Shown here: piece by piece, positions 1-64,000 of the stretch
How positions within the stretch are numbered: position 1 is the stretch's first letter
Layout: each line of letters starts with the position of its first letter
Made by a program: the position numbers and the translations under genes
Notes under the pieces: generated by a model
Seen by the model: only the letters and a program-made list of their open reading frames with translations
What the model was told of the DNA's origin: nothing
The model's database searches: none
NCBI GenBank assembly: GCA_016867265.1
Contig: VGJW01000007.1
Span: 62,001-126,000, forward strand
Length of the DNA: 64,000 nt
Origin: Candidatus Tanganyikabacteria bacterium
GTDB lineage: Bacteria; Cyanobacteriota; Sericytochromatia; S15B-MN24; VGJW01
Reading direction: 5' to 3'

Positions 1-418
1 TCCGAACTGCGGGCGCCAGATGCTGATCAAGAGCACGTGGCGTGGGTCCTTCCTCGGGTGCGAGGGCTACCCCGAATGCAAGACGACCGCGCCCATCATC
101 AAGCGCACCGGCCAACGCTGCAAGCGCGAGGGCTGCACCGGCGAGGTCATCGAGCGGACCAGCCGCACGGGCAAGGTGTTCTTCGGTTGCGATACCTACC
201 CGGCCTGCAACTGGACCAGTTGGGGCGAGCCTCAGGACACGCCCTGCCCCAAGTGCGGGGCCACGTGGATGGTCAAGAAGTTCCCGCGGGCCAAGGGTCG
301 GCGGCCTTACCTGCAGTGTGCCGTCGTCGAGTGCAAGCAGATCGTCAACATGCCCTCCACGCCCAAGAAGGACGATGCGGCTGGCGACGAGGACGGGGAA
401 GTTCCGGCGAAGGCATGA
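1..418 (+). CDS. topA: DNA topoisomerase I, C-terminal zinc-ribbon part (partial)
   Basis: The frame is open from base 2 and the gene begins outside the window. The visible 138 residues hold three consecutive topoisomerase-type zinc ribbons: a first starting CGRQM and closing GCEGYPEC, a second with RCKREGC and GCDTYPAC, and a third with CPKCG and QCAVVEC. The tail is acidic and Lys-rich, as is usual for TopA ends. Type IA topoisomerases relax negative supercoils; these ribbons bind single-stranded DNA and the catalytic core is not in view. The stop codon overlaps the ATG of trmFO (ATGA), so the two are co-transcribed. The topA-trmFO order is known from Firmicutes and relatives. Confidence 0.93.
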   Translation, partial: PNCGRQMLIKSTWRGSFLGCEGYPECKTTAPIIKRTGQRCKREGCTGEVIERTSRTGKVFFGCDTYPACNWTSWGEPQDTPCPKCGATWMVKKFPRAKGRRPYLQCAVVECKQIVNMPSTPKKDDAAGDEDGEVPAKA

Positions 419-1731
419 CGACCGTCCACGTCGTCGGGGGCGGCCTTGCCGGCAGCGAGGCTGCCTGGCAACTTGCACGCCAAGGCCTGGACGTGGTGCT
501 GCATGAGATGCGGCCCACGCGACCGACACCGGCGCACAAGGGAGATGGCCTCGCGGAGCTGGTCTGCTCTAACTCGCTCGGGTCGGACACCACCGGCAGC
601 GCGCCTGCCTTGCTCAAGGCCGAGATGCGTCACCTCGGGTCCGTCATCCTCGATGCGGCCGCGGAAGCCCGCGTACCGGCCGGTGCGGCACTCGCCGTGG
701 ACCGGGACGTGTTCTCGGTCGCCGTGACACGTCGCCTTGCCTCCCTGCCGAACCTGCGCCTCTCGCGTGACGAGGTCGTCTGCCTCGACGGTCCCGTCGT
801 CGTCGCCAGCGGGCCCCTCACCTCGCCTGATCTTGCCGCGCACCTGCAGGCTCAACTGGGCGTGGACCAGCTGCACTTCTTCGACGCGGCCGCGCCCGTG
901 GTGACGCGCGAATCGCTCGACATGGACCGGCTCTTCGTCGCCTCGCGCTGGGACAAGGGAGAGGCTGCCTACCTCAATGCCCCGATGAACCGCGAGGAAT
1001 ATGCCGCCTTCCATGCCGCCCTCGTGGAGGCCGAGAATACCGTCCTGCACCTCGAGGAGGAGAAGGATGTCGCGTTCTTCGAGGGCTGCCTGCCCGTCGA
1101 GGTCCTGGCCCGCCGGGGCGTGGACACCCTTCGCTACGGCCCCATGAAGCCCGTGGGCCTGACGGACCCCCGTACGGGCCGCTGGCCCTATGCCTGCGTG
1201 CAGTTGCGGCAGGACACCGTGACCGGCGACATGTTCAACTTGGTCGGCTTCCAGACCCAACTCAAGTGGGGTGACCAGAAGCGGGTGTTCTCGATGATTC
1301 CGGGGCTGGCCGAGGCCGAGTTCGTCCGGCTGGGCGTGATGCACCGCAACACGTATCTCGCAAGCCCGGCCTTCCTCGAGCCGACCATGCTGCGCCGCGG
1401 CCGTGCGGACCAGGCGTTTGCCGGCACCCTCATCGGGGTCGAGGGCTATACGGAAGCCGCCGCCACCGGTCTGCTCGCCGGCATCAACCTAGGCCGGGCC
1501 CTGCGAGGACACGCACCTCTTGTCCTGCCCACCACCACGATGCTGGGAGCCTTGGCCCGCTACGTGGCGTCGGCCGACCCCGCGAACTTCCAACCCATGA
1601 ATGCCAACTGGGGTCTTGTCGATCCATGGCCGGAACGCATGCGGGACAAGTCAGAACGCCGTCGGCGCCAAGGCGAGCGTGCCCTGTCGGACCTGAGCGC
1701 CATCGTCGACCCGATCACGGCAAGGGCCTGA
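415..1731 (+). CDS. trmFO: TrmFO: methylenetetrahydrofolate-tRNA (uracil-54-C5) methyltransferase
   Basis: A 438-residue flavoprotein that makes ribothymidine at position 54 of the tRNA T-loop, using 5,10-methylenetetrahydrofolate as carbon donor and FADH2 as reductant. The start at 415 overlaps the topA stop by four bases. The N-terminus carries the FAD-binding VHVVGGGLAGSEAA motif followed by the family-typical HEMRP and ELVCSNS segments. Further family signatures are YAACVQLR-like, GFQTQLKWGDQ and, near the C-terminus, GVEGYTEAAATGLLAG. Length and motif order are those of an intact family member. TrmFO (rather than SAM-dependent TrmA) is typical of Firmicutes, the cyanobacterial lineage, some proteobacteria and Deinococcota. 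Confidence 0.97.
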   Translation: MTTVHVVGGGLAGSEAAWQLARQGLDVVLHEMRPTRPTPAHKGDGLAELVCSNSLGSDTTGSAPALLKAEMRHLGSVILDAAAEARVPAGAALAVDRDVFSVAVTRRLASLPNLRLSRDEVVCLDGPVVVASGPLTSPDLAAHLQAQLGVDQLHFFDAAAPVVTRESLDMDRLFVASRWDKGEAAYLNAPMNREEYAAFHAALVEAENTVLHLEEEKDVAFFEGCLPVEVLARRGVDTLRYGPMKPVGLTDPRTGRWPYACVQLRQDTVTGDMFNLVGFQTQLKWGDQKRVFSMIPGLAEAEFVRLGVMHRNTYLASPAFLEPTMLRRGRADQAFAGTLIGVEGYTEAAATGLLAGINLGRALRGHAPLVLPTTTMLGALARYVASADPANFQPMNANWGLVDPWPERMRDKSERRRRQGERALSDLSAIVDPITARA

Positions 1732-1795
1732 CGGCCAGCAGGTTGCGGCCGGGCGGTCCAAGCCACCGGTGCCGGCCTTCGGCTGCCCTGAAGCC

Positions 1796-3260
1796 ATGCC
1801 AGCCGACTCGTCGCGCCTGAGTTCCGGTATCCCGGGCCTCGACCCCTTGCTGGATGGTGGCGACCTTCCCCATCGCAGCATGCTCGTCGAAGGTCGCGCC
1901 GGTTCTGGCAAGACCTCGGTGGGCCTGCATTTCCCGGCTGCCGGCTGCAGGGAAGGGCAGCGTTGTCTCCTGATCTCGCTGGGCGAGCACACGGGGCAGA
2001 TCCTGCACGATGCGCGCGCACGTCAGCTGGACGTCGACGGGATAGACGCCCTGGATCTGAACCCTTCGGCAGAGTACTTCACGTCCCGACGCACGTACGA
2101 CCTGTTCTCGCCGGCGGAGATCGAGCGGGGCCCCATCGCCCAGACCATCACGGAAGCCATCGGCAAGCAAGCACCCGAACGCGTCTTCATCGACTCGATG
2201 GAGCAGTTCCGCCACCTGTCGCATGATCCCTTCCAGCTGCGACGTCATCTGCTGGCCCTGATGCGCTTCTTGGCCGAGCACAAGGCAACGGTGCTCTTCA
2301 GCGCCGAAGGCGCCGATCACGAGCAGGAGGACGGATTTGCCTATCTGGCCGATGGTGTCCTGCAACTGCTCCACGACGAGGTCGGCCGTGGCCTCGTCAT
2401 CCGCAAGGTACGCGGGTCAGCCTTCGATTACGGACGCCATGCCCTTCGGCTCGATCACCGGGGCCTGCAATCCTGCCCCGGGTCATGCGGGGGCTCTCTG
2501 CGATGCCGGACCCCGGCAGCCGGCTGCAATCCGGCATACCCACCCTCGATGCCATGCTGGATGGGGGGCTCGAGACCGGCACCATCACCATGCCCACGGG
2601 ACCGAGCGGTACGGCAAGAGCACGCTTGCCGCGGCGTTTGCCCTGCACCAAGCCTGCGCGGGTCGTCCGACGGCGGTCTGCAGCTTCGAGGAAGACCCGG
2701 GTGTCAGCCGGACGCGCTGCCTCGGCATGGGCCTGACCTTCGACACGGCCTTGGCCTCGGGAGCCCTCAGGCTACTGCGCCTCCATCCCCTGCGCACCAG
2801 CTTGCCCGGCTTCCAGCAACTGCTCCTGCGCGAGATCGCCCGCACGAATGCGCAGGTCGTGATCCTCGACAGCATGACGGGCTTGGCCCTGATGCACGAC
2901 ATCCGCGAGGTGGTGGCCGCCACCTTCAGCACGGCGACAATGCTGCAGGAGCTCGGGGTCACGGTGCTGCTGACGAACGAGCAGGAAGATCTGTCGAGCT
3001 TCAGGCTGTCCAACCAATCTCTGGTCTTCTTGTGCGACACCATCCTGTACCTGCGCTACTTCGAGCGCCATCATCCGGACCAGCGCGTGACGATGGGCCG
3101 GGCGATCGGCGTCCTCAAGAAGCGGCTCTCGAATTTCGAGCCCTGCCTGCGCCAGATCGAGGCAACCCGCAACGGCCTCGTGATCGGCCAGCAGATGCGG
3201 GCCATCGGCACCGTGCTCCAAGGCATGCCGACCCTCAGGGACGGCGGACCGCAGGCATGA
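1796..3260 (+). pseudogene. KaiC-like double-domain RecA ATPase, frameshifted twice
   Basis: Two KaiC/RadA-type domains can be read, but in three frames. Domain 1 (from 1796, frame of 1796) has SSGIPGLDPLLDGG, Walker A GRAGSGKTS and Walker B RVFIDSM. At about 2469 the frame changes; the linker and start of domain 2 (LQSGIPTLDAMLDGG) are read until about 2613, inside the second Walker A. The rest is read in a third frame (GKSTLAAAF, SFEEDPGVSRTR, VVILDSM). Each break is explained by one missing base: ctgca-tcctg near 2469 and ggtacgg-caag near 2613, where ACGGGCAAG would restore GTGKS. An earlier ATG at 1769 is possible. KaiC-family ATPases act as signalling hexamers with histidine kinases, and a kinase follows directly (ATGATG overlap). 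Decay or sequencing error cannot be separated from one sequence. Confidence 0.85.
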
Positions 3261-4354
3261 TGCAGCTCGGGCTGTAGCTGGGTCAGGCCGAGGATGCCCG
3301 GCTCTTCCGGACGCTCCTCGAGCCCCGGGACATCGCCATCATCGACCGTCCCGAGCTACGCCCCGGGGACCAGCGGACTGCGCTGGATCTCGCCGTAATG
3401 GACTTGCGCTCCCACCTCGACCCCGCGGACCAGATCCACGCCTGCCGCACGGCAGAGGCACCACGCTTCCTGCCCGTCCTGCTGCTCGTCCACCCCTGCG
3501 ACCTCTATCCCGCCTCGCGGCATCTCGGCTGTACCGCAGATGAAGTCGTGCTGACGCCCATCCGCCGCATCGAGTTGCGCACCCGCGTCCATTCGCTGCT
3601 GCAGGGAAGGCGAATGCCCCTCGAGCTGGAGAGCCTGCACCGCACCCGGGCCGACCAGGCCCTCGAGGAGCTGCGCTCCCTGCGCCGTCTTGAATCGCTG
3701 CGTGACCAGTTCATCGGCAGCGTCAGCCACGAACTGCGGACGCCTCTGACGACCATCATGGGTTTTGCAGAGTTGCTTGCGGACGGCCTCGCCGGCCCCC
3801 TCGGACCCGAGGCGCGCGACTTCGTCCTCGAGATCAAGCGCGCGGGACAACGCATCACCCACCTGGTCGACGAGCTGCTCGATGATGCACGGCTTCAGGC
3901 CGGCACCCTCCAGGTGAATCCGGAACCCGTGGATCCCTTGGCGCACATGCGTGCCGTGGCGTGCAGCCTGGGCCCCCAGCTCAAGGCCGGGAACCTGGGT
4001 CTTGAGCTGGACCTGCCCGGCAGTTGTCCGCCCGTGATGCCGGATCCCCGGCGGCTCGACCAAGTCCTGCTCAACCTGCTGTCGAATGCGATCCGTCACA
4101 GTCCGCCCCGCGGCATCATCGACGTGGGCCTCGCCAACCGGGATGGCGGCATCCGGATCGAGGTCCGGGATCACGGGCCCGACATCAGCATGGACGACCG
4201 CAAGCTGCTCTTCCAGCGCTAACGCCAGATCGGACCCGCAGCCAGCGGGGGAACGGGTCTCGGCCTCGCCATCGCACGAGCCATCGTCGAAGCCCACAGC
4301 GGCGGGATTGGCGTCGAGAGCCATCCGGGCCGCGGGGCGACCTTCTGGTTCTGA
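3260..4354 (+). pseudogene. Histidine kinase with receiver-like N-terminus, interrupted by two in-frame stops
   Basis: The frame opens with ATG at 3260, overlapping the end of the KaiC-like gene, but meets TAG at 3275 after five codons. It then continues through a degenerate receiver-like region, a helical linker and a HisKA box (SVSHELRTPLTTIMGFAELL, phospho-His in SHEL). Next come the N box (LLNLLSNAIRHSPP) and G1 (VRDHGPDIS). A TAA at 4220-4222 falls where the F box expects an aromatic residue (LFQR-stop-RQIG; TAC to TAA would be one change). The same frame then gives the G2 box [20 protein letters not shown] and a normal end at 4354. The longest open piece (3398-4222) lacks the last ATP-binding loop, so it should be inactive unless the stops are read through or are errors. 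Confidence 0.82.
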
Positions 4355-4369
4355 CTGCCGATACGCACG

Positions 4370-4389
4370 CAGGCCGAGGAAGCGGCCTG
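4370..4389. terminator. Hairpin between convergent genes
   Basis: A perfect 7-base-pair inverted repeat, CAGGCCG - aggaag - CGGCCTG, lies in the 43-base gap between the kinase remnant (+) and the HEAT protein gene (-). There is no T-tract on either side, so it is a candidate bidirectional terminator on position and symmetry only. Confidence 0.4.
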
Positions 4390-4397
4390 AGCCCGGC

Positions 4398-4916
4398 TCA
4401 GCGCGCGGCGGCCCCGAGCTTGCGCAAGGCCATGTCACAGGCCGAACGCACCACGAAGGTCGGGAAGCGGGACTTGGCCAAACGAAGAGGCTCGACGGCC
4501 CGCGCATCAGCGAGCTTGCCCAAGGTCTCGGAGGCCGCCTTGGCCAACTGCGGATCGTCGCCTTCCTCGAGGAAGATACGGCAGATGTCAGGCACAAGCT
4601 GGCCCAGGCCGTGCCGGCCGATGGCCGTCAGGACGGCCGTGCGCACGACGGTCTCGGGGTCGGTGAGCGCATCGAGCAGGATGGCCAGCATGCCGGGCTC
4701 GGCGCCATGGTAGGCCAGGACGTAAAGGCCACGACGACGGCGGGCGTGTTCCTCGTGGCGAGCCGCTTCGCGAAACGGGGCCAGATCCGGCCAGATCCCG
4801 TCCTCGGCGACGGCCTGAACCGCCTTGAAGAAATTGTCCTCGTCCGGACGATCGAACAGCTCCATCATCGTCGCGGCGGGAGACCCCGCCGCAGCAGACA
4901 CAGGACGATCGGGCAC
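4398..4916 (-). CDS. HEAT-repeat-like protein of unknown function
   Basis: A 172-residue helical protein. The C-terminal two thirds read as HEAT/PBS-lyase-like repeats: a [19 protein letters not shown] unit, then [19 protein letters not shown], then a unit ending MALRKLG. Such repeats form alpha-solenoid surfaces for protein contacts; the partner is not indicated. The GTG at 4916 is preceded by GGAAG five bases upstream; an ATG pair at 4868 (MMELFD) is an alternative and would trim 16 residues. It is transcribed away from tdk and convergent with the kinase remnant. Confidence 0.7.
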
Positions 4917-4983
4917 GTTGCTTCCGCTACTCCGGCTTGTCTCGGCGACAGCTACTCCTGTACCCCATCTGGAGGCTGTCGTC

Positions 4984-4989
4984 TATCAT
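4984..4989 (+). promoter_or_regulatory. Candidate -10 element for tdk
   Basis: TATCAT in the 106-base divergent gap between the HEAT gene and tdk. It lies 33 bases before the tdk start, leaving room for a leader with the GGGAGGG ribosome site. No clear -35 is seen. Confidence 0.35.
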
Positions 4990-5022
4990 GATCAAGTCAC
5001 TTCGTATCCTCGGGGAGGGTCC

Positions 5023-5661
5023 ATGGCCGGCTTCTACGCACCTGCGTTCAGCCAGGGCTGGATCGAGGTCATCTGCGGATCGATGTACTGCGGCAAGACC
5101 GAGGAACTCATCCGTCGCGTCCGCCGCGCTGAAATTGCGCGCCAGAAGGTTCAGGCCTTCAAGCCCATGATCGACAACCGCTACTTTCCCGAGGACATCT
5201 CCTCGCACGGCGGCTTGCGCATGCGCGCCATCCGGGCGGAAGGCTCCGCCGAAATCCTGCCCCTCATCGAGCCCGACACCCAGATCGTGGCATTGGACGA
5301 GGTGCAGTTCTTCGACATCGGCATGGTCGAGGTCGTCCAGCATCTGGCCGACACCGGCCGACGGGTCATCTGCGCGGGCCTCGACATGGACTTCAGGGGC
5401 CAGCCCTTCACCCTGATGCCCCAGCTCCTCGCCATTGCCGAGAAGGTCGAGAAACTGACGGCCATCTGCGTCCTCTGCGGCGGTCCCGCCACGCGCAGCC
5501 AGCGCCTGATCGACGGGCGTCCCGCTTCTTGGGACGATCCCATCGTGCTCGTGGGGGCGAGCGAATCCTACGAGCCGCGCTGCCGCCAGCACCACGTCAT
5601 CCCGAGGCCGGAGCAGCTGCCGCTCTCGCCGCTCGAGACCCGCACCCCCGTGGCTTCCTGA
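5023..5661 (+). CDS. tdk: Thymidine kinase (type II, zinc-lid)
   Basis: A 212-residue thymidine kinase that phosphorylates thymidine to dTMP in nucleoside salvage. It shows the P-loop [14 protein letters not shown] near residue 20, the Walker B-like [10 protein letters not shown], the GLDMDFRG segment, a zinc-lid CVLCG, and the thymidine-binding loop [10 protein letters not shown]. The second metal pair is Cys/His rather than Cys/Cys. The start at 5023 is set by GGGAGGG three bases upstream and by the family length; the frame is open further upstream but without homology. Confidence 0.95.
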
Positions 5662-5668
5662 GGCGCCC

Positions 5669-6571
5669 ATGCGCATCGAGGATCGCGACGCGTTCCTGTT
5701 GCACCTCGAAGTCGAGCGCAACCTCTCTCCCCATACGGTGTCGGCGTATGGCCGGGACCTCGCCCAATTCATCGCTTGGCTCGGTGACGATCCCCTGCGC
5801 GCAGATCAAAAAAGACTGCGTGCGTGGACCCAGCAGCTGGGTCGCGACGGCCTCGCGCCCCGCAGCCGCGAGCGCAAGATCGCCGCCGTACGGGCCTACT
5901 ACCGCTATCTGGTCCGCCTGCGCGTCCTCGAGTCCGATCCCACGCAGGGCCTGAGACCCCCGAAGCGTCCGCAGCGCCTGCCCCGGTTCCTCGACGCGCC
6001 AGAAACCGCCGCCCTGCTTGCCGCTCCGGACCCGGCCACCCCGCAAGGCCTGCGGGACCGGGCGCTCATGGCCATGCTGGACGCTTCCGGAGTACGCATC
6101 AGCGAACTCATCGCGCTGACCGTCACCATCATCCGCGGCCTTGGTCCCGATGCCAATGGCCTCGTCGAGCTGCCGGTCTTCGGCAAGGGCCGGAAGGAGC
6201 GCCGCGTCCTCGTCGATCCCGGCGCGTGGCAGGCACTGGAAAGGTACCTCGCGTCCGGTCGTCCGGTGCTGGCCGGCCGTGCGTGGGGACAAACGGACGC
6301 TCTGTTCCTGGGCCCATCCGGAAGCGCCCTGACCGTGCGGTCCGCCCAGCGCCTGATCGCGGCCCACGCGCGCAGGGCCGGCCTCTTGCAGCATGTGACG
6401 CCGCACATGCTGCGCCACGGCTTTGCGACGCACCTGCTCGAACGCGGCGTGGACCTGAGGAGCGTGCAGGAATTGCTGGGACACCAGACCCTGTCCACGA
6501 CGCAGATCTACACCCACGTCACGCAAGATCGCCTGCGCGAGGTCTACCACCGGACCCACGCCCGGCCGTGA
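5669..6571 (+). CDS. Tyrosine recombinase of the XerC/XerD family
   Basis: A 300-residue site-specific recombinase, the expected length for XerC/XerD, which resolve chromosome dimers at dif. The N-terminal SAM-like domain starts HLEVERNLSPHTVSAYGRDL. All catalytic residues are present: Arg in ASGVRISELIAL, Lys in GKGRKERRV, HxxR in THPHMLRHG-like HMLRHGFATHLL, the second His in LLGHQTLSTTQIYTHV and the nucleophile Tyr in that same segment. It starts seven bases after tdk. In Firmicutes xerC follows trmFO directly; here the kaiC-kinase-HEAT-tdk block lies between. XerC and XerD cannot be told apart without a tree. Confidence 0.92.
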   Translation: MRIEDRDAFLLHLEVERNLSPHTVSAYGRDLAQFIAWLGDDPLRADQKRLRAWTQQLGRDGLAPRSRERKIAAVRAYYRYLVRLRVLESDPTQGLRPPKRPQRLPRFLDAPETAALLAAPDPATPQGLRDRALMAMLDASGVRISELIALTVTIIRGLGPDANGLVELPVFGKGRKERRVLVDPGAWQALERYLASGRPVLAGRAWGQTDALFLGPSGSALTVRSAQRLIAAHARRAGLLQHVTPHMLRHGFATHLLERGVDLRSVQELLGHQTLSTTQIYTHVTQDRLREVYHRTHARP

Positions 6572-6603
6572 CGCGCAACCACGCGCAGCGGGCGGGCGTG
6601 GCG

Positions 6604-6609
6604 TAGAAT
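6604..6609 (+). promoter_or_regulatory. -10 element six bases before start (leaderless)
   Basis: TAGAAT, then six bases, then ATG at 6616, with no ribosome-binding site. The same spacing recurs at 58197, 59434 and, on the minus strand, 62671. This implies a leaderless mRNA. Confidence 0.55.
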
Positions 6610-6615
6610 CGGGCC

Positions 6616-8382
6616 ATGCCCTTCGAGCCGCCCCCGTTTCCGGCCGCTCCGGCCGAACGCAGTCGCCGGATCGTGCGGCTGGCGCTTTCAGGCGACCTCG
6701 AGGCCTCGGCCCGCCTCGCCCGCGAACAGGAAGACCCGGAAGACCTCTATCTGGATCTGGTGCTTGCTGCCGCCGCCGCGCGCCAGGCGGCACCTCAGGG
6801 ATTCGCCGCCGCCCGTTGGTCCGAGGCCATCGCCCACTACCGCCCCTTGGTCGAGGAAGGCCTCTCCGGCCTTCACCTGCGCTACCTCGGCGAGGCGTTG
6901 CCCCTCCTCGGGGCCGAAGGCCAATGGGCCCTGCTCCAGGCCCTCGAACCCGAGGTCGACGCCCTGGGGGCCCTGACGGCAGCCCATGAACCTCCCGGGG
7001 GCTTTGTCCGCACCCTCAACGACCTGGTCTTCGGCCTCTATGGCCGCGAGCAAGGCCTGCAGGCGATTCTGGCCCACGGCGCCAGCCACCTGCTGTTGGC
7101 GGACATGGCGGATCGCCTGCCCGATGCCCCCGACATCGACGAGGCCCTGCACGTCCTGCTGCGTCGCGCCGGCGACGACGCCGGTGGCTGGGTCGACCGC
7201 AATGCCAAGGGTGGCAGCCCTTTCACACGCGAGCAACTCAAACGCGCCCTGCTCAAACAGATGGTTGCCCTGACCCTGCTGCACCAACGCGGGCACGACA
7301 TCACGGAACTGGCGCGAACAGGCATCTCGTGGGCAAGGATGGAGGCGCTGCCGCGCCCGCTGCGCCTCGAGATGCTCACGACCACCGCCGCGTTGCTGGA
7401 GCGTACGTCTCCCTCGGTGCGCGCCGCGCTCGCGCCCCTGTGGCGCGCTGCCGCGCTGCCGGCCGATTGGCACCGCGAGGGGCTGCCGCGCCGGTACGCC
7501 GGCCTGATGGCCCAGTTGCTCGCCCACTTCGTGGCCGAGGTGCCCACGCTTGCGGACGAACTGGAGGCCACCCTCTCGTGGTTCCTCGACCACAGCCAGA
7601 TTCTGGACGCCGACCAAGCCGAGGAGACAGCCCTCAACCTTTCGGAAGCCCTGTCCCGCCTGCCCGGGGAGCGGCACCCGGCAGGTCTGATCGAGTTGCT
7701 CGGCTGGTGTCGCCAGGAAGCCCCCGGTGTCGTGCCCAGGGTCCTTGCCGACCTGTCCGGTGCAACGGGATGCACGCCAGATGCGCACGAAACGGGATGG
7801 CCACGGACACCCACCGCGGCATGGCGTGTCGTCCGGGAGGCCCGCGAAGGCTTGCGTCCCCGCTTGGCCGCCGAGGCCCTGCGCCTTGCGCCGTGGTCGC
7901 TGGCGCAAGTTTTGTCCGAGGCAGACCTTGAGGACAGGCTCGCTGCAGCCAACCTGCTGACGACCCATCCCGATGCACTTGCCCAAGCCGGGCTCGGGCC
8001 CCGGATCCGGTCTCTCTTGCGCCAGGCTTGGCCGACGGGCCAGGCAGCCCGGACCCTCGACCTGCTTGAGGACGATGGCCCCGACCCGATCTGGGCCATC
8101 CTGCTGCAGGCCGCCTGGACCGGCGAGGACGATCCCGTCCTTGCGCACGACCAGGCCCTTAGGCAGATCCTGCCCCTCGTGGCCGCGCGGGACGTGCGCC
8201 TCAGTTTGCGCGTGGCCGGCGGCTTCTCCAACCGCAACCACACCAGCTGGTTCGTCGGCCACATGCTGGAAGGTGGCTGGCTCGAGGCCACCACGGCACG
8301 AGAACTCGACGAGGCGGCGCCACACCCCTTCCTCGTCGGAGCCATGGACCTCGAGCAAGCCCGGAGCCGCACGGACGCGTGA
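6616..8382 (+). CDS. Large helical protein, unrecognised
   Basis: A 588-residue protein with no signal peptide, no membrane segment and no motif I recognise. It is rich in Ala, Leu, Arg and Glu with regular amphipathic helical stretches (for example LVLAAAAARQAAP and ALRLAPWSLAQVLSEADLEDRL), so an alpha-solenoid fold is plausible. The start is supported by the leaderless -10 at 6604. The stop overlaps the GTG of the next gene (GTGA), so the two form one unit. GC-rich codon use matches its neighbours. Function unknown. Confidence 0.75.
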   Translation: MPFEPPPFPAAPAERSRRIVRLALSGDLEASARLAREQEDPEDLYLDLVLAAAAARQAAPQGFAAARWSEAIAHYRPLVEEGLSGLHLRYLGEALPLLGAEGQWALLQALEPEVDALGALTAAHEPPGGFVRTLNDLVFGLYGREQGLQAILAHGASHLLLADMADRLPDAPDIDEALHVLLRRAGDDAGGWVDRNAKGGSPFTREQLKRALLKQMVALTLLHQRGHDITELARTGISWARMEALPRPLRLEMLTTTAALLERTSPSVRAALAPLWRAAALPADWHREGLPRRYAGLMAQLLAHFVAEVPTLADELEATLSWFLDHSQILDADQAEETALNLSEALSRLPGERHPAGLIELLGWCRQEAPGVVPRVLADLSGATGCTPDAHETGWPRTPTAAWRVVREAREGLRPRLAAEALRLAPWSLAQVLSEADLEDRLAAANLLTTHPDALAQAGLGPRIRSLLRQAWPTGQAARTLDLLEDDGPDPIWAILLQAAWTGEDDPVLAHDQALRQILPLVAARDVRLSLRVAGGFSNRNHTSWFVGHMLEGGWLEATTARELDEAAPHPFLVGAMDLEQARSRTDA

Positions 8383-10949
8383 AGAACCGAGGATGGCCCC
8401 AAGCCCTTGCCGTCTTGGCGGCTGGGCTGTCCGGGCTACCCGGCTACGCGCAGGACCTCGGCATCGAGGTCGTCGTCCCGGCTCCCTATGTGTGGCGGGG
8501 CGGGGCCGAGGCCATCGAATTCCGCTCGTGGCGTTGGCATCCCGTCGACGATCCGGGCCTCGCCCTTCCCGTTCCGCCAGCGCCCGAGGGACTGTCCCTG
8601 CCATCGGCCGCCCGTACCGGACAGCCCATCAATGACCTCAGGGGCTGGCGAACCCCCGGGCCCGCGGGCTGGATGCGCCTCGCCTTCATGGTCGAGCCTG
8701 CCGGCCTGGGCCAGGACACGATCCTTGCCCTGAAGGGCGTCGCGGCGGATGTCGACATCCACATCAACGGCCGCCTGATGTTGCAAGCGCACGGGGCCGT
8801 CGACCGACCCTGGGATCGCGTGCTCGAGGTCCCTGTCCCGGGCAGCCTGCTACGCGCAAAGGACAATGTCCTGGCGTTGCGCCTCGAGGCCTGGCCCGGC
8901 TTCCCGGGCATTGCCTTCGTCGGATTCCGGGGAGCCTTCGCTGCCCTGCGCCCGGAAGAACCCGTCGCGCCCGTCCGGGCGCCGGCCTGGATCGCGGACC
9001 CGGCAGGCCACCCGCAGGGGCTGCCCCCGCTCGAGCCCGGAACGGGCCGAACCGGCCGAAGGCTGCAGCGCCCCCTGCTGACTTGCGAGATGGACGTCGA
9101 TTCTTGGAAACCCCTCGTGGAGGTCGGCCAGGCCGGATGGTCGGGCAGGATCCGGGCCCCGGGCAAGCCGGTGGCCGAGACGGTCTTCGTGACGGCCCGC
9201 GGAAAGACGGGGCGGGTTCTGGAGCGACGGACGCCCGACGGCGCGGGGCTCTGGCGGGTCTACCAGCCACTGTTGGCGCCGGGCTGGGTCGTCGAGGCCC
9301 TGGACGCGCAGATTGTCCTCGAAGTAGCGGAAGTCGGCCGGTTCACGCGATGCGATTCCTGGGGCTGCATCCAGCTACCCTTGCCGGACGGACGGCCCGC
9401 CACCTCGCCGGGGGCCTCGCCGTGGATGTTGCTGGAAAGCAGGAGCACGAGCGTACCGCTGCTGCTGGCCAGTGACGACAGGCGTCCTTTCGAGGCCGGC
9501 ATCGCAACCCGAGACGGCACGATGTCGATTGCGCTGGAACCCGGGCAACATCTGCGCGTCCTGTGGCCCGAGGGAGCATGGGCGGCAACCGGGGCCCGTT
9601 CCGGAACGGGCCCCGACTCGGCGCGTCTCGCCCGTGCCCGTTTCTGGGCTTCAGCCGCCCTGCCATGGGCTTCCACGACCGTCGCCACGGGCTACACCGG
9701 CGACGGCCGCATGATGCTCGAGGACCGGTGGCGCCACCTGCCCTTCGGGTCCACGCCCGTAGCCGTACTGCCCCCGGCTCTGGGCCTGCGCGCGACCGGG
9801 AACGGTAACCCGGCGTGGGTGCGGACCGATGCCCCGGACCTCGACGTGACGACGCCTGAGGGGCCCCTGCTCGGGCTGGCGGGGGACCGCATCGCCTACG
9901 CCGTCCCCGCTCCCCGACGCCAGCCCGTGCGCCGCATCACCTCGTCGGACAACCCGGGGCCCTGGGCAGCGGGCGCCGTCGGCTACCTCGACCAAGCCGC
10001 CCGGGACGCCCTGGCATTGCCTTGGCTGGACACCGCGCTGCCCTTGACACCGAGCACCGCGCCCCGGGAAGCGCTGGCCCGGGTGTGGCGCGATCGCGCG
10101 TGGGAACGGACGCCCACGCTCGAGGGCAGCGGCGGCCTGCGCTGGCTCCAGGCCTGGCTGGATACCGACAGACAGCCCGTGGATGCCGTGCTCGAGACCG
10201 GACCCGTGCTGGATCGCACGGCCCGCATGACGGATGCGGGCGGCATGCGGGCCTTGGGTGCATCCGTCCTGCTCGCCCAAGTGACGGACAGCCTCGGTCG
10301 TCATCAGGACCCGGCCAGCCTGCTGATCCCCACGGGCGTGGAAGGCCGAGAGAAGCCCGATGGCGAACATGCCGTCGCGGCGTGGCTTGCCATGACCGGT
10401 TCCTGGCGTCTCGCCCCGGGCCGGGAGGAGCCACGCTGGAAGGCCCTGGCCGCCCGGCTCGGCCCCTTGGCCGCCGACCCCGGCGCACGAACCCGCTGGC
10501 GACGCTGCCTCGGCATCGTCGACCGGCTCCCGCCACCCACTCCCTCCGGTCGCGCCGAGACCCGCGAGGGTCAAGGCTGGCCTCTCACGCTGCCTCGTCC
10601 TGCCGAGGCAGCCTGGCTGAACCATCCGGACGTGGTGCCGGGTCTGCGCGAGGTGCGCGGCAAGGACGCGTGGCTGCTGGCCTCGGAGGGTGTCGAGGTG
10701 CTGGCAGGCCGACACCGGCCGGACGACCGGTCGCTGGAGCTGGCCCTTCGCCTGCGGCACAACGATCGCAGGGAACGACGCATCATCCTGCTGTTGCCGG
10801 AGGGAGCCGTGGATCTGGCCCGGGTCGAAGCCGATACCGGCCCGGGGCCCTCGGACGTCCGGATCAGGAAGACGGGCGGACGCCACGAGATCATCCTCGA
10901 GGGCACGCCTCCCGAGGGTCCGCTGACCCTGCGCTTCCGCTATGCTTAG
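8379..10949 (+). CDS. Exported 856-residue protein with a jelly-roll-like N-terminal module
   Basis: Starts with GTG overlapping the preceding stop. Residues 1-25 form a signal peptide ending GYAQ. Residues of about 80-200 read like a sugar-binding jelly roll, as found before glycoside hydrolase family 2 cores: WMRLAFMVEP, VDIHINGRLMLQAHG and DNVLALRLEAWPGFPG. The remainder is beta-rich with many Trp and Pro residues and no catalytic motif I recognise. It probably acts in the periplasm or at the surface. It may depend on the co-transcribed 588-residue cytoplasmic protein, but nothing in the sequence shows how. Confidence 0.7.
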   Translation: MKNRGWPQALAVLAAGLSGLPGYAQDLGIEVVVPAPYVWRGGAEAIEFRSWRWHPVDDPGLALPVPPAPEGLSLPSAARTGQPINDLRGWRTPGPAGWMRLAFMVEPAGLGQDTILALKGVAADVDIHINGRLMLQAHGAVDRPWDRVLEVPVPGSLLRAKDNVLALRLEAWPGFPGIAFVGFRGAFAALRPEEPVAPVRAPAWIADPAGHPQGLPPLEPGTGRTGRRLQRPLLTCEMDVDSWKPLVEVGQAGWSGRIRAPGKPVAETVFVTARGKTGRVLERRTPDGAGLWRVYQPLLAPGWVVEALDAQIVLEVAEVGRFTRCDSWGCIQLPLPDGRPATSPGASPWMLLESRSTSVPLLLASDDRRPFEAGIATRDGTMSIALEPGQHLRVLWPEGAWAATGARSGTGPDSARLARARFWASAALPWASTTVATGYTGDGRMMLEDRWRHLPFGSTPVAVLPPALGLRATGNGNPAWVRTDAPDLDVTTPEGPLLGLAGDRIAYAVPAPRRQPVRRITSSDNPGPWAAGAVGYLDQAARDALALPWLDTALPLTPSTAPREALARVWRDRAWERTPTLEGSGGLRWLQAWLDTDRQPVDAVLETGPVLDRTARMTDAGGMRALGASVLLAQVTDSLGRHQDPASLLIPTGVEGREKPDGEHAVAAWLAMTGSWRLAPGREEPRWKALAARLGPLAADPGARTRWRRCLGIVDRLPPPTPSGRAETREGQGWPLTLPRPAEAAWLNHPDVVPGLREVRGKDAWLLASEGVEVLAGRHRPDDRSLELALRLRHNDRRERRIILLLPEGAVDLARVEADTGPGPSDVRIRKTGGRHEIILEGTPPEGPLTLRFRYA

Positions 10950-10955
10950 GGGCTG

Positions 10956-12206
10956 ATGCTCAGGCCACCCTTCGTCCTGCGGGACGTCATCCACGCCACC
11001 ATCGACTTTCCCGCGGACGCCCTCGGGGCCGTCGCGCTCGACGTGCTGCAGACCCGCCCCTTCCAGCGCCTGCGACGCCTGCACCAGCTCGGCCTGTCCA
11101 AGCTGATCTTCCCGGGCGCCGAGCACTCGCGGTTTGCCCACAGCCTGGGGGCCTACCAGCTGGTCCGCAGGGCCATGGCGGAACTGGACGGCAGGCAGCT
11201 GATCCCCGACCTCACGCCCTTCGACCGCATGGCCCTCGGCCTCGCGGCCATGCTGCACGATCTGGGGCACGGGATCTTCTCGCACACGGCGGAACGCATC
11301 TGGGGCTTCCACCACGAAGCGGTCACGGACCGGCTGATCCTGGAACATCCTGACCTGCAGGCCGTCTGGGGCCGGCATGCCCAGGACGGAACGGCTCTGG
11401 CGCGGCGTATCGTGGCCATACGGGACGGTGGCGCGCTGGTCCCCGAGGATGCGTGGATGCACGACCTCGTCTCGAGCCAGGCGGACGTGGATCGCCTCGA
11501 CTACCTGCTGCGCGACGCTTACATGACAGGCGTCCGCTACGCCGGCTTCGACCTGGACTGGCTGATGCGGCACCTGACCCGGGCCGAGTGGCGTGGCCGC
11601 AGCCGGATCGCGTTCGAGGACAAGGCTGTCGATGCGCTGGGCCAAGTACTGATGAGCCGCCTGCACATGTACAAGAACGTCTACGAGCACCGGACGGCCC
11701 GCATCTATGACGCCATGCTCCACGGCCTGATGCTGCGGCTCGGAAACTTGCCCCGCCCTGCACTCGACGCCGTGGGCCTGGGCTGGCTCGTGGCCCCGAT
11801 GGGTGAGGACCTGGAGGCCTTTGTCGCGCGGGATGACTATGCCATGTGGGAAGCGCTGAAACTGCTGGCCCAGGCCGACATACCCGATCCCATCGTCCGG
11901 GAACTGGCTGCCGACCTGCTGAGCGACCAACGCTGGGACGGCGACCTGCACGAGGTCCCCCTCGAACCGGCCAGGTGGCAAGGGGATGTCTTCCGTGCGC
12001 CCTATGCCCGCGGCCGTCTCTACGTGGCCGACTCCGAGGCCCAGATCCTGCTCCGGACGAAGCACGGCATCCAGCCGCTCTCCGAGGACCCCCGCGGCCT
12101 GCGCCTGCAGTACGCGGAGAGCCCGGCGATGCTGGAGATCGGGCGGCCGGCCCGCCATCCGTGGTACGCTATGGCTCCCGCCCGAAACGACAGCGTCGCC
12201 CCATGA
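10956..12206 (+). CDS. HD-domain phosphohydrolase (dGTPase/SAMHD1-like)
   Basis: A 416-residue metal-dependent HD phosphohydrolase. Family marks are [31 protein letters not shown] (first His), the HD doublet in [13 protein letters not shown], and the later Asp in [19 protein letters not shown]. The arrangement matches SAMHD1/dGTPase-related enzymes that remove triphosphate from dNTPs, but substrate cannot be assigned from sequence. No signal peptide. It begins seven bases after the exported protein and its stop overlaps the start of lipA. Confidence 0.88.
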
Positions 12207-13132
12207 ATCAGCGTCAACCCAAGCCCGAGTGGCTCAAGGTGCGGGCCCCGGGAGGGGAACGCTACCTTCATCTGAAGCGCAAGGCCCGCGAACTGGGTCT
12301 CGCGACCGTTTGCGAAGAAGCCCGCTGCCCGAACATCGGGGAGTGCTGGGGTGGCGGCACGGCCACCTTCATGCTGATGGGCGACACCTGCACGCGGGGC
12401 TGTCGCTTCTGCCACGTCAAGACAGGGCGACCGGGCGCGCTGGATCCGGACGAGCCGACCAAGGTCGCCGGTCTGATTGCCGAGACCGGACTTGACTACA
12501 TCGTGTTGACCAGCGTCGACCGGGACGATCTGCCCGATGGCGGCGCGGGTCACTTCGCCGCAACCGTGCGCGCCCTCAAGGATCGGGCTCCCGAGCTCTT
12601 GGTCGAAGTCCTCATTCCGGACTTCCGTGCCGTCGAGGCCGATCTCGCCACGATCGTGGCGTCCGGACCGGATGTCGTGGCGCACAACGTCGAGACCGTC
12701 CGGCGCCTGACGCCGGGCGTACGCGACAGGCGGGCCACTTACGATCAGAGCCTCGTCGTCCTGGCGCGCCTGAAGGCCTTGGGTGCACGCTTCACCAAGA
12801 CGTCCCTGATGCTCGGCCTCGGCGAGACCCGAGCCGAGGTGGCCGAGGCGCTCGCCGACATGCGCCGACATGGCTGCGACATCGTCACCTTCGGCCAATA
12901 CCTGCAGCCCAGCCCCAAGCACCTGGCCGTGCAGGAGTTCATTTCGCCCGCCGCCTTCCGGGACTATCAGGAGATGGCCGAAGGCATGGGTTTCATGTAC
13001 GTGGCGTCCGGCCCCCTCGTGCGCAGCTCCTACCGCGCAGGCGAACTCTTCCTGAAGGGCGCCATCGCCGAGGGTGCCGCCGGCATGGCTCCCGTTTTCA
13101 CCCCCCTACCGATGCTGGAGCAGGGCGCCTGA
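12203..13132 (+). CDS. lipA: Lipoyl synthase
   Basis: A 309-residue radical-SAM enzyme that inserts two sulfurs into octanoyl groups on lipoyl domains. Both clusters are visible: the auxiliary cluster cysteines in [12 protein letters not shown], and the SAM cluster in [10 protein letters not shown]. The C-terminal RSSYRAG holds the conserved serine ligand of the auxiliary cluster. The start overlaps the HD-protein stop, and the stop overlaps the E1alpha start. Its position at the head of the 2-oxoacid dehydrogenase operon fits the need to lipoylate the E2 encoded just downstream. Confidence 0.97.
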
Positions 13133-14100
13133 TGACACCCGAAATCCACACGCCCCAAGGCCTGCCGGAGGTCCGCCGCGTGCTTGGCCCCGGCAACGAG
13201 GCCCCGTCCGTGGCCGCGCTGCCCAAGGATGACCTGCTGGACATGCTGGGTGTCATGATCCGGGCACGAGTGCTCGACGGCCGCTTGCGGCAGGCGCACC
13301 GCCAAGGACGTATCGCCTTCCACCTGCCCCAGGGCGGTGCCGAAACCGTGTCCGCTGCCTTGGCGCTCGGACTTGCTGACCAGGACTGGCTCTTCCCGGG
13401 CAGCCGCGACTTGGCTGCATTGCTGCAGCGGGGCGTGCCAGCAGAGGACATCGCCCACGCCGCCTACGCGAACGCGGCCTCGTGCAGCAAGGGCCGGGCG
13501 CTGCCCATCTTCTTCAGTGACAAGGCCCGCCGGATCGCCCCGACGGGCGCGACCGGCGCGACCCACCTCGTCCACGCGGTAGGCGCGGCTTGGGCGGCCC
13601 GCTTGCAAGGCCTGCCCGGCATCGCCGTGGCTGCCTTTGCGGATGGTGCGCTCGCTTCAGGCGAACTTCATGCCGCCTTCAACATCGCCAGCGTGCAGCG
13701 CTGCGGCGTCGTGTTCGTCTGCCACAACCGTACAGGCCTTCCCTTGGGTGACCTTGGTTCGGGATACGCGTTCCCGACCCATACCGTCGACGCCTCGGAT
13801 GCCTTGGCCCTGCGCGAGGCACTGGCGATGGCGGTGGACCGTGCACGCGAGGGCCGCGGCCCGAGCCTGGTGGATGCCGTCTACCCCATGCCCGTGACGA
13901 CGGCAGCAGGAACCGAACCCGCCCCGGACGGCCTCGTCCGGTTGCGCCGCCACCTCGAGGGCCTGGGCCTGTGGACCGCGGCCCGCGATCAGCAGTGCCA
14001 CGCCGAGGCCCTTGCCGCGGCGGAAACCGCGCTTGCCGCTGCGGCCGCCGTTCCGGCACCCGACCCCGCGACGTTGTTGACCGACCTGCCCGGAGCCTGA
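13132..14100 (+). CDS. bkdA: 2-oxoacid dehydrogenase E1 alpha subunit (branched-chain type)
   Basis: A 322-residue thiamine-diphosphate enzyme subunit that decarboxylates the 2-oxoacid with the E1beta partner. It shows RQAHRQGRIAFHLPQGGAE, the HLVHAVGAAWA cofactor segment and a ThDP/Mg motif read as FADGALASGELHAAFN, with Ala where the first Gly of the usual GDG/GEG is expected. It is about 40 residues shorter than most E1alpha chains, and the N-terminal part is reduced. Its neighbours and the E1beta sequence favour the branched-chain 2-oxoacid complex over pyruvate dehydrogenase. Confidence 0.88.
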   Translation: MTPEIHTPQGLPEVRRVLGPGNEAPSVAALPKDDLLDMLGVMIRARVLDGRLRQAHRQGRIAFHLPQGGAETVSAALALGLADQDWLFPGSRDLAALLQRGVPAEDIAHAAYANAASCSKGRALPIFFSDKARRIAPTGATGATHLVHAVGAAWAARLQGLPGIAVAAFADGALASGELHAAFNIASVQRCGVVFVCHNRTGLPLGDLGSGYAFPTHTVDASDALALREALAMAVDRAREGRGPSLVDAVYPMPVTTAAGTEPAPDGLVRLRRHLEGLGLWTAARDQQCHAEALAAAETALAAAAAVPAPDPATLLTDLPGA

Positions 14101-14103
14101 GCC

Positions 14104-15078
14104 ATGCCCACGCTAAACCTGCTGCAATCCATCGGCGACGCCCTCGACACGGCCATGGCGGCAGACGATCGCATCGTCGTCATGGGAGAGGATGTCGGCG
14201 CCTTCGGCGGCGTTTTCCGGGCGACGAGCGGCCTGCACCAGAAGTACGGTGAGGATCGCGTTATCGATACCCCGCTGACGGAAGCGGGCATCCTCGGGGC
14301 CGCCATCGGCATGGCCCTCAACGGCCTGCGGCCCGTGCCCGAGATCCAGTTCGCCGACTTCGTCTACCCGGCCTTCGACCAGATCGTCAACGAGTTGGCC
14401 AAGTACCGCTACCGCTCGGCGGGCCAGTACCCTTGCCCCGTGGTCGTACGCATGCCCTTCGGCGGCGGCATCAAGGGCGGCCATTATCACAGCCAGAGCC
14501 CCGAGGCATACTTCTGCCACACGCCCGGCCTCAAGGTCGTCGTGCCCAGCACGCCCGAGGACGCCAAGGGCCTGCTGCTCGCGGCACTTGCCCAAGACGA
14601 CCCCGTCATTTTCATGGAGCCCAAGCGGATGTACCGTGCGGCCCGTGGCGAGGTCCCCGAGGGTGCTTTCCAGGTGCCGATCGGCAAGGCCAAGGTCGTT
14701 CGCGCAGGCGATCATGCGACTGTCCTGTCGTGGGGCGCGATGGTCCACACCGCCATCGAGGCCGCGGATATCCTCGCAACCGAGGGCGTCACGGTCGACC
14801 TGCTGGATCTGCGGACGCTGCTTCCGCTTGACCTCGAAGCCATCCTTGCTTCGGTCACCAAGACCGGGCGCTTGGTCATCGTCCATGAAGCGCCGCGCAC
14901 AGGCGGGTTCGCGGGCGAGATTGCCGCGCTCGTGGCCGAACACGCACTGACCTCGATGGAAGCACCGATCCTCCGGGTCACCGGCTACGACACCCCGTTC
15001 CCGTATGCCCTCGAGCACCACTACCTGCCCGATGCCGCGCGCATCGCCCAAGCCGTCCGCCAGACGGTGGCGTTTTAG
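14104..15078 (+). CDS. bkdB: 2-oxoacid dehydrogenase E1 beta subunit (branched-chain type)
   Basis: A 324-residue transketolase-like subunit. Family marks are VVMGEDVGAFGGVFRAT, VIDTPLTEAGILGAAIGMAL, EIQFADFVYPAFDQIVNE, the GGHYHSQSPEAYF segment (active-site His region) and IVHEAPRTGGFAGEIAA. The segments are close to 2-oxoisovalerate dehydrogenase beta chains as I know them, so oxidative decarboxylation of Val, Leu and Ile oxoacids to branched acyl-CoA primers is the likely role. It starts three bases after E1alpha. Confidence 0.94.
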   Translation: MPTLNLLQSIGDALDTAMAADDRIVVMGEDVGAFGGVFRATSGLHQKYGEDRVIDTPLTEAGILGAAIGMALNGLRPVPEIQFADFVYPAFDQIVNELAKYRYRSAGQYPCPVVVRMPFGGGIKGGHYHSQSPEAYFCHTPGLKVVVPSTPEDAKGLLLAALAQDDPVIFMEPKRMYRAARGEVPEGAFQVPIGKAKVVRAGDHATVLSWGAMVHTAIEAADILATEGVTVDLLDLRTLLPLDLEAILASVTKTGRLVIVHEAPRTGGFAGEIAALVAEHALTSMEAPILRVTGYDTPFPYALEHHYLPDAARIAQAVRQTVAF

Positions 15079-15102
15079 GCCCCAAGGAGACCCGAGACAC
15101 CC

Positions 15103-16506
15103 ATGTCCGACGATCGCATTTACGACTTCGCCCTGCCGGATCTCGGCGAGGGCGTCATCGAGGGTGAACTGGTCAAGTTCCTGGTCAACGAAGGTGATCA
15201 GATCGAGGCCGACCAACCCTTGCTGCAGATCATGACCGACAAAGCCACGGTCGAGATTCCTTCCCCGCGCAAGGCCCGCGTCGTCTCCATCCGGGCCGAG
15301 GAAGGCCAGATCGTCCCGGTTGGCTCGGTGATGGTGACCTTGGAGCTCGCCGAAGGCGAGACCCGGCCCATCACGATGCACCATGCCCCCCCGCCGGGTA
15401 ACTCGGCTGCAGCTGCACCTGCACCCTCGCCGGTAGCGGCAACTCCGGAGCCCAAGGCGCCCGAGCCCCTGCCGCCTGCACCTGCAACGGCCCCGCCCGC
15501 GCCGGCCCCGATGCCGATTCCGGCCGTGGCGGCCAGCCTTGCGGCCGTCGCCGTGCCGTCTACTAACGGCAAAGTCCTGGCGGCTCCCGCCACACGGCAA
15601 CTCGCCCGGACGATGGGCGTCGACATCGCCACCATCCCCGGCAGTGGCCCTGCGGGACGCATCACCCGCGAGGACATTCTTTCGGCGGGCGGCGCGGCTG
15701 CCCCGGCTGCCGCACCTGCCGTCTCGGGCGCTGTTGCGGCGGCACCGTCGGTACCTGCGGCTGCTGCCGCCAAGGCCGGACTCGCGCCGGTCGCCTCGTG
15801 GGATGGAGACGAGCGCCGTCCCCTTCGCGGACTGCGCCGCAAGATCGCCGAGAAGATGGTCCAGAGCGCCTTCACGGCACCGCACGTCACGCACTTCGAC
15901 GAGGTCGACATGACGGCCCTCGTGGCGCTGCGTGCACGCCTGAAGCCGCTCGCCGACGGACGTGGCGTCAAGCTGTCCTACATGCCGTTCATCATCAAGG
16001 CCGCCATCGCGACTTGCCGCAAACTGCCTTTCTTCAACGCGCACTTCGATGACGCCACTCAGGAACTGGTCCTGCGCAAGCCCTTCCACATCGGCTTTGC
16101 GGCCCAGACCGACAACGGCCTGATGGTTCCCGTCGTCCGTGATGCCCAGAACAAGAGCCTGCTCGACCTGGCCGAGAGCATCCAGACCATTGCCGGCCGT
16201 GCCCGCGAAGGCAAGGCCACGATGGACGAGTTGTCGGGCAGCACGCTGACGATCTCGAACGTGGGCAGCCTCGGGGGCCTGTTCGCCACGCCCATCATCA
16301 ACTACCCCGAAGTCGCCATTCTGGGGGTCAACAAGATCCAGAAGCGCCCCGTCGTCCGGGATGGTGCGGTGGTGGTGCGGGACATGATGTACCTCGGACT
16401 TTCCTTCGACCATCGCGTCATCGATGGCGCGGACGCCGTGGCCTTCGTCAACCAGATGATCACCTACCTCGAACAGCCGGACCTGCTCTTCGTGGACATG
16501 GTCTGA
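15103..16506 (+). CDS. bkdC: 2-oxoacid dehydrogenase E2 (dihydrolipoyl acyltransferase)
   Basis: A 467-residue core subunit. It has one N-terminal lipoyl domain with the lipoylated Lys in IMTDKATVEIPSP, then a long Ala/Pro linker, an E3-binding domain (ATRQLARTMGVDIATIPGSG), a second Ala/Pro linker and the catalytic domain. That domain ends in SFDHRVIDGADAVAFVNQM, the HxxxDG active-site motif. AAGGAG lies 13 bases before the start, a rather long spacing. It transfers the acyl group from E1 to CoA and forms the scaffold of the complex. Confidence 0.96.
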   Translation: MSDDRIYDFALPDLGEGVIEGELVKFLVNEGDQIEADQPLLQIMTDKATVEIPSPRKARVVSIRAEEGQIVPVGSVMVTLELAEGETRPITMHHAPPPGNSAAAAPAPSPVAATPEPKAPEPLPPAPATAPPAPAPMPIPAVAASLAAVAVPSTNGKVLAAPATRQLARTMGVDIATIPGSGPAGRITREDILSAGGAAAPAAAPAVSGAVAAAPSVPAAAAAKAGLAPVASWDGDERRPLRGLRRKIAEKMVQSAFTAPHVTHFDEVDMTALVALRARLKPLADGRGVKLSYMPFIIKAAIATCRKLPFFNAHFDDATQELVLRKPFHIGFAAQTDNGLMVPVVRDAQNKSLLDLAESIQTIAGRAREGKATMDELSGSTLTISNVGSLGGLFATPIINYPEVAILGVNKIQKRPVVRDGAVVVRDMMYLGLSFDHRVIDGADAVAFVNQMITYLEQPDLLFVDMV

Positions 16507-16520
16507 CGGAAGGACGACGC

Positions 16521-17144
16521 ATGCGGTCGCACACCTTCGCCTCGGCGCTTGTCGCCGGCGCCTTGCTGGTGGCTGGCCGCGCCCTTGCGGCCGTGAGCGT
16601 CCCGCTGCCTGCGGCCGCAAGCGTGTCCCATCCGCTGGCCCGCAGCGTGACGCTTGCGCCCCTCCTCGATCGGACAGGATTGCCCGAGGTCGAGGTCTGG
16701 GCCCGCCAGACCCAGGACCTGCTGGCCCCGGACACCTTGCCTCTCCGCACAATCGGCCCCGCCGAAGCCACGGCCATGACCCGCGCGGCCAAGCTGGCCG
16801 ATTGGGACGTGCGTTGGCAGTCGACCCCGGTCCGTCCGGATGTCCCGGCGTTCCGGGCCCTGATCCGGGAACTCGGGCTCGCGACGGGCACGGACCAGAT
16901 CCTCGTCCAGGAACTCATCGGCCTTGCCCGGGTCCCCAACCCCGAAACCGGCCGGGACACGGACTTGGACGTGGCCTTCCGCCAAACCCTGCTCGAGAGT
17001 CGGACAGGGGCACTCGTCTGGCAAGGGAGCTCATCCTTCGCCATGCCCGTCCTTGAAGCCGAGGCCGAGCCCGCCGTGCGCAGGGCCCTGCTGGAAACGA
17101 TGAAGGCATCCCTCGGCGACTGCCCGTGGAGAACCGTGCGATGA
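16521..17144 (+). CDS. Exported protein of unknown function inside the bkd operon
   Basis: A 207-residue protein with a Sec signal peptide (MRSHTFASALVAGALLVAGRALA). The start is set by GGAAGGA six bases upstream. The mature part contains a segment (LAPLLDRTGLPEVEVWARQ to LLESRTGALVWQG) that resembles periplasmic envelope proteins related to GNA1162/CsgG-type folds, but the match is by general pattern only. Its stop overlaps the start of the lipoprotein that follows. It sits between E2 and E3 genes with no obvious metabolic link. Confidence 0.65.
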   Translation: MRSHTFASALVAGALLVAGRALAAVSVPLPAAASVSHPLARSVTLAPLLDRTGLPEVEVWARQTQDLLAPDTLPLRTIGPAEATAMTRAAKLADWDVRWQSTPVRPDVPAFRALIRELGLATGTDQILVQELIGLARVPNPETGRDTDLDVAFRQTLLESRTGALVWQGSSSFAMPVLEAEAEPAVRRALLETMKASLGDCPWRTVR

Positions 17145-17773
17145 CAAGGCTCCCGTTCGTCCACTGCGTTGTCGCCGCCCTGGCGCTCGCGGGCTGCTTC
17201 GGCCGACAGGCCGCCGTCAAGCCCGAGCGCGCGGACGGCACCGTGGAGGCCGTGACGGCGGACCGCCCCGTGGCGCTGCGGCGCGTGGCCGTGTTGCCCA
17301 TCCTGAACCGCACGGACGAACCTGAAGCCCCGGTGCGCCTCGCCGAAGAGATGGGTCGCCAGCTGGCCGATATCAAGGACCTCAAGCTGGTCGGTCCGGA
17401 AACGGCCCGCAAACAGCTGGCCCCGATGTACGAGACGGGCATGATTGGGCGCTTCGTGTCCGACCTCGACGAGGATCGCCGGACCTCGCCCGACCTTGCC
17501 CGCCTGGTGGGTGCCGGGCTGGGCGTTGACGGCGTGCTGGTCACGACCGTAACGCTCTACCAGCAGTACACCGACCGATTCCCGGATGGCACCCCCGCCG
17601 AGGTGGCCACGACCATCGTGGCCGTGCAGGCTGCCGTCGTCGATACCTTGACCGGGCGCACCGCCTGGAGCAACGCCGTGCTCGAACGCGCCCGCGGCGG
17701 CCGGGACTATCCTCCCTATGACCGGACGGTGGCGACGGCCGTCCGCAACCTGCTGGCCACCTGGCCGCGCTGA
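17141..17773 (+). CDS. Lipoprotein, CsgG/GNA1162-like pattern
   Basis: A 210-residue lipoprotein: the start at 17141 overlaps the previous stop and gives a short signal peptide ending in the lipobox LAGC. The mature part has VAVLPILNRTDEPEAPVRLAEEM, LVGPETARKQL, LGVDGVLVTTVTLYQQY and a closing TAWSNAVLE. This order is typical of periplasmic lipoproteins of the CsgG/GNA1162/LptE-like class that assemble at the outer membrane. The GTG at 17126 would extend the N-terminus and spoil the signal peptide. It likely forms a pair with the preceding exported protein. Confidence 0.7.
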   Translation: MTRLPFVHCVVAALALAGCFGRQAAVKPERADGTVEAVTADRPVALRRVAVLPILNRTDEPEAPVRLAEEMGRQLADIKDLKLVGPETARKQLAPMYETGMIGRFVSDLDEDRRTSPDLARLVGAGLGVDGVLVTTVTLYQQYTDRFPDGTPAEVATTIVAVQAAVVDTLTGRTAWSNAVLERARGGRDYPPYDRTVATAVRNLLATWPR

Positions 17774-17793
17774 TCCGGATCAGGAGTTTCCCC

Positions 17794-19212
17794 ATGACCA
17801 CCCGCAAGACCCAGGCCCTCGTCATCGGTGCCGGCCCCGGAGGCTACGTCGCGGCTATTCGCCTTGGCCAGCTCGGCATCCAGACGCTGGTCGTCGACAA
17901 GGCCGCGCTGGGCGGCACCTGCCTGAACGTCGGCTGCATTCCCTCCAAGGCCATGATCACGGCAGCCAAGTTCGCGGACAAGGCCCGCCATGCCGAAAGC
18001 ATGGGCATCAAGGTGGGCTCGGTCGACGTCGACATGCCCGGCGTCATCCGCTGGAAGGACGATGTCGTCAAGAAGCTCGTCGGCGGCGTCGGCACCTTGC
18101 TGAAGGGCCACGGCATCGAGGTGCTCAACGGCCGCGCCACGTTCCGCGGCCCCAAGACGGTGGAAGTCATGACCGAGAAGGGACCCGTCACCGTCGAAGC
18201 CGACCACACTATCATCGCCACGGGCTCGATCCCGCTGGCGATTCCGGGCTTCGTCCCCGACGGCCAGCGCATCATCGATTCGACGGGCGCCCTCGCACTG
18301 ACGTCGCTTCCCAATCGGATGGTCGTCATCGGCGGCGGCTACATCGGGCTCGAGCTCGGCACCGCCTATGCCAAGTTGGGGACCAAGGTCACGGTCCTCG
18401 AGGGCACCGACCAGCTGCTGCCCGGCTTCGATCCCGAGATCGCCAAGCTCATCGAGCGCAAGCTCAAGAAGCTGGGCGTCGAGATTGTCCTCAAGGCGAA
18501 GGCCAAGGGCTGGAGCGAAGGCATCAACGGTGTGGCCGTCCAGTACGAGGCCGACGGCGGGACCAAGACGGCCGTGTGTGACAAGGTGCTCGTCACGGTC
18601 GGCCGCAAGCCCTACAGCGAAGGCCTGGGCCTCGAGGCCGCCGGCTTGACGGTGGACGCCAAGGGCTTCATCACGGTCGACAACCAGATGCGGACGCAGG
18701 TGCCCGGCATCTATTGCATCGGCGACCTCGCCGGGCAGCCCATGCTGGCGCACAAGGCCAGCCGCGAGGGAGAAGTCGCCGCCGAAGTCATCGCCGGCCG
18801 CCCGAGCGCCATGGATGCACGCACGATTCCCGCCGTCGTGTTCACGGATCCCGAAATTGCGACGGCCGGCATCATGGAGCATGAGGCCAAGGCACAGGGC
18901 CTCGACGTGCACGTCGGCAAGTTCCCATTCGCGGCGCTGGGTCGGGCCCTGACGACCCAGGAGACGGACGGGTTCTTCAAGGTCGTGCTCGACCGCAAGA
19001 CCGAGGAGATCCTCGGGGTGGCGATCGTGGGCCCCAATGCCTCGGACTTGATTGCCGAAGCCACGCTGGCCATCGAGATGGGGGCGCTCTTCGACGATCT
19101 TGCCCTGACCATCCACGCGCATCCGACCCTGCCGGAAGGCCTCAAGGAGGCGGTCCTCGCCGCCAAGGGCGAGGCCATCCACGCCCTCTCGGCGCCGATG
19201 GCCCGGGCCTAG
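17794..19212 (+). CDS. lpdA: Dihydrolipoyl dehydrogenase (E3)
   Basis: A 472-residue flavoprotein that reoxidises the dihydrolipoyl arm of E2 and passes electrons to NAD. It shows the FAD loop GAGPGGYVAAIRLGQLG, the redox disulfide in GGTCLNVGCIPSKA, the NAD loop VVIGGGYIGLELG, and the C-terminal catalytic His-Glu in HAHPTLPEGLKEA. CAGGAG lies seven bases before the ATG. It completes the operon begun by E1alpha. Confidence 0.97.
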   Translation: MTTRKTQALVIGAGPGGYVAAIRLGQLGIQTLVVDKAALGGTCLNVGCIPSKAMITAAKFADKARHAESMGIKVGSVDVDMPGVIRWKDDVVKKLVGGVGTLLKGHGIEVLNGRATFRGPKTVEVMTEKGPVTVEADHTIIATGSIPLAIPGFVPDGQRIIDSTGALALTSLPNRMVVIGGGYIGLELGTAYAKLGTKVTVLEGTDQLLPGFDPEIAKLIERKLKKLGVEIVLKAKAKGWSEGINGVAVQYEADGGTKTAVCDKVLVTVGRKPYSEGLGLEAAGLTVDAKGFITVDNQMRTQVPGIYCIGDLAGQPMLAHKASREGEVAAEVIAGRPSAMDARTIPAVVFTDPEIATAGIMEHEAKAQGLDVHVGKFPFAALGRALTTQETDGFFKVVLDRKTEEILGVAIVGPNASDLIAEATLAIEMGALFDDLALTIHAHPTLPEGLKEAVLAAKGEAIHALSAPMARA

Positions 19213-19224
19213 GTCGCCGGCCCC

Positions 19225-22200
19225 ATGGCGGTTCATGACTGGGTCGTCGTCGGCCATGAGACCGAGGCCGTCCTCGCCGCTGTGGCGGGGGCACGCCTCG
19301 GCCTCGATACCGTGCTTGTGGTGCCGCGGGATCGCATGCTGGGCGGCCTGCTGACGGAGGGCGGTCTCGCTTTCGTCGACCGGGACTCCCGGCATCTGAC
19401 GCCACCCGCGGCAACCCCCGCCGATGGCCTCTTTGCCGAGTTCCTCGCACGCGCAGGCGTGCGCCTCGTCGCCCTCGATCCCGACAAGGGTGCACAGGCT
19501 CTCGCGGCCATGCTGCACGAGGCTGGCGTCCGGATCGTGCAGGGGGCGTGGCACCGGACGCGTGCCGTGCCCTCCACCCATGGCCTCGTCCTTGAGGCCA
19601 TCGAGGTCGACGGCCAGTGGATCGAAGGGCGAGCCTTCCTCGACGGCACGCCCGACGGCGACCTCGCCGAGGTGCTGGGGGTACCCTTCGCCACGGGCTT
19701 CACCGAACACGGTACGGACCGGGTCCTGGGGATCAGCCCCTTGCCCCGCGTCCGCGGCGTAACGCCGGAAACCATCGTGTCCACCTGCCGCATGCTGGCG
19801 CAGGACCCGGATCTCGAGACCCGCAAGCAGGCGGCCTTCGGGAACCGACGCTTTCTGGATCTGGATGCTGGAGACGACTGGATTCTGATCGGTCCTCCCT
19901 ACGTGGCGCTTGCCTTCCAGCGCTGGCGCGAGAAAGTGAACGCGCCCTGTCCCGTCACCTTCGAGGCCGACGGCTTCAACGTGGCCGTCCTGGGTCCGGA
20001 TGACACCAGCTGGAACGGTCTCATCTACCACGTCGACGATCCGCTGCGACGCCTCGCGTGGTCGCGCGAGGGCGCCGACGACACGATGCGTGCCGAGGTG
20101 GCTCTCTTCGGGCGGTTCCTGCGCGAGGGTCTCGGCTGGCAGGACGCCGACGTCTCTTGTCCGCCGGGCCTGTATGTCCGGCAGACCCGACATGCGCGCC
20201 GCACCCGCCACCTGCTGGGCTTGGCCGAAATAGCATCGGGTGCGCCCCTGCCCCGGGTGGGAACCTTCTGCTACTGGCCGGACTTCCGCGGGTTCGCCGT
20301 CACGCCCACGCAAGGCCCCCTGGTGGCGCCCGTCGTGCCCGGGGCCGGCTGGCTCGCGGACTGGACGAACGTCGGCATGGCCAGCCGGGCGGCCGGCTAT
20401 ACGGCTCCGGCCCATTCCCTCTGCCGCCTCGTGCAGGTCAACGTCGTGCTGGGCACGGGTCTCGCCGCCGCCGTAGCCGTGCACCTGGGCAAGCAAGGCC
20501 CCTCGATCGGAACGGCCTGCGCGCCCGAGGTGCCGGATGCCCGCATCCGGGCCGTGCTGGCCGAGGCCGGATTGGCCAATGACGACCTGAGTGACCTCGC
20601 GGACACACCGAAGCGGGCCGCCGCACTTGCCGATGACCCGCTCGTGCGGGGCGAGACCAGGCTGCTCGCGCCTGCACCTGTACCCGTCATCGATCCCGAC
20701 GATCGGCGCCAAGACTGGCTGACACGGGTCCGTATCGACCTCGCCGGAACGCGACCGATCATGGATGGTCCTTTCGGTCCGCGGCAGATGGTCTATGCCG
20801 ACGACATCGCCACGGGCCGGGCACTCGAGTTCCTCGAGGACCGGCTAACCAAGATGCTGCTGCCCATGCATGCCAACCCGCATTCCGAGGCCTCGGCGGT
20901 CGGGATGGCTTCCGGTCGCTGGCGCGAACAGGCCCGCGACAGGGTGGCCCTCGCCTTGGGCGCCGGTCCCGACCATGCCGTTCTTTTCACAGGATCCGGT
21001 TCGACGGCGGCCGTCGATCGCTTCGTCGGCATTCTGGGTTGGAAGGTTCCGACGGACCCCGACCTCGCCGATCGCCTGCGCCGCAGCCTGTCGCCGACCG
21101 AGCGCCCCGTCGTGCTGCTGGGTCCCTGGGAGCACCACTCCAACGAATTGCCGTGGCGCGAATCCATCGCCCAGATCGAAACCCTGCCCGAAGGCCCCGA
21201 CGGCCAACCGGACCGGGACGCGCTCGCCGAGGCCCTCGTGCGACACAAGGGCCGACGCCTGCTGGGCTCATTCTCGGCAGCCAGCAACGTGACGGGCCAG
21301 AAGGCCGACGTCGCGGGCCTGGCGGCCCAGTTGCACCGAGGCGGGGCGCTGGCTTGCGTGGACGCCGCTGCGGCCGGTCCCTACCTGCGCTACGCCATGG
21401 CGCCCGCCGCGAAGCCTGAGGAAGGCCTCGACGCGTTGTTCATGTCCATGCACAAGTTCGTCGGCGGCCCCGGGACGCCGGGCATCCTTGCGCTGCGGCG
21501 CGACCTCGTCCGCCATCCCGTCCCTGCGGTCCCCGGCGGCGGGACCGTCGCCTACGTCGGCCCTTCCGAGCATCGCTACCTGCTCGACCCCGTACGGCGG
21601 GAAGAAGGAGGTACACCGGACGTCCCGGGTGCCGTCCGGGCCGGCCTGTGCATGGTGGTCCGGGATCGCGTCGGCATGCCTGTCATCGAAGCCCTTGAAC
21701 ACGAGTTGGTCACGCGGGGCCGACAGGTCTGGGGCCGGCATCCGGGCCTCGTGGTGCTGGGTTCCGACACGGCCGATCGCCTGCCGTTCTTCAGCATGCT
21801 GGTTCGCCACGGCGAGGGTTTCCTGCACCACGGCTTCGTCGTGGTCCTGCTGAGCGATCTGTTCGGTATTCAGGCGCGGGGCGGCTGCTCGTGCGCGGGC
21901 CCCTACGGCCACCGACTGCTGGGCATCGATGCGACCACCAGCCGGCGCTTCGAACGGGCCATAGCCGAGGGCCATGAGGTCCTGAAACCCGGCTGGGTCC
22001 GCCTGGGCCTGCACTGGTGCCAGGATGCCGGCACGGTCAACCTGCTGCTGGACGCCATGACGTTCGTGGCCGAGCACGGCTGGAAGTTCCTGCCGCAGTA
22101 CCACGTCGATCCCGCGAGCGGCCGCTGGACCCATCGATTCCGGGCCCGCCCCGAGGTTCCCCACCTGGACACGTGGCTGGATCCCCGGGGTCCCGCGACC

Positions 22201-22419
22201 GCGATGGCCGCGCCCGCACTGGGGGACATCCTGCCCCGGGCGCATGCCTTGGCCGACGAGGCCGGGCAGGAAGCGGCAAGGCAGGGCCCGCTGCCTGTCC
22301 AGGGCCTGCCCGCGAGCATCGACGACCTCCGGTGGTTCGCCTGGCCGCACGAAGTCCTGGCCGACTGGCAGGCAGGTGTCCCCTTGCCGGCGCCCCGCGT
22401 GCCCTTCCGGATGGCCTGA
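19225..22419 (+). CDS. Fusion of an FAD-dependent oxidoreductase with a class V aminotransferase-like domain
   Basis: One uninterrupted frame of 1064 residues. Residues 1 to about 440 read as an FAD_oxidored-family flavoprotein: a beta strand DWVVVG, then LGGLLTEGGLAFVDRDSRH, FLDGTPDGDLAEVLGVPFATG, and a closing segment NVVLGTGLAAAVAVHL. The dinucleotide loop is GHETEA instead of GxGxxG. Residues of about 505-1000 read as a PLP enzyme of the cysteine desulfurase fold: HANPHSEASAVG, VLFTGSGSTAAVDRFVG, ACVDAAAAGPY, and the PLP Lys in MSMHKFVGGPGTPG (Lys744). A Cys-rich GGCSCAGPYG follows. It starts 12 bases after lpdA and heads the cobalamin genes. The reaction is unknown; sulfur or amino-group chemistry coupled to a flavin is an inference. 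Confidence 0.85.
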   Translation: MAVHDWVVVGHETEAVLAAVAGARLGLDTVLVVPRDRMLGGLLTEGGLAFVDRDSRHLTPPAATPADGLFAEFLARAGVRLVALDPDKGAQALAAMLHEAGVRIVQGAWHRTRAVPSTHGLVLEAIEVDGQWIEGRAFLDGTPDGDLAEVLGVPFATGFTEHGTDRVLGISPLPRVRGVTPETIVSTCRMLAQDPDLETRKQAAFGNRRFLDLDAGDDWILIGPPYVALAFQRWREKVNAPCPVTFEADGFNVAVLGPDDTSWNGLIYHVDDPLRRLAWSREGADDTMRAEVALFGRFLREGLGWQDADVSCPPGLYVRQTRHARRTRHLLGLAEIASGAPLPRVGTFCYWPDFRGFAVTPTQGPLVAPVVPGAGWLADWTNVGMASRAAGYTAPAHSLCRLVQVNVVLGTGLAAAVAVHLGKQGPSIGTACAPEVPDARIRAVLAEAGLANDDLSDLADTPKRAAALADDPLVRGETRLLAPAPVPVIDPDDRRQDWLTRVRIDLAGTRPIMDGPFGPRQMVYADDIATGRALEFLEDRLTKMLLPMHANPHSEASAVGMASGRWREQARDRVALALGAGPDHAVLFTGSGSTAAVDRFVGILGWKVPTDPDLADRLRRSLSPTERPVVLLGPWEHHSNELPWRESIAQIETLPEGPDGQPDRDALAEALVRHKGRRLLGSFSAASNVTGQKADVAGLAAQLHRGGALACVDAAAAGPYLRYAMAPAAKPEEGLDALFMSMHKFVGGPGTPGILALRRDLVRHPVPAVPGGGTVAYVGPSEHRYLLDPVRREEGGTPDVPGAVRAGLCMVVRDRVGMPVIEALEHELVTRGRQVWGRHPGLVVLGSDTADRLPFFSMLVRHGEGFLHHGFVVVLLSDLFGIQARGGCSCAGPYGHRLLGIDATTSRRFERAIAEGHEVLKPGWVRLGLHWCQDAGTVNLLLDAMTFVAEHGWKFLPQYHVDPASGRWTHRFRARPEVPHLDTWLDPRGPATAMAAPALGDILPRAHALADEAGQEAARQGPLPVQGLPASIDDLRWFAWPHEVLADWQAGVPLPAPRVPFRMA

Positions 22420-22439
22420 CGCTCGTGTCCGAAGGCCTG

Positions 22440-23306
22440 ATGGAGCGTCTTTGCGCCGTGCTGGTGCTGATCGGGAGCCTGTTGCTGCCGACCCCGTCGG
22501 AAGCAGCCCTGCAGGTTCGGGATGATCGGGGCCAGATCATTCGGTTCGCACAGCCACCGCGACGCATCGTGAGCGTCCTGCCCTCGCTGACGGAAACGGT
22601 CGCGGCCCTCGGGGGACTCGATCGCCTCGTCGGTACGGATCGCTACTCGGACTGGCCTGAAAACGTCCGTGCATTGCCCAAGGTCGGGGGCGGCATCGAC
22701 CCCAATCTCGAGGCCATCGTGGCCCTGCGCCCGGACTGCGTGCTGATCGCTCCCTCGGCCCGAGTGAGCCGAAGGCTCGAACAGCTGGGGCTTCGCGTCG
22801 TGGCGCTCGAGCCCAAGACCCACGCCGATGTCCGGCGCGTCATCCGGGTCGTGGGCACCTTGCTCGGCAGCTCGTCGGTCCCGCGCCTGCTGACCGACAT
22901 GGAGCGCGGCCTCGACGCAGCGGCCGTCCGGGTGCCGGCCAAGGCCAAGGGCATGCGTGCCTATGTCGAGGTAGATCGGACGCCCTACGCCGCAAGCAGC
23001 GGCTCCTTCCTGGGCGAGACCTTGGCCCGGTTGGGGCTTGCCAACATCGTGCCGGCCTCGATGGGGCCCTTCCCCCACCTCAATCCCGAGTTCGTGGTCT
23101 CGGCCAACCCGTCCGTCATCCTGATGGCCGGGGGCAGTGCGGCCGAGCTTTCGGCCCGGCCAGGCTGGAAGCGCATCGAGGCCGTGCGATTGGGCAGGGT
23201 CCGTGTCTTCGATCAGCAGGAAGGCAACGTTCTGGTCCGGCCGGGTCCCCGCCTGGCCGAGGCAGCCGCCCTCCTCGCGGATGCCCTCGCGGTACTGGTG
23301 CCTTGA
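22440..23306 (+). CDS. btuF: Periplasmic cobalamin-binding protein of an ABC importer
   Basis: A 288-residue substrate-binding protein of the BtuF/FhuD class. The start at 22440 gives a signal peptide (MERLCAVLVLIGSLLLPTPSEA); a GTG at 22425 is an alternative. Family marks are RRIVSVLPSLTETVAALGGLDRLVGTD, PKVGGGIDPNLEAIVALRPD, VVALEP and NPEFVVSANPSVILMAGG. No lipobox is seen, so it should be free in the periplasm. Cobalamin rather than haem or siderophore is inferred from the cobO-cobT-cobS-cobC genes downstream. Confidence 0.85.
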   Translation: MERLCAVLVLIGSLLLPTPSEAALQVRDDRGQIIRFAQPPRRIVSVLPSLTETVAALGGLDRLVGTDRYSDWPENVRALPKVGGGIDPNLEAIVALRPDCVLIAPSARVSRRLEQLGLRVVALEPKTHADVRRVIRVVGTLLGSSSVPRLLTDMERGLDAAAVRVPAKAKGMRAYVEVDRTPYAASSGSFLGETLARLGLANIVPASMGPFPHLNPEFVVSANPSVILMAGGSAAELSARPGWKRIEAVRLGRVRVFDQQEGNVLVRPGPRLAEAAALLADALAVLVP

Positions 23307-24295
23307 CCGGTCGGCTCTTGGCGGGACTCGGGGTCCTGACGGTCTTGCTTGGCCTGCTCGGGCTCTGCCTGGGTTCGACGGGCTGGATCTGGCTCTGGCA
23401 TGAGGGCACCGACCCCGTCATCCTCTGGGAACTGCGCATGCCGCGAACCGCGGGCGCATGGTTGGCCGGCGGCCTGCTGGGCCTCGTCGGGGCCATCGCG
23501 CAGGGGCTGTTCCGCAATCCGCTGGCGGACCCCTACCTCCTGGGCAGCGCATCCGGTGCCTCGCTGGGTGTCGCGGCCGTGCTGGCCGTGGGTGGCACCG
23601 CCGGGGCCGAGGCCATGGCTGCGGGGTCGTGGCTGCTGCGCCTCGGCCTGACGGGCGCGGCCTTCCTTGGGGCCATCGCCGCGGTCCTCCTGACCCTGGT
23701 GCTGGCCCAGGGATTGGCCCACACGTTGCGCCTGCTGCTGGCGGGCGTGATCGTCGGTGTGGTCCTGGGAGCCGTCACGTCCCTGCTGGGACTCGCCGTC
23801 CCCGCCATCGCCCCGGCCCTTCAAGCCTTCATGGTGGGCAGCACCGGCCTGCTTGGCTGGACCTCGGTCACCCTGCTGGCCCTCGTCCTGTCCTCGGGCC
23901 TCACCGTGGCCATCCTGCTGGGCCCGTGGCTGGATGCGCTTTCGCTGGGCGAGGAAACGGCCACCAGCCTCGGCTTGCCCGTCACCCTGCTCCGCAGCGT
24001 GATGCTGGCCATCCTCGCCTTGGGCACGGGCACCGTCGTCGCGCAGGCGGGCCTCATCGCCTTCGTCGGCCTCGCGGCACCGCACGCGGTCCGTGCCGCG
24101 ACCCGTCTGACACACCGGCCGCTGCTGCTGGCTTCGTCGCTGATGGGTGGCGTGCTGCTGCTGGGAGCCGACCTGCTGTCCCGCTGGCTGCTGGCCCCGC
24201 AGGAACTGCCCGTGGGCATCCTGACGGCCTGCCTGGGCGGTGGCTACCTGCTCTGGTGGATGCAACGGCAGGGCCAAGGGGGGCAGGTAGCGTGA
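23303..24295 (+). CDS. btuC: Cobalamin ABC importer permease (FecCD/BtuC family)
   Basis: A 330-residue permease with about ten hydrophobic segments. Family marks are ELRMPRTAGAWLAGGLLGLVGAIAQGLFRNPLADPYLLG near residues 40-75 and GLIAFVGLAAPHAVRAATRL near 250, the loop that contacts the ATPase. It starts with TTG at 23303, overlapping the btuF stop (TTGA), and ends overlapping the ATPase start (GTGA). Imports vitamin B12 across the inner membrane. Confidence 0.92.
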   Translation: MTGRLLAGLGVLTVLLGLLGLCLGSTGWIWLWHEGTDPVILWELRMPRTAGAWLAGGLLGLVGAIAQGLFRNPLADPYLLGSASGASLGVAAVLAVGGTAGAEAMAAGSWLLRLGLTGAAFLGAIAAVLLTLVLAQGLAHTLRLLLAGVIVGVVLGAVTSLLGLAVPAIAPALQAFMVGSTGLLGWTSVTLLALVLSSGLTVAILLGPWLDALSLGEETATSLGLPVTLLRSVMLAILALGTGTVVAQAGLIAFVGLAAPHAVRAATRLTHRPLLLASSLMGGVLLLGADLLSRWLLAPQELPVGILTACLGGGYLLWWMQRQGQGGQVA

Positions 24296-25086
24296 CCACG
24301 GCCCCGTTCCTGGCGCCTGAGGGCATGCCGGCCCTGAGCGCACGCGGGCTCGACGTGGGGGCCGGACACCGTCGGCTGCTGGGTCCCTTGGACCTCGAAC
24401 TGGCATCCGGCACGTGGACCAGCCTCGTCGGTCCCAACGGCGCGGGCAAGTCCACCTTGCTGAGAGCACTTGCGGGCGTGATCCCGCACGAAGGCGAGGT
24501 CCTCTGGCATGGCATGGCCCGATCGGGCATGCCGCCGCGCGCCCGGGGCCGCCATCTGGCCTGGCTGGGCCACGAGATGCCCGGGGCCGAGGACCTGCTG
24601 GTCGAAGATGTCGTCATGCTGGGCCGGCTGCCCCACCAGGACCTGCTCTCGGGCATCCGGCCCCGGGACAGGGAGGCCGTGAACCAGGCACTCGAGGCTG
24701 CCGGCGCGAGCTATTGGCGGAAGCGGGCCATGGGCACGCTCTCGGCGGGCGAGCGCCAGCGTGTCCGGCTCGCACGGGTGCTGGCCGTGAATGCCCCGGT
24801 GCTGCTGCTAGACGAGCCTCTCGCCAACCTCGATCCACCGCATCAAGCGGACGTTCTTGCCCTGATACGACGTCTGGTCGATGCAGGCAGGACGGTCGTG
24901 ACCGTGCTGCATGAGTTGCAGCCTGCCCTGTCGGCAGACCGGATGCTGATCCTCGAATGCGGCGGCATCCGGCATCATGGTGCCTGCAGCGATCTGCGCA
25001 CGCACCGCGAGCTCGAGGGCGTGTTCCTCGATCGCATCGCCATCCACCACATTGGGGACATCCCCATCCCGATGCCCCGCACCTGA
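24292..25086 (+). CDS. btuD: Cobalamin ABC importer ATPase
   Basis: A 264-residue ABC ATPase starting at GTG 24292. It shows Walker A GPNGAGKSTLLRAL, a Q-loop region in WLGHEMPGAED, the signature LSAGERQRVRLARVLA, Walker B and catalytic Glu in VLLLDEPLANLD, and the switch His in VTVLHEL. The Q-loop Gln appears replaced (LGHEM where LpQ is usual), which is worth noting but not disabling. Partner of the permease immediately upstream. Confidence 0.92.
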   Translation: MTTAPFLAPEGMPALSARGLDVGAGHRRLLGPLDLELASGTWTSLVGPNGAGKSTLLRALAGVIPHEGEVLWHGMARSGMPPRARGRHLAWLGHEMPGAEDLLVEDVVMLGRLPHQDLLSGIRPRDREAVNQALEAAGASYWRKRAMGTLSAGERQRVRLARVLAVNAPVLLLDEPLANLDPPHQADVLALIRRLVDAGRTVVTVLHELQPALSADRMLILECGGIRHHGACSDLRTHRELEGVFLDRIAIHHIGDIPIPMPRT

Positions 25087-25104
25087 GTCCCACCGGAGCC
25101 ACCC

Positions 25105-25674
25105 ATGGAACCCGTGACGCCCCCGACCGAAAAGCCCTTGCTGAACCCGGATGGGCAGCGCCGAGGGCTGGTCCTCGTCCATACCGGCGACGGCAAGGGC
25201 AAGAGCACGGCGGCCTTCGGGCTGGCTGCCCGGGCCCACGGTCGCGGCAAGCCGGTGAAGGTGTTCCAGTTCATGAAGTTGCCCACCTCGCGATTTGGCG
25301 AGCACCGTGCGTGCGAGACGCTGGGACTGCCCGTCGAAGGCCTGGGCGACGGCTTCAGCTGGGACAGCAAGGACCTCGAGCGATCGGCCGGAATCGCCCT
25401 CGAGGGCTGGCGAAAGGTCAAAGTTGCCATCCTGTCGGGCGAATGGTTCATGGTCGTGCTGGACGAGGTCACCTATCCCGTGCGATTCGGATGGATTCCC
25501 CTCGAGGACGTCCTCGAGACACTGCGTGCGCGCCCGGAGCACGTTCATGTTGTTCTGACCGGCCGGGACTGTCCGGAAGAGATCGTCGACGTGGCCGACA
25601 CGGTCACGGACATGCACCTTGTCAAGCACGCCTTCCAAGCCGGCATCCCCGCACAGCGCGGCATCGAGGACTGA
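25105..25674 (+). CDS. cobO: Cob(I)alamin adenosyltransferase, CobO/BtuR type
   Basis: A 189-residue ATP:corrinoid adenosyltransferase. It shows the P-loop VHTGDGKGKSTAAFGLAARA, the FQFMK strand, GLGDGFSWDSKD, and the Walker B-like VVLDEVTYPVRFGW. It makes the Co-adenosyl bond of coenzyme B12 and also acts on corrinoids on the salvage route. CCGGAG lies six bases before the ATG. Position after the btuFCD genes suggests adenosylation of imported corrinoid. Confidence 0.96.
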   Translation: MEPVTPPTEKPLLNPDGQRRGLVLVHTGDGKGKSTAAFGLAARAHGRGKPVKVFQFMKLPTSRFGEHRACETLGLPVEGLGDGFSWDSKDLERSAGIALEGWRKVKVAILSGEWFMVVLDEVTYPVRFGWIPLEDVLETLRARPEHVHVVLTGRDCPEEIVDVADTVTDMHLVKHAFQAGIPAQRGIED

Positions 25675-25679
25675 GCCCC

Positions 25680-26684
25680 ATGACTACGCCCCTGCGCGAG
25701 GCCCTGATGGCCCGCATGGATGCCAAGACCAAGCCCCTCGGGGCGCTTGGCCGCCTCGAGGATCTGGCCATTCAACTGGGCCTGATCCTCGGAACCGAAC
25801 ACCCCAGACTGCATGAGCCCCAGATGGTGGTCTTTGCCGGGGACCATGGTCTGGCCAGCCACGGCGTTTCGGCCTACCCGTCGGACGTGACATGGCAGAT
25901 GGTCGAGAACTTTCTTGCGGGCGGAGCAGCCGTCAGCGTCCTCGCCCGACTGCACGGCCTGGCGCTGACAATCGTGGACTGCGGCGTCGCCCACGAATTC
26001 GGACCGCGCCCCGGCCTCATCGACCACAAGGTGGCACCGGGCACGGCAGACTCCCGAACCGGTCCTGCGATGACGGAGGATCAGTGCGCAGCGGCGATCG
26101 CCGCAGGTGCGGACGTCGTGCGAAGCCTGCCCGGCAATGTCCTGCTGCTGGGCGAAATGGGCATCGGCAACACGTCTGCGGCTGCCCTGCTGATGGCCAG
26201 GCTGACGGGTCGGGACATCGCCTCGTGCACGGGCTCGGGGACGGGCCTCGATGCCACGGGCATCGCCCGCAAGACGGCCATCCTGCAGGACGTGCTGGAC
26301 CGGCACGCCGACGCGCAAGCTCCGATGGAGGCCTTGGCCGCCATGGGCGGCTTCGAGATCGCGGCCATGGTCGGGGCCGTCCGTGAAGCAGCACGCCAGC
26401 GTCGCGTCGTGGTCGTCGACGGCTTCATCGCCACCGCGGCAGTCCGGGTGGCCGTTGCCTTGGACCCCGCAGTCAAGGACACCTGCGTCTATGCGCACGC
26501 CTCGGGCGAGCGCGGACACGCCGTCCTGCTGGCCGAGATGGAGGTGCGCCCTCTGCTGGACCTGGGCATGCGCCTGGGCGAGGGATCGGGCGCTGCCGTC
26601 GCCTGGCCCCTGCTGCTCGCCGCCACGTGCCTGCTGGACGAGATGGCGACCTTTGCCTCGGCCGGAGTCTCGGAGCGCACGTGA
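25680..26684 (+). CDS. cobT: Nicotinate-nucleotide--dimethylbenzimidazole phosphoribosyltransferase
   Basis: A 334-residue enzyme that activates the lower ligand base as alpha-ribazole 5'-phosphate. Family marks are TKPLGALGRLEDLA near the start, VVFAGDHGLASHGVSAYPSDVT, GEMGIGNTSAAALL, TGRDIASCTGSGTGLD and the C-terminal catalytic Glu in MRLGEGSGAAVAWPLL. The start at 25680 follows cobO by five bases. The stop overlaps the cobS start (GTGA). Confidence 0.97.
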   Translation: MTTPLREALMARMDAKTKPLGALGRLEDLAIQLGLILGTEHPRLHEPQMVVFAGDHGLASHGVSAYPSDVTWQMVENFLAGGAAVSVLARLHGLALTIVDCGVAHEFGPRPGLIDHKVAPGTADSRTGPAMTEDQCAAAIAAGADVVRSLPGNVLLLGEMGIGNTSAAALLMARLTGRDIASCTGSGTGLDATGIARKTAILQDVLDRHADAQAPMEALAAMGGFEIAAMVGAVREAARQRRVVVVDGFIATAAVRVAVALDPAVKDTCVYAHASGERGHAVLLAEMEVRPLLDLGMRLGEGSGAAVAWPLLLAATCLLDEMATFASAGVSERT

Positions 26685-27748
26685 GGCCCCCGCGCAAGAC
26701 CCGCATCAAGGGCACGCAACCCGGTGCGCCGACGCCCTCGGATGCCGGCCCCTTCGAGGCGATGCTGGCGCCGTTGCTCGGTCCCGCGACAGCCCCGAAG
26801 GCTCCCCTGCAACCGACGGAGGCTGTGGCGCCAGACGGCTCGATCGTGCCGGGTCCCGCCCCTTTCACGGCGCCCTTGCCGCTCTCGATTCCCGGACCGC
26901 TGCCCCCGCCACCGGAGCCACCCCGGCTCCGAACACCCGCGGATACGCTGCGCGAGGTCCTGCTGGCGGTGCAGTTCTTCACGCGGATCCCGATCACGGG
27001 CCGATTGGCCGACTGGGTCGGCTTCAGTCCGGCGATGCTTCGTGCCAGCGCGGCCCACTTTCCCGCGATCGGGCTCATGATCGGCGGCCTCGCCGCCCTC
27101 GTGCAGCTCGGGATCATGCTCGGCATGCCGGCCGGACCGATGCGCCCCCTGCTGGCAGCCGTCCTGGGCACGCTGGCGACGGTGTGGGCGACGGGAGCCT
27201 TCCACGAGGACGGGATGGCCGATACGGCCGACGGTCTGGGCGGCAGCATGGATCGCGACCGCGCCCTCGAGATCATGAAGGACTCGCGGGTTGGTACCTA
27301 CGGCAGCATCGCGCTCTGGCTGACACTCGCCACCAAGGTGGTGACGCTGGCCATGCTGGGCGCGGAAAGCCTGGGCGCCATGTTGGCCGCAGGCCTCGCG
27401 GCACATGGTGTCTCGCGCCTGCTGCCGCTGGGGCTGGTGGCCTCGATGCGTCATGTCGGGGACACGGCCACCTCCAAGGCCAAGCCGCTCGCGGATGCCA
27501 TCGGGATGGAAGGCCTCGTCATCGCGGCGCTGTGGACGTTGCCTGCCCTCTTGCCGCTGTCCTCGCTGGCCGGATCGACCGTGCTGGCCGCGGCCCTGCT
27601 GGCAGCCTTCCTCGCCGCATATGCCGCGTGGCGCCTGTTCCGCAGGCGGTTGGGCGGCTTCACGGGGGATAGTCTGGGCGCGGCCCAGCAGGGCAGCGAA
27701 GTCGCGTTCCTGCTGGGCGCGGCCTTCGCCATTGGCCAAGGCCTGTGA
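26681..27748 (+). CDS. cobS: Adenosylcobinamide-GDP ribazoletransferase with an unusual N-terminal extension
   Basis: A 355-residue membrane enzyme that joins adenosylcobinamide-GDP and alpha-ribazole. The family core begins near residue 90 (VQFFTRIPITG) and contains the metal/substrate motif FHEDGMADTADGLGG, then KDSRVGTYGSIAL, and several membrane helices. The first 85 residues are Pro/Ala/Thr-rich, low in complexity and not part of the family, which is usually near 250 residues. The GTG at 26681 overlaps the cobT stop; the extension is in frame with no stop or alternative start near the core, so it appears genuine. Confidence 0.93.
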   Translation: MRPPRKTRIKGTQPGAPTPSDAGPFEAMLAPLLGPATAPKAPLQPTEAVAPDGSIVPGPAPFTAPLPLSIPGPLPPPPEPPRLRTPADTLREVLLAVQFFTRIPITGRLADWVGFSPAMLRASAAHFPAIGLMIGGLAALVQLGIMLGMPAGPMRPLLAAVLGTLATVWATGAFHEDGMADTADGLGGSMDRDRALEIMKDSRVGTYGSIALWLTLATKVVTLAMLGAESLGAMLAAGLAAHGVSRLLPLGLVASMRHVGDTATSKAKPLADAIGMEGLVIAALWTLPALLPLSSLAGSTVLAAALLAAFLAAYAAWRLFRRRLGGFTGDSLGAAQQGSEVAFLLGAAFAIGQGL

Positions 27749-28395
27749 CGACGACGGGTCCGGCCTTCGGTACCGTGCGGCCCCTGCGGGTCTTGCGCCA
27801 TGCGCGAGTCAAGGTGGCTCGGGGCATCTGCTACGGGCTGCAGGACGTCCCTTTCAGCCGGACCCACACCGCCCAGGTGGCCGCAGCCTTCGTTGACGCC
27901 CTCGACGGGCGCGTACCCGCCCGAGCACGGATATCCCCGCGCACCCGATGCCTCGCGCTCTGGCAGGCGGTGGCCGGCCAACTGAGGCGGGACGAGGCCG
28001 GCCACGCACCGGACGGCAGCCGCATCGCCGTCTCGATTGACTCAAGAATCGGGGAGATGGACTTCGGTGCTTGGGAGGGGCTGGCCTGGGGGCATATCCC
28101 CGAAGCCCAGATGACGGGCTGGACGGACCGCTTTCTGGACTATCCGTGCGGCGGTGGCGAATCGGTAAGACGGTTTCTGAGCCGGATGCTCGAGGCGTGG
28201 CAAGAGGATGCCGAAAGTCCGGCGGGCATCATCTGGGTCGCTCACGCGGGCATCCTGCGCGGGCTCGAGGTACTCGAGGCGAACGGCTGGAAGGTCCCGG
28301 ACCAGTTGGCAGCGTCCGACTGGCCACGGCGCAGCCTCGACTTCGGAGCCTGGGAGGACTATCCCCTCGGCATCGGCATCGGGGCCCGGGCCTGA
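27745..28395 (+). CDS. cobC: Histidine phosphatase family protein, likely alpha-ribazole phosphatase
   Basis: A 216-residue phosphoglycerate-mutase-fold protein. The catalytic RHG motif appears as VLRHARVK (Gly replaced by Ala), followed by CYGLQDVPFS, the conserved Glu region MDFGAWEGLAWGHIP and the second catalytic His in WVAHAGILRGL. The GTG start overlaps the cobS stop. Position at the end of the B12 operon supports dephosphorylation of alpha-ribazole-phosphate or of adenosylcobalamin-phosphate. CobU/CobP is not in the window. Confidence 0.88.
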   Translation: MTTTGPAFGTVRPLRVLRHARVKVARGICYGLQDVPFSRTHTAQVAAAFVDALDGRVPARARISPRTRCLALWQAVAGQLRRDEAGHAPDGSRIAVSIDSRIGEMDFGAWEGLAWGHIPEAQMTGWTDRFLDYPCGGGESVRRFLSRMLEAWQEDAESPAGIIWVAHAGILRGLEVLEANGWKVPDQLAASDWPRRSLDFGAWEDYPLGIGIGARA

Positions 28396-28405
28396 GGGCT
28401 CGGCG

Positions 28406-29128
28406 TCAAGGACGGGCCCACGGCGGCTCCCCCACGGCGACGAACACGTCCGCCAGGTCCTGGTCATCGCGCAGCAGATTCTCGAGCTCGTCCTCGACCG
28501 TCAACACATGCAGGCGCGGATGGTCGTCCATGGCGATCGACTCTCCCCAGACCGGCGTCGCGGCCTGCCCGCCCTTGTAGGACAGCACCTCATGCCGACC
28601 CCGGGCATCCAGGCGCCCCGTGGCCACCATCACGTGCGCTCCGCCATCCAGGGAGACCAAGGCCCCCGGTGGCCAAGCCGCCCCCCCGAGACGTACACCG
28701 GAACCCTCGAGGATGACGGGGACCCTTTGGTGCCCGTGGGGCAGCATGACCCTGCGGAAGCCCTCCGGATCGCCGACAGGCACACGCGCCATCAAGGCTC
28801 GGGCCGCCTGGTCCGTCACGAGGCCGGCACGAATGGCGGCACGAAAGACCAGGCTGTAGCAATGGTCGGTGTCGTCGCGCCAATCGGGGTGATGGCCGGC
28901 CACGTACCGCGGCAGGCTGGCGGGATCGTCGATCCACGGACGCATGGCGGCGAGCAGACGCACGCCTGGCGACACGCCGGAACGGACCAGCCGATCAGCC
29001 GAAGGGCGCAGAGGTTCCGGACGGGCAGACGGGCCGAGCCGCGCCGGCAGCCCCGCGGCCGGTGCTGGGCGACCGATGGGGCCGTCAGGCAATCGGGGCA
29101 TGATGCCGGAGTCATCGGCGGGAACCAC
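28406..29128 (-). CDS. Hypothetical protein, possible NlpC/CHAP-like hydrolase fold
   Basis: A 240-residue protein without signal peptide. A central Cys in DDTDHCYSLVFRAAIRAG, a later PGALVSLDGGAHVMVATG with His, and VLSYKGG recall the Cys-His order of NlpC/P60 or CHAP cysteine hydrolases, but the match is loose. The N-terminal 50 residues are Pro/Arg-rich and look disordered. The GTG at 29128 is used here; an ATG at 29101 is an alternative. It converges with cobC across a ten-base gap and follows the repeat protein gene on the same strand. Confidence 0.55.
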   Translation of the reverse strand: MVPADDSGIMPRLPDGPIGRPAPAAGLPARLGPSARPEPLRPSADRLVRSGVSPGVRLLAAMRPWIDDPASLPRYVAGHHPDWRDDTDHCYSLVFRAAIRAGLVTDQAARALMARVPVGDPEGFRRVMLPHGHQRVPVILEGSGVRLGGAAWPPGALVSLDGGAHVMVATGRLDARGRHEVLSYKGGQAATPVWGESIAMDDHPRLHVLTVEDELENLLRDDQDLADVFVAVGEPPWARP

Positions 29129-29156
29129 GCCCTACTTGCGCGTTTCCGATACCCGG

Positions 29157-31187
29157 CTAACCGACGATCAAGGCCTTGTTGAGGCGCTCGCGCAACTCGA
29201 GGGTCGTCAGCTCCTTGCCATCCTGACGCGGGCTGGCGGCCTCTCGGCCGACCTGCTGGAGCAACTCGAGCGCAGGCGGGCCGAGCTCCCTGCGCTGCAC
29301 GGCCCGCAGAGCATCGTCCACGACGGCAATCCGGGCCTGCTGAGCCAGACGCCACGCCCGGAACGCTTGCGGGGTGACTTCCTTGCCATCCGCATTTTTC
29401 CTGCCGACGGACGCTGCGCGAGCGTCGATTTCGGCCCGCAGGTCCTCGCGGGCCGAAGACAGGGCCAAGGTCGTGGCCCCCGCAAGGCGCTGCTGGTTGA
29501 CGGCCTCGGGCGCATTGGGCTGGGCCTGACGCCCACGGACCACCGCCTGCGACAGGGCGGCCTGGACCTCCTGGGGCGTCATCTCCCGGGCGTCACTCGT
29601 TCGGGTCAGCATGCCGGCGATGCGCTGGGCATCTTCCGGGCGCAGATCGCCTCGCCGCAAAAGATCCTGCGCCTGCTTCAGCAACCCGAGGCGCATCTCC
29701 TGAGCGCGGCTCCACGCGGCAAATTCCCCGGGCGTGAAAGCCTTGCCATCCGCAACCTTGCGCCCGACGGAGGCTGCCTTCGCCTCGATTTCCGAACGGA
29801 TGTCCTCGATGTCGGAACCGATCCGGAGGGCCGCGGAGGCAACGGCCCCGGCCTCGGCGACGGGTACCCGGCGACGCGCGGCATAGGCCACCTCGGCCAG
29901 CACAGCCTCCATCTCCTGGGGCGTACGCTCGAGACCCATGCCGTCCGGACGTGCCTGGCCCGTAAAGGCCTCCTGCAGGCGGGCGATGGCGTCAGGGGCC
30001 AGATCGCCATGCTCGAGCAGGCGCAGGCCTTCCTCGACCTGGCGCAGGGCCGTGGTGCGCGCCAGGACGAAGGCCTGATGCTCCTGAGGCGTATATTCCT
30101 TGCCCTCGGCGTCCGTCCGACCGACCTGTGCGGCCCTGTTGGCCAGATCCGCACGAATATCCTCGCGCAGCGAAGCGAGGTCCAGCGTCGCCGAGACCAG
30201 AGCGGCCTGATGCTCGCGAGCAGGCGCGTCCAAGGGCTGGGGGCGATCGCGTTCGAAGGCCGTGCCGACCATCTTGGCCCGGAGCTCCTGCGGGGTATAG
30301 CCGGCCGCCCCGGTGTTCATGTCCGAGAACATCCGCGACAGTTCCTGGGCCGACTCGACGGAAAGCTTGCCGGAACCAAGCAGCTTGAGGGCCTTGTCGG
30401 CGGCCTTCATCATCTCCTCACGGCCCTTGCGGTAGGCGACGAACTCGCGGCCCGTGAGGGCCTGGCCATCGGCCGCGGGACGGCCAACCATGGCGCGCTT
30501 CTCGGCGATGTCGGCGGCCCAGTCCTGCCTTGCCGTGGAAACGGCGAGGGTTGCAGCCACCGTGGCCTCGCGCCGGGCCGCCTGCGCCGCATCATGGGGT
30601 TCGGGGTTCGCGTTCAGGAAGGCGCAGTCGGCCAAGGCCGCGTGGACCTCCTGCGGCGTGCGCTCCAGGCCTTCGGGGCCGGCCGCCGGTGCCAACAGCT
30701 GCTCGAGACGCTGGGCCTGCGCAGGGGCCATGTTGCCGGCCTTGAGCATGCCGAGGCCGCGATCGAACAACTCCATTCGGGTCCGGACACTGGTGGCATA
30801 GGCCCGGAATTCGCCGGAGGTCATGGCAGCCCCCGGGGCCATGGCTTGCCGCTGAACGCGCCGGAGATCGTCCGTCAGCCTTTGCTTCTCGGTGCCGATC
30901 GCGTGGGCCGCATCGACCGTGGCCTTGTGTGCGGCAACCGCATCGGGGCCCACAGGACGTCCGTTGACCGCTATCCAGGACCGGCTTGCGGCCGAGGCCG
31001 CCAAGGGGCCATAGCCCGGGAATGGCGGCGGCGCTGCCGCCGGCCGGAGTGCCTCCTGGGCACCGAGACTCAACCGGTCCGTCTCGAGGCTGCGCTTGAC
31101 TTGGCCCACGCCGGCGGCCTGACCCGACGCACCCGCGCGAAGCGGGCCCGTCACGACCGAAGGGAATCCAAGCCTGCGGATGTCCAT
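29157..31187 (-). CDS. Repeat protein with five ~115-residue units, unrecognised
   Basis: A 676-residue protein. The start at 31187 is set by GGAGG six bases upstream. After about 90 Pro/Ala-rich residues come five divergent repeats of roughly 115 residues. Each has a conserved core VGRxxADGKxxTxxEFxA (for example VGRKVADGKAFTPGEF and VGRTDAEGKEYTPQEH), a helical run ending LLxxGxLxPxxAxRLxxM, and a hinge RTPQEVxAAL. Helix content is high, with heptad-like spacing. No signal peptide or membrane segment is seen. I do not recognise the family; a structural or scaffold role is only a guess. Confidence 0.75.
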   Translation of the reverse strand: MDIRRLGFPSVVTGPLRAGASGQAAGVGQVKRSLETDRLSLGAQEALRPAAAPPPFPGYGPLAASAASRSWIAVNGRPVGPDAVAAHKATVDAAHAIGTEKQRLTDDLRRVQRQAMAPGAAMTSGEFRAYATSVRTRMELFDRGLGMLKAGNMAPAQAQRLEQLLAPAAGPEGLERTPQEVHAALADCAFLNANPEPHDAAQAARREATVAATLAVSTARQDWAADIAEKRAMVGRPAADGQALTGREFVAYRKGREEMMKAADKALKLLGSGKLSVESAQELSRMFSDMNTGAAGYTPQELRAKMVGTAFERDRPQPLDAPAREHQAALVSATLDLASLREDIRADLANRAAQVGRTDAEGKEYTPQEHQAFVLARTTALRQVEEGLRLLEHGDLAPDAIARLQEAFTGQARPDGMGLERTPQEMEAVLAEVAYAARRRVPVAEAGAVASAALRIGSDIEDIRSEIEAKAASVGRKVADGKAFTPGEFAAWSRAQEMRLGLLKQAQDLLRRGDLRPEDAQRIAGMLTRTSDAREMTPQEVQAALSQAVVRGRQAQPNAPEAVNQQRLAGATTLALSSAREDLRAEIDARAASVGRKNADGKEVTPQAFRAWRLAQQARIAVVDDALRAVQRRELGPPALELLQQVGREAASPRQDGKELTTLELRERLNKALIVG

Positions 31188-31332
31188 CAAGAGCCTCCCG
31201 TGCCAAGTAAGACAAAGCATTATCTGGGCAAGCAAGGCTCCGACCGCTCCCGTTTGATGAACATTTCACAGGCGGTCTACCCAAGCAACCCCGGTCGAGC
31301 GGTAGCCAGAGGCAGGGCCTCGCCCCTTGGTG

Positions 31333-31872
31333 CTAGAGCAGCGACTCGATATCCTTGCCCAGGGACCCGGGCTCGGCCGACGACCCGTAGCGGGCTACCA
31401 CCTTGCCCTTGCGGTCGATCAGGAACTTGCCGAAGTTCCAGCTGATGTCCCCGGGCTTGGCCTGCTTGAGCCAAGCATAGAGCGGATGGGTCCCGGACCC
31501 GTTGACCTCGACCTTGGCGAACATCGGGAAAGTCACGCCGTACTCCCGCGAGCAGAACTTGGCAATCTCTCCGGAAGTGCCGGGCTCCTGTCCCCCGAAC
31601 TGATTGCAGGGGAAGCCGAGGACGGCAAGGCCCTTGGCGCCGTAGCGCTGGTGCAGCTGCTGCAGACCCTCGTACTGGGGTGTGTAGCCACACTGGCTGG
31701 CCGTGTTGACGATCAGCAGCACCTTGCCCTGCCAGGCAGCAAGCGTCGTCGCCTTGCCGGCGATCGTCTTCACCGGGATATCCCACGGCGCACCGGCTCC
31801 TGCCGCCCAAGCCGGAGCTGTGCCCATCAGGGCCATGACGGAAAAGGCGGCAAGGCAGGACGTACGGATCAT
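31333..31872 (-). CDS. Exported glutathione peroxidase-family thiol peroxidase
   Basis: A 179-residue peroxidase of the Gpx fold with a signal peptide (MIRTSCLAAFSVMALMGTAPAWA), so it acts in the periplasm. The peroxidatic Cys is in NTASQCGYTPQYEGL, followed by the FPCNQFGGQEPG segment with the catalytic Gln and the WNFGKFLIDRKG segment with Trp and Asn. Cys is used at the position where animal enzymes carry selenocysteine. AGGAG lies eight bases before the ATG. It is divergent from ahpC across an AT-rich 165-base region, suggesting shared peroxide-responsive control. Confidence 0.94.
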   Translation of the reverse strand: MIRTSCLAAFSVMALMGTAPAWAAGAGAPWDIPVKTIAGKATTLAAWQGKVLLIVNTASQCGYTPQYEGLQQLHQRYGAKGLAVLGFPCNQFGGQEPGTSGEIAKFCSREYGVTFPMFAKVEVNGSGTHPLYAWLKQAKPGDISWNFGKFLIDRKGKVVARYGSSAEPGSLGKDIESLL

Positions 31873-31976
31873 TGGGCAGGCTCCTCGAATCGGGTTGAAT
31901 GTCTAAATCATGTATACCACCAGACGCCCCGAAACACATCCTGTCCAGCATAGAGGCGCGCACCGATAAACTAAAT

Positions 31977-31991
31977 ATAGCAATAGGCTAT
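31977..31991. promoter_or_regulatory. Inverted repeat in the gpx/ahpC divergent promoter region
   Basis: ATAGC - aatag - GCTAT, a 15-base inverted repeat in an AT-rich stretch that stands out in this GC-rich DNA. Its position between two peroxide-detoxifying genes suggests an operator, or part of a -10 region. The regulator is not known. Confidence 0.35.
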
Positions 31992-32091
31992 CCAAATGCG
32001 TGAAGCCATATCCTGGACAGGGCGTCCTCTACGCGGGATGTGGGAGCCGGGGTCACGTGCATCCCTAGCCCCTCTCCACAAGGAGTCCCGC

Positions 32092-32652
32092 ATCGACATC
32101 AATCAACACCTGCCCGAGTTCAGGGCCGAGGCCTATCATCAAGGCACCCTCCGCACCTTCACCCACGAGGACCTGCTCGGCCGCTGGGCCGTGCTTTTCT
32201 TCTTTCCTGCCGACTTCACATTCGTCTGCCCGACGGAACTGGCCGATCTGGGCGAACGGCATGCCGAGTTGCAGGCGATGGGGGTTGAGGTCTTCAGCGT
32301 CAGCACGGACAAGCACTTCACCCACACGGCCTGGCACGCCACGTCGCTCAGCATTGGCAAGCTGACCTACCCGATGCTGGCCGACCCCGCTGGCCATCTC
32401 TCACGTGCCTTCGGAGTCCACGTCGCGGAAACGGGCCTCGCACGGCGCGGCACGTTCGTCATCAACCCCGAGGGCCTCGTGAAGATCATCGAGGTCACGG
32501 ACGACGGCATCGGGCGCAACGCGAGCGAACTCGTCCGCAAGATCCAGGCCGCGCAATTCGTGGCCGAAAATCCGGGCGAGGCCTGTCCCGCCCACTGGAC
32601 GCCCGGGGCCATCTCGCTGAAGCCCGAACCTGACCTGGTCGGCAAGCTCTAG
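32092..32652 (+). CDS. ahpC: Peroxiredoxin AhpC, apparently starting at ATC
   Basis: A typical 2-Cys peroxiredoxin that reduces peroxides with electrons from a disulfide reductase. The peroxidatic Cys is in FPADFTFVCPTELADL and the resolving Cys in EACPAHWTPG. Family alignment places the N-terminus at IDINQHLPEF (others have MSLINTQV or similar). AAGGAG ends exactly six bases before that ATC codon (32092-32094), the normal site for a start. The only in-frame standard starts upstream are ATG 32038 and ATG 31996, which would add 18 or 32 unlike residues. So either ATC is used, or one base (ATG to ATC) is wrong, or the longer form is made. Confidence 0.93.
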   Translation: MDINQHLPEFRAEAYHQGTLRTFTHEDLLGRWAVLFFFPADFTFVCPTELADLGERHAELQAMGVEVFSVSTDKHFTHTAWHATSLSIGKLTYPMLADPAGHLSRAFGVHVAETGLARRGTFVINPEGLVKIIEVTDDGIGRNASELVRKIQAAQFVAENPGEACPAHWTPGAISLKPEPDLVGKL

Positions 32653-32721
32653 CAACCCGTATCCACCCTCCGCACGTCTACGCCCTCCGCACGGTCCACG
32701 GCAACGCCTGTCCGGCGACAA

Positions 32722-32736
32722 CCCCGGTTTCCGGGG
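32722..32736. terminator. GC hairpin after ahpC
   Basis: CCCCGG - TTT - CCGGGG, a perfect 6-base-pair stem 70 bases after the ahpC stop. No T-tract follows, so termination is a guess from position. Confidence 0.4.
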
Positions 32737-32748
32737 CATGGACCATGC
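32736..32748. promoter_or_regulatory. Perfect palindrome before the CDF transporter
   Basis: GCATGG - A - CCATGC, 36 bases before the CDF start and directly adjoining the ahpC hairpin. It could be an operator for a metal-responsive regulator. The gap also holds two copies of CCCTCCGCACG at about 32670-32700. Confidence 0.3.
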
Positions 32749-32784
32749 AGGATCCGGCGGCAGGGCCGGACGCGCCGACCAGAC

Positions 32785-33501
32785 ATGAACCCACAGGACA
32801 TCCTGACGCAGCCCCCCGCCCCCCTGGAAGCGGATGACTCGGGCTGCCACGACCACGCTTGCCATCCGGCCCTGTCGTCGGGACACACGGTCCGACAAGA
32901 TGCCCTCGTCCGCGCCTTGCGGCTCGAGTACCTGACAGTCGGCTGGAATCTGCTCGAGGGCGCGCTGGCCGTCGCGGCGGCCCTGGCCGCAGGCAGTGTG
33001 GCCATCATGGGCTTTGGCATCGACAGCTTCGTCGAGTGTGCCTCGGCCCTTATCATGATTGGCCGCCTGCGTGCCGAGCGTGAGGGCAACCTCGACGCCC
33101 ATGCCCTCGAGGCCCTCGAGCACCGCGCGCGACGCCTCATCGCCGCGTCGCTCCTCGCCCTGTCGGCCTATGTGGCCATCGATGCCCTGCAGACGCTTCA
33201 GGCCGGGAAACATCCCGAGTTCAGTGCGCCGGGCGTCGGGCTGCTGCTGGTATCCATCGCCCTGATGCTGTGGCTGGCCAAGGCCAAGCGGCGCCTGGCA
33301 GCCGAGTTGGGCAGCGGAGCTCTGGAAGCGGATGCCGTCCAGACCACGGCCTGTTTCTGGCTGTCCGTCGCCGCGCTCGCGGGCGTGGGCCTGAACGGGC
33401 TGCTGGGCTGGTGGTGGGCCGATCCGGCAGCCGCCCTTGTCATCGCCGGACTTGTCGCCTACGAAGGCCGGGAAGCTTGGCGCGGCAAGGACTGCTGCTG
33501 A
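32785..33501 (+). CDS. Cation diffusion facilitator-like transporter
   Basis: A 238-residue membrane protein with about six hydrophobic segments. Family marks are the second-helix metal site in MGFGIDSFVECASALIM (D and E in place of the usual HxxxD) and the fifth-helix EADAVQTTACFWLS. The short N-terminal cytoplasmic part has CHDHACHP, a metal-binding cluster, and the C-terminus ends DCC. The cytoplasmic C-terminal domain of classic CDF proteins is missing, as in TMEM163-like forms. It likely exports a divalent metal. Its neighbours on the left are peroxide-defence genes. Confidence 0.75.
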   Translation: MNPQDILTQPPAPLEADDSGCHDHACHPALSSGHTVRQDALVRALRLEYLTVGWNLLEGALAVAAALAAGSVAIMGFGIDSFVECASALIMIGRLRAEREGNLDAHALEALEHRARRLIAASLLALSAYVAIDALQTLQAGKHPEFSAPGVGLLLVSIALMLWLAKAKRRLAAELGSGALEADAVQTTACFWLSVAALAGVGLNGLLGWWWADPAAALVIAGLVAYEGREAWRGKDCC

Positions 33502-33513
33502 CCCGGCCGGCCG

Positions 33514-34698
33514 TCACGCCGGGGCGACGGCGCCAGCGCCAGGTCCGGCCGGCCCGGGCATGACGGCGTCCTGCAAGATGTCCTTCATGCGACGGGCCAC
33601 GCGCAACACGCGTTCGGCCTTCTCTTCCGTCACGGCGGCCACCTTGCGGGCATCCGCGGCGATGCTGCGGGCCAGCTCACGGGAAACCGGGCCGGGGTCG
33701 CGAGCCAGGTCCTGCGCACGGTGGGCGACATGGCCCGCAAGGCCCACCGCAGCCTTGCCGCCCGACACCAGTGCCTCGTGGTTCTCGGTTCCGAACTGGA
33801 TCAAGTCGAAGCCCAGCGCCGCCGTCTTGAGACCGACGGCCCAGACCTGGCCTCCGGGTACCAGCATCAGCGCATGACCCGATATGGAAACGGCATGTCG
33901 GGCAATGGCCGCGACCTTGCCCACGGAAAAACCCTCGTCGCCAATTTCGGAAGCCAGGCGCGACAGGCCCACACCATCCGCCGCCATGCCCGCGATGGGA
34001 TTCAGGCGTGCCACGACGGCCGAGCCCACGCCGGCAAGCCGCAAGGCCGCGCTGGCACCGGTCAGGGCATCGAGCGCCCCTCCCCCGAGCCGATCCCACG
34101 TGGCCTTTTGTGTCAGAAGGTCGGGTTCCCTCACCACATCGGCCATGACCCGCCCCAGATGCACGGCCCCGACCCCACCCCGGACCACGTCGAGCGTCGC
34201 AGTGACACGGCCCAGCCGGCTCAGGGCGTCGGGTGCGGTCAAGCCGGGCCGGTAGGCCGCACCCTGTTCGCGGGCAGCCTGCAGCTCCGACAAGTGTTTG
34301 CGCAGGTCCTTCTGGCCCGCCAGCAAATCCTTGCCGCTCTGGACCCCACTCGTCGCGGCCTCGACGGCACTGGCCAGATCGGCGAGGCGTGCGCTTTCCG
34401 TCAGGCCCGCCCATGCCGCCACGGCCGAAGCACCCATGCCTGCGGCGACCAAACCGGAACCCGACTCGCGCACGGCCTCGATGGCCTCGACCTTTTCCTT
34501 GAGCAACTTGGCGCCATCGGCCGTCAGGGTCACCAAGTCTTCCTGGGCGGCAGCCTCCGCCGAGAGTTTCAACTGGTCGGCCGGCATGCGCGACGCCGTC
34601 CCGGTGTCCCCGCCGACACCCGACATCGGCGTCGGGAGCGGCGCGGACACCGCGCTCATCCTGCCTGTCACGCGCTGGGTCATAAGCCTACCAGCCAT
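33514..34698 (-). CDS. Hypothetical Ala-rich protein
   Basis: A 394-residue protein, unrecognised. It contains Ala/Gly-rich hydrophobic stretches (VAAGMGASAVAAWAG, HALMLVPGGQVWAVGLKTAALG) that could be membrane-active helices. A charged helical C-terminus (SIAADARKVAAVTEEKAERVLRV) is followed by a Pro/Gly tail. No signal peptide. In-frame ATGs at 34698, 34683 and 34659 compete; GGTAGG upstream slightly favours 34683. It converges with the CDF gene across 12 bases. Confidence 0.6.
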   Translation of the reverse strand: MAGRLMTQRVTGRMSAVSAPLPTPMSGVGGDTGTASRMPADQLKLSAEAAAQEDLVTLTADGAKLLKEKVEAIEAVRESGSGLVAAGMGASAVAAWAGLTESARLADLASAVEAATSGVQSGKDLLAGQKDLRKHLSELQAAREQGAAYRPGLTAPDALSRLGRVTATLDVVRGGVGAVHLGRVMADVVREPDLLTQKATWDRLGGGALDALTGASAALRLAGVGSAVVARLNPIAGMAADGVGLSRLASEIGDEGFSVGKVAAIARHAVSISGHALMLVPGGQVWAVGLKTAALGFDLIQFGTENHEALVSGGKAAVGLAGHVAHRAQDLARDPGPVSRELARSIAADARKVAAVTEEKAERVLRVARRMKDILQDAVMPGPAGPGAGAVAPA

Positions 34699-34730
34699 GG
34701 GATACCCGGTAGCAGGGAGAGCCTATCCGA

Positions 34731-35327
34731 TCATCCGCGGGACACGGGGCTCGACAACGGCAGCCAGACTTCGTTGCGGCGCAGGAACCACAGGCTGAAG
34801 GGCTGGTTGTACCGGGCCCATGTCGCCTCGCCCCGGGGCTCGAGCCCCGCCGTCCGCAGGGCCTCACGCAGGCGTCGCTCCTGCGTGCGGAAGGCGTCCT
34901 CCGTCCACCAGCCGCTGTAGCGGAGGACGGCCACGTCGCGGCCCGGAACCTCGCGCAGCGTCACCCGGGCATCCGCTGGCCGCGGCAGCCGCGCCATGTC
35001 CATGCCGGGTGGCATCACGAACTGCACGGCGTGACGGCCCGCCATCCCCGAGGCCTCCCCTTGCAGGACCGGGGCCGTCATCGGCAGTTCCTGACCGCGA
35101 CCCGCTTCCTGCAGGACCGGAGCTGTCATCGGCAGCTCCCGGCCGCCACCCGCCGGCATGCTGTTCTGCCCCCCGATGTAGCGGACGAGCGGGCGAAAAC
35201 CGAGGTTGCCCGCATCGGCAAACGGAGCCTCGACGACGACCTCGGCCACGACATAGGGCGCATAGCGCCGCACCTCGAAATCGGGGGCCCGGCGAACCAC
35301 CTCGTAAACCGGCTCGGCAATGGACAT
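34731..35327 (-). CDS. SOUL-family haem-binding protein
   Basis: A 198-residue protein of the SOUL/HEBP family. It starts with EPVYEVVRRAPDFEVRRYAPYVVAE, the family opening. The repeated MTAPVLQ motif appears twice (ELPMTAPVLQEAG and ELPMTAPVLQGEA), then FVMPPGMDMARLPRP, VAVLRYSGWW and the closing RYNQPFSLWFLRRNEVWLPL. The duplicated segment within the loop is unusual. AGGAGG seven bases before the ATG fixes the start. Family members bind haem or porphyrin; no substrate is shown here. Confidence 0.9.
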   Translation of the reverse strand: MSIAEPVYEVVRRAPDFEVRRYAPYVVAEVVVEAPFADAGNLGFRPLVRYIGGQNSMPAGGGRELPMTAPVLQEAGRGQELPMTAPVLQGEASGMAGRHAVQFVMPPGMDMARLPRPADARVTLREVPGRDVAVLRYSGWWTEDAFRTQERRLREALRTAGLEPRGEATWARYNQPFSLWFLRRNEVWLPLSSPVSRG

Positions 35328-35338
35328 CGGCAACCTCC

Positions 35339-35744
35339 TCAGGGCGTGGCGACGGGCACGACAGGACGCACCGCGCCTGCAGGACGCCACGCGACAACCT
35401 TCGAGAACAAGCCCACCCGGACCGTCATCGCGAGACGACCGTCCTCTTCGCGAACGAAAGTGGCGGCATACCAGTCCTGGCGCCGAGGTGCGAACACCTC
35501 GCCCTGCCAACGCCCCGGACCACCCGCGGCATGCAGGTCGTGAAACAGGGTCCGGCCAAGCAGGCGAGCGTCAGGTGCCTCGAGCACCGTGCCCCGGAAG
35601 CCACCGGCTACCGGGACCACTTGAACGACCGCCGCATCGTCGGAGTGCCGCCGGGCACCGACGATGCCCGCCTCCGCAGCACCCGCAGGGCCGGCGGAAA
35701 AGAGCAGCAGGATACCCGCGGCGAGAAGGCCCGGCCTAACGCAT
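35339..35744 (-). CDS. DUF2147-like exported protein, start region disrupted by one extra base
   Basis: The frame ending at 35339 encodes a secreted DUF2147-like protein (GRTLFHDLHAAGG, GRWQGEVFAPRRQDWYAA, MTVRVGLFSKVVAW). The signal peptide core LLAAGILLLFSAGPAGA has no ATG in frame. An ATG at 35742-35744, preceded by GGGAGG, is followed by CGT and then one surplus T (an A at 35738 or 35739 on the given strand). Removing it yields an ideal signal peptide starting MRRPGLLAAG, and also ends the upstream DUF167 frame at a TAG overlapping this start. A sequencing or assembly insertion is therefore likely; a true frameshift or an upstream GTG/TTG start is possible. Confidence 0.7.
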
Positions 35745-36069
35745 CCCCTCCCTGCCAACTCCGCAACCACGCCCTGACAAGGTCCTCGTCGACGGGAACG
35801 ACGAGCGTCTTGTCCCGGCTCTTGTCCCCGCTCACAAGGCAAACCCGGGTCCGCGCCACGCCCAGTGCCTCGGCGACGAGGCGGCAAACCGCCACATTGG
35901 CTGCTCCCTCGACGGGCGCCGAGCGGACGCGCACACCCAACCGGGGACGGTCACCCGATCGTATCGTCACGCCCGTGAATGCGTCCTGAGCAGCCTTTGG
36001 ATGGACCCGCAGGTCGAGCAACAGCCCTTCGCGAGCATGCCGCAGGGGCGCGGCCCCGTCCTCAGGCAT
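35608..36069 (-). CDS. DUF167 (YggU-like) protein, probably over-read at its end
   Basis: A small conserved cytoplasmic protein of the DUF167/YggU family: LLLDLRVHPKAAQDAFTG, VRVRSAPVEGAANVAVCRLVAEALGV, VCLVSGDKSRDKTLVV. The family is about 100 residues, and here the matching part ends near WLRSWQGGDA. The following 45 residues overlap the DUF2147-like gene in another frame and look like read-through caused by the extra base near 35738. The start at 36069 overlaps the DUF2237 end by eight bases. Molecular function is unknown in the family. Confidence 0.85.
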   Translation of the reverse strand: MPEDGAAPLRHAREGLLLDLRVHPKAAQDAFTGVTIRSGDRPRLGVRVRSAPVEGAANVAVCRLVAEALGVARTRVCLVSGDKSRDKTLVVPVDEDLVRAWLRSWQGGDALGRAFSPRVSCCSFPPALRVLRRRASSVPGGTPTMRRSFKWSR

Positions 36070-36469
36070 CCACGGCGAAACGGCGCAGGTCGGCGAGGGT
36101 GCTGAACTCGAGCGCGGCAAGATGCGTCGCGGCGAGGCGGACCTTGGGCGCCATGCCGGCCTCGAAGGCCTCCTGCCAGCGCGGGGCACACAGGCACCAA
36201 GAATCACCGGCCCTCAGGCCCGGGAAGTGATGTTCGGGGCGCGGCGTGCTCAGATCGTTGCCTGCAGCCTTCGAGAACGCGAGGAAGTCGTCGGTCATGA
36301 CGGCGCAGACGGCATGGACGCCAAAGTCATCGCCGTTGACCTCACAGCAGCCGGTCCGGGTCCAGCCGGTGAGGGGATCCGTACTGCACGACTGCAGGGG
36401 CTGGCCCAGCACATTGAGTTGGGTCGACGAGGGTGCCTGTTTCACGTTCACGAAACCTCCGTCCGCCAT
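36062..36469 (-). CDS. DUF2237 family protein
   Basis: A 135-residue protein matching the DUF2237 family along its length: LNVLGQPLQSCSTDPLTGWTRTG-like opening, CCEVNGDDFGVHAVCAVMTD, FLAFSKAAGNDLSTPRPEH, FPGLRAGDSWCLCAPRW and AATHLAALEF. Six conserved cysteines suggest metal or redox chemistry, but no function is established. It heads a four-gene minus-strand run (DUF2237, DUF167, DUF2147-like, SOUL) and is divergent from the methyltransferase. Confidence 0.9.
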   Translation of the reverse strand: MADGGFVNVKQAPSSTQLNVLGQPLQSCSTDPLTGWTRTGCCEVNGDDFGVHAVCAVMTDDFLAFSKAAGNDLSTPRPEHHFPGLRAGDSWCLCAPRWQEAFEAGMAPKVRLAATHLAALEFSTLADLRRFAVDA

Positions 36470-36491
36470 GGTACCCGTTCCGGGGCGGTGC

Positions 36492-36497
36492 TAGCAT
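36492..36497 (+). promoter_or_regulatory. -10 element eight bases before start
   Basis: TAGCAT, eight bases, then GTG at 36506, with no ribosome site between. Fits the leaderless pattern seen elsewhere in the window. Confidence 0.4.
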
Positions 36498-36505
36498 GAC
36501 ACTTC

Positions 36506-37276
36506 GTGCACGATCCGACCAAGGACACGACCGACGATGCCCTCGTCGGAGATTGGCGCATCCTGCAGCCCCGCAAGGGCCACCGCTGGTCGACGGACGA
36601 CTTGCTGTGCGCCTGGTTCGCCCTCGACACCCTGGACCAGCTGGGCATGGTTCCGGACAGGTCCCTCGATCTGGGTTGCGGGCTTGGCTCCGTCGCGATG
36701 ATGCTGGCGTGGGCCCTGCCCGGCCTGCACGTCACGGGCCTCGAGAAACAGCCGTCCCGGATCACCCTGGCGCGTCGGTCCGTCTCTCGAAACGGTGCGA
36801 CGGACCGCATCCGACTGGTCGAGGGCGATGTTCGCGACGCCCGTGCTTTCCTGATGCCGCCCGGCATGGCTGGCTGGCCCCTCGTGACGGCAACTCCTCC
36901 CTACTGGCCCGTGACCTCGGGTACCCACGGGGACGACGAGCAAGCCCGATGTCGCTTCGACCTCATTGGCTCCGTAGAGGACTATGGCCGGGCAGCCCAG
37001 GATCTGCTCGCTCCGCAGGGCTTGCTGGTGATGGTCTATGACGGCCGGCAGAAAGAACGGTTGGACCGCGCCACGTCCGGCCTGTGGCGCCTTCGCGCAC
37101 GGCCTGTCGTCGCGCGCGAGGGCGATCCGCCGCTGCTGACGCTGGGCGTCTGGACGCTGGCGCAAGCAGACACCTCCCCCCGGGACCCGGAGCCGCCTTT
37201 GCTGCTGAGACATACGGACGGCACGCGCAGCCCGGCCTTCTCGGCCCTCCGCCACCGAATGGGAATGCCGGCCTGA
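36506..37276 (+). CDS. TrmN6-like N6-adenine methyltransferase
   Basis: A 256-residue SAM-dependent methyltransferase. It opens with QPRKGHRWSTDDLLCAWF, typical of tRNA1(Val) A37 N6-methyltransferases (YfiC/TrmN6). It has motif I LDLGCGLGSVAMMLA, the acidic VTGLEKQP, and a catalytic motif IV TATPPYWP (Asn of NPPY replaced by Thr). It probably methylates an adenine in tRNA or another nucleic acid; the Thr substitution leaves this open. The C-terminal 50 residues are poorly conserved in type. Confidence 0.85.
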   Translation: MHDPTKDTTDDALVGDWRILQPRKGHRWSTDDLLCAWFALDTLDQLGMVPDRSLDLGCGLGSVAMMLAWALPGLHVTGLEKQPSRITLARRSVSRNGATDRIRLVEGDVRDARAFLMPPGMAGWPLVTATPPYWPVTSGTHGDDEQARCRFDLIGSVEDYGRAAQDLLAPQGLLVMVYDGRQKERLDRATSGLWRLRARPVVAREGDPPLLTLGVWTLAQADTSPRDPEPPLLLRHTDGTRSPAFSALRHRMGMPA

Positions 37277-37283
37277 AGGCGCC

Positions 37284-39095
37284 TCAGGGCGTCTCGGGCC
37301 AGATGCGCAGGCCTTCGCTCTCACCGCCCACCGGCACGTAGATGCTGCCGTCCGTACCCACGGCGATGGCTTCGGGCTGCTGGAAGCGCAAACGCAGGGC
37401 CAGGGCCTCGCCATCACCCACCCGATCGCCACCCCCCGCGACCGTGCGCACGACGCCCGTCCCCAGGTCGATGGCCCGGACGCGGGCATTGCCCACGTCT
37501 GCCACCAAGAGGCGACCGCCTGAGGCATCCAGGGCCAGCGGCACGGAGGCGATGGCCGGGGGAAAGTCGAAGGCCGCCTCGGCCGCCGAACCGCCATCGC
37601 CCGACAATCCCCGCTGACCGCTGCCGGCCACGGACAACGGACGCACGCCCGCCCATGATCCGGATGCGGGTTGGGTCAGGACCACGATGCGCTGACGATC
37701 GACGGAGGCCGTGAACAGCTGCTCGCGGCCATCCAGCAGGCGTCGCCACGCGAGGCCGGAATGACCCTGCACCTCGCCGGCGAGCAGGCTCGAGACGAAC
37801 GCAGAACCTGTCGCCTCTGAAGATGCCAACCGCGCCACGTCCGTCACCTGGCCATCTTCCCCGCGCAAGTGCCGGATCCGATCCGCGAAGACATCCAGCA
37901 CATACAGCCCGCCCCGGTCATCCCAAGCCATCGCAGGGGCCGACAACAGGGCGGATGTCCGGCCATCGACATCATCAGGTCCATCCATCGGCTCGCCCGT
38001 GCCCAGCAACCGGTACCAGCGCCCAGCCAGGACCGGACGGCCAAAGCGGACGCCATCGGCGACAGGCACGAAGCCGACGACCGCATGCGCTTCCGCTTGG
38101 ACAGCCAGGTCCCCCGCGGCATGGACCGCGAAGCGAATCGGCCCGAAGGCCGCGTCCCTGGCCACCGCACCATCCTCAGGCAGGGGCACGGTCGTCGTCG
38201 GTTCTGCATCGACACCCACCACGCGCGTGACCGGCCCGCCGGCCTCGGAAACGCGGTAGATGCGGTCCGAATGGGACCAGTAGACGTGCCCTGCCCCGTA
38301 CCCGGCAGCAGTGACATAGTCCTCGGTGTCGCGGAAGACGGTCGTGGCCGGTACCAGCGAGATACCCAGCAGCGTGCCCCACGCCGACCGAAGGGACGCC
38401 ACGCCGGCCATCGCCGCGACGTAGGCATGCACGACGTCCAGATCGTGACCGATGGTCAGGTCAGGGACCGGCAGTTGTCCGGCCTTCATCCGGGCCCGGG
38501 TCTGCTCCGTCAGTTCCAGCAGGGTTGACGACGGATAGCTCGCCAGGTCCCGTCCCGCTGCCAAGGCCTTGCGGGCCAGCAGATGGGCCACGCAGGTACT
38601 GGCCAGGCTGACCGATATCGTGTTGTCCCCGGGCCGGGTAACGACGAACCCGACGAGCCGGCGGTCCCCGGGCAACAAGGCCGTCAGGAACAGCGGCCTG
38701 CCCACGGGCAGGCGCTCGACGAAGCGAAACCGACCCTCGCCATCGACCGTCGTGGCGATGCGCGTCTGGCCTTCGAACGACACCAGACGACCTTCAGGAT
38801 CCGTCAGGTAGACAAGCGCCTCGGTACCGGCGACCTCCTCCGTCGGCCGCGTCCCCGGACCGGCCATCACAGGCGCACCATCAGCAAGTACCGATCGGGC
38901 CGGCGAGAGAACCGGCACCTTGAGGTTGCCCTCGATCCGCGCAGCCTCGGCATCCGTGGCGGGGCGCACCAGCACGGGCGCGGCCCCGGGAACCGGCGCC
39001 GCCAGTTGGACCACGGGCGCACGCGCCACGGTCGTGCATGCCTGCAGCAGAGCACAGGCGACGCTCACCGGAAGACCGAACCTGCCTGCCTTCAT
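37284..39095 (-). CDS. Lipoprotein with NHL-type beta-propeller
   Basis: A 603-residue surface or periplasmic lipoprotein. The start at 39095 overlaps the stop of the paralogue before it and gives a signal peptide with lipobox LQAC. Residues of about 85-150 form a carboxypeptidase-regulatory-like module (ALVYLTDPEGRLVSFEG, TTVDGEGRFRF). The C-terminal half has NHL propeller blades (MAWDDRGGLYVLDVFADRIRHL, LALDASGGRLLVADVGNARVRAIDLGTG, AIAVGTDGSIYVPVGG). Such propellers bind ligands or proteins. It pairs with the gene upstream as a tandem paralogue. Confidence 0.85.
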   Translation of the reverse strand: MKAGRFGLPVSVACALLQACTTVARAPVVQLAAPVPGAAPVLVRPATDAEAARIEGNLKVPVLSPARSVLADGAPVMAGPGTRPTEEVAGTEALVYLTDPEGRLVSFEGQTRIATTVDGEGRFRFVERLPVGRPLFLTALLPGDRRLVGFVVTRPGDNTISVSLASTCVAHLLARKALAAGRDLASYPSSTLLELTEQTRARMKAGQLPVPDLTIGHDLDVVHAYVAAMAGVASLRSAWGTLLGISLVPATTVFRDTEDYVTAAGYGAGHVYWSHSDRIYRVSEAGGPVTRVVGVDAEPTTTVPLPEDGAVARDAAFGPIRFAVHAAGDLAVQAEAHAVVGFVPVADGVRFGRPVLAGRWYRLLGTGEPMDGPDDVDGRTSALLSAPAMAWDDRGGLYVLDVFADRIRHLRGEDGQVTDVARLASSEATGSAFVSSLLAGEVQGHSGLAWRRLLDGREQLFTASVDRQRIVVLTQPASGSWAGVRPLSVAGSGQRGLSGDGGSAAEAAFDFPPAIASVPLALDASGGRLLVADVGNARVRAIDLGTGVVRTVAGGGDRVGDGEALALRLRFQQPEAIAVGTDGSIYVPVGGESEGLRIWPETP

Positions 39096-40963
39096 GGCGC
39101 AAGCCCCATGGCCAGACGGGAGACGCCGGGCCCATCCGTCGCGGACAGCCACAGGTCCGTGCCGGCGAGGACCATGCCGAGGCGCTCGCCCGTGACGACG
39201 CGGCGCGCCTCACCCTCGGCGAACCGACCCCATGCCGGCATGGTCAGGGTCTCAATACCGGTCGCGCCGACGCGGATCACGCGATCCGCCATCGACACGA
39301 CAAGCCTGCCGTCGGGTGCCATCGCTACCAGATCCGGGTGTTTCAGAACCGCGTCCAGGGGCGCAAGCCCCTCATCGGCGGGGAGACCGGGCAGGCCCTT
39401 GGTGTCGCGCACCATCCCACCGCCCACGAACGTCCCGACGCGGATCGGCTGGCCCGAGGCCGCGCCCACGACCCGCCGAACCCGGTGGTTGTCGCGGTCC
39501 GCCACGATCAAGTCCTCGCCGTCGAACGCGAGGCCCATCGGGTAATTGAAGCGAGCCGTGGCTGCAGGTCCGTCGACCCAGCCGCCGTCGTCCGGCTGGC
39601 CCACCATCACCGAGGCCGTCGCCAATCCGATGCCATCCTTGACCACCGCGGGGTAAAGGTCCTGCGCAGCAATGCGCCGCAGCACATGCCGACTGCCATC
39701 GGCCAGCCAGAGGCTACCATCCGGCGCCATCGCCATGCCCCAGACCTCGCCGACCTGACCGCCTTCGGACGGCTTCAGGAACAACCGGAACACCTTGCCG
39801 GGACCGTCGAGGCGCGTCAGGTAGGCAGGCAAGGCCTCCGGTCGGGCCTTGGCCTGATAGCCATCGGCAACCCAGAGCGAACCCGAGGCCATCCAGACGA
39901 GGCCATCCGGATTCAGCATCCGGAACCCCGTGCCCCGATCCCCGTGCCACGTGACGGCATCGATCGAGGACGAACCCACGAGGGACGACGGCTGCCAGAC
40001 AACGATTCGCGTCTCGCTCGCGCCGCGCAGCGCGAGGGCCATCCGAGCCCCGGCCTCATCCCACGCCAGGCCGGCCGGCCGGTAGGCCGCCGTACGCGCT
40101 TGTGCAAGGAAGGCTTCAGCCACCGGGGACAGGGCATAGGGCCGATAGCCGAGGATGCCGGCCCAGAGGCTCTGGAGGGCAGGATCCCGCGCCGTCATCG
40201 CAAGGTAGCGGTTGATCAAGGCGGGCAAGCCGGGCAGGGACAAGTCCGGATCGTCCCGTTCGGGTACGACCGGCCCGAAGGCTCCAGCATTCAGCAAGGC
40301 GCGGGTGCGAAGGACCAAGGGATCGATGTCGCTCGGGACCAGATCCGCGAACGAAACGCCACGGTTGCGGGCATGATCCCGCAGCGCTTCCGTGACCAAC
40401 GTGGTGGCCATGTCCACCACGACCTGGCGCGCACCGCCCGACAACCGTACGTAACCCATCAGGCGTCTCTGACGGGACAGCATGATCTGGATTAGGGCGA
40501 GGCCTTTGTCCGGAACCTGCGGCAGGAGGAAGCGCCCTTCCTCGTCCGTCACGGTCGACAGGATGCGTCCCTCGCCATCCACAAGGAACCGCCCTTCCGG
40601 GGTCGCAAGGTAGACCAGCGCACGCGTGACGGGCTCCTGCGGGAACAGGCTCATGGTCCGCCTGCTGCCGGCACCATTGGCCACCAGACCTCCGGCACCA
40701 TTCGCGACCAACGCCGCGGCATTGTTCGCCACCAACCCTGCCGGGCCCGTCACGCGGCCTTCGAGCGAGGCGAGACCCGCAAGGCGCAGGGAACCCGACG
40801 CCGATGCAACGGGACCTTGGGCCTTGCCCACACCCTCGGCCTGAACCACCGACCGGACGACGGAAGGGGTCATGCTCGGCGCAGCGCACGCCGCGACGGC
40901 GCATGCCGAAACGACCACCAGCCAGCGTGCAGCGGCCCGGGGAAAGCGGCCAGTCGGAGACAT
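39092..40963 (-). CDS. Lipoprotein with NHL-type beta-propeller and LVANGAG repeats
   Basis: A 623-residue lipoprotein (lipobox VAAC near residue 25). Residues of about 75-100 carry an eight-residue repeat, AGLVANNA - AALVANGA - GGLVANGA, encoded by a 24-base tandem repeat. A regulatory-like beta module follows (ALVYLATPEGRFLVDGEG, STVTDEEGRFLLP), then propeller blades (MAMAPDGSLWLADGSRHVLRRI, GLAFDGEDLIVADRDNHRVRRV, MAPDGRLVVSMADRVIRV). The two paralogues share domain order, suggesting duplication. I recall similar LVxNxG repeats in Sericytochromatia-like proteins, but this cannot be checked here. Confidence 0.85.
   Translation of the reverse strand: MSPTGRFPRAAARWLVVVSACAVAACAAPSMTPSVVRSVVQAEGVGKAQGPVASASGSLRLAGLASLEGRVTGPAGLVANNAAALVANGAGGLVANGAGSRRTMSLFPQEPVTRALVYLATPEGRFLVDGEGRILSTVTDEEGRFLLPQVPDKGLALIQIMLSRQRRLMGYVRLSGGARQVVVDMATTLVTEALRDHARNRGVSFADLVPSDIDPLVLRTRALLNAGAFGPVVPERDDPDLSLPGLPALINRYLAMTARDPALQSLWAGILGYRPYALSPVAEAFLAQARTAAYRPAGLAWDEAGARMALALRGASETRIVVWQPSSLVGSSSIDAVTWHGDRGTGFRMLNPDGLVWMASGSLWVADGYQAKARPEALPAYLTRLDGPGKVFRLFLKPSEGGQVGEVWGMAMAPDGSLWLADGSRHVLRRIAAQDLYPAVVKDGIGLATASVMVGQPDDGGWVDGPAATARFNYPMGLAFDGEDLIVADRDNHRVRRVVGAASGQPIRVGTFVGGGMVRDTKGLPGLPADEGLAPLDAVLKHPDLVAMAPDGRLVVSMADRVIRVGATGIETLTMPAWGRFAEGEARRVVTGERLGMVLAGTDLWLSATDGPGVSRLAMGLAP
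40671..40742. repeat. 24-base tandem repeat, three copies
   Basis: Units at 40671, 40695 and 40719, each beginning GCA(C/T)(C/T)(A/G)TT and encoding, on the minus strand, an eight-residue LVAN-type unit in the lipoprotein. It lies just after the mature N-terminus and probably acts as a flexible spacer. Confidence 0.8.
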
Positions 40964-41024
40964 CCTGCATGGTCATACCCGTCAGTCGGGTGACCGCCTC
41001 CGCCGGGACGGGTACATCGCCTCC

Positions 41025-41699
41025 ATGACCACCACCGTCGACTCCGCGACCCAGCGCTTCCGGGCGGCGCTCATCTTCGCCGCCGAACTGCACAAGGACC
41101 AGATGCGCAAGGGTACCACCGTGCCCTACATCAGCCACCTGCTGGCCGTCTCGGCGCTGGTTTTGGAGGACGGCGGCTCAAAGGACGAGGCCATCGCCGC
41201 GCTGCTGCACGACGGCCCCGAGGACCAGGGTGGCGAAGCAACGCTCGAGACCATCCGGGACAAGTTCGGCACGCTGGTGGCGGAAATTGTCGAGGCCTGC
41301 TCGGATTCCTTCGAGAAGCCCAAGCCCGCGTGGCGCCCCCGCAAGGAGAGGCATATCGCCAAGCTGACCGAACTGGCCCGCGGTGAGGGCGCGCTGGAGC
41401 ACGCCAAGCCCGGCCAGCTCGTCCGAGTCGTCTTGGCCGACAAGCTCTCTAACCTCAGATCGATCCGCGAAGATTTCCTCGTCATGGGCGAACGCAGCTG
41501 GGGTCGATTCAACGGCGGCCGCTACGACACGCTGTGGTACCTGCGCCATATTTGCCTGCTGCTGGGCCCTCACGCTCCGCGCGAAGCGGACGGCCGCCCG
41601 AATCGGCTGGCCGAGATATATCGGCGTGAACTCCACGAGTTCCATGCCCGTGTCCTCGGCCCAAGGGCCCCGGCCACGCGGAATCTGGCCTTGGACTGA
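41025..41699 (+). CDS. MESH1-like (p)ppGpp hydrolase domain protein
   Basis: A 224-residue single-domain HD hydrolase of the RelA/SpoT family. It has HKDQMRKGTTVPYISHLLAVSALV (metal His), the HD doublet with ED in ALLHDGPEDQGG, a long helix with FGTLVAEIVEACSD and the late metal Asp in RVVLADKLSNLRSI. The synthetase and TGS domains are absent, so it is a stand-alone small alarmone hydrolase or a related phosphohydrolase. It is divergent from the NHL lipoprotein. The start at 41025 fits the domain; a longer frame upstream adds nothing recognisable. Confidence 0.87.
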   Translation: MTTTVDSATQRFRAALIFAAELHKDQMRKGTTVPYISHLLAVSALVLEDGGSKDEAIAALLHDGPEDQGGEATLETIRDKFGTLVAEIVEACSDSFEKPKPAWRPRKERHIAKLTELARGEGALEHAKPGQLVRVVLADKLSNLRSIREDFLVMGERSWGRFNGGRYDTLWYLRHICLLLGPHAPREADGRPNRLAEIYRRELHEFHARVLGPRAPATRNLALD

Positions 41700-41708
41700 C
41701 CCTCGCCG

Positions 41709-42815
41709 TCAAGCCCGCTCGAGCTCCTCCGCAAGACGTGCGGGCAAGGTGACATGCACGACGTTCTTGAAGAAGTCTTTGGCTGGCGGCCTGACTTCGC
41801 CCAGCTCGGGGCCGTGGTAGGTCACCTCGAGTTGGCCGCCGCCGCCCTTGCCGCCGAAGTTGACTCTTGGTGATATGTCCAGCACCGGGACGGCACGGCC
41901 CGTGCCGCCGGATTCGCCTCCCAGACCCACGGCCACGGGCCCGACCTGAAGGGCTGCGGCCACCTATCGGTTCAACTTGCGCCGCTGGACATCGGACCCG
42001 ATCGAGAGGGCTGTCTGATTCCCCGGCACCGCGGCCGCCATCAGGCCGCCGTATTGCTCGGGCGTCAGGGCTTCACCCGACCCGCCCCTGCCGCCAAAAC
42101 GACGGGTCGGTCCGAAGCGCGTACCGCCGATGTCCCCTTCCCCTCCCTTGGCCGGCCATTCCCTGGGGGCCACGTCCGCCATCGCGGGCTGGAGGAGATC
42201 CTCGGTGAGCGACCACCCCACTTTCCTGTCATCGACATCGTTGCCTTGAACCTGCAGGGTCTTGCCACCGGACGTCTCAGTTTGGCCCTTGGTCGCCAAA
42301 TCCTTGCCCATGCGGACGTATTCCGCCAGCGCTGTACGGGCCAGAGCCGCCTGCGCAGTGGCCGGCCCGCACGTCAAGGTGTTACGCCCCTGCCGGATGT
42401 GATGAGGCACGTCCAGGTCCTTGATCAGCTGCAAGTTGAACTGGAGCAATGAGCTTCCGCTGTCATCCGCCTTCTGGCCCTGGAGCCTGAAGGCCTCGGG
42501 AATCCGCACGTTCTCGCCCCACCGTTGGGCCTCGATAAGACGGTCCAGTATCCTGCCGACCACCTTCTCGGTGACCTGGGCCGCCGAGTCCTTGCTCTTC
42601 CCCAGGGGCAGGCCATCCGTCAGCCTCCCCGGTTCAAAGGCACCGCGTCCGTGACGACTCTCGTAGCTGTCCCGCTTCATCGAGGATTTCGGCATGGCAC
42701 CGGGGCGCGAGTCCGATTCCTTCTTCGCGGCTTGGACAGGCTCGTACCCGGAGGCCCAGCTTGGGGGCTTGTGCAAGGTACCCGTAACGACCTTGGACTC
42801 AACCTTCTTGCTCAG
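41709..42815 (-). pseudogene. Degenerate copy of the C39-like cysteine-protease-like gene
   Basis: A paralogue of the intact gene at 42901-44106. Shared segments are RLIEAQRWGENVRIPEAFR, TLTCGPATAQAALARTALA, a GPTRRFGGRGG region, RRKLNR then AAALQVGPVAVGLG, and KNVVHVTLP. An in-frame TAG (41964-41966) splits it where the intact copy reads His in LNRHVAAAL. The site matching ATG in the intact copy is CTG at 42813-42815. Candidate catalytic residues are lost: GHAVQV has become GRAVPV, and YHDPLAGE has become YHGPELGE, while the Cys is kept. Taken together this looks like a decayed duplicate, though TTG at 42776 could start a 270-residue fragment. Confidence 0.72.
42346..42380. repeat. DNA-level duplicate of the CGPAT region (copy in degenerate gene)
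   Basis: The stretch around the CGPATAQAA codons is nearly identical to 43565-43600 in the intact gene (one visible mismatch over about 35 bases), much closer than the rest of the two genes. It marks recent duplication, gene conversion or strong conservation. Confidence 0.6.
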
Positions 42816-42870
42816 AGCTTAGGCGCACCCAGTCTTGATGCCTGATGGCTGGCCCTTTCGCACGCCTATC

Positions 42871-42884
42871 AACTTTGTAAAGTT
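42871..42884. promoter_or_regulatory. AT-rich palindrome between the paralogues
   Basis: AACTTT - GT - AAAGTT in the 85-base gap between the intact and the degenerate copy, followed by TTTCTT on the plus strand. It could be an operator or promoter part for the degenerate copy, or a weak terminator. Confidence 0.35.
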
Positions 42885-42900
42885 TCTTAAGCTCAGGCCT

Positions 42901-44106
42901 TCAGGACCTCTGCAACTCCAAGCCAAGCGGACCCGGCAAAGTCACATGAACGACCTTGGCAAAGAACTCCTTGGCGGGCATGCGGACCTCTCCGGCCAAG
43001 GGATCATGGTAGGTCACTTCCATCCGACCCGAACGACCCACCCTCGCCGACAAATCAACCACTTGGACGGCATGACCTCCCGGCCCGCCCCGCCCGTCGC
43101 TCGCCAGGCCTACAGCCACCGGACCGGAGGCCAGCGCTGCAGCCACGTGACGATTTAAGCTGCGCCTCTGGGTGTCCCGTTGGATATCCACGGACCTCTG
43201 GTTGCCTTGGATCATAGAGGCCATCAGGCCTGCGTACTGGTCGGCCGTAAGGGCGTCATCGCCACTGCCGCCGCCCCCGAACCGGCGCGCGGAGCGACCG
43301 TAGGTACCGCCGCCAAACCTGCGGGTGGGGCCGTAAAGCCTGCCTCCGAAGCGGCCCCTATCCTGACCGGCCGGCCACTTCCGCCGCGCCAGTGCCGCCA
43401 TGGCCGGCTGAAACATGTCCTCGGTCATCGAACGGCCGTCGCGAGTGTTGTCGAATCCCCTGCGGTCAAGCTTGAGTATGGACTTCCCGGCCGTCTCCGT
43501 CTGTCCCTTGATCGCAAGCTCCGTGGCCATCCGGACATACTCGCCCGGGGACGTCCTGGCCAACGCCGCCTGCGCAGTGGCCGGCCCACACGTCAAGGTG
43601 CCGACGCCCTGGCGGATTGTACGGGGCTCCGCAAGGTCCCGCAGGATCTGGCTCTTGAGCTCCTGCAACGACTCCCCGCGGTCCTGTCCCCTTCCACCGG
43701 CGGGACGGAACGCTTCCGGAATCCGGACGTTCTCTCCCCGTCCCTGAGCCTCGATCAGGCGGTCCAGCTCACGCAGGTTTTCCCGGACAGTGACACCGTT
43801 CTTGTCCTGCTGATCGAGGACGCCCCGCTCATCGAGCCACGCCATCAACCTGCTCTCCTGCTTCGGAGACAGCCGAGTCCTCGGAGTGTCACCCCCCGAA
43901 GCCCCGGAGGCGTGAACCTCTTTCCCTGCAGCTTGGGTTTCCGCCCTGCGGTCATAGCGATCGGCCCGCATCGAGGGTGGCGGGGAGGAGGCAGGGCGGG
44001 TTCCGATGGCCCTGTTCACGGAGCTGCTCGGCTGGGCGCCCGCCGATCGGCGATGGGGATTACGCAAGGGAGTCGTCGACGACCAACTTACGATGGACTT
44101 GCTCAT
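42901..44106 (-). CDS. C39-like cysteine-protease-like protein (intact copy)
   Basis: A 401-residue protein without signal peptide. A candidate catalytic Cys lies in TLTCGPATAQAALA, reminiscent of the CGP start of C39-type peptidases. A candidate His lies in GGHAVQVVDLSAR, and a candidate Asp in VTYHDPLAGEVRMPAKEFF; their order and the strand-like GHAVQVVDL fit a papain/C39 fold. Between them is an Arg/Gly-rich stretch (about residues 250-285) with RRFGGG repeats. The N-terminal 80 residues are low in complexity. Family assignment is by pattern only. Substrate unknown. An AT-rich leader lies upstream of the ATG. Confidence 0.65.
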   Translation of the reverse strand: MSKSIVSWSSTTPLRNPHRRSAGAQPSSSVNRAIGTRPASSPPPSMRADRYDRRAETQAAGKEVHASGASGGDTPRTRLSPKQESRLMAWLDERGVLDQQDKNGVTVRENLRELDRLIEAQGRGENVRIPEAFRPAGGRGQDRGESLQELKSQILRDLAEPRTIRQGVGTLTCGPATAQAALARTSPGEYVRMATELAIKGQTETAGKSILKLDRRGFDNTRDGRSMTEDMFQPAMAALARRKWPAGQDRGRFGGRLYGPTRRFGGGTYGRSARRFGGGGSGDDALTADQYAGLMASMIQGNQRSVDIQRDTQRRSLNRHVAAALASGPVAVGLASDGRGGPGGHAVQVVDLSARVGRSGRMEVTYHDPLAGEVRMPAKEFFAKVVHVTLPGPLGLELQRS

Positions 44107-44180
44107 ACCATGGGGTATGCCTGGAGCGTGGCCTCCACCTGTCTTCGCTATTGCGCTGTTTACAGGCTTCTTATGCCCTT
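44107..44180 (-). promoter_or_regulatory. AT-rich putative promoter region of the C39-like gene
   Basis: The 74 bases between the YedK stop and the C39-like start contain TTGTTTTAAAAGGGCATAAG on the minus strand, far richer in A and T than the surroundings. A promoter is likely here, but the exact elements cannot be fixed. Confidence 0.35.
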
Positions 44181-44870
44181 TTAAAACAACTCAAGTTGCC
44201 CGCCCAGGCCATCCTCCGCCGGACCGGCCAGGCACTCCGGTCCCTCGAAGCCAGCCCGGTGCACGGCCTTGCCGACCATGCGCGGCCGCACCTTCACGTC
44301 CGGAACCCCGCCAAGGCACGCCAGCAATCTCGCCGGATCCGTCACCGCCGGATCCAGCCAAGCCTCCCACGTCCCGGGCCCTAGGCACACCGGCATCCGG
44401 TGATGAATGTCCGCCAGCCCTCCCGTGGCTTCGGTCGTCAAAAAGGCCACGGTCTCGCGCCGATCAGCCCCGTCTCCCCATGCCTCCCACAGCCCGGCAA
44501 AGGCCACGAGCCCCCTGCCGGCGGGCTCCATCGCCCATGCCTGTTTTTGCCTGCCCTCTCCGGTCCATTCGTACCAGGCCGACGCGGGGACCAGGCAACG
44601 CCTGCGCCGGAATGCGTCGCGAAAGGTCGGTTTCTCGGCCACGGACTCGATCCGCGCGTTGATCGGCCCCGGCCTGAAGGCCCGGGCCCATGCCGGGACA
44701 AGGCCCCAACTCACCGTGACCCAACGGCGCCCTCCCGCTTCCAGCCGGACGATGCCGACATCCTGGGTCGGCGCGATGTTCCAGCGCGGATGGACGTCCC
44801 CCGGGACCGCCACACCGAAGACCTCCTCGAGCTCCCGGGGCGGGGCGAGCAGCACATAGCGTCCACACAT
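44181..44870 (-). CDS. yedK: SRAP-domain protein (YedK/HMCES-like abasic-site sensor)
   Basis: A 229-residue SRAP protein. The catalytic Cys2 follows the initiator Met (MCGRYVLL). Other conserved residues are Asn in WNIAPTQ and in INARIESVAEKP, Glu in PASAWYEWTG, and His in DIHHRMPVCL. The family forms a thiazolidine crosslink with abasic sites in single-stranded DNA and so protects stalled replication forks. Length and motifs are complete. It is divergent from the PhoD-like gene. Confidence 0.95.
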   Translation of the reverse strand: MCGRYVLLAPPRELEEVFGVAVPGDVHPRWNIAPTQDVGIVRLEAGGRRWVTVSWGLVPAWARAFRPGPINARIESVAEKPTFRDAFRRRRCLVPASAWYEWTGEGRQKQAWAMEPAGRGLVAFAGLWEAWGDGADRRETVAFLTTEATGGLADIHHRMPVCLGPGTWEAWLDPAVTDPARLLACLGGVPDVKVRPRMVGKAVHRAGFEGPECLAGPAEDGLGGQLELF

Positions 44871-44911
44871 GGCAGGGCAAGGCTACCATGGAGCCAAGGA
44901 GCTCCCTCACC

Positions 44912-46492
44912 ATGCTGGACCTGCTGCACGGCCTCGCCACCGGCGACCTGACGGAGCGCGGAGGCGTCCTCTGGACGTGGGTCGCATCATCCGGTCCGGC
45001 GGTGATCGAGATCCATCGGGACGGACCAGCAACGCCCGCCGGATCACCGGTGGTCCGCATCCGGCAAGACGTGCCCGAAGGCCCGGCCAAGTGGCAATTG
45101 TCCGGGCTCGAGGCCGGCACGCCCTATCGCGTGCACCTCACGACCGCCGACGGTCGATCCGGCACAGGCCGTTTCAGGACACTGCCCGATCCGGATGAGG
45201 CCATACCACTGCGCTTCGGTGTGACGGGAGACTGGAGCCAGGACCTGCAGCCCTACATCGCCATCACCGACGTGCCAGACCGGAATTTGGACTTCATGGT
45301 GGCTCTGGGCGACACCATCTACGGGGACGAGCCCTCGTTGGCTGCGCAGCAGGATGCCGTCACCTACCCCGACTATCTGGGCCGCCATCGCGAAAGCCTG
45401 ACACCCCGCCACGGCCTCGATGCGTGGCAGCGGGCACGGGCTGCGACTGGCCTCTTCGCCATGATCGACGATCACGAGGTCGTCAACGACTTCGCCGGCC
45501 TCGCCCGGGTGCGCGTCAACGGGCGATCCATGGCGTTCGCGCGCTCCCCGCGCTACCGGTCGGGCCTCGCCGCCTTCGAGGCGATGATGCCTGTCGCACC
45601 GGACCGATGGGAAGCCGGCAGCCCTGGCGGCATCGACGGCCTGCCACGCCTGTATCGATCCCGCAGGCTTGGCCGGGACGCGATGCTGGCGATGGTCGAT
45701 GGCCGCAGCTTCAGGACCGCTCCGGTGGCCAAGGTCAAGACGCTCGACCCGCTGGGGTGGGCGACCTATCTTCTCCAGGCCGGCCGTCCGGGACGCCGCA
45801 TGATTGGCGACGCCCAGATGACCACGTTGTGCCGGGACCTGAAGCAAGCCGAGCGCGACGGGGTGCACTGGAAGTTTGTCCTCGTCCCCGTGCCGGTGCA
45901 AAACCTGGGCCTCATCGGTGCCGGGGACCGCTACGAGGGGTGGCCGGAGGAGCGACTGGACCTCCTCCGCTTCCTGCGTGACGAGAGCATCCGGCATGTC
46001 GTCTTCATCGGTGCCGACCACCACGGCACCCTGGTCAACGAAGTTGATGGCCGGCGTTCACTGGGCGTCCTGCCGGCGGACCGGACACCCATTGAAATCC
46101 TGACGGGTCCGACCGCCATTGACTACGTCCTCGGAGAACGCCTGATCCACGCCGCGACCTCGGCCGGCGTGCTCGGGCGCGACCAGCGCGAGCGGTATGA
46201 CAGGTCCCCTATGGCCGGAAAGGACCACCTGATGCTGGACCTGATCAACACCCAACTGCGTGTGCAGGGGTTGGACACCATCGGCCTAGCGCCCGATCTC
46301 GGGCGGCTGGAGTCGGGCACCTGGGGGTTGGGCCATGCCTACACGTGGACGGAGTTTGCCGTCTCGGGCCCCCGGTTGACCGTTACCGTCAGGGGGGTGC
46401 CGCTCTACACCGCCCGGGAAATGGCCGGGCAACCGGCAAGCATCCTCGCACGCAAGCCGCGGGACCTCGCCCGTTACGTCATCGGGGGCTGA
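44912..46492 (+). CDS. PhoD-like alkaline phosphatase family protein
   Basis: A 526-residue metallophosphatase. An N-terminal Ig-like PhoD_N module (ATGDLTERGGVLWTWV; VRIRQDVPEGPAKWQLSGLEAGTPY) precedes the catalytic part: LRFGVTGDWSQ, FMVALGDTIYGDEP, FAMIDDHEVVNDF, AMVDGRSFRT and VVFIGADHHG. AAGGAG lies ten bases before 44912; a longer start at 44888 overlaps a -10-like TACCAT and is less likely. No signal peptide or twin-arginine motif is seen, which is unusual for PhoD, so it may be cytoplasmic or use another route. Confidence 0.87.
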   Translation: MLDLLHGLATGDLTERGGVLWTWVASSGPAVIEIHRDGPATPAGSPVVRIRQDVPEGPAKWQLSGLEAGTPYRVHLTTADGRSGTGRFRTLPDPDEAIPLRFGVTGDWSQDLQPYIAITDVPDRNLDFMVALGDTIYGDEPSLAAQQDAVTYPDYLGRHRESLTPRHGLDAWQRARAATGLFAMIDDHEVVNDFAGLARVRVNGRSMAFARSPRYRSGLAAFEAMMPVAPDRWEAGSPGGIDGLPRLYRSRRLGRDAMLAMVDGRSFRTAPVAKVKTLDPLGWATYLLQAGRPGRRMIGDAQMTTLCRDLKQAERDGVHWKFVLVPVPVQNLGLIGAGDRYEGWPEERLDLLRFLRDESIRHVVFIGADHHGTLVNEVDGRRSLGVLPADRTPIEILTGPTAIDYVLGERLIHAATSAGVLGRDQRERYDRSPMAGKDHLMLDLINTQLRVQGLDTIGLAPDLGRLESGTWGLGHAYTWTEFAVSGPRLTVTVRGVPLYTAREMAGQPASILARKPRDLARYVIGG

Positions 46493-47852
46493 GGCGGGCG
46501 CGGACATCGGCGACTGCCCGCCGAGCAAGCTCCGGCGCGAGCCCCACGAAGCCCGCGGGCGTCATGGCAGCCAACCTGAGCCGCAGGTCCTCGGGGATGG
46601 CCGGATCATTCAGGACAGACCGCATGGCGACCACGTCGCCATGCCGCCCCCGCGTCGCTTCCTTCAGGCGCTCGTAGGCTTCCGAAAAGCCATGTGCCCT
46701 GAGCGTGACCTGCCAAGCCTCCGCCAAGACCTCGTGGTGCCCGGACAGCGCATCGGCCATGGCAGCGGCATCCGGAGCGACGCGCCCGAGGCCCGCCAGG
46801 GCCGAGGTCACGCCCAGCAGCCAGTGTCCGAGCGCCACACCCAGGTTACGCATCACCGTCGAATCGGAAAGATCACGCTGCAACCGGCTTTGTGGCAGCT
46901 TGACCGACATATGGCCAAGCAGCGCGACGGCAAGGCCGAGATTACCCTCGCTGTTCTCGAAATCGATGGGGTTGATCTTGTGCGGCATAGCGCTTGACCC
47001 GACCTCATCGGCCACACGGCGCTGCAGGAACCAGCCGTCCGAGATGTAGCGCCACATGTCGACATCCAGGTCGAGCACGACCACGGCCACGCGGCGCAGG
47101 GCATCCAGGTGTGCCGCAAGCCGATCCCGGGGCTCGACCTGCGTCGTCAGCCAGACGGGTTCCAGCCCCTGGGCCGAGACGAAGCGCACACCGAAGGCCG
47201 ACCAGTCGACTTCGGGCCACGCCACGGCCAGAGCGCCATGCGTACCGGTCGCCCCCGTCAGCTTGCCGCCGGGCAGCGCCCGGTCAACGCCCTCGAGGGC
47301 GTCGGCCAACCGGAGCAGGAAGACACCCAGCTCCTTGCCCAGCGTCGTCGGCGAAGCAGGCTGGCCATGGGTCCGGGCCAGCATCGGCATGTCGGCGGTG
47401 GCCTCGGCAAGGCCGGCCAAGGCGCCGATCAGGTCCAGGAGCGCCGGCCGCAACTGCGTACGCCATGCCGCCACCAGCGCCGTGCCCCACGCGAGGTTGT
47501 TGACGTCCTCGCTGGTCAGGCCCAGATGGACATGCTCGGCCCAAGATGCCAGGGCCGGCTCGGCTGCCGCACGATCGCGCACCCCGTGCTCGACGGCCTT
47601 CACATCGTGGCGCAGCTTGTCCTCATAAGCCTTGATGACGGCCAACTCGTCGTCGCCACAGACCTTGAGGCGCGCCCACGCCTCATCTGGAACCGCGCGG
47701 AAGGCCTCGGGAGCGACTTGTGCCACGAGGGCTTCAAGGTAGGCTGCTTCCAATCGGACGCGCGCCCTGTTGAGACCGGCTTCCGAGAGCAGGGAGGCAA
47801 GGCCCGAGAGCCGAGCGCCGTAACGCCCGTCGAGGGGCGAGAGTGACTCCAC
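46479..47852 (-). CDS. purB: Adenylosuccinate lyase
   Basis: A 457-residue fumarase/aspartase superfamily enzyme that cleaves SAICAR and adenylosuccinate in purine synthesis. It begins ESLSPLDGRYGARL, as in the E. coli-type enzyme, and has HVHLGLTSEDVNNLAWG, MLARTHGQPASPTTLGKEL and the signature SSAMPHKINPIDFENSEGN. Start is GTG, five bases after the stop of the cyclase gene, so the two are probably co-transcribed. It converges with the PhoD-like gene with a 14-base overlap of ends. Confidence 0.97.
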   Translation of the reverse strand: MESLSPLDGRYGARLSGLASLLSEAGLNRARVRLEAAYLEALVAQVAPEAFRAVPDEAWARLKVCGDDELAVIKAYEDKLRHDVKAVEHGVRDRAAAEPALASWAEHVHLGLTSEDVNNLAWGTALVAAWRTQLRPALLDLIGALAGLAEATADMPMLARTHGQPASPTTLGKELGVFLLRLADALEGVDRALPGGKLTGATGTHGALAVAWPEVDWSAFGVRFVSAQGLEPVWLTTQVEPRDRLAAHLDALRRVAVVVLDLDVDMWRYISDGWFLQRRVADEVGSSAMPHKINPIDFENSEGNLGLAVALLGHMSVKLPQSRLQRDLSDSTVMRNLGVALGHWLLGVTSALAGLGRVAPDAAAMADALSGHHEVLAEAWQVTLRAHGFSEAYERLKEATRGRHGDVVAMRSVLNDPAIPEDLRLRLAAMTPAGFVGLAPELARRAVADVRARLSPR

Positions 47853-47857
47853 CTGCC

Positions 47858-49723
47858 TCAGGCCCGGACCGGTGATCGCAGGGGCCAGAGCCGGGTCAGG
47901 CGATGCTGGCCCCCGAGCCCCTTGAGCGTCGCCATGTAGGGTTCGGCAGGCACGGCCTCGGAGGCGAGCACGTCCCGGACACCCGGGTCGCCAAGCACGG
48001 CCTCGGACACGACGATGTCGTCCCCGACGGACTCTCCCTGGACCCGCGCGGCCATGTTGACGGTGGTTCCGAAGTAATCGAGGCGATCGTTGAGTGTGAC
48101 GGCGATGCCGGGCCCCGAGTGCAGCCCCACCTTGAGCGTCAGCGGGGGGCGCCCCGACGCGGCATTGAAGGACTGAAGATCGCGCTGCATCCGGAAGGCC
48201 GACCGCAAGGCCGCCACCGGATCGTCGAAGACGGCCATGACGGCGTCGCCGATGGTCTTGACGATGGCACCTCCGTGGGCATCGATGACCCCATCCATGA
48301 CCGTGAAGTGATCCCGCACCAGGCTGAAGGACAAGGCATCGCCGATGTCCTCGTACATCTGGGTCGAGTTCTTGAGGTCCGTGAAGAGAATGGTCTGCCG
48401 GGACAACGAGACCTGGGTCCCGGGGGCGAGGACCTCCTGCCCGAACATGTGCCGGAAGTCGCGATGACTGGTCAGGGCGGCCGCCGTCAGGCGATCGTCG
48501 GCCCAGGCCGTCCGTTCGACCAGCAAGCGCACCGGCCGATCCGACGTGTTGTCGACGGCAATCCGGAGGCGACCCGCCGCGACCTTCAGGGTCGATGTCG
48601 CCAGACCCTCAGGGCCGACTTGGACTTCACGGAGGGGCGGCAAGGCGCCGTCGTCGGCCTGTCCGTCCACGACCTCGAGCGTACAGGCCTGGCTGCGCCA
48701 CTGGGCCCGGAGGCGATAGGCGCCCCGACCCAGATCAAGCAGCAGTTCGCGACTGTCATGAGGAGGCAAGACGACATAGCACAGGGCATGGGGCATGGCC
48801 GCCGGCCCCCCCGAGCAATACATCTTGAGGTCCAGCTTGCGGACGGCGGTGTTCGGCCGGAACGTGACCTCGACGGACGTCGCGAGGTCCGGTGCGACAT
48901 CAACGAGGCAATAGGCACAGCTTGCAGCCGCCGTGACCTCAGCCAGGTGCCCCTTGTCCTCGGCGACACCCCGGCAATGAGGACAAGTCATCTCCCAGTG
49001 CAGGTCCAGCAAGCCCAGTTGCGTCGCGTGCAGGAAGAGCCGGACGACCTCATGCGACGGGGCGGACCACTGGCGGGCCAAGGCCAGAGGCCGCATCCGC
49101 CAGACCTCGATGTCGCCGTCTCGGCGAATCATGGAGACAAGGCGGTCCACCAGATCGGGCATGACCTTGCCGGCGGCCAGAAGCCGGTCGCGCATGTCGG
49201 ACAGCCTGGCGAGCGACGCTTCGTCGATCTCGGGTTCCGGGGGCGCATACGTCGCAGGCATGCCTGCCCTGTATCGGTCGTTCATCGCCGCGCACAGTTG
49301 CAGGAGGCCCTCCCCGAAAGCCGTCAGGATGGCTTCCAAGCCCGCCACGACATCCTCGGGCGTGCCTTCGCGCACGTCGCACTCGACGACATAGCGTAAG
49401 CGCGTCTCGGGTTGCCCGGCAGCATCCGAACCGGGCAGCAGACGGGCATGCGCCCGCAGGACTTCGAGGGGACCGTCGAGGAACTCGCGGCACGACGCAA
49501 AGGATTCAGGTTCGACCCATTGGAACGGCTGCTCGCGGAAACGACCGAGGTCATGCTGGCCGTACAGTTCGATCCCGCCGGCCCCATCGGGCACGTAGCC
49601 CGTGAGCGCAAAGTCCTGACCCAGGGCGCGGTTGAAGCGCCGGGTGTCGGAGATCCAAGGCCAGACGGCCTCGGGCGGGGCTGCAAGAAGGCACTCCCAC
49701 GACCGCTCTATTCTTCTAGCCAT
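47858..49723 (-). CDS. Class III nucleotide cyclase with SRPBCC and DUF5939-like N-terminal region
   Basis: A 621-residue protein. Residues 1 to about 150 resemble an SRPBCC ligand-binding domain (ERSWECLLAAPPEAVWPWIS). A DUF5939-like middle follows, with two Cys pairs, CPHC and CAYC near residues 245 and 270, that could bind zinc. The catalytic domain has both metal aspartates, ILFTDLKNSTQMYEDIGD and VKTIGDAVMAVF, then LKVGLHSGPGIAVTLNDR and YFGTTVNMAARVQ. It makes cAMP or cGMP; cytoplasmic. The start at 49723 is preferred because TATCCT lies seven bases upstream (leaderless); ATG 49729 is the alternative. Confidence 0.9.
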   Translation of the reverse strand: MARRIERSWECLLAAPPEAVWPWISDTRRFNRALGQDFALTGYVPDGAGGIELYGQHDLGRFREQPFQWVEPESFASCREFLDGPLEVLRAHARLLPGSDAAGQPETRLRYVVECDVREGTPEDVVAGLEAILTAFGEGLLQLCAAMNDRYRAGMPATYAPPEPEIDEASLARLSDMRDRLLAAGKVMPDLVDRLVSMIRRDGDIEVWRMRPLALARQWSAPSHEVVRLFLHATQLGLLDLHWEMTCPHCRGVAEDKGHLAEVTAAASCAYCLVDVAPDLATSVEVTFRPNTAVRKLDLKMYCSGGPAAMPHALCYVVLPPHDSRELLLDLGRGAYRLRAQWRSQACTLEVVDGQADDGALPPLREVQVGPEGLATSTLKVAAGRLRIAVDNTSDRPVRLLVERTAWADDRLTAAALTSHRDFRHMFGQEVLAPGTQVSLSRQTILFTDLKNSTQMYEDIGDALSFSLVRDHFTVMDGVIDAHGGAIVKTIGDAVMAVFDDPVAALRSAFRMQRDLQSFNAASGRPPLTLKVGLHSGPGIAVTLNDRLDYFGTTVNMAARVQGESVGDDIVVSEAVLGDPGVRDVLASEAVPAEPYMATLKGLGGQHRLTRLWPLRSPVRA

Positions 49724-49730
49724 GGTCATG

Positions 49731-49736
49731 AGGATA
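49731..49736 (-). promoter_or_regulatory. -10 element seven bases before the cyclase start
   Basis: TATCCT on the minus strand, seven bases before ATG 49723, in the 100-base divergent gap to the CHAP-type gene. The gap shows no other clear signal. Confidence 0.4.
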
Positions 49737-49831
49737 CCCCCACCCCCAAGAAAAGAATCGACCCGGCAATCGCCTGCAAGACCAGCCTCCTAACCCGGCA
49801 GGTTGGTCCGGACAAGGGGTATGACCAAGTC

Positions 49832-51271
49832 ATGCCCGATCCCATCCAGCGTCCCGGCGGCTCCCGGCCTCTCCAGGGTTCAGCCCCGCTTGGCCGCGCC
49901 CTGCAAGGTCGACCGACGGCCCCGCTGGACGCCCGGGCCATCCCGGGACGGGACAGCCTCAGCACCACGGGCCGCCTGTCCGAATCCCGGTCCCTTGCGG
50001 ATGCGGTGGCGGCCGCCCGTGCCGCGATCCCCAGGGCCACCTTCGGGAACGACGTGGTCCAGGGCGCCCGTGCGCTGATCGAAGGAGGCTACAAGTACCC
50101 CCCCAACCTGACGACGCGCTACTACCACAGCCCTGGCCGGGTCGGCTGCTGCGCCGACTTCGTCGCCGACAGCTACAACCGAGCCGGATTCGCGCTGGGC
50201 AAAGACATGCAGGTCCAGGGCTACAACCCGCACTACTGCCCGTCGATGATCCAGTACTTCCGCAAGGAGCAGCAGCTTGTGGAACGACAGTCCCCTGCGC
50301 ACGTGGGCGACGTGGTGTTCTTCGACTGGGACAAGGACGGCAAGTCCGACCATGTGGGTGTGGTCTCCAAGGTGGACGCCCAGGGTCGGCCGACGGAGAT
50401 GCTCGAAAGCAACAAGTTCGGCCAGCCGGCCCATCGTACGGTAATGAACCAGGGCCGCCTCGACAGCATCATGGCCTACGGACGCCTGGCGGGTGCGGGC
50501 GCTGACGACGGCGCGGCAGCAGACCTGCCGCCGGTCCAGAATCCGCTGGGTGGGGGCAGCAGCCTCGCTGCCGTCAGCCGGGAAGACGGCCCCGTTCCGT
50601 ATCGCCCGTCCCGGGGAGGCAGCGGGGGTGTCGCCGACGTGCCTGCGTCCGGTCCGCCTTCGGCCCCGCCCGCCGCGAGATCCTTCGCGGACCTGCTGGC
50701 CCTGCGGGAAATCATTCGGCTGCTCGCCCGCACGCACGGCATAGAGGAAGAACAGGCCGCCGAGCTTCTGGGGGCGGCACGGCAAGGCAAGGACCCCGTG
50801 GCGGCGGGTCGCCGCATGGGACTCGACGAAGCACGCGTGGAACGCCTGACCAAGGATCTGCCCGACGCGCTCGCCCGCACGGCAGAGGCCATCGGGAACG
50901 ACCGACTCCCGCTGCCCGCCGACGACGACGCATGGGGCTTCGATCGCGATGAGGCCGCCGCCATGCTCGAACCCCATCGCGACGTGCTCGAGACCGTCGC
51001 GAGGGAACACGGCATCGACGTGGCGGAGCTTGCGGCTGCCGCCTGGATGGATCAGGACGGCCTTGCCGCCGCCATCGCGGAGGGCCGGACGGCCGACCGC
51101 CTCACGGAAGCCGCCAAGGCCCTTGCGGGTGCTCGCGACGCGGGCGGCACCGGGGATCGCATGCTCAAGGCCGCGGATCCGGAGGGGCGTCTTACCCCGG
51201 ACGAGCGCAAGGACCTGCTGCAGCTCTACAGCAACCGCCTCGCCGCCGCACACGCGTGGATCCGGTCCTGA
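49832..51271 (+). CDS. CHAP/NlpC-type cysteine hydrolase-like protein with helical C-terminus
   Basis: A 479-residue protein. Residues of about 95-210 match the amidase-like fold: the Cys in GRVGCCADFVADSYNRAG, then HVGDVVFFDWDKDGKSDHVGVVS with the catalytic-type His, and SIMAYGRLAG. Such enzymes cut peptidoglycan stem peptides, but no signal peptide is present. The N-terminal 60 residues are Pro/Arg/Gly-rich (PDPIQRPGGSRPLQG), and the C-terminal 230 residues are helical with repeated AREHGID/ARTHGIE elements. It could be exported by a non-classical route or act on another substrate. The start at 49832 is the first ATG in frame before the homologous part. Confidence 0.75.
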   Translation: MPDPIQRPGGSRPLQGSAPLGRALQGRPTAPLDARAIPGRDSLSTTGRLSESRSLADAVAAARAAIPRATFGNDVVQGARALIEGGYKYPPNLTTRYYHSPGRVGCCADFVADSYNRAGFALGKDMQVQGYNPHYCPSMIQYFRKEQQLVERQSPAHVGDVVFFDWDKDGKSDHVGVVSKVDAQGRPTEMLESNKFGQPAHRTVMNQGRLDSIMAYGRLAGAGADDGAAADLPPVQNPLGGGSSLAAVSREDGPVPYRPSRGGSGGVADVPASGPPSAPPAARSFADLLALREIIRLLARTHGIEEEQAAELLGAARQGKDPVAAGRRMGLDEARVERLTKDLPDALARTAEAIGNDRLPLPADDDAWGFDRDEAAAMLEPHRDVLETVAREHGIDVAELAAAAWMDQDGLAAAIAEGRTADRLTEAAKALAGARDAGGTGDRMLKAADPEGRLTPDERKDLLQLYSNRLAAAHAWIRS

Positions 51272-51283
51272 CACCGGGGGCGT

Positions 51284-51745
51284 TCAGGGCAGTCGGTCCA
51301 GAGCCTCGCTGATCGCCATGTAGGATGTGGCCCCCAGGAACCGTGCCTTCGGACGTCCCTCGCGATCCAGGACCAGAAAGGTCGGCGTGACCCTCGCCCG
51401 GGCAGCCTCGAGGACGGCCACGGCATCCGCGGAGGTCGATGCTTCGTCCAGATAGAGGACGCGGAAGGTCACCTCGCGTCCACGCCTTGCCTCGAGCAGG
51501 TGCCAGACCGGCACCATCGCGATGCAGGCCGGTCAGGTGTGCGTCGCGACCTCGACGACCGCCGGGCGGCCCCTTGGCAGGTCCACGACACCGCGCAAGC
51601 CCGTCACCCCATTCAAGTCGGCAGAACTCTGGGGTCCGAGGAATCGCCACAGCACGTAAACCAGCACGGCCCAACCCGCAGCATCCCAGACCCGACCCAG
51701 GCGAGTACGCCAACCCACGGTCACGCCCTGAGCCTCATGCGCCAT
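51284..51745 (-). CDS. Membrane-anchored thioredoxin-like protein with in-frame TGA at the active site (candidate selenoprotein)
   Basis: Read through one TGA, the frame encodes 153 residues. An N-terminal anchor has the hydrophobic run WAVLVYVLWRFL. A strand PAVVEVATHT precedes the active site, then (TGA)-Pro-Ala-Cys, then IAMVPVWHLLEARRG, FRVLYLDE, the cis-Pro segment RVTPTFLVLDREG and a final helix. This is the full thioredoxin order, and the TGA (51533-51535, codon 71) sits exactly at the first Cys of CxxC, giving UxxC. A 6-base-pair hairpin with loop GGUCU lies 17 bases downstream. No other stop interrupts the frame, and both flanks keep homology. ATG 51745 overlaps the end of the ABC gene by 11 bases. 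The alternative is TGC/TGT mutated or misread to TGA. Confidence 0.8.
51499..51515 (-). promoter_or_regulatory. SECIS-like hairpin downstream of the in-frame TGA
   Basis: On the minus strand GGTGCC - GGTCT - GGCACC forms a perfect 6-base-pair stem with a five-base loop. The loop GGUCU and the flanking GGU..GC/GCACC match the upper stem-loop of the E. coli fdhF SECIS bound by SelB; the bulged U of that element is absent. It starts 17 bases after the TGA, and the loop lies 23 bases after it, inside the window known for bacterial SECIS elements. Confidence 0.7.
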
Positions 51746-53645
51746 ACAGCAGGGCCTCTCGGGATCCGTGGGCGGCCTCGCCGGCCTGCAACGCCCACAT
51801 CGTGGCGTAGCGCCCACCTGCGGCGAGCAACGTGGCGTGGTCGCCAGACTCGGCAATCCGCCCCTGATGCAGCACGATGATGTGGTCCGCATGGCGAACC
51901 GTGGCCAGGCGATGGGCCACGACCAAGGTCATGGCCCGTCCCTTGCGGGCCTCGATCTGCTGCAGCATCGCCTCTTCCGTGGCACTGTCGACGCTGGCGG
52001 TCGCCTCGTCGAGTACCAGCACGGCCGGGTCGGCGAGCAGGGCGCGCGCAAGGCAGACCAGTTGCCGTTCGCCGGTGGGGAGCGTGTCGCCCCGCTCCCC
52101 CAGCGGCAATGCGAGACCCTCGGGCCATCGCCGCGCCGGGTCCTCACCCAGGAACTGATGCAGCACCTCGAGCAACATCGCGTCCGTGAGGTGCGCGCGG
52201 CCCATGCGCAGGTTCTCGGCCAACGTCCCGCGGAACAGCAGCGGCTCCTGCAGGACCATGCCCAGATGCTGCCGCCAGATCTCGGGCGACCACGCCGTCA
52301 GCGGCGTCTCCCCGACGACGATCCGGCCGCGACCCGGGTCGTGGAAACGGGCCACGAGGCCCAGCAGGCTGCTCTTGCCGGCGCCCGTGGCACCGACGAT
52401 ACCTACCGTCTGGCCGGGCTCGATGGCGAACGACACGTCCTCGAGCACCCACGGGGCATCGGACGCGTAGGCGAAGGACACGCTTTCGAAGCGCAGCCCC
52501 CCCGACCGGATCCCGGCGCCATCGGACAAGTCGCCCGCCCACGGCTCCGCCACGACCGTCGGTTGGGTCTCGCGCAGCTGCACCAGGCGCTCGGTCGAGG
52601 CAAAGGCCGCCAGGGTCGTGTTGTACTTCTCGGACAACTCGCCAAGCGGGTTGAAGAGCTGCTTGAGATAGACCGTCAGGGCGTAGAGCGTGCCCAGGGC
52701 CAAGCCCTGCTCGAGCACCGCCCGTCCGCCAAACCAGAGGACGGCCGCAAGGGCAAGCTGGGTCGCGAGGTCGATGGCCGGACGCAGGATGCCCTGCACG
52801 TGGGTCAGGGTCCACGCCGTGCCATAGAAAGCCTCGGCTTCCTCGCGGAAGGCTTCCTGGGCGGCGTCCTCGCGTCCGAAGGCCTGCAGCACGCGCACGC
52901 CCGACAAGTGCTCGGACAGGACGGCGACAAGCGCCGCCTGCCGCACCCGCAGACCTCGCCACGAGGCACGCAGCCAGCGGCGGAACCCGAACGTCAGGCC
53001 CGCGATCACCGGGGCTGCCGCGAGGGCGACCCACGCCAGCCCCGCATCCAGGTGGAACAGCGCCCAGATGGTCCCCGCAATGACGAACAGATCCCGGAAC
53101 AGGCCCACGAGCACGCTCGTCACGAGTTCGTTGATGTTCTCGGTGTCCGAGGTGACGCGCGAGACGAGGCGCCCCACCGGCTGGCGGTCGAAGACGGCCA
53201 TGTCCAGCCGCAGCAGATGGCCGAAGGTCTCTTCCCGGATGCGACGGATGACGCGCTGACCCGCGCCCTGGATCACCAGGCCCTGGGCATAGCGCAGGAG
53301 CGACTCCCCGACCAGCAGGCCGAGGTAGAGCAACGCCAGGCCGATCAGGTCCCGAGGCCAGGCCAGCAGCATCGGATCGAGACCGAACGGAAGCTGGGGT
53401 GGCGGTGCAGCCGAGGCGCCTGTCCCGCCCAGCGGGCCGTCGATGGCCTGCTTGACGATCCAGGGCAATAACACGGGAACGGCGCTGAGCGGGACGAGCA
53501 TCAGCAAGCCCAACAACAACCATGCCGCAACGGGACGAGCCCACGTCAGGACATGCCGGAACAACCTCGGGTCGAAGGCCCGCTCGTGGGCCTCCTCGAC
53601 GATGCCGGCATGGCCTGCACCGTGGCCGTGGCCGTGACCACTCAT
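51735..53645 (-). CDS. ABC exporter half-transporter, His-rich N-terminus
   Basis: A 636-residue TMD-NBD protein. The start at 53645 overlaps the partner stop (ATGA) and gives MSGHGHGHGAGHAG, a His/Gly-rich head likely to bind metal. Six membrane segments follow, then the NBD: Walker A GIVGATGAGKSSLLGL, a deviant signature LPTGERQLVCLARALLA in place of LSGGQ, and Walker B with catalytic Glu VLVLDEATASVD, plus switch His in VVAHRLATV. With the upstream partner it forms a heterodimeric exporter: its Walker A/B serves the working site and its weak signature the degenerate site. Confidence 0.93.
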   Translation of the reverse strand: MSGHGHGHGAGHAGIVEEAHERAFDPRLFRHVLTWARPVAAWLLLGLLMLVPLSAVPVLLPWIVKQAIDGPLGGTGASAAPPPQLPFGLDPMLLAWPRDLIGLALLYLGLLVGESLLRYAQGLVIQGAGQRVIRRIREETFGHLLRLDMAVFDRQPVGRLVSRVTSDTENINELVTSVLVGLFRDLFVIAGTIWALFHLDAGLAWVALAAAPVIAGLTFGFRRWLRASWRGLRVRQAALVAVLSEHLSGVRVLQAFGREDAAQEAFREEAEAFYGTAWTLTHVQGILRPAIDLATQLALAAVLWFGGRAVLEQGLALGTLYALTVYLKQLFNPLGELSEKYNTTLAAFASTERLVQLRETQPTVVAEPWAGDLSDGAGIRSGGLRFESVSFAYASDAPWVLEDVSFAIEPGQTVGIVGATGAGKSSLLGLVARFHDPGRGRIVVGETPLTAWSPEIWRQHLGMVLQEPLLFRGTLAENLRMGRAHLTDAMLLEVLHQFLGEDPARRWPEGLALPLGERGDTLPTGERQLVCLARALLADPAVLVLDEATASVDSATEEAMLQQIEARKGRAMTLVVAHRLATVRHADHIIVLHQGRIAESGDHATLLAAGGRYATMWALQAGEAAHGSREALLYGA

Positions 53646-55432
53646 GCGCCCACCCCCGGAACGGGACCGGCGAGAACCCGCTCCAGCTGTTGCAGGTGCC
53701 ACATCCGGGCATAGAGGCCACCCTGCGCGACCAGGGCATCGTGGCTGCCATCGCCGACGAGCCTGCCTTCGTCGAGGACCAGGATGCGGGGTGCCGTCCG
53801 GACGACGCTCAAGCGGTGCGCGACGATCAGCGCCGACCGATCACGGCGGGCTTCGCCCAAGGTCGCGAGGACACGGTGCTCGGTGGCGGCATCGACCGCA
53901 GACAGCGCATCGTCCACCAACAGGACCGGCGCCTCGCGGACCAGGGCCCGGGCCAGGCAAACCCGCTGGCGCTGGCCACCCGAGAGCGTGACGCCACGTT
54001 CGCCCACCACCGCGCGCTCGGCCTCAGGCCACAACGCCAGGTCGGGCCCCAAGCCCGCGCGGAGCAGGGCCGGCATGACGCCTGACGCGTCTTCCCCCAT
54101 CGCGACGTTCTCGGCAATGGATCGGCCCAGCAAGAAGCCTTCCTGCGGGACCCACGCAAAGACCCGACGCACCTCGTCCACGGCCATCTCGCCCAGATCG
54201 CGGCCATCGAGCAGCAGTGACCCCGGGCGGGCATCAAGCTGACGCAACAAGAGCGAGACGAGCGTGCTCTTGCCCGCCCCGGACCGACCGGTCACGCCCA
54301 GTATCTGGCCCGGGGCCAGGACGAAGGAGACGTCCGCCAGCGCAGGCCGATGGGCGCCAGGATACCCGAAGGTCAGATTCCGAACCTCGAGCGTAGGCGG
54401 GGCAGCCAGCCACCAGCCTGGCTCAAGCCGGTGCATGGCGGGGGGCTCGGGGGTCTCCCGGAACAGTTCTCGCAGGCGCACGACGCTCGCCCGGGCGCGC
54501 TGGGCCATGTTGTAGGCCCAGCTCATCGCCATCATCGGCCACGAGAGCATCTGGATAAACCCGAGGAAGGAGACCAGTTGCCCGACGGTCAAGGCGCCAG
54601 CCTCGACAAGCCGGCCGCCGTGAATCAGGACAAGGACGGTCGAGGAGCCCGACAACAGGGCGATCAGGGGATCGAAGGCGCCCTGCATCCGCACCATCCT
54701 CATGGTGGCGGCGGCGTGGTCCCGGCTGCGCGCCGCGAACTCCTCCGTCGCCCCGGCCTCCCGGGCGAAGCCCTTGACGACGCGAATGCTCGAGATCGTC
54801 GTTTGGGCCTGGTCGCTCAGGCGCCCGAAGGCCTCCTGCACGGCCCGGTAGGTCCCGTGCATCCGCCGCCCCAACAAGAAGGAGACGAGGCCCAGCAGGG
54901 GTAAGGGCAGGACCGCCCAGAGCGTCAGGCCCGGATGGAGCCAGAGCATCGGCAGAAGCGCCGACATCAGGTAGAACGGGGCATCGAGCCCGGCCATCAC
55001 CCCTTCGCCGGCAATGGCGCGGACGGCCTGCAGATCATTGGTGGCCAGGGCCATGACCTCGCCGGTTGGCCTGCGCCGCTGGGCCTCCGCCGGCAGGCGA
55101 ATGACATGGTCATGCAAGGCAACCCGGACGTCGCGCTCGATGCGGCGCGACGATCCGAAGACCCCCATGCGCCAGCCGTAGCGGCACAAGGCGACAAACA
55201 ACGCGAGGCCCACCAGCATGCCCACGCTGCGCCCCAGCCCGCCCAAGGCCATCGAACCGTCCTTGAGGCCATCGACGATGTGGCCGACCAGCAGGGGCAC
55301 CGCAACCTGGCCCAGGTCACACGCCAAGAGGCAGGCGGCCCCGACGGCGTAGGCCCGGCGCTCACGCCAGAGAAGGCCCCCAAGGATGCCCCAGGGGGTA
55401 CCTTCTCTGAAGGCCCCTGCGAGCGGCTTCAA
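53642..55432 (-). CDS. ABC exporter half-transporter with degenerate catalytic Glu
   Basis: A 596-residue TMD-NBD protein. A TTG start at 55432 overlaps the tldE stop (TTGA); a TTG at 55468 is an alternative. It has six membrane segments, Walker A GVTGRSGAGKSTLVSLL, canonical signature LSGGQRQRVCLARALV and Walker B LLVDDALSAVD, where Asp replaces the catalytic Glu. This is the asymmetry known from TM287/288-type exporters: its own Walker B and the partner's weak LPTGE signature form the same non-hydrolysing site. Substrate unknown; context suggests a peptide. Confidence 0.92.
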   Translation of the reverse strand: MKPLAGAFREGTPWGILGGLLWRERRAYAVGAACLLACDLGQVAVPLLVGHIVDGLKDGSMALGGLGRSVGMLVGLALFVALCRYGWRMGVFGSSRRIERDVRVALHDHVIRLPAEAQRRRPTGEVMALATNDLQAVRAIAGEGVMAGLDAPFYLMSALLPMLWLHPGLTLWAVLPLPLLGLVSFLLGRRMHGTYRAVQEAFGRLSDQAQTTISSIRVVKGFAREAGATEEFAARSRDHAAATMRMVRMQGAFDPLIALLSGSSTVLVLIHGGRLVEAGALTVGQLVSFLGFIQMLSWPMMAMSWAYNMAQRARASVVRLRELFRETPEPPAMHRLEPGWWLAAPPTLEVRNLTFGYPGAHRPALADVSFVLAPGQILGVTGRSGAGKSTLVSLLLRQLDARPGSLLLDGRDLGEMAVDEVRRVFAWVPQEGFLLGRSIAENVAMGEDASGVMPALLRAGLGPDLALWPEAERAVVGERGVTLSGGQRQRVCLARALVREAPVLLVDDALSAVDAATEHRVLATLGEARRDRSALIVAHRLSVVRTAPRILVLDEGRLVGDGSHDALVAQGGLYARMWHLQQLERVLAGPVPGVGA

Positions 55433-56772
55433 CCGGCCGTGACCTGCACGCCGTCCGCCAGAACCCAAGGCAGCAGGGCGGACCCGAAGATGTTCTGCCG
55501 GTCGGAACTGACGGCTTCGATGGCCTGGAGTACGTCGTACAGATTGCCGGAGATCATCGTCTCCTCGACCGGGACACGGTCACCCGAGCCCACCAGGAAA
55601 CCACCCTTGACCACGCCCGAGAACTCGCCCGTAGCCATCTCGACCCGGCCAGCAAAGCGCGGCACGACCAAGGCGCGACCTGCCCTTGCCTCGAGGGCGG
55701 CAGCAGCCTCGTCTCCCCCTGCCATCTCGATGAGCCCGGGCATCAAGACTGGCGGCCCCTTGGCACCGCCTCGGCCATGTCCCGTCGATCCGCACCCGGC
55801 ACGCCGGGCCTCGTAGGCATCGTAGAAGAAACCCTCGAGGATGCCGTCCCGGACCAGGGACAGGGGCTCGATCGCCTGCCCCTCGCGATCGAAAGGCGCG
55901 ATGGCCATGCCGTCGAGCAAGCGCCCCGGATCCCTCAAGCTGACGCAAGAGGCGGCGACCCGCGCACCGAGACGCCCTTGCAGCGGACTGCGTCCCTTGC
56001 GCAGGTTGTCGGCACCGAGCGCGCCGAGCAACGGCTCGAGCAGGATCTCGCCCACGGCATCCGGCGTCAGGAGGACTCGCCCCTTGAAGGTCTCGCCCTT
56101 GCGCGCGCCCAGTGCCCAGAGGGCCTTCTCGGCAAAGCGATCCATCGCGGACAGCAACTCTGCCCGAACCGTTGCCAGGCGATTGCCTGAAGCCCCGTCA
56201 TAGTTGAACGATCCGACCTCGGAGCCGTCGATGGCCATGCCCATCACGAAGCCGGACAGGTCGCTGGTGACATGCGACGCCTCGATGCCGGTGGACGAGG
56301 CAATGGCCACCGCAGCCTCCTCCGCGGAGACACGGATGCCGTCGATGCTCAGGCGGGCATCACGGGCCTTGATGCGGTCGGCAAGGTGGCTGGCCAGCTC
56401 GGCCATGGGACCGAGGCCGAATTCGGACAGTCCGGGATCCCAGTCGTATCTTGGACGAGCCAGCGCTACGGGCTCGGGCAGGTGGTGATGGGCATCGGGA
56501 GGGGCAATCTTCGCCACGGCAAGCGCCTGCCGCACGGCCTCTTCGACGCGTCCCGGCGCGTTGACCGTGACAAAGCCGAAGGACTGACCCGAAAGGACCC
56601 GGACGCCCACGGTGAGCTCCTCGTCCGCCCGGGCCAGGTTCAGGTCGTTCTTCTCGAAGGCGACCTCGCGGGTCCGCCGCGCGACAGCGAAGACCTCGAC
56701 ACCTTCGGCACCCACCGCGCGGGCAGCCGCCACGCCTGTCGCACAGACCTCACGGACCAGATCCGTATTCAT
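55429..56772 (-). CDS. tldE: TldE/PmbA subunit of the TldD-TldE protease
   Basis: A 447-residue member of the TldD/PmbA family lacking the HExxxH motif, as expected for TldE. Family marks are VEVFAVARRTREVAFEKNDL, RVLSGQSFGFVTVN, GRVLLTPDAVGEILLEPLL, and the C-terminal FSGVVKGGFLVGSGDRVPVEETMISG. The heterodimer with TldD degrades unfolded or leader peptides and matures some modified peptides such as microcin B17. The start at 56772 overlaps the tldD stop (ATGA). Confidence 0.94.
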   Translation of the reverse strand: MNTDLVREVCATGVAAARAVGAEGVEVFAVARRTREVAFEKNDLNLARADEELTVGVRVLSGQSFGFVTVNAPGRVEEAVRQALAVAKIAPPDAHHHLPEPVALARPRYDWDPGLSEFGLGPMAELASHLADRIKARDARLSIDGIRVSAEEAAVAIASSTGIEASHVTSDLSGFVMGMAIDGSEVGSFNYDGASGNRLATVRAELLSAMDRFAEKALWALGARKGETFKGRVLLTPDAVGEILLEPLLGALGADNLRKGRSPLQGRLGARVAASCVSLRDPGRLLDGMAIAPFDREGQAIEPLSLVRDGILEGFFYDAYEARRAGCGSTGHGRGGAKGPPVLMPGLIEMAGGDEAAAALEARAGRALVVPRFAGRVEMATGEFSGVVKGGFLVGSGDRVPVEETMISGNLYDVLQAIEAVSSDRQNIFGSALLPWVLADGVQVTAG

Positions 56773-58160
56773 GCGCCCACCCCGCCAATCAGGACTTCGC
56801 AGCGCACATACGGGCCGCCGGCATCCACCTTCATGGGTTGCCCCTTGCCGCAATGGCCCGAACCCAAGTCCCAGCGGAACGCCTTGGAGATCGCGTCCAC
56901 GCTGGCCAAGACCTCGAAGGCAGAACCCGAGACCGTGGCACCCTTGAGCACCTCGCCCAGCTTGCCCTTGCGGATGCGGTGCGCCCGGGCGACGGCAAAC
57001 ATGAACTCTCCCGTCGCATCGGCTTGGCCATTCAGGGGGCCGTCCAGAAGGAAGCCGTCCTCGACCTCGGCGATCATCTCGTCGAGGTCCCGATCACCGG
57101 GCTCGATGTAGGTATTGCGCATGCGGATGAGGGGCTCGTCGGCATATTCCCAGGCTCGGGAATTGCCCGTGGGCGCCACGCCGTAATGCATGGCCGACTC
57201 GCGGCTGTGCAGGTAACTGGAGAGGATGCCTTGGTCGATGACCACGGTGCGACCGGCCACCACGCCCTCGTCATCGACGGCGATCGTGCCACCTGCACCC
57301 CCCACGTGCTCCGAAGCACCCGAATCGCACAACGTCACCAGATCACTGGCCACGCGCGTTCCGATTCGACCCGCGGCAACCGATCCCGACTGTACGAAGT
57401 CCGCCTCGACCGTGTGGCCGATGGCCTCATGCACCAGCAAGCCCACGATGCTGGGTGCGAGGATGACCTTGAACTTGCCACCCGGGGCCATCGAGGCGGT
57501 GGAGAGATCGACGGCCCAGCGTGCCGCTTCGTCGGCCATCGAGGCATGGTCCCTGTGGCGGAACAAACAGTCCCATCCCCCCGTCGCGCCATAGCTCTCC
57601 GTACACGTGGCGCGCTCGGTCCCCTGGGCGACGACGGCATTGACGCGAAATTCAGGCCGTACAAGCCGTACTTCGGCGCTTGCCCCGTCCGAGGTCACGA
57701 TGACCTTGTCCTCAAACAACTCCTGGTAGGTGGCACGGGCCGTTTCAATCCTCGTCGAGCTGGCCCGGGCACGAGCCTCGGCATCGATGGCCACCTGGAT
57801 CTTGGCTTCGAGAGGCTGATCCTGCAGCTCGCGGACTCCCGGTTCCTCGAAGCGACCACGAGCCAGGTGCACGGCGGGCAGGTCTCCGAGGCGACGGCTG
57901 CGGTAATTGGCGGATGCCCGCGCGGCAGACACGGCCTGATCGACGGCCCGGCGGATGGCCGGTTCGCTCGTGTCGCTGGTGGCGGCGACGCCCCAGGTGC
58001 CTCCCTCGAGCACGCGCACGCCTACCCCGGCACGCTCCTTGACCAAGGCGGCCTCGAGACGCCCGCCCTCGACATCGAAGCGACGCGAAGTCTTGTGGTG
58101 GTAACGCAGCTCGATGAAGCCGCCGTGCTGGCCGGCGATCCGTTCGAGGGTGTCGCGCAT
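56769..58160 (-). CDS. tldD: TldD metalloprotease subunit
   Basis: A 463-residue catalytic subunit. The zinc motif HExxxH is in LLVHEAIGHTVEADFV, and the third ligand Cys lies in DLGSGHCGKGQPMKVDAGG. Other marks are RAGVGVRVLEGGTWGVAAT near the N-terminus and YIEPGDRDLDEMIAEVEDG. GAGG and AGGAAAAGAGG lie before the ATG. It heads the minus-strand run tldD-tldE-ABC-ABC-thioredoxin-like, joined throughout by 4- to 11-base overlaps. Confidence 0.95.
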   Translation of the reverse strand: MRDTLERIAGQHGGFIELRYHHKTSRRFDVEGGRLEAALVKERAGVGVRVLEGGTWGVAATSDTSEPAIRRAVDQAVSAARASANYRSRRLGDLPAVHLARGRFEEPGVRELQDQPLEAKIQVAIDAEARARASSTRIETARATYQELFEDKVIVTSDGASAEVRLVRPEFRVNAVVAQGTERATCTESYGATGGWDCLFRHRDHASMADEAARWAVDLSTASMAPGGKFKVILAPSIVGLLVHEAIGHTVEADFVQSGSVAAGRIGTRVASDLVTLCDSGASEHVGGAGGTIAVDDEGVVAGRTVVIDQGILSSYLHSRESAMHYGVAPTGNSRAWEYADEPLIRMRNTYIEPGDRDLDEMIAEVEDGFLLDGPLNGQADATGEFMFAVARAHRIRKGKLGEVLKGATVSGSAFEVLASVDAISKAFRWDLGSGHCGKGQPMKVDAGGPYVRCEVLIGGVGA

Positions 58161-58196
58161 GGACCCTTCCTCTTTTCCTGCTGCCAGTATAAGGCC

Positions 58197-58202
58197 TAGA
58201 AT
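58197..58202 (+). promoter_or_regulatory. -10 element six bases before start (leaderless)
   Basis: TAGAAT, six bases, ATG at 58209; no ribosome site fits between. Same layout as at 6604 and 59434. Confidence 0.55.
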
Positions 58203-58208
58203 CAGCCC

Positions 58209-58643
58209 ATGACGCAGTCCTTCACCCCCGAGACCTTTCGTGACCGTGGCCTGCTGCCCCCGGCCGAGACGTTATCCGGCGCCTTGGGGATTACCTTCCT
58301 CCAGCATGAGGCGGGCCACGTCGTGGCGAGAATGCCCGTCCACGGCCCGACCCGCCAGCCCTACGGGGCCATGCACGGGGGCGCTTTGTCGGCGCTGGCG
58401 GAAGAGGTCTCCAGCTTTGGCACGGTGCTGGGTGTCGACCTCGATACGCACGTCGCCTTTGGTCAGGAATACAGCATCTCGCTGCTCCGGACGGTCTGGG
58501 AAGGGTGGGTGCAGGCCGAGGGCAAGGCCATCCACCGGGGCCGCACGGCGTGGGTCTGGGACATCCGCATCACGGACCCGGAAGGCCGGCTGGTCGCGAT
58601 CAGCCGCGGCACCGTGGCCATACGTCCGCGCCGCGAGGGCTGA
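58209..58643 (+). CDS. Hotdog-fold thioesterase (PaaI/YbgC-like)
   Basis: A 144-residue hotdog-fold protein of the PaaI-type acyl-CoA thioesterase class. The core motif is YGAMHGGALSALAEEVSSFG, with the conserved HGG and the Glu on the central helix. It continues with EYSISLLRTVWEGWVQAEGKAIHRGRTAWVWDI-type strands, and ends with the family-typical AISRGTVAIRP. It likely hydrolyses an acyl-CoA thioester; substrate unknown. Divergent from tldD, convergent with the TPR protein. Confidence 0.88.
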   Translation: MTQSFTPETFRDRGLLPPAETLSGALGITFLQHEAGHVVARMPVHGPTRQPYGAMHGGALSALAEEVSSFGTVLGVDLDTHVAFGQEYSISLLRTVWEGWVQAEGKAIHRGRTAWVWDIRITDPEGRLVAISRGTVAIRPRREG

Positions 58644-58655
58644 CGAACCGGGACG

Positions 58656-59333
58656 TCAGCGCTGGCGGGACGCGTCGGCAGCCTCGGCGTCCGCATAGGC
58701 TTGGGCCTTGGCCGCCGCCACCACGCGGTCGACGTCGTTCTGCCCCATCGCCGCACCCTTGGCCAAGCCTTCCTTGGTGCGCTCGAGGTAAAAGCTCTCG
58801 GTCTGCTCGGAAAGCAGGATCAGTTGCTGGAAGGCCGGGATATGGCCGCGTTCGAGCAAGAAGGCCTTGGTGAAGGCCTGATGGGCCAGCCGCATCCACT
58901 TCTGCTGACCGGTGGCCTTGCCCTGTCGGACCGACACCAGGCCGAGCTGGTAGAAGGCTTCGGCATTGCCGGGTTCGAGAGTGATCGCCTGGGCCAGCCA
59001 GCGGGCCGACTCCTCGGGCGATCCGGACAAACCGCCATTTTCGGCCGCCGCGATGATGCCCTTGACGAACTTCTTGGCCACGCCGGACTTGCTGGCAACG
59101 GCATAGAGCTCACGCAAGGTGACGTTGGCCCGATACCACTTCTTGGCCTCGTTCAGGTAGCCTTCGAGTTCCTTGAAGCGGTTGGCCTTCTTGGCGAGGC
59201 CCATGTCGCCCTTGGAACGGGTCTTGACCAGCCAGAGCAGGACTCCGACAAGGACGAGCAGCACGCAACCCAGCACCGATGCGGCGATCATCGGGAGGTT
59301 GGGCTGGTCAAGGAAGCGTTCGGCGGCGTCCAT
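58656..59333 (-). CDS. Membrane-anchored TPR-like protein
   Basis: A 225-residue protein with a single N-terminal membrane helix (AASVLGCVLLVLVGVLLWLVKT). It is followed by a Lys-rich helical domain with TPR-like units (NRFKELEGYLNEAKKWYRAN; ARWLAQAITLEPGNAEAFYQLGLV; AFTKAFLLERGHIPAFQQLILL). A C-terminal Ala-rich tail follows. Probably an inner-membrane scaffold facing the cytoplasm. TATGCT lies seven bases before the ATG. Confidence 0.75.
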   Translation of the reverse strand: MDAAERFLDQPNLPMIAASVLGCVLLVLVGVLLWLVKTRSKGDMGLAKKANRFKELEGYLNEAKKWYRANVTLRELYAVASKSGVAKKFVKGIIAAAENGGLSGSPEESARWLAQAITLEPGNAEAFYQLGLVSVRQGKATGQQKWMRLAHQAFTKAFLLERGHIPAFQQLILLSEQTESFYLERTKEGLAKGAAMGQNDVDRVVAAAKAQAYADAEAADASRQR

Positions 59334-59340
59334 GGCCTAT

Positions 59341-59346
59341 AGCATA
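59341..59346 (-). promoter_or_regulatory. -10 element seven bases before the TPR-protein start
   Basis: TATGCT on the minus strand, seven bases before the ATG at 59333, with no ribosome site between. Fits the leaderless pattern. Confidence 0.45.
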
Positions 59347-59358
59347 CCCCCTTCCGTG

Positions 59359-59390
59359 ACATGGCCATGTGGCTGGGGGCACATTTGTGC
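59359..59390. promoter_or_regulatory. Two palindromes in the divergent gap before the cupredoxin gene
   Basis: ACATGGCCATGT (59359-59370) is a perfect 12-base palindrome, and GCACA-TT-TGTGC (59379-59390) a near-perfect one 20 bases further. They lie 45-75 bases before the -10 of the cupredoxin gene and could be operators, perhaps for a copper or redox regulator. This is inferred from position only. Confidence 0.35.
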
Positions 59391-59433
59391 GGCATACCGA
59401 ACTCGGGTCCCCATGAGGCGGCCACCGTCCGGC

Positions 59434-59439
59434 TAGAAT
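59434..59439 (+). promoter_or_regulatory. -10 element six bases before start (leaderless)
   Basis: TAGAAT, six bases, ATG at 59446, preceded by the same CGGC context as other cases in the window. Confidence 0.55.
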
Positions 59440-59445
59440 GACGCC

Positions 59446-59793
59446 ATGAAGGTTTCGTTGATGATGGGCTGCCTGGCGCTCCCGCTTCTGGTCGGGGCAA
59501 AGGGGCCAAGGCCGGAGACTCCTGCACCACGCGCCACCGGCGCCGCCATCATTCAGGAGAACCTTGTCTTCCTGCCGGGGGAACTCACGGTCCGCCAAGG
59601 CACCCGGCTCAGCTTCCCGAACCGCGACGGCGTCTTCCACAGCGTCTACTGCGCCTCAGGCTCGCAGACCTTCGATCTGGGCCTGCACGCGACAGGCCCT
59701 GGTCCCACCGTCGTGCTGACCGCAACCGGAGATCTGGAGGTCCGCTGCAGGGTCCATAGACGGATGCGGGCAACCGTCCACGTCACCCATTGA
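59446..59793 (+). CDS. Exported plastocyanin-like cupredoxin
   Basis: A 115-residue protein with a signal peptide (MKVSLMMGCLALPLLVGA). The mature part has the type I copper pattern: the first His in DGVFHSVYCAS, then Cys, His and Met in VRCRVHRRMRATVHV. The order H...C-x2-H-x2-M is that of short plastocyanin/pseudoazurin-like domains. It likely carries electrons or holds copper in the periplasm. Stand-alone gene, with possible operators upstream. Confidence 0.85.
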   Translation: MKVSLMMGCLALPLLVGAKGPRPETPAPRATGAAIIQENLVFLPGELTVRQGTRLSFPNRDGVFHSVYCASGSQTFDLGLHATGPGPTVVLTATGDLEVRCRVHRRMRATVHVTH

Positions 59794-59881
59794 TAGCTCG
59801 GCCCGGCAATCCATATTTCACGAACTGTTGACGTCATCTCCGACGGGTCGGGGAAGATAAAGCTAGTGGGGGTAGTACACC

Positions 59882-60478
59882 GTGGGCATTGAAGGAACGG
59901 GTATCGGGCTGGTGGGGGTTCCACTCACGGCTCCACTTCGTGTCGAGGCCGCGTCGCCCGCAGCACGGGAAGCGACGGGTACGTCCAAGGATGCCAAGAT
60001 CAGCGCTGCGACCGACAAGCTCGAGTTGTCGGATCGGGCCCGCGAGCGCGTCAAAGCGGGCGGAATGACCATCCCCTCGATGGAGGACGAGTACAAGTTC
60101 TACGAGAAGTACATGGGGAAGGGCGACATTCGCAAGGTCGCGCAACTGGATGATCGCAGAGCCGACCTCGACGAGGAGAGGGCCAAGTTGCTGAGCAAGC
60201 TGGACCCCGAACTGAAGCGCCCGTCGAAGCCGGAGGACCTGCATGCGTTCTTCGTCCAGCATCTTGGACCCGCGGCAGCCAATCGCATTTCCGCCATCGA
60301 CGCCGAGACCGGCGCCCTGTCGCAGGAGCGCCTCGGCATCGTTCGCCAGCACATCTCGGCGTCCGAAGAGTCGAAGTCGCCGCAGAACAAGTCGTTAATG
60401 GACCGATTCTTCATGAATCTGAACATGAAGGTTCTGGAGCGCATTTTGGAAGACATGAAGGCAACGGCCAACAGCTAG
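59882..60478 (+). CDS. Hypothetical helical protein
   Basis: A 198-residue protein starting with GTG. The first 45 residues are low in complexity (VGVPLTAPLRVEAASPAARE), and the rest is charged and helical (LDDRRADLDEERAKLLSKLDPEL; MDRFFMNLNMKVLERILEDM). No signal peptide or membrane helix. I do not recognise it. It lies 18 bases before the small repeat protein and is probably co-transcribed with it. Confidence 0.65.
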   Translation: MGIEGTGIGLVGVPLTAPLRVEAASPAAREATGTSKDAKISAATDKLELSDRARERVKAGGMTIPSMEDEYKFYEKYMGKGDIRKVAQLDDRRADLDEERAKLLSKLDPELKRPSKPEDLHAFFVQHLGPAAANRISAIDAETGALSQERLGIVRQHISASEESKSPQNKSLMDRFFMNLNMKVLERILEDMKATANS

Positions 60479-60496
60479 GCTGGAGAGGATTCACAG

Positions 60497-60862
60497 ATGT
60501 CACTTGGAGTTCGCGAAGGCTTCGCCGTTACACCTTCCGCCCTGCCGGTCGCGCCACAAGTCGCGGCCCCGAAAGCTGTCGGCGGCGGGTTCGCCCTGCA
60601 GTTCGCCGTCACCGAGTCAGGCCTGCCGGTCAAGCAGGATAATTTCCAGCGGTCCGCCGCCGTTGGCCGTCTGGTGACGCAATTCGCCGTCACCGAGTCC
60701 GACCTGCCCGTGGCACCCGCGCCGGCGCGCGGGGCCGTCATCGGCCGCGGGTTGGTGACGCAGTTTGCCGTGACGGAATCGGACCTGCCTGTCCAAGGCA
60801 ACATCCTGCAGCGCGCATTGGCCTTCGGCCGCGGGCTCATCACCAAGTTCACGCTGATCTGA
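60497..60862 (+). CDS. Small protein with an exact 27-residue repeat, possible multi-core peptide precursor
   Basis: A 121-residue protein; GGAGAGG lies eight bases before the ATG. A ten-residue motif recurs at residues 9, 36, 63 and 90, a strict 27-residue spacing: FAVTPSALPV, FAVTESGLPV, FAVTESDLPV, FAVTESDLPV. It is preceded by LVTQ or similar from the second copy, and a truncated unit (LITKFTLI) ends the protein. The spacers vary in sequence but not in length. No Cys and no signal peptide. Conserved Thr, Ser, Glu and Asp inside identical cores, with variable spacers, recall multi-core precursors of modified peptides; no modifying ligase is adjacent. A repetitive structural protein is the alternative. 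Confidence 0.75.
   Translation: MSLGVREGFAVTPSALPVAPQVAAPKAVGGGFALQFAVTESGLPVKQDNFQRSAAVGRLVTQFAVTESDLPVAPAPARGAVIGRGLVTQFAVTESDLPVQGNILQRALAFGRGLITKFTLI
60520..60793 (+). repeat. 81-base-period coding repeat, four units
   Basis: The DNA coding for the FAVTxSxLPV cores begins near 60521, 60602, 60683 and 60764. Units 2-4 share TTCGCCGTCACCGAGTC with synonymous changes, so the protein motif is held more firmly than the DNA. That points to selection on the peptide. Confidence 0.75.
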
Positions 60863-60893
60863 GGCAACCGAGCCGGGCCGGGCCTGGAGGCTT

Positions 60894-62012
60894 CTAGCGG
60901 CGCTGCGCCTCGGCCAGTGCCTTGGAGGTCACGGCCAACCGCTCGCCAAGGATCCGGGCGAGATTGAGGGTGACCTTGCTGGCGACGCCGGGCTGTTGGC
61001 TGGCCAGCTTGAGGAACGAGTCCTCGGACAGCACCATCACCTCGCCGTCCTTGAAGACCTCGACGTCGGCGCTGCGCGGCGCGTCGGCCAGAAAGGCCAT
61101 CTCGCCGACGATCTCGCCGGGGCCAAGCAGGGACACGGGCTTGGACAACCCGGGCAAGGTCACGCCAAGCATGCCTTTGAGAATCAGGTAGAACTCGCGC
61201 CCGGTATCTCCAGCGGCCAGCAACTTGTCCCCGGTGCGGATCGGCAGGATGGTCCCGGCCTTCATGACCGATCCGGCCTCGTCGGAAGACAGGCTGGAGA
61301 AGAGCGGAATCGCCTCGAGGGGGTTGACGTTCATCCTATCGCCAAGCATCGCCCAGAATTCGCCCTTGGGGTACATGCCGGGGTTGGCCGGCAAGTCGTA
61401 ATCCGGGAATCGGCTGGCAAAGAAGTCGGAATCGTTGCGGCCGGCGGCCACCGCGGCGAGCTTGGCCGCGAGGGGGGAGTGGATCCGGGCGAGATGGGCC
61501 AGGTCGAACAGCACGAGGACCATGGGCACGCGGTAGCCCAGGGGGTCCTGGAAGTTGTCCTTGTAGCGCCGGAAACCCAGCTGCTCGTAGGGGGCTACGA
61601 GGTGGGGCGAGCAATAGCTGAAGGCAAGACGGATACCGTTCTCGATCGCCCACCTGAGCGCGAAGTCCGACAGCAGGTCGCCGACCCCGGAAACGCCGGG
61701 ACGCGCGACCAGGCGAGAGACCACCGCGATGTGCTCGGGCGGGACATCCGAGAACTGGTCCAGCGCGTAGAGGCGGCCCAGGTCCTGGGAAACAGTGCCG
61801 TCGGACAGGCGGTTGAGACGAATCGCCCCCACCAGCTCGCCATCCCGGGCGACAAAGGCCTGGACGCCCGTCGCGTCCTCCTCGTCGACGACCCGGCGCG
61901 TGGCGTCATCGGCCGACGGCAGCTGCCGCTTGAGTTGGGCGACGATGATGCCGTAGCGGAAGCCCGCGATGGCTTCACGCTGGGCGTCGGTGATGGCGAG
62001 CTCGACCTTCAC
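60894..62012 (-). CDS. GNAT-like acyltransferase fused to a cyclic-nucleotide-binding domain
   Basis: A 372-residue protein. Residues of about 15-170 read as a GNAT/autoinducer-synthase-like acyltransferase (GFRYGIIVAQLKRQL; ELVGAIRLNRLSDG; ALRWAIENGIRLAFSYCSPHLVAPYEQLGFRRY). Residues of about 240-350 form a cNMP-binding domain with the phosphate-binding cassette LGPGEIVGEMAFLADAPRSADVEV. An acyl transfer controlled by cAMP or cGMP is the simplest reading. The class III cyclase at 47858-49723 could supply the signal. GGAGG lies five bases before GTG 62012. Confidence 0.85.
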   Translation of the reverse strand: MKVELAITDAQREAIAGFRYGIIVAQLKRQLPSADDATRRVVDEEDATGVQAFVARDGELVGAIRLNRLSDGTVSQDLGRLYALDQFSDVPPEHIAVVSRLVARPGVSGVGDLLSDFALRWAIENGIRLAFSYCSPHLVAPYEQLGFRRYKDNFQDPLGYRVPMVLVLFDLAHLARIHSPLAAKLAAVAAGRNDSDFFASRFPDYDLPANPGMYPKGEFWAMLGDRMNVNPLEAIPLFSSLSSDEAGSVMKAGTILPIRTGDKLLAAGDTGREFYLILKGMLGVTLPGLSKPVSLLGPGEIVGEMAFLADAPRSADVEVFKDGEVMVLSEDSFLKLASQQPGVASKVTLNLARILGERLAVTSKALAEAQRR

Positions 62013-62091
62013 GGGAACCTCCAGAAGCAACGTAACGTCCTAGGATACCGACTGCACCTGCAGCAGGCAACCGACGGTACTGCGCCGGTCC

Positions 62092-62664
62092 TCAGGCCGG
62101 GACGACCTCGATGTCCGGATCGACACCCTGGCGCAGCATCCGCCTGATGGCATCCAGTGTCCCCGCGGCCGAACTGGGGCAAGTCCCGCACGCTCCCTGG
62201 TAACGAATGGTCAGGACGCGGTTCTCGAAGCCAAGCACCTCGAGGCCGCCGCCATCGCCGGCCAGCGCCGGCATGATGGTCTGCTCAAGGACCACGAGGA
62301 TGCGGCCCAGCATCTCGGCCTCGGGCCCTTCCACGGGAATCCGGCTGCCCGGACGCAGTCGGGGCTTGTCCGAAGTGCCCGGTTCGACGACGCGAACCGC
62401 CGGTTCCGTCGCCTCGAGCACCTCGCGCACCCGCCGCCGCAGGGGCAGCCAGTCGGCGTCGGCCGTCTTGGTCACGGTCGCGAAGTCGGGTGTCACGTAG
62501 AGCTCGGTCACGGACCCGGTCGCGAAGATGGCCGTGGCCATCGAGTCCCTGAGCGCGTCGTTGGTCGAGGCGTAGACCTCGGCACCCGCCGCAAGCAACG
62601 GTTGATCGACCCGGAACATCAGGGCCAGCGGATTGGGGGTGCGTTCGATATGCGTGACTTTCAC
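62092..62664 (-). CDS. Nfu-type iron-sulfur cluster scaffold
   Basis: A 190-residue protein. The N-terminal Nfu_N domain starts HIERTPNPLALMFRV, and the C-terminal NifU-like domain holds IMPALAGDGGGLEVLGFE and the cluster-binding CxxC in YQGACGTCPSSAAGTL. It carries 4Fe-4S clusters to target enzymes such as LipA, which is also in this window. The GTG start at 62664 is fixed by the Nfu_N homology and by TATCAT six bases upstream. Confidence 0.93.
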   Translation of the reverse strand: MKVTHIERTPNPLALMFRVDQPLLAAGAEVYASTNDALRDSMATAIFATGSVTELYVTPDFATVTKTADADWLPLRRRVREVLEATEPAVRVVEPGTSDKPRLRPGSRIPVEGPEAEMLGRILVVLEQTIMPALAGDGGGLEVLGFENRVLTIRYQGACGTCPSSAAGTLDAIRRMLRQGVDPDIEVVPA

Positions 62665-62670
62665 GCGCCC

Positions 62671-62676
62671 ATGATA
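62671..62676 (-). promoter_or_regulatory. -10 element six bases before the Nfu start (leaderless)
   Basis: TATCAT on the minus strand, six bases before GTG 62664. It lies in the 13-base gap after the permease gene, so Nfu may have its own promoter there. Confidence 0.45.
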
Positions 62677-62677
62677 G

Positions 62678-63976
62678 CTAGTCGTGGCGGAGCGCACGCG
62701 CCGGATCGAGCCGGACAGCCCGCCGGGCGGGGTAGATTGCGGCCAGCAGACACATCCCCACCGCCAGGAGCAGTGCGGACAACAGCAGGGCAGGAGACCA
62801 CGAGAAGACCCGCTGGGGATCGCCTCCCATCTTGCGGAACCAGGCATCGGCCAGCACCCCGACGGCTTGTCCCGTACCGAGCGCCATCAGAATGCCGAGG
62901 ACACCCCCGAGCAGTCCGTGGAGCGCCGCCTCGGCGAGAAACAACGCCATGACCGTTCGATCCCGGCCGCCCAGGGCCTTCAGCAGGCCAATCTCGCGCG
63001 TCCGCTCGAGCACGGAAGTGATCATCGTGTTGGCGATACCCAGGCTGGCCACCAGCAGGGCGACGCCGCCAATCAGAATGAGCAGGCCGTCGACAAGCAG
63101 GAACAGCGGGCGGGAACGCTCCAGGACGGATGCGAACGAAACGGTCCGGTAACCGGCCTTGGCCACCTGGCGCTCGACGTCGGCGAGGACTGCCGGGTCC
63201 TCGAGGCGGATGGAGGCGCTGTAGGACGTCCCGAGACGGCTGGCACCGGGCATCCGGGCGAGCAGGTCCTGCTCAATCGCGCGGGCCGTGCCGTAGGGCA
63301 GGAAGAAAGCCGCCCCGAGCGATCCGAACCCGACCCGCTCCCGCGCCACGACTCCCACGATCCTGAGTTCGCGGGCCAACGAGCCACCGCCCGAGAACAA
63401 GCCGAAGGGCGACGCAACCTGCAAGACCCGGTCTATGAACGCGCCACCAGGTGCGACCCGCACCACCTGTCCCGGAGCGCGCTCTGGCGCCCAGCCCAGG
63501 CCGCGGGCCACCGCGGACGTCACGATGATCTCGGGGGCCAGTTCGGAAGTAAAGTATTGCCCGGCCACCCGTTCGTCGAACTGGGCCGCCTCGCGGGCAT
63601 CCACGGGCATGGCCACGGCAATGCCCTGGGCCTTGCCGGTCCCGCCCGACACGCGCGCCCTGACCGGCAGGCGGATGTCCCGATCCACGCGGCGCACCCC
63701 CGGCAAATGACGAAACCTGTCGAGCGCCTTCTCGTCGAGAGGCAGGCGCTTCTGGCTGCCGTCCTCGCCTTCCTTGAAGGGCAGGACCGTGATGGCCTGC
63801 AGGAAACCGCCGCGCAGCAAGCGGTCCCGGAAGTTGTCCTGCAGGCCGCGCCCCAGCGCAAACAGCGTCGTGAAGGCCGCGACGCCGATGGCTACGCCCA
63901 GCGTCGTCAGCACGCTGCGCAAGGTCGCGGCACGCCACTGCGACCAAGCCAACGACCACAGGTCCGACGCGGTCAT
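62678..63976 (-). CDS. MacB/FtsX-family ABC transporter permease
   Basis: A 432-residue membrane protein. One N-terminal helix (RSVLTTLGVAIGVAAFTTLFALG) is followed by a large periplasmic domain (about residues 45-275) and three C-terminal helices. The FtsX signature is NTMITSVLERTREIGLLKALGGRDRTVMALFLAEAALHG, read in pieces. Family members work by mechanotransmission with a separate ATPase, exporting lipoproteins, peptides or toxins. The start overlaps the stop of a gene mostly outside the window. Confidence 0.92.
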   Translation of the reverse strand: MTASDLWSLAWSQWRAATLRSVLTTLGVAIGVAAFTTLFALGRGLQDNFRDRLLRGGFLQAITVLPFKEGEDGSQKRLPLDEKALDRFRHLPGVRRVDRDIRLPVRARVSGGTGKAQGIAVAMPVDAREAAQFDERVAGQYFTSELAPEIIVTSAVARGLGWAPERAPGQVVRVAPGGAFIDRVLQVASPFGLFSGGGSLARELRIVGVVARERVGFGSLGAAFFLPYGTARAIEQDLLARMPGASRLGTSYSASIRLEDPAVLADVERQVAKAGYRTVSFASVLERSRPLFLLVDGLLILIGGVALLVASLGIANTMITSVLERTREIGLLKALGGRDRTVMALFLAEAALHGLLGGVLGILMALGTGQAVGVLADAWFRKMGGDPQRVFSWSPALLLSALLLAVGMCLLAAIYPARRAVRLDPARALRHD

Positions 63977-64000
63977 GCCCCACCCCCTGCCAGCCGGCCG
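63973..64000 (-). CDS. C-terminal end of the upstream gene (partial), probably the ABC ATPase
   Basis: Only eight codons (GRLAGGGA) and the TGA are in view; the TGA overlaps the permease start (ATGA). A MacB-type ATPase gene is expected here, but the residues do not show it. Confidence 0.4.

Follow-up and report, generated by a model that had tools for sequence, protein, structure and literature searches.

What joins an FAD_oxidored-like domain to a PLP-dependent domain in one reading frame, and to which metabolism would such a protein belong? The frame in question is encoded in a 2.85 Mb metagenome-assembled genome (41 contigs) of the Sericytochromatia, a class of Cyanobacteriota without photosynthesis, within a 64,000-nucleotide stretch (hereafter the window) of a 138 kb contig, where it lies between a lipA-pdhABC-lpdA cluster and a group of btu/cob genes. 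A preliminary description of the window placed the gene at the head of a cobalamin operon and suggested a role perhaps in corrinoid or sulfur metabolism.

Organization of the fused gene

The fused gene (19225..22419, plus strand, stop codon included) consists of one frame of 1064 aa that begins with ATG. The preliminary description had read it as an FAD_oxidored-like half followed by a class V aminotransferase half, and the domain search that it proposed places both above their Pfam cutoffs: FAD_oxidored (PF12831) matches nearly over its full length at residues 5-420 (83.8 bits, E=2e-23, cutoff 27), and Aminotran_5 (PF00266) matches at residues 523-897 (109.7 bits, E=2e-31, cutoff 21.5). The motifs that it had singled out were likewise located, GHETEA at residues 10-15, the presumed PLP lysine Lys744 within SMHKF (741-745), and GGCSCAG at 886-892. 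In alignments, the FAD-protein relatives end near residue 480 and the stand-alone PLP proteins start near residue 496, so that both halves are complete with about 15 residues between them. The gene is thus divided into an FAD half of the GxE subfamily (residues 1-480; 19225..20664, plus strand), a linker (residues 481-495; 20665..20709, plus strand), and a PLP half (residues 496-1064; 20710..22416, plus strand) that comprises a cysteine desulfurase-like class V domain and a long-form C-terminal extension.

A start-codon scan of residues 440-560 revealed no in-frame ATG, GTG or TTG between residues 475 and 512, and the PLP half therefore lacks a separate start at the expected place. The frame is uninterrupted, containing neither a stop nor an N, and GC content, third-position GC and codon use are equal in both halves and similar to those of the surrounding genes. 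With both native ends kept, no separate PLP start, and equal composition in the halves, the end-to-end fusion is probably genuine and not brand new.

The FAD half and its ancestral neighbourhood

The GxGxxG dinucleotide loop is absent from the FAD half, where Glu replaces the second Gly. The preliminary description was correct in noting GHETEA at this position, but the feature is not special to the fusion, being a trait of a whole subfamily that cyanobacteria share. Across 15 aligned homologues, some of them cyanobacterial with ∼30% identity, Gly10 and Glu12 do not vary, and the pattern GxExx(A/G/S) holds throughout the subfamily, which lacks a conserved acidic residue where strand 2 ends. In contrast, GxG is retained by those other PF12831 members of the class and phylum whose sequences could be read, and in most of them an acidic residue follows strand 2. 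Thus, the FAD half shares with FAD_oxidored proteins a nearly full-length domain match above cutoff and a Rossmann start, whereas it differs from them in its invariant Glu and in the missing acidic residue. The cyanobacterial FAD_oxidored proteins L032-L038 (505-550 aa) carry the same GxE loop and form a distinct subfamily with it; a sequence search found no solved structure for them. The AlphaFold model of the FAD half has a pLDDT of 90.3 and contains no ligand, and solved flavoproteins match this model at a TM of only ∼0.45, flavin monooxygenases and MnmG showing a distant likeness. A Glu at the second Gly of a Rossmann fold would normally disturb the pyrophosphate contact. We describe the FAD half as a flavoprotein-like domain with putative FAD binding.

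Every one of the nine remaining genomes of the order has a stand-alone orthologue of the FAD half (465-504 residues, 47-58% identity by blastp), and so does one genome of the class outside the order, giving 10 in total; Cys400 of the FAD half is invariant within the class. In all four other genomes of the same family (G001-G004) the orthologue neighbours lpdA: three have it as the next gene downstream, and in the fourth a single gene on the opposite strand intervenes. Two of the four also keep the HD-pdhA-pdhB-pdhC-lpdA set. The same set is present in the window with lipA in front, and its lpdA (dihydrolipoyl dehydrogenase; 17794..19212, plus strand; TIGR01350 at 557.6 bits, cutoff 408.8) ends 12 bases ahead of the fused gene. 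The adjacency to lpdA throughout the family implies that the FAD half stands in its ancestral place, and that its original neighbours are those on the lpdA side. Between pdhC and lpdA (window 16521-17773) lie genes for two small uncharacterised proteins, the second of which (17126-17773) adjoins lpdA in G001 and G004 too. Elsewhere in the order the neighbours of the FAD half vary: it follows sufBCD-sufS-nfu in G006 and lies beside a thioredoxin-like NHL protein in G009, and in several other genomes of the order it has no sulfur-related neighbour.

The PLP half resembles cysteine desulfurases

In a single-sequence search the best PDB matches of the PLP half are SufS-type cysteine desulfurases; this search is the fair test, as profile A2 contains the SufS of the genome itself and its strong SufS match is partly circular. 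Homologues occur on 79 plasmid records, mostly at 39-47% identity and mainly from rhizobia and roseobacters, whereas those of Rhodococcus and Deinococcus are closest to the PLP half of the window. The resulting clade, found mostly on plasmids of alphaproteobacteria, Rhodococcus and Deinococcus, is set apart from the genome's own SufS (26-27% identity to the PLP half) and from other class V proteins of this family with 100/100 support, in a tree that carries a long-branch warning and of which the broad clade split alone is used. No close kin of the PLP half was found elsewhere in 386 Cyanobacteriota genomes, which fits a gain by horizontal transfer.

His637, Asp713, Lys744, Arg885, Cys890 and Arg926 are invariant in 19 clade members and common to the genome's own SufS, and align with the catalytic positions of SufS. 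His743, which precedes the PLP lysine, is likewise invariant in the 19 and shared with that SufS, and the invariance of Cys888 in the 19 members creates a CxC motif with the active-site Cys890. The PLP half thus has in common with SufS/CsdA-type desulfurases the fold and, by alignment, the PLP lysine, the active-site Cys, the substrate-binding Arg and the catalytic His, whereas it differs from them in a CxC in place of HHC, in its C-terminal extension, in the Gln of the DxxQ motif, which is present in SufS and in L026/L027 but replaced by Ala, Gly or Cys in 19 of 19 clade members, and in its score for SufS (TIGR01979: 100.8 bits against a cutoff of 475.1). Because the catalytic residues are kept but the Gln is replaced and the SufS cutoff is failed, we call the PLP half desulfurase-like: it is most likely a cysteine desulfurase-like class V enzyme, with a predicted activity on L-cysteine.

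Neighbours of the stand-alone PLP enzymes

The surroundings of the PLP homologues were compared at 19 plasmid loci. An Lrp/AsnC gene is divergent from the homologue at 11 of them, and a twelfth locus has an Lrp gene in the vicinity. Six of the 19 (Rhizobium, Agrobacterium, Aminobacter, Sinorhizobium, Neorhizobium and Ensifer) have a gene for a metallo-beta-lactamase-fold protein immediately downstream. Three of these six were scanned and match the dioxygenase half of Blh, a bifunctional sulfur transferase/dioxygenase, at E-values of 1e-158 to 1e-168; as these proteins lack the rhodanese half, they do not reach the equivalog cutoff. The six downstream genes, all rhizobial, are, judged by the three scanned, Blh-type persulfide dioxygenases. 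A recurrent unit of the rhizobial plasmids (L043, L044, L045, L062, L065 and L066, at about 5300-8300) consists of the divergent Lrp/AsnC gene, the CxC PLP enzyme and a lone Blh dioxygenase half, the start and stop of the latter two overlapping or nearly so, and is a candidate cysteine-to-sulfite pathway; the Rhizobium locus encodes a TauE/SafE sulfite exporter in addition. A literature search found no paper that joins a class V aminotransferase with a persulfide dioxygenase. These units share with the fused gene the PLP enzyme, 39-47% identical and encoded there as a stand-alone gene, but they are without the FAD half, whereas the fused gene has neither an Lrp nor a dioxygenase gene adjacent to it. 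For a persulfide dioxygenase, the host genome gives only a weak match of 34%.

At two roseobacter loci the PLP enzyme occurs with a DAO-family FAD-dependent oxidase and ATC hydrolase, the latter being an enzyme of a route to cysteine. These roseobacter plasmids (L042 and L047, at about 2400-10700) carry an operon-like set of a peptide ABC transporter, the PLP enzyme, the DAO-family oxidase, ATC hydrolase and an M20 aminoacylase, which looks like a system for importing and degrading a thiazoline or cysteine derivative. Taken over the 19 loci, at several of which no sulfur gene lies near the PLP enzyme, the neighbours of the kin point to cysteine or persulfide turnover.

A putative desulfurase with an attached flavoprotein-like domain

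We propose, with a confidence that we would put at about even, that the gene is a genuine fusion, and that the flavoprotein-like domain attached to its cysteine desulfurase either handles the persulfide formed there or lies close to where this happens. By alignment, Lys744 would hold PLP and Arg926 would bind the carboxylate of L-cysteine, the sulfur being passed to Cys890 as a persulfide and alanine being left. Judging from the neighbours of the stand-alone kin, the persulfide would serve the turnover of sulfur or cysteine and not the house-keeping assembly of Fe-S clusters, for which the genome has its own SufS. In the weakest step, the flavoprotein-like domain, which represents an old protein of Sericytochromatia and cyanobacteria, would accept or process the sulfur, or at least be held beside the desulfurase, as in two fusions already described. 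In the molybdenum cofactor sulfurase ABA3/MOCOS, a cysteine desulfurase domain that forms a persulfide on a strictly conserved Cys is fused to a sulfur-receiving domain (PMC3916724), and bifunctionality has been demonstrated for CD-rhodanese, a desulfurase fusion that occurs naturally in the bacterium Pseudorhodoferax (PMC8931425). In ABA3/MOCOS, however, the desulfurase is N-terminal and its partner binds Moco, whereas the desulfurase-like half of the present protein is C-terminal; Pfam gives only FAD_oxidored and Aminotran_5, with no MOSC or Moco-binding domain in the fused protein. The partner in CD-rhodanese is a rhodanese domain, as opposed to the FAD_oxidored-like partner here. As to origin, a horizontally acquired desulfurase-like gene may have come to lie directly after the FAD gene behind lpdA.

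A joint sulfur role is favoured by the position of the FAD half after suf-nfu in G006 and beside the thioredoxin-like NHL protein in G009, and by the sulfur genes beside the PLP kin. Against it stand the missing DxxQ Gln of the clade, the several relatives of each half without a sulfur gene nearby, and the occurrence of the fusion in one genome only, which leaves no conservation to show its usefulness. The preliminary description had proposed a survey for further fusions or for the two halves as neighbours, and neither turned up: no second fusion was found in 386 Cyanobacteriota genomes, 18 of the class among them, in a search that scored the two best candidates per genome and may miss weak second matches; no plasmid record covers 80% of the fusion; and genome contigs gave no match to the whole fused protein and, with the FAD alignment, returned only copies of known loci. 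Nor are the halves adjacent in any other genome examined. A 1006-codon stop-free frame in G009 was considered as a second fusion and rejected, the gene there being 467 aa long and standing alone.

The same rarity agrees with a joining by accident, in which a near-neutral read-through of neighbouring genes was kept as both domains still fold, the halves doing unrelated work. Such a chance fusion of two independent genes is quite possible, if somewhat unlikely: the linker of ∼15 residues and the retention of both native ends are as expected from it, but neither half has lost its conserved residues or its normal codon use, which indicates that the joint gene has not decayed, and each half has some independent sulfur- or thiol-linked neighbours. 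The assignment of the PLP half could also be amiss, as the absence of the DxxQ Gln from the whole clade, scores far below every curated NCBIfam cutoff, and the loci without a sulfur gene nearby would all suit a different class V activity, for instance that of a selenocysteine lyase, of a cysteine sulfinate desulfinase, or of a lyase or epimerase whose substrate is another amino acid. We consider this unlikely, given that the clade retains the active-site Cys, the His and both Arg residues of SufS, and that persulfide dioxygenase and ATC hydrolase genes adjoin clade members. There is a small chance that the frame is an assembly or sequencing error, by which a stop was lost or the frame shifted between two adjacent genes. 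The single metagenome-assembled genome and a junction exactly at the meeting point of two complete genes would allow for this, but a lost stop alone is insufficient where the PLP start site has no in-frame start codon, and the absence of N and the equal composition across the halves also argue against it.

The corrinoid genes are neighbours in this genome only

The ATG of a btuF-like gene at 22440 lies 20 bases past the stop of the fused gene, a distance that, like the 12 bases to lpdA, the preliminary description had given correctly. It opens a series of btuF/C/D-like transporter genes, cobO/cobA, cobT, cobS and cobC on the plus strand (22440..28395; NCBIfam matches), which we do not count as parts of the system. 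The cobS frame (window 26627-27748) has ∼100 extra N-terminal residues, the cobS-family match beginning at residue 107, and its true start is probably further in. The linkage to btu/cob genes that was to be surveyed did not recur, as no btuF, btuC, cobO, cobT, cobS or cobC was detected at E ≤ 1e-12 in the flanks of the 10 FAD-half relatives or at the 19 PLP plasmid loci. As some flank contigs are short, this absence carries more weight at the plasmid loci than in G001 and G005. The btuD matches in these flanks are generic ABC ATPases. A role in corrinoid metabolism as the first gene of a cobalamin operon is thus very improbable, for although the fused gene does precede these genes closely and on the same strand, its FAD half belongs with lpdA and neither half keeps such company elsewhere. 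The link to vitamin B12 looks like chance, with the B12 genes as unrelated neighbours, and between the corrinoid and sulfur metabolism first suggested it is the latter that is supported, on account of the desulfurase-like PLP half and of its kin beside persulfide dioxygenase or ATC hydrolase.

Implications

Desulfurase-acceptor fusions are already known; what appears to be new is an FAD_oxidored-like domain as the partner, subject to the caution on chance given above, and a literature search found no desulfurase-FAD_oxidored fusion. A broader reading, which we regard as decidedly unlikely, is that FAD_oxidored proteins with the GxE loop handle sulfur in Sericytochromatia and cyanobacteria, a role so far unrecognised, and act near lipoyl or Fe-S supply, the fusion exposing this role by adding a desulfurase as the sulfur donor; its context is lipA-pdh-lpdA beside the FAD half in one family and suf-nfu before it in another genome. 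Natural fusions often reveal proteins that work together, and the present one connects a predicted release of sulfur from cysteine with an uncharacterised flavoprotein-like subfamily whose dinucleotide motif is altered. Enzymes of the desulfurase-like clade are themselves encoded close together with an Lrp regulator and a persulfide dioxygenase; such a compact unit would constitute a simple route from cysteine to sulfite.

What the first reader, a model, noticed from the sequence alone, without database searches (positions are those of the whole stretch)
51284..51745. Candidate selenoprotein: thioredoxin-like UxxC protein with an fdhF-like SECIS
Seen: one in-frame TGA (51533-51535) replaces the first Cys of the thioredoxin CxxC, with fold homology on both sides in the same frame. 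On the mRNA, GGUGCC-GGUCU-GGCACC begins 17 bases later. Known: bacterial SECIS elements lie just downstream of UGA inside the coding region, and the E. coli fdhF element has a GGUCU apical loop recognised by SelB; UxxC thioredoxin-like selenoproteins are documented. Inference: codon 71 is read as selenocysteine in a membrane-anchored redox protein at the end of a tldD-tldE-ABC exporter operon. The glutathione peroxidase in the window uses Cys, so this would be a selective use of Sec. Several single-base errors or lesions elsewhere in the window keep a misread TGC or TGT possible.
Basis: partly seen in the sequence, partly recalled or inferred. Interest (0 to 1): 0.9.

Follow-up and report, generated by a model that had tools for sequence, protein, structure and literature searches.

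The report
Selenocysteine-containing membrane thioredoxin in Sericytochromatia
An internal stop codon in a membrane-anchored thioredoxin-like gene is very probably read as the rare amino acid selenocysteine, in a non-photosynthetic relative of cyanobacteria that carries the genes needed to make and insert it.

Summary
Observation confirmed, interpretation supported. On the minus strand, 51745-51284 is one frame of 153 codons; TGA codon 71 stands where thioredoxins have the first Cys of CxxC (UPAC), and a 6-bp GGUCU-loop hairpin starts 17 nt downstream. The genome (98.2% complete) has selA next to selB, a tRNA-Sec, and a selD with its own TGA. Four strong members of the family were found, this gene included: the two in genomes with selA and a strong tRNA-Sec hit have TGA here, the two in genomes without have Cys. 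A misread base is therefore very unlikely. AhpC/TSA matches with an internal TGA: 13 of 78 in selA-positive genomes, 0 of 19 in selA-negative ones. The window's hairpin alone is not significant once the protein is fixed (p 0.06-0.13). UxxC thioredoxin-like selenoproteins are a known kind. The host is the news: surveys say Cyanobacteria lack the trait, and no paper in the open-access library held both selenocysteine and Sericytochromatia. The cellular role is inferred; there is no protein evidence.

The parts
51284..51745 (-). Thioredoxin-like selenoprotein gene, 153 codons including Sec71; ATG start, TGA stop
   Evidence: translation; homology spans both sides of the TGA in one frame (query residues 9-150 against G006)
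51533..51535 (-). In-frame TGA, codon 71, read as selenocysteine; first position of the UPAC active-site motif
   Evidence: Cys in G006, G009 and two Methanolobus homologues, TGA in G008
51524..51526 (-). TGC, Cys74, the resolving cysteine of UPAC (role by analogy with thioredoxins)
   Evidence: Invariant in the four-sequence alignment A1
51499..51515 (-). Apical SECIS hairpin GGUGCC-GGUCU-GGCACC, stem 6 bp, loop 51505-51509
   Evidence: absent from the best fold of 40, 45 and 70 nt
51480..51532 (-). Longer bulged stem predicted around the apical hairpin
   Evidence: Minimum-free-energy fold of 60 nt; no covariation test was made
51632..51682 (-). N-terminal hydrophobic segment, residues 22-38 (AAGWAVLVYVLWRFLGP), probable signal anchor
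   Evidence: Hydropathy 1.31 over 17 residues, lowest of four homologues; net charge before it +1; modelled as helix 9-36
51383..51388 (-). Thr120-Pro121, the cis-proline position of thioredoxin folds
   Evidence: Invariant TPT in alignment A1; the role of the cis-Pro is recalled knowledge
51735..53702 (-). ABC exporter half, MsbA/SmdB-like; its end overlaps the thioredoxin start by 11 nt
   Evidence: NCBIfam matches down to 7e-103, those shown all below their curated cut-offs; junction read
53642..55468 (-). ABC exporter half, SmdA-like; ATGA overlap with the next gene
   Evidence: NF008055 2.9e-122, below its cut-off; junction
55429..56853 (-). TldE/PmbA-like protease gene (frame as listed; a start overlapping the tldD stop as ATGA is likelier)
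   Evidence: NF008268 8.1e-21, below its cut-off; junction
56769..58160 (-). TldD-like protease gene
   Evidence: NF040952 1.2e-78, below its cut-off

Best explanation
The gene encodes a membrane-anchored thioredoxin-like selenoprotein. Ser-tRNA-Sec is converted by SelA using selenophosphate from SelD; SelB carries Sec-tRNA to the ribosome by binding the hairpin just after UGA 71, and UGA is read as selenocysteine, giving the redox pair Sec71-x-x-Cys74 (mechanism from established knowledge of the bacterial Sec pathway). An N-terminal hydrophobic segment probably anchors the protein with the thioredoxin domain outside the cytoplasmic membrane, where it would reduce disulfides or selenenylsulfides, drawing electrons from a CcdA-type membrane protein. 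Shown by sequence: the frame, the TGA/Cys column, the machinery, the hairpin letters, the overlapping gene run tldD-tldE-ABC-ABC-trx. Inferred: actual Sec insertion, topology, CcdA as donor, substrate. The confidence given is for Sec insertion; the extracytoplasmic thiol reductase role is about 0.6.
For: Own genome G000 (98.2% complete, 0.34% contamination): selB over cut-off, with a second match to the C-terminal end of the model; selA 3.1e-131, its frame ending where selB's begins; tRNA-Sec 69.3 bits, called tRNA-SeC(tca) by ARAGORN; selD 1.3e-102 with one TGA at SGGUAAK. Homologues: of 194 related genomes 21 match at E <= 0.001, four strongly (E below 1e-10): G000 TGA, G008 TGA, G006 TGC, G009 TGC. 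SelA over cut-off in 7 of 39 genomes; tRNA-Sec hits of 67-72 bits in the same seven, of 20 searched; G000 and G008 are among them, G006 and G009 are not. AhpC/TSA matches with one TGA: 13 of 78 in the seven selA-positive genomes, 0 of 1 in G003 (64% complete), 0 of 19 in selA-negative G005, G006, G009. The G008 gene has a GGUCC-loop hairpin, synonymous-recoding p 0.010 and 0.005; none of five Cys homologues has a GU-loop stem of more than 2 pairs. Thioredoxin fold: AlphaFold mean pLDDT 73.6, Foldseek best hit a thioredoxin (E 1.5e-6), profile hit in the PDB 2.8e-10. CcdA-type gene in the genome; a Methanolobus homologue lies directly before a CcdA-like frame (named by eye).
Against: No protein or transcript data. 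The window's hairpin is not significant by itself when the amino acids are held fixed (p 0.063; 0.127), is missing from the best fold at 3 of 6 lengths tried, and its 60-nt fold is only 1.47 sd below shuffles. Codon-usage scoring did not single this TGA out: not among the best 15 of 307 TGA with at least 40 open codons each side, though antisense frames of this GC-rich genome score as coding too. One Cys homologue (G006) also has a 5-bp hairpin with a G-starting loop, GCUCU, 34 nt down. Five of the seven selA-positive genomes have no homologue at E <= 0.001 (G001, G002, G004, G007, G010). Pfam Thioredoxin_2 score 19.9 is under the gathering score 27. The anchor's hydropathy is low (1.31). CcdA is on another contig. 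selB was not searched for in the relatives.
Confidence: 0.93

Rival explanations
1. Pseudogene: a nonsense mutation has broken a Cys thioredoxin gene and the hairpin is chance.
For: The hairpin alone is compatible with chance given the protein.
Against: The frame is open for 82 codons after the TGA and keeps the TPT and GxTS motifs; a genome of another family has TGA at the same codon; the cell has the Sec machinery.
Confidence: 0.03
2. Sequencing or assembly error of TGC/TGT.
Against: The same codon reads TGA in G008, which has selA, a strong tRNA-Sec hit and selD; G006 and G009, which lack selA over cut-off and a strong tRNA-Sec hit, read TGC.
Confidence: 0.01
3. UGA is read by ordinary suppression or as Trp rather than by SelB.
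For: None found.
Against: The gene's own stop and the stops of the four genes before it are TGA; the internal TGA replaces a catalytic Cys, not a Trp; a tRNA-Sec exists.
Confidence: 0.01
4. Sec is inserted, but the protein is not an extracytoplasmic CcdA-linked reductase: it could be cytoplasmic, or serve as an oxidase or isomerase tied to the TldDE/ABC exporter cargo.
For: The anchor is weakly hydrophobic in this species; the gene sits in a tldD-tldE-ABC-ABC run, not by ccdA.
Against: All four homologues have an N-terminal hydrophobic stretch, hydropathy 1.3-2.3; a distant archaeal homologue is adjacent to a CcdA-like frame; the tldD-tldE-ABC run is not around the homologues in G006, G008, G009.
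Confidence: 0.35

Closest known systems
Thiol:disulfide interchange protein selenoprotein family (PF13098, UxxC), listed in PMC9312934 and PMC13188914 (table passages read)
   Same: UxxC at the thioredoxin active site; best Pfam hit of this protein is PF13098
   Different: Own score is below the Pfam gathering score (19.9 vs 27); host is a non-photosynthetic cyanobacterial relative
Thioredoxin selenoprotein (PF00085, UxxC), same two reviews
   Same: Fold and active-site position
   Different: Probable membrane anchor; 16.2 bits against 96.8 needed for NCBIfam thioredoxin
TxlA/HCF164-type membrane thioredoxins of cyanobacteria and chloroplasts (names recalled; leads are the weak matches L024, L025, L027)
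   Same: N-terminal hydrophobic stretch plus thioredoxin domain (read by eye); HCF164 works with CcdA (recalled; search listing only)
   Different: Cys active site (WCTTC/WCTSC), 28-31% identity
CcdA-adjacent thioredoxin-like protein of Methanolobus (L068, L069)
   Same: CPACIA motif, N-terminal hydrophobic stretch, thioredoxin domain, 28-31% identity
   Different: Cys; archaeal; the next frame in L068 looks like ccdA (by eye)
E. coli fdhF SECIS (recalled)
   Same: GGUCU apical loop at similar distance from the UGA
   Different: No bulged U in the upper stem here

Membership tests
Bacterial selenoprotein | In-frame UGA with homology on both sides in the same frame | tested here: met
Bacterial selenoprotein | UGA aligns with a redox Cys in homologues | tested here: met
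   Cys in G006, G009 and two Methanolobus loci; TGA in G008
Bacterial selenoprotein | SelA, SelB, tRNA-Sec and SelD in the genome | tested here: met
Bacterial selenoprotein | Hairpin with a G-containing small apical loop 16-37 nt after UGA | tested here: met
   Loop GGUCU starts 24 nt after UGA; significance alone weak and not in the best fold at every length
Bacterial selenoprotein | SelB of this organism binds the hairpin | not testable with these tools
   Needs a binding or reporter assay
Bacterial selenoprotein | Selenium or Sec found in the protein | not testable with these tools
   Needs 75Se labelling or mass spectrometry
Thioredoxin-fold oxidoreductase | Thioredoxin fold with the two-residue-spaced active site and cis-Pro loop | tested here: met
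Pfam PF13098 Thioredoxin_2 | Score above the gathering score | tested here: not met
   19.9 against 27 bits for this protein; the G009 Cys homologue passes with 38.3 bits
NCBIfam thioredoxin TIGR01068 | Score above the curated cut-off | tested here: not met
   16.2 against 96.8 bits
Sec-specific NCBIfam thioredoxin-like models (e.g. SaoT NF040730, HUIPC NF047660) | Any match at E up to 1 | tested here: not met
   Only TIGR01068 listed; the program's filters drop most matches above about 0.1
CcdA-linked extracytoplasmic reductase (TlpA/ResA/HCF164 type) | Membrane anchor and CcdA in the genome | tested here: inconclusive
   Anchor weak; CcdA-type gene on another contig

The most novel reading that the evidence does not exclude
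Selenocysteine decoding was present in the common ancestor of Sericytochromatia and perhaps of the wider cyanobacterial lineage, served several redox enzymes (this thioredoxin-like protein, peroxiredoxins, SelD, other UxxC proteins), and was lost in many descendants, including on the way to oxygenic Cyanobacteria, with Sec replaced by Cys (as G006 and G009 may show).
Probability: 0.35. Interest if true: 0.65.

Novelty: new member of a known kind. Interest (0 to 1): 0.5.

Why it matters
[quoted passage not shown] a 2022 review repeats the absence (PMC9312934, passage read). Here selA over cut-off is found in 7 of the 18 genomes of the window's class that the relatives search returned, with several kinds of TGA gene, one of which has TGA in selA-positive and Cys in selA-negative relatives. 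That makes gain or loss of selenocysteine next to the origin of oxygenic photosynthesis testable. Ordinary gene calling would probably see only a 77-aa fragment from an internal ATG (such a frame is listed), or miss the gene.

Tried and rejected
Codon-usage scoring of TGA codons: not informative; the candidate was not in the best 15 of 307. Rfam scan of the window at gathering scores: 0 matches. Protein search of plasmid records: none. Single-sequence scan of genome contigs: 592 pattern matches, no relative; the alignment-based scan gave 4 loci, two of them the G009 and G008 genes already in hand. Formate dehydrogenase alpha (TIGR01553) as a further Sec gene: 0 of 20 genomes over the cut-off, and no listed match with an internal stop; most matches are partial, so a Sec-FdhA is not evident rather than excluded. 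Conserved neighbours of the thioredoxin gene: not seen; G006, G008 and G009 have other neighbours, judged by eye from frames. Limits: the loop rule ([ACG]GU plus 1-3 bases) was set after seeing the hairpins, so its combined Fisher p (7.7e-14 for 21 genes) overstates the case; 15 of 23 TGA genes reach p below 0.05 and 8 do not (Trx_G000, SelD_G001, five peroxiredoxin-type genes, one UGGC gene). SelD of G004 and G010 were left out of that count because the script missed their position; both have TGA. Of the 17 weak matches, I translated three. Published SECIS search programs were not available. The deep-Sep paper PMC12013277 held none of my four search words.

Full report
THE OBSERVATION. The minus strand of 51284-51745 is one frame of 153 codons from ATG to TGA, broken by a single TGA at 51533-51535, codon 71. 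Translated through, the active-site stretch reads THT-U-PACIAM. On the mRNA, 17 bases after the TGA, stands GGUGCC-GGUCU-GGCACC. Folding 60 nt gives this hairpin as the tip of a bulged stem, -26.9 kcal/mol, z -1.47, 17 of 200 shuffles as good. At 50 and 55 nt it is also in the best fold; at 40, 45 and 70 nt another fold wins.

THE MACHINERY. The window lies in a 2.85-Mb genome, 41 contigs, 98.2% complete, 0.34% contaminated. It has selB (325 bits, cut-off 242) with selA directly before it on contig C25 (both frames), a tRNA-Sec on contig C11 (69.3 bits; ARAGORN tRNA-SeC, anticodon tca) and selD on C1. SelD itself has an in-frame TGA at the position I take as catalytic, SGG-U-AAK (PMC13188914 lists UxxK for SelD).

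HOMOLOGUES AND THE TGA/CYS COLUMN. Searching 194 related genomes with the protein gave matches in 21. Four are strong, E below 1e-10: the window's own gene and genes in G008, G006 and G009, all of one order. G008 has TGA at the same codon; G006 and G009 have TGC. The other 17 are weak, none with a stop inside; the three that I translated look like cyanobacterial membrane thioredoxin-like proteins with Cys. Over 39 genomes SelA passes its cut-off in seven: G000, G001, G002, G004, G007, G008, G010; G009 has a match below the cut-off (18.9 against 22.8 bits). Over 20 genomes, tRNA-Sec hits of 67-72 bits occur in the same seven; three others pass the 47-bit gathering score at 47-50 bits, the level at which two tRNA-Ser genes of the window's genome also score. 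SelD passes its cut-off in 8 of 20: those seven and G003, which is 64% complete; seven of the eight have TGA and G008 has Cys. So TGA goes with the machinery and Cys with its absence in the four strong members, one of which is the gene in question. selB was not searched for in the relatives.

IDENTITY OF THE HOST. G009's contig C14 (573,184 bases) has the length of DAZV01000026.1, Candidatus Sericytochromatia bacterium S15B-MN24 CBMW_12, and carries the same gene; G008's contig C123 (12,935 bases) likewise JAQBPE010000294.1, Cyanobacteria bacterium RYN_339. Both are in the window genome's order, so the host belongs with Sericytochromatia, a class that NCBI places in the Cyanobacteriota/Melainabacteria group. 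No tool names the host itself.

OTHER TGA GENES. In 11 genomes AhpC/TSA (PF00578) gave 98 matches; 13 of 78 in the seven selA-positive genomes contain one TGA, 0 of 1 in G003, 0 of 19 in the selA-negative G005, G006 and G009. Thioredoxin_2 (PF13098) gave 49 matches; one TGA in 3 of 33 in selA-positive genomes (one of them the same place as a PF00578 match), 1 of 2 in G003, 0 of 14 in selA-negative ones; the window's own gene was not among the two G000 matches there. I fetched all 16 distinct places with a TGA; by eye each TGA sits at a redox position (TPGU, TPVU, SPHU, UGHC, UGGC, ULFC, UMFC). The window's genome therefore has at least four TGA genes: this one, selD, a peroxiredoxin 6 kb from selB (C25:16696-17067) and a UGHC protein (C4:79977-80333).

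THE HAIRPINS. Loops of many of the TGA genes share a GU: GGUCU (window), GGUCC (G008), GGUUC, GGUCC, GGUGC or CGUGC (SelD), AGUU (UGHC-type and two more), CGUGA or CGUGAC (others). Against synonymous recodings 15 of 23 reach p below 0.05; 0 of 5 Cys homologues do. The rule was chosen after seeing the data. For the window gene p is 0.127 under this rule and 0.063 under the narrower GGUCY rule; for the G008 gene 0.005 and 0.010; the two combined under the broader rule give 0.0056. In the Cys-type SelD of G008 the stem that the Sec forms have is broken. Peroxiredoxins with TPGU, SPHU or TPVU in G000, G001 (L120), G007, G008 and G010 show no such hairpin, which I cannot explain; their elements may have another form.

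WHAT THE PROTEIN IS. Profile search of the PDB with the four homologues finds thioredoxins (2.8e-10), with position 71 on the first active-site Cys. AlphaFold with three sequences gives mean pLDDT 73.6 and a thioredoxin fold behind an N-terminal helix 9-36; Foldseek's best hits are thioredoxins. All four homologues have a hydrophobic N-terminal stretch, 1.3 to 2.3 in hydropathy, lowest here. A CcdA-type gene exists in the genome, and the Methanolobus homologue L068 is followed at once by a CcdA-like frame (by eye). I infer an extracytoplasmic thiol:disulfide reductase.

CONTEXT. The gene is last in a run tldD-tldE-ABC-ABC-trx on one strand with overlapping or touching ends. The family scores shown for these neighbours are below the curated cut-offs, so names are by likeness. 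The run is not seen around the homologues in G006, G008 or G009, so a link to TldDE or the exporter is only a suggestion.

DESCENT. An unrooted SelA tree of seven splits the window's family (G000, G001, G002, G004) from G007, G008 and G010 with 99/98 support, in line with kinship; the SelD tree has a long G000 branch and is not decisive. No outside sequences were included.

PRIOR WORK. PMC1794560 (passages): trait not detected in Cyanobacteria. PMC9312934 (passages): same, and a table of families with UxxC thioredoxin-likes. PMC13188914 (passages): current family table; the word stem cyanobacteri does not occur in its main text. PMC5029168 (passages): in its two places with cyanobacteri, only orphan SelD in Prochlorococcus. 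PMC9529120 (passages) reports one Sec residue in a Candidatus Melainabacteria protein, PWT95605.1, so selenocysteine in the wider group is not wholly unreported. Searches: selenocysteine with Sericytochromatia, 0 papers; selenoprotein, cyanobacteria and Sericytochromatia, two of three required, 327 papers of which the 20 listed held no paper with both selenoprotein and Sericytochromatia; selenocysteine with Melainabacteria, 5 papers, passages read of one; two broader searches seen as listings only. The library is open-access only.

Noticed in passing
L118 (G000 C25:16696-17067): Peroxiredoxin-like gene with TGA at the TPGC position, about 6 kb after selB in the same genome; no GU-loop hairpin found after its TGA.
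   Followed up: partly
L119 (G000 C4:79977-80333, minus): Redoxin-like gene with UGHC motif and a 7-bp hairpin with AGUU loop after the TGA; a like gene is in G001 (L121).
   Followed up: partly
L018 (G000 C1:190252-191181) and L070 (G008): SelD has TGA at its active-site position in 7 of 8 genomes; in G008 it is Cys and the downstream stem is broken.
   Followed up: yes
L118, L120, L123, L125, L127: TPGU/SPHU/TPVU peroxiredoxin genes lack the GU-loop hairpin that most other TGA genes show 14-40 nt downstream; their SECIS may differ.
   Followed up: no
L131, L132, L133: A thioredoxin_2 protein with UGGC and a hairpin loop CGUGAC in three genomes, in the codons of TVTYP; possibly a separate selenoprotein family.
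   Followed up: partly
L068 and L069: Methanolobus thioredoxin-like proteins with CPACIA are the only named homologues outside the class that the genome-contig scan gave; in L068 a CcdA-like frame follows directly.
   Followed up: partly
   Followed up: no
L046 7130-9863: The G009 Cys homologue overlaps the end of an MMPL/RND-like transporter frame (named by eye); again next to a transporter, of another type.
   Followed up: no
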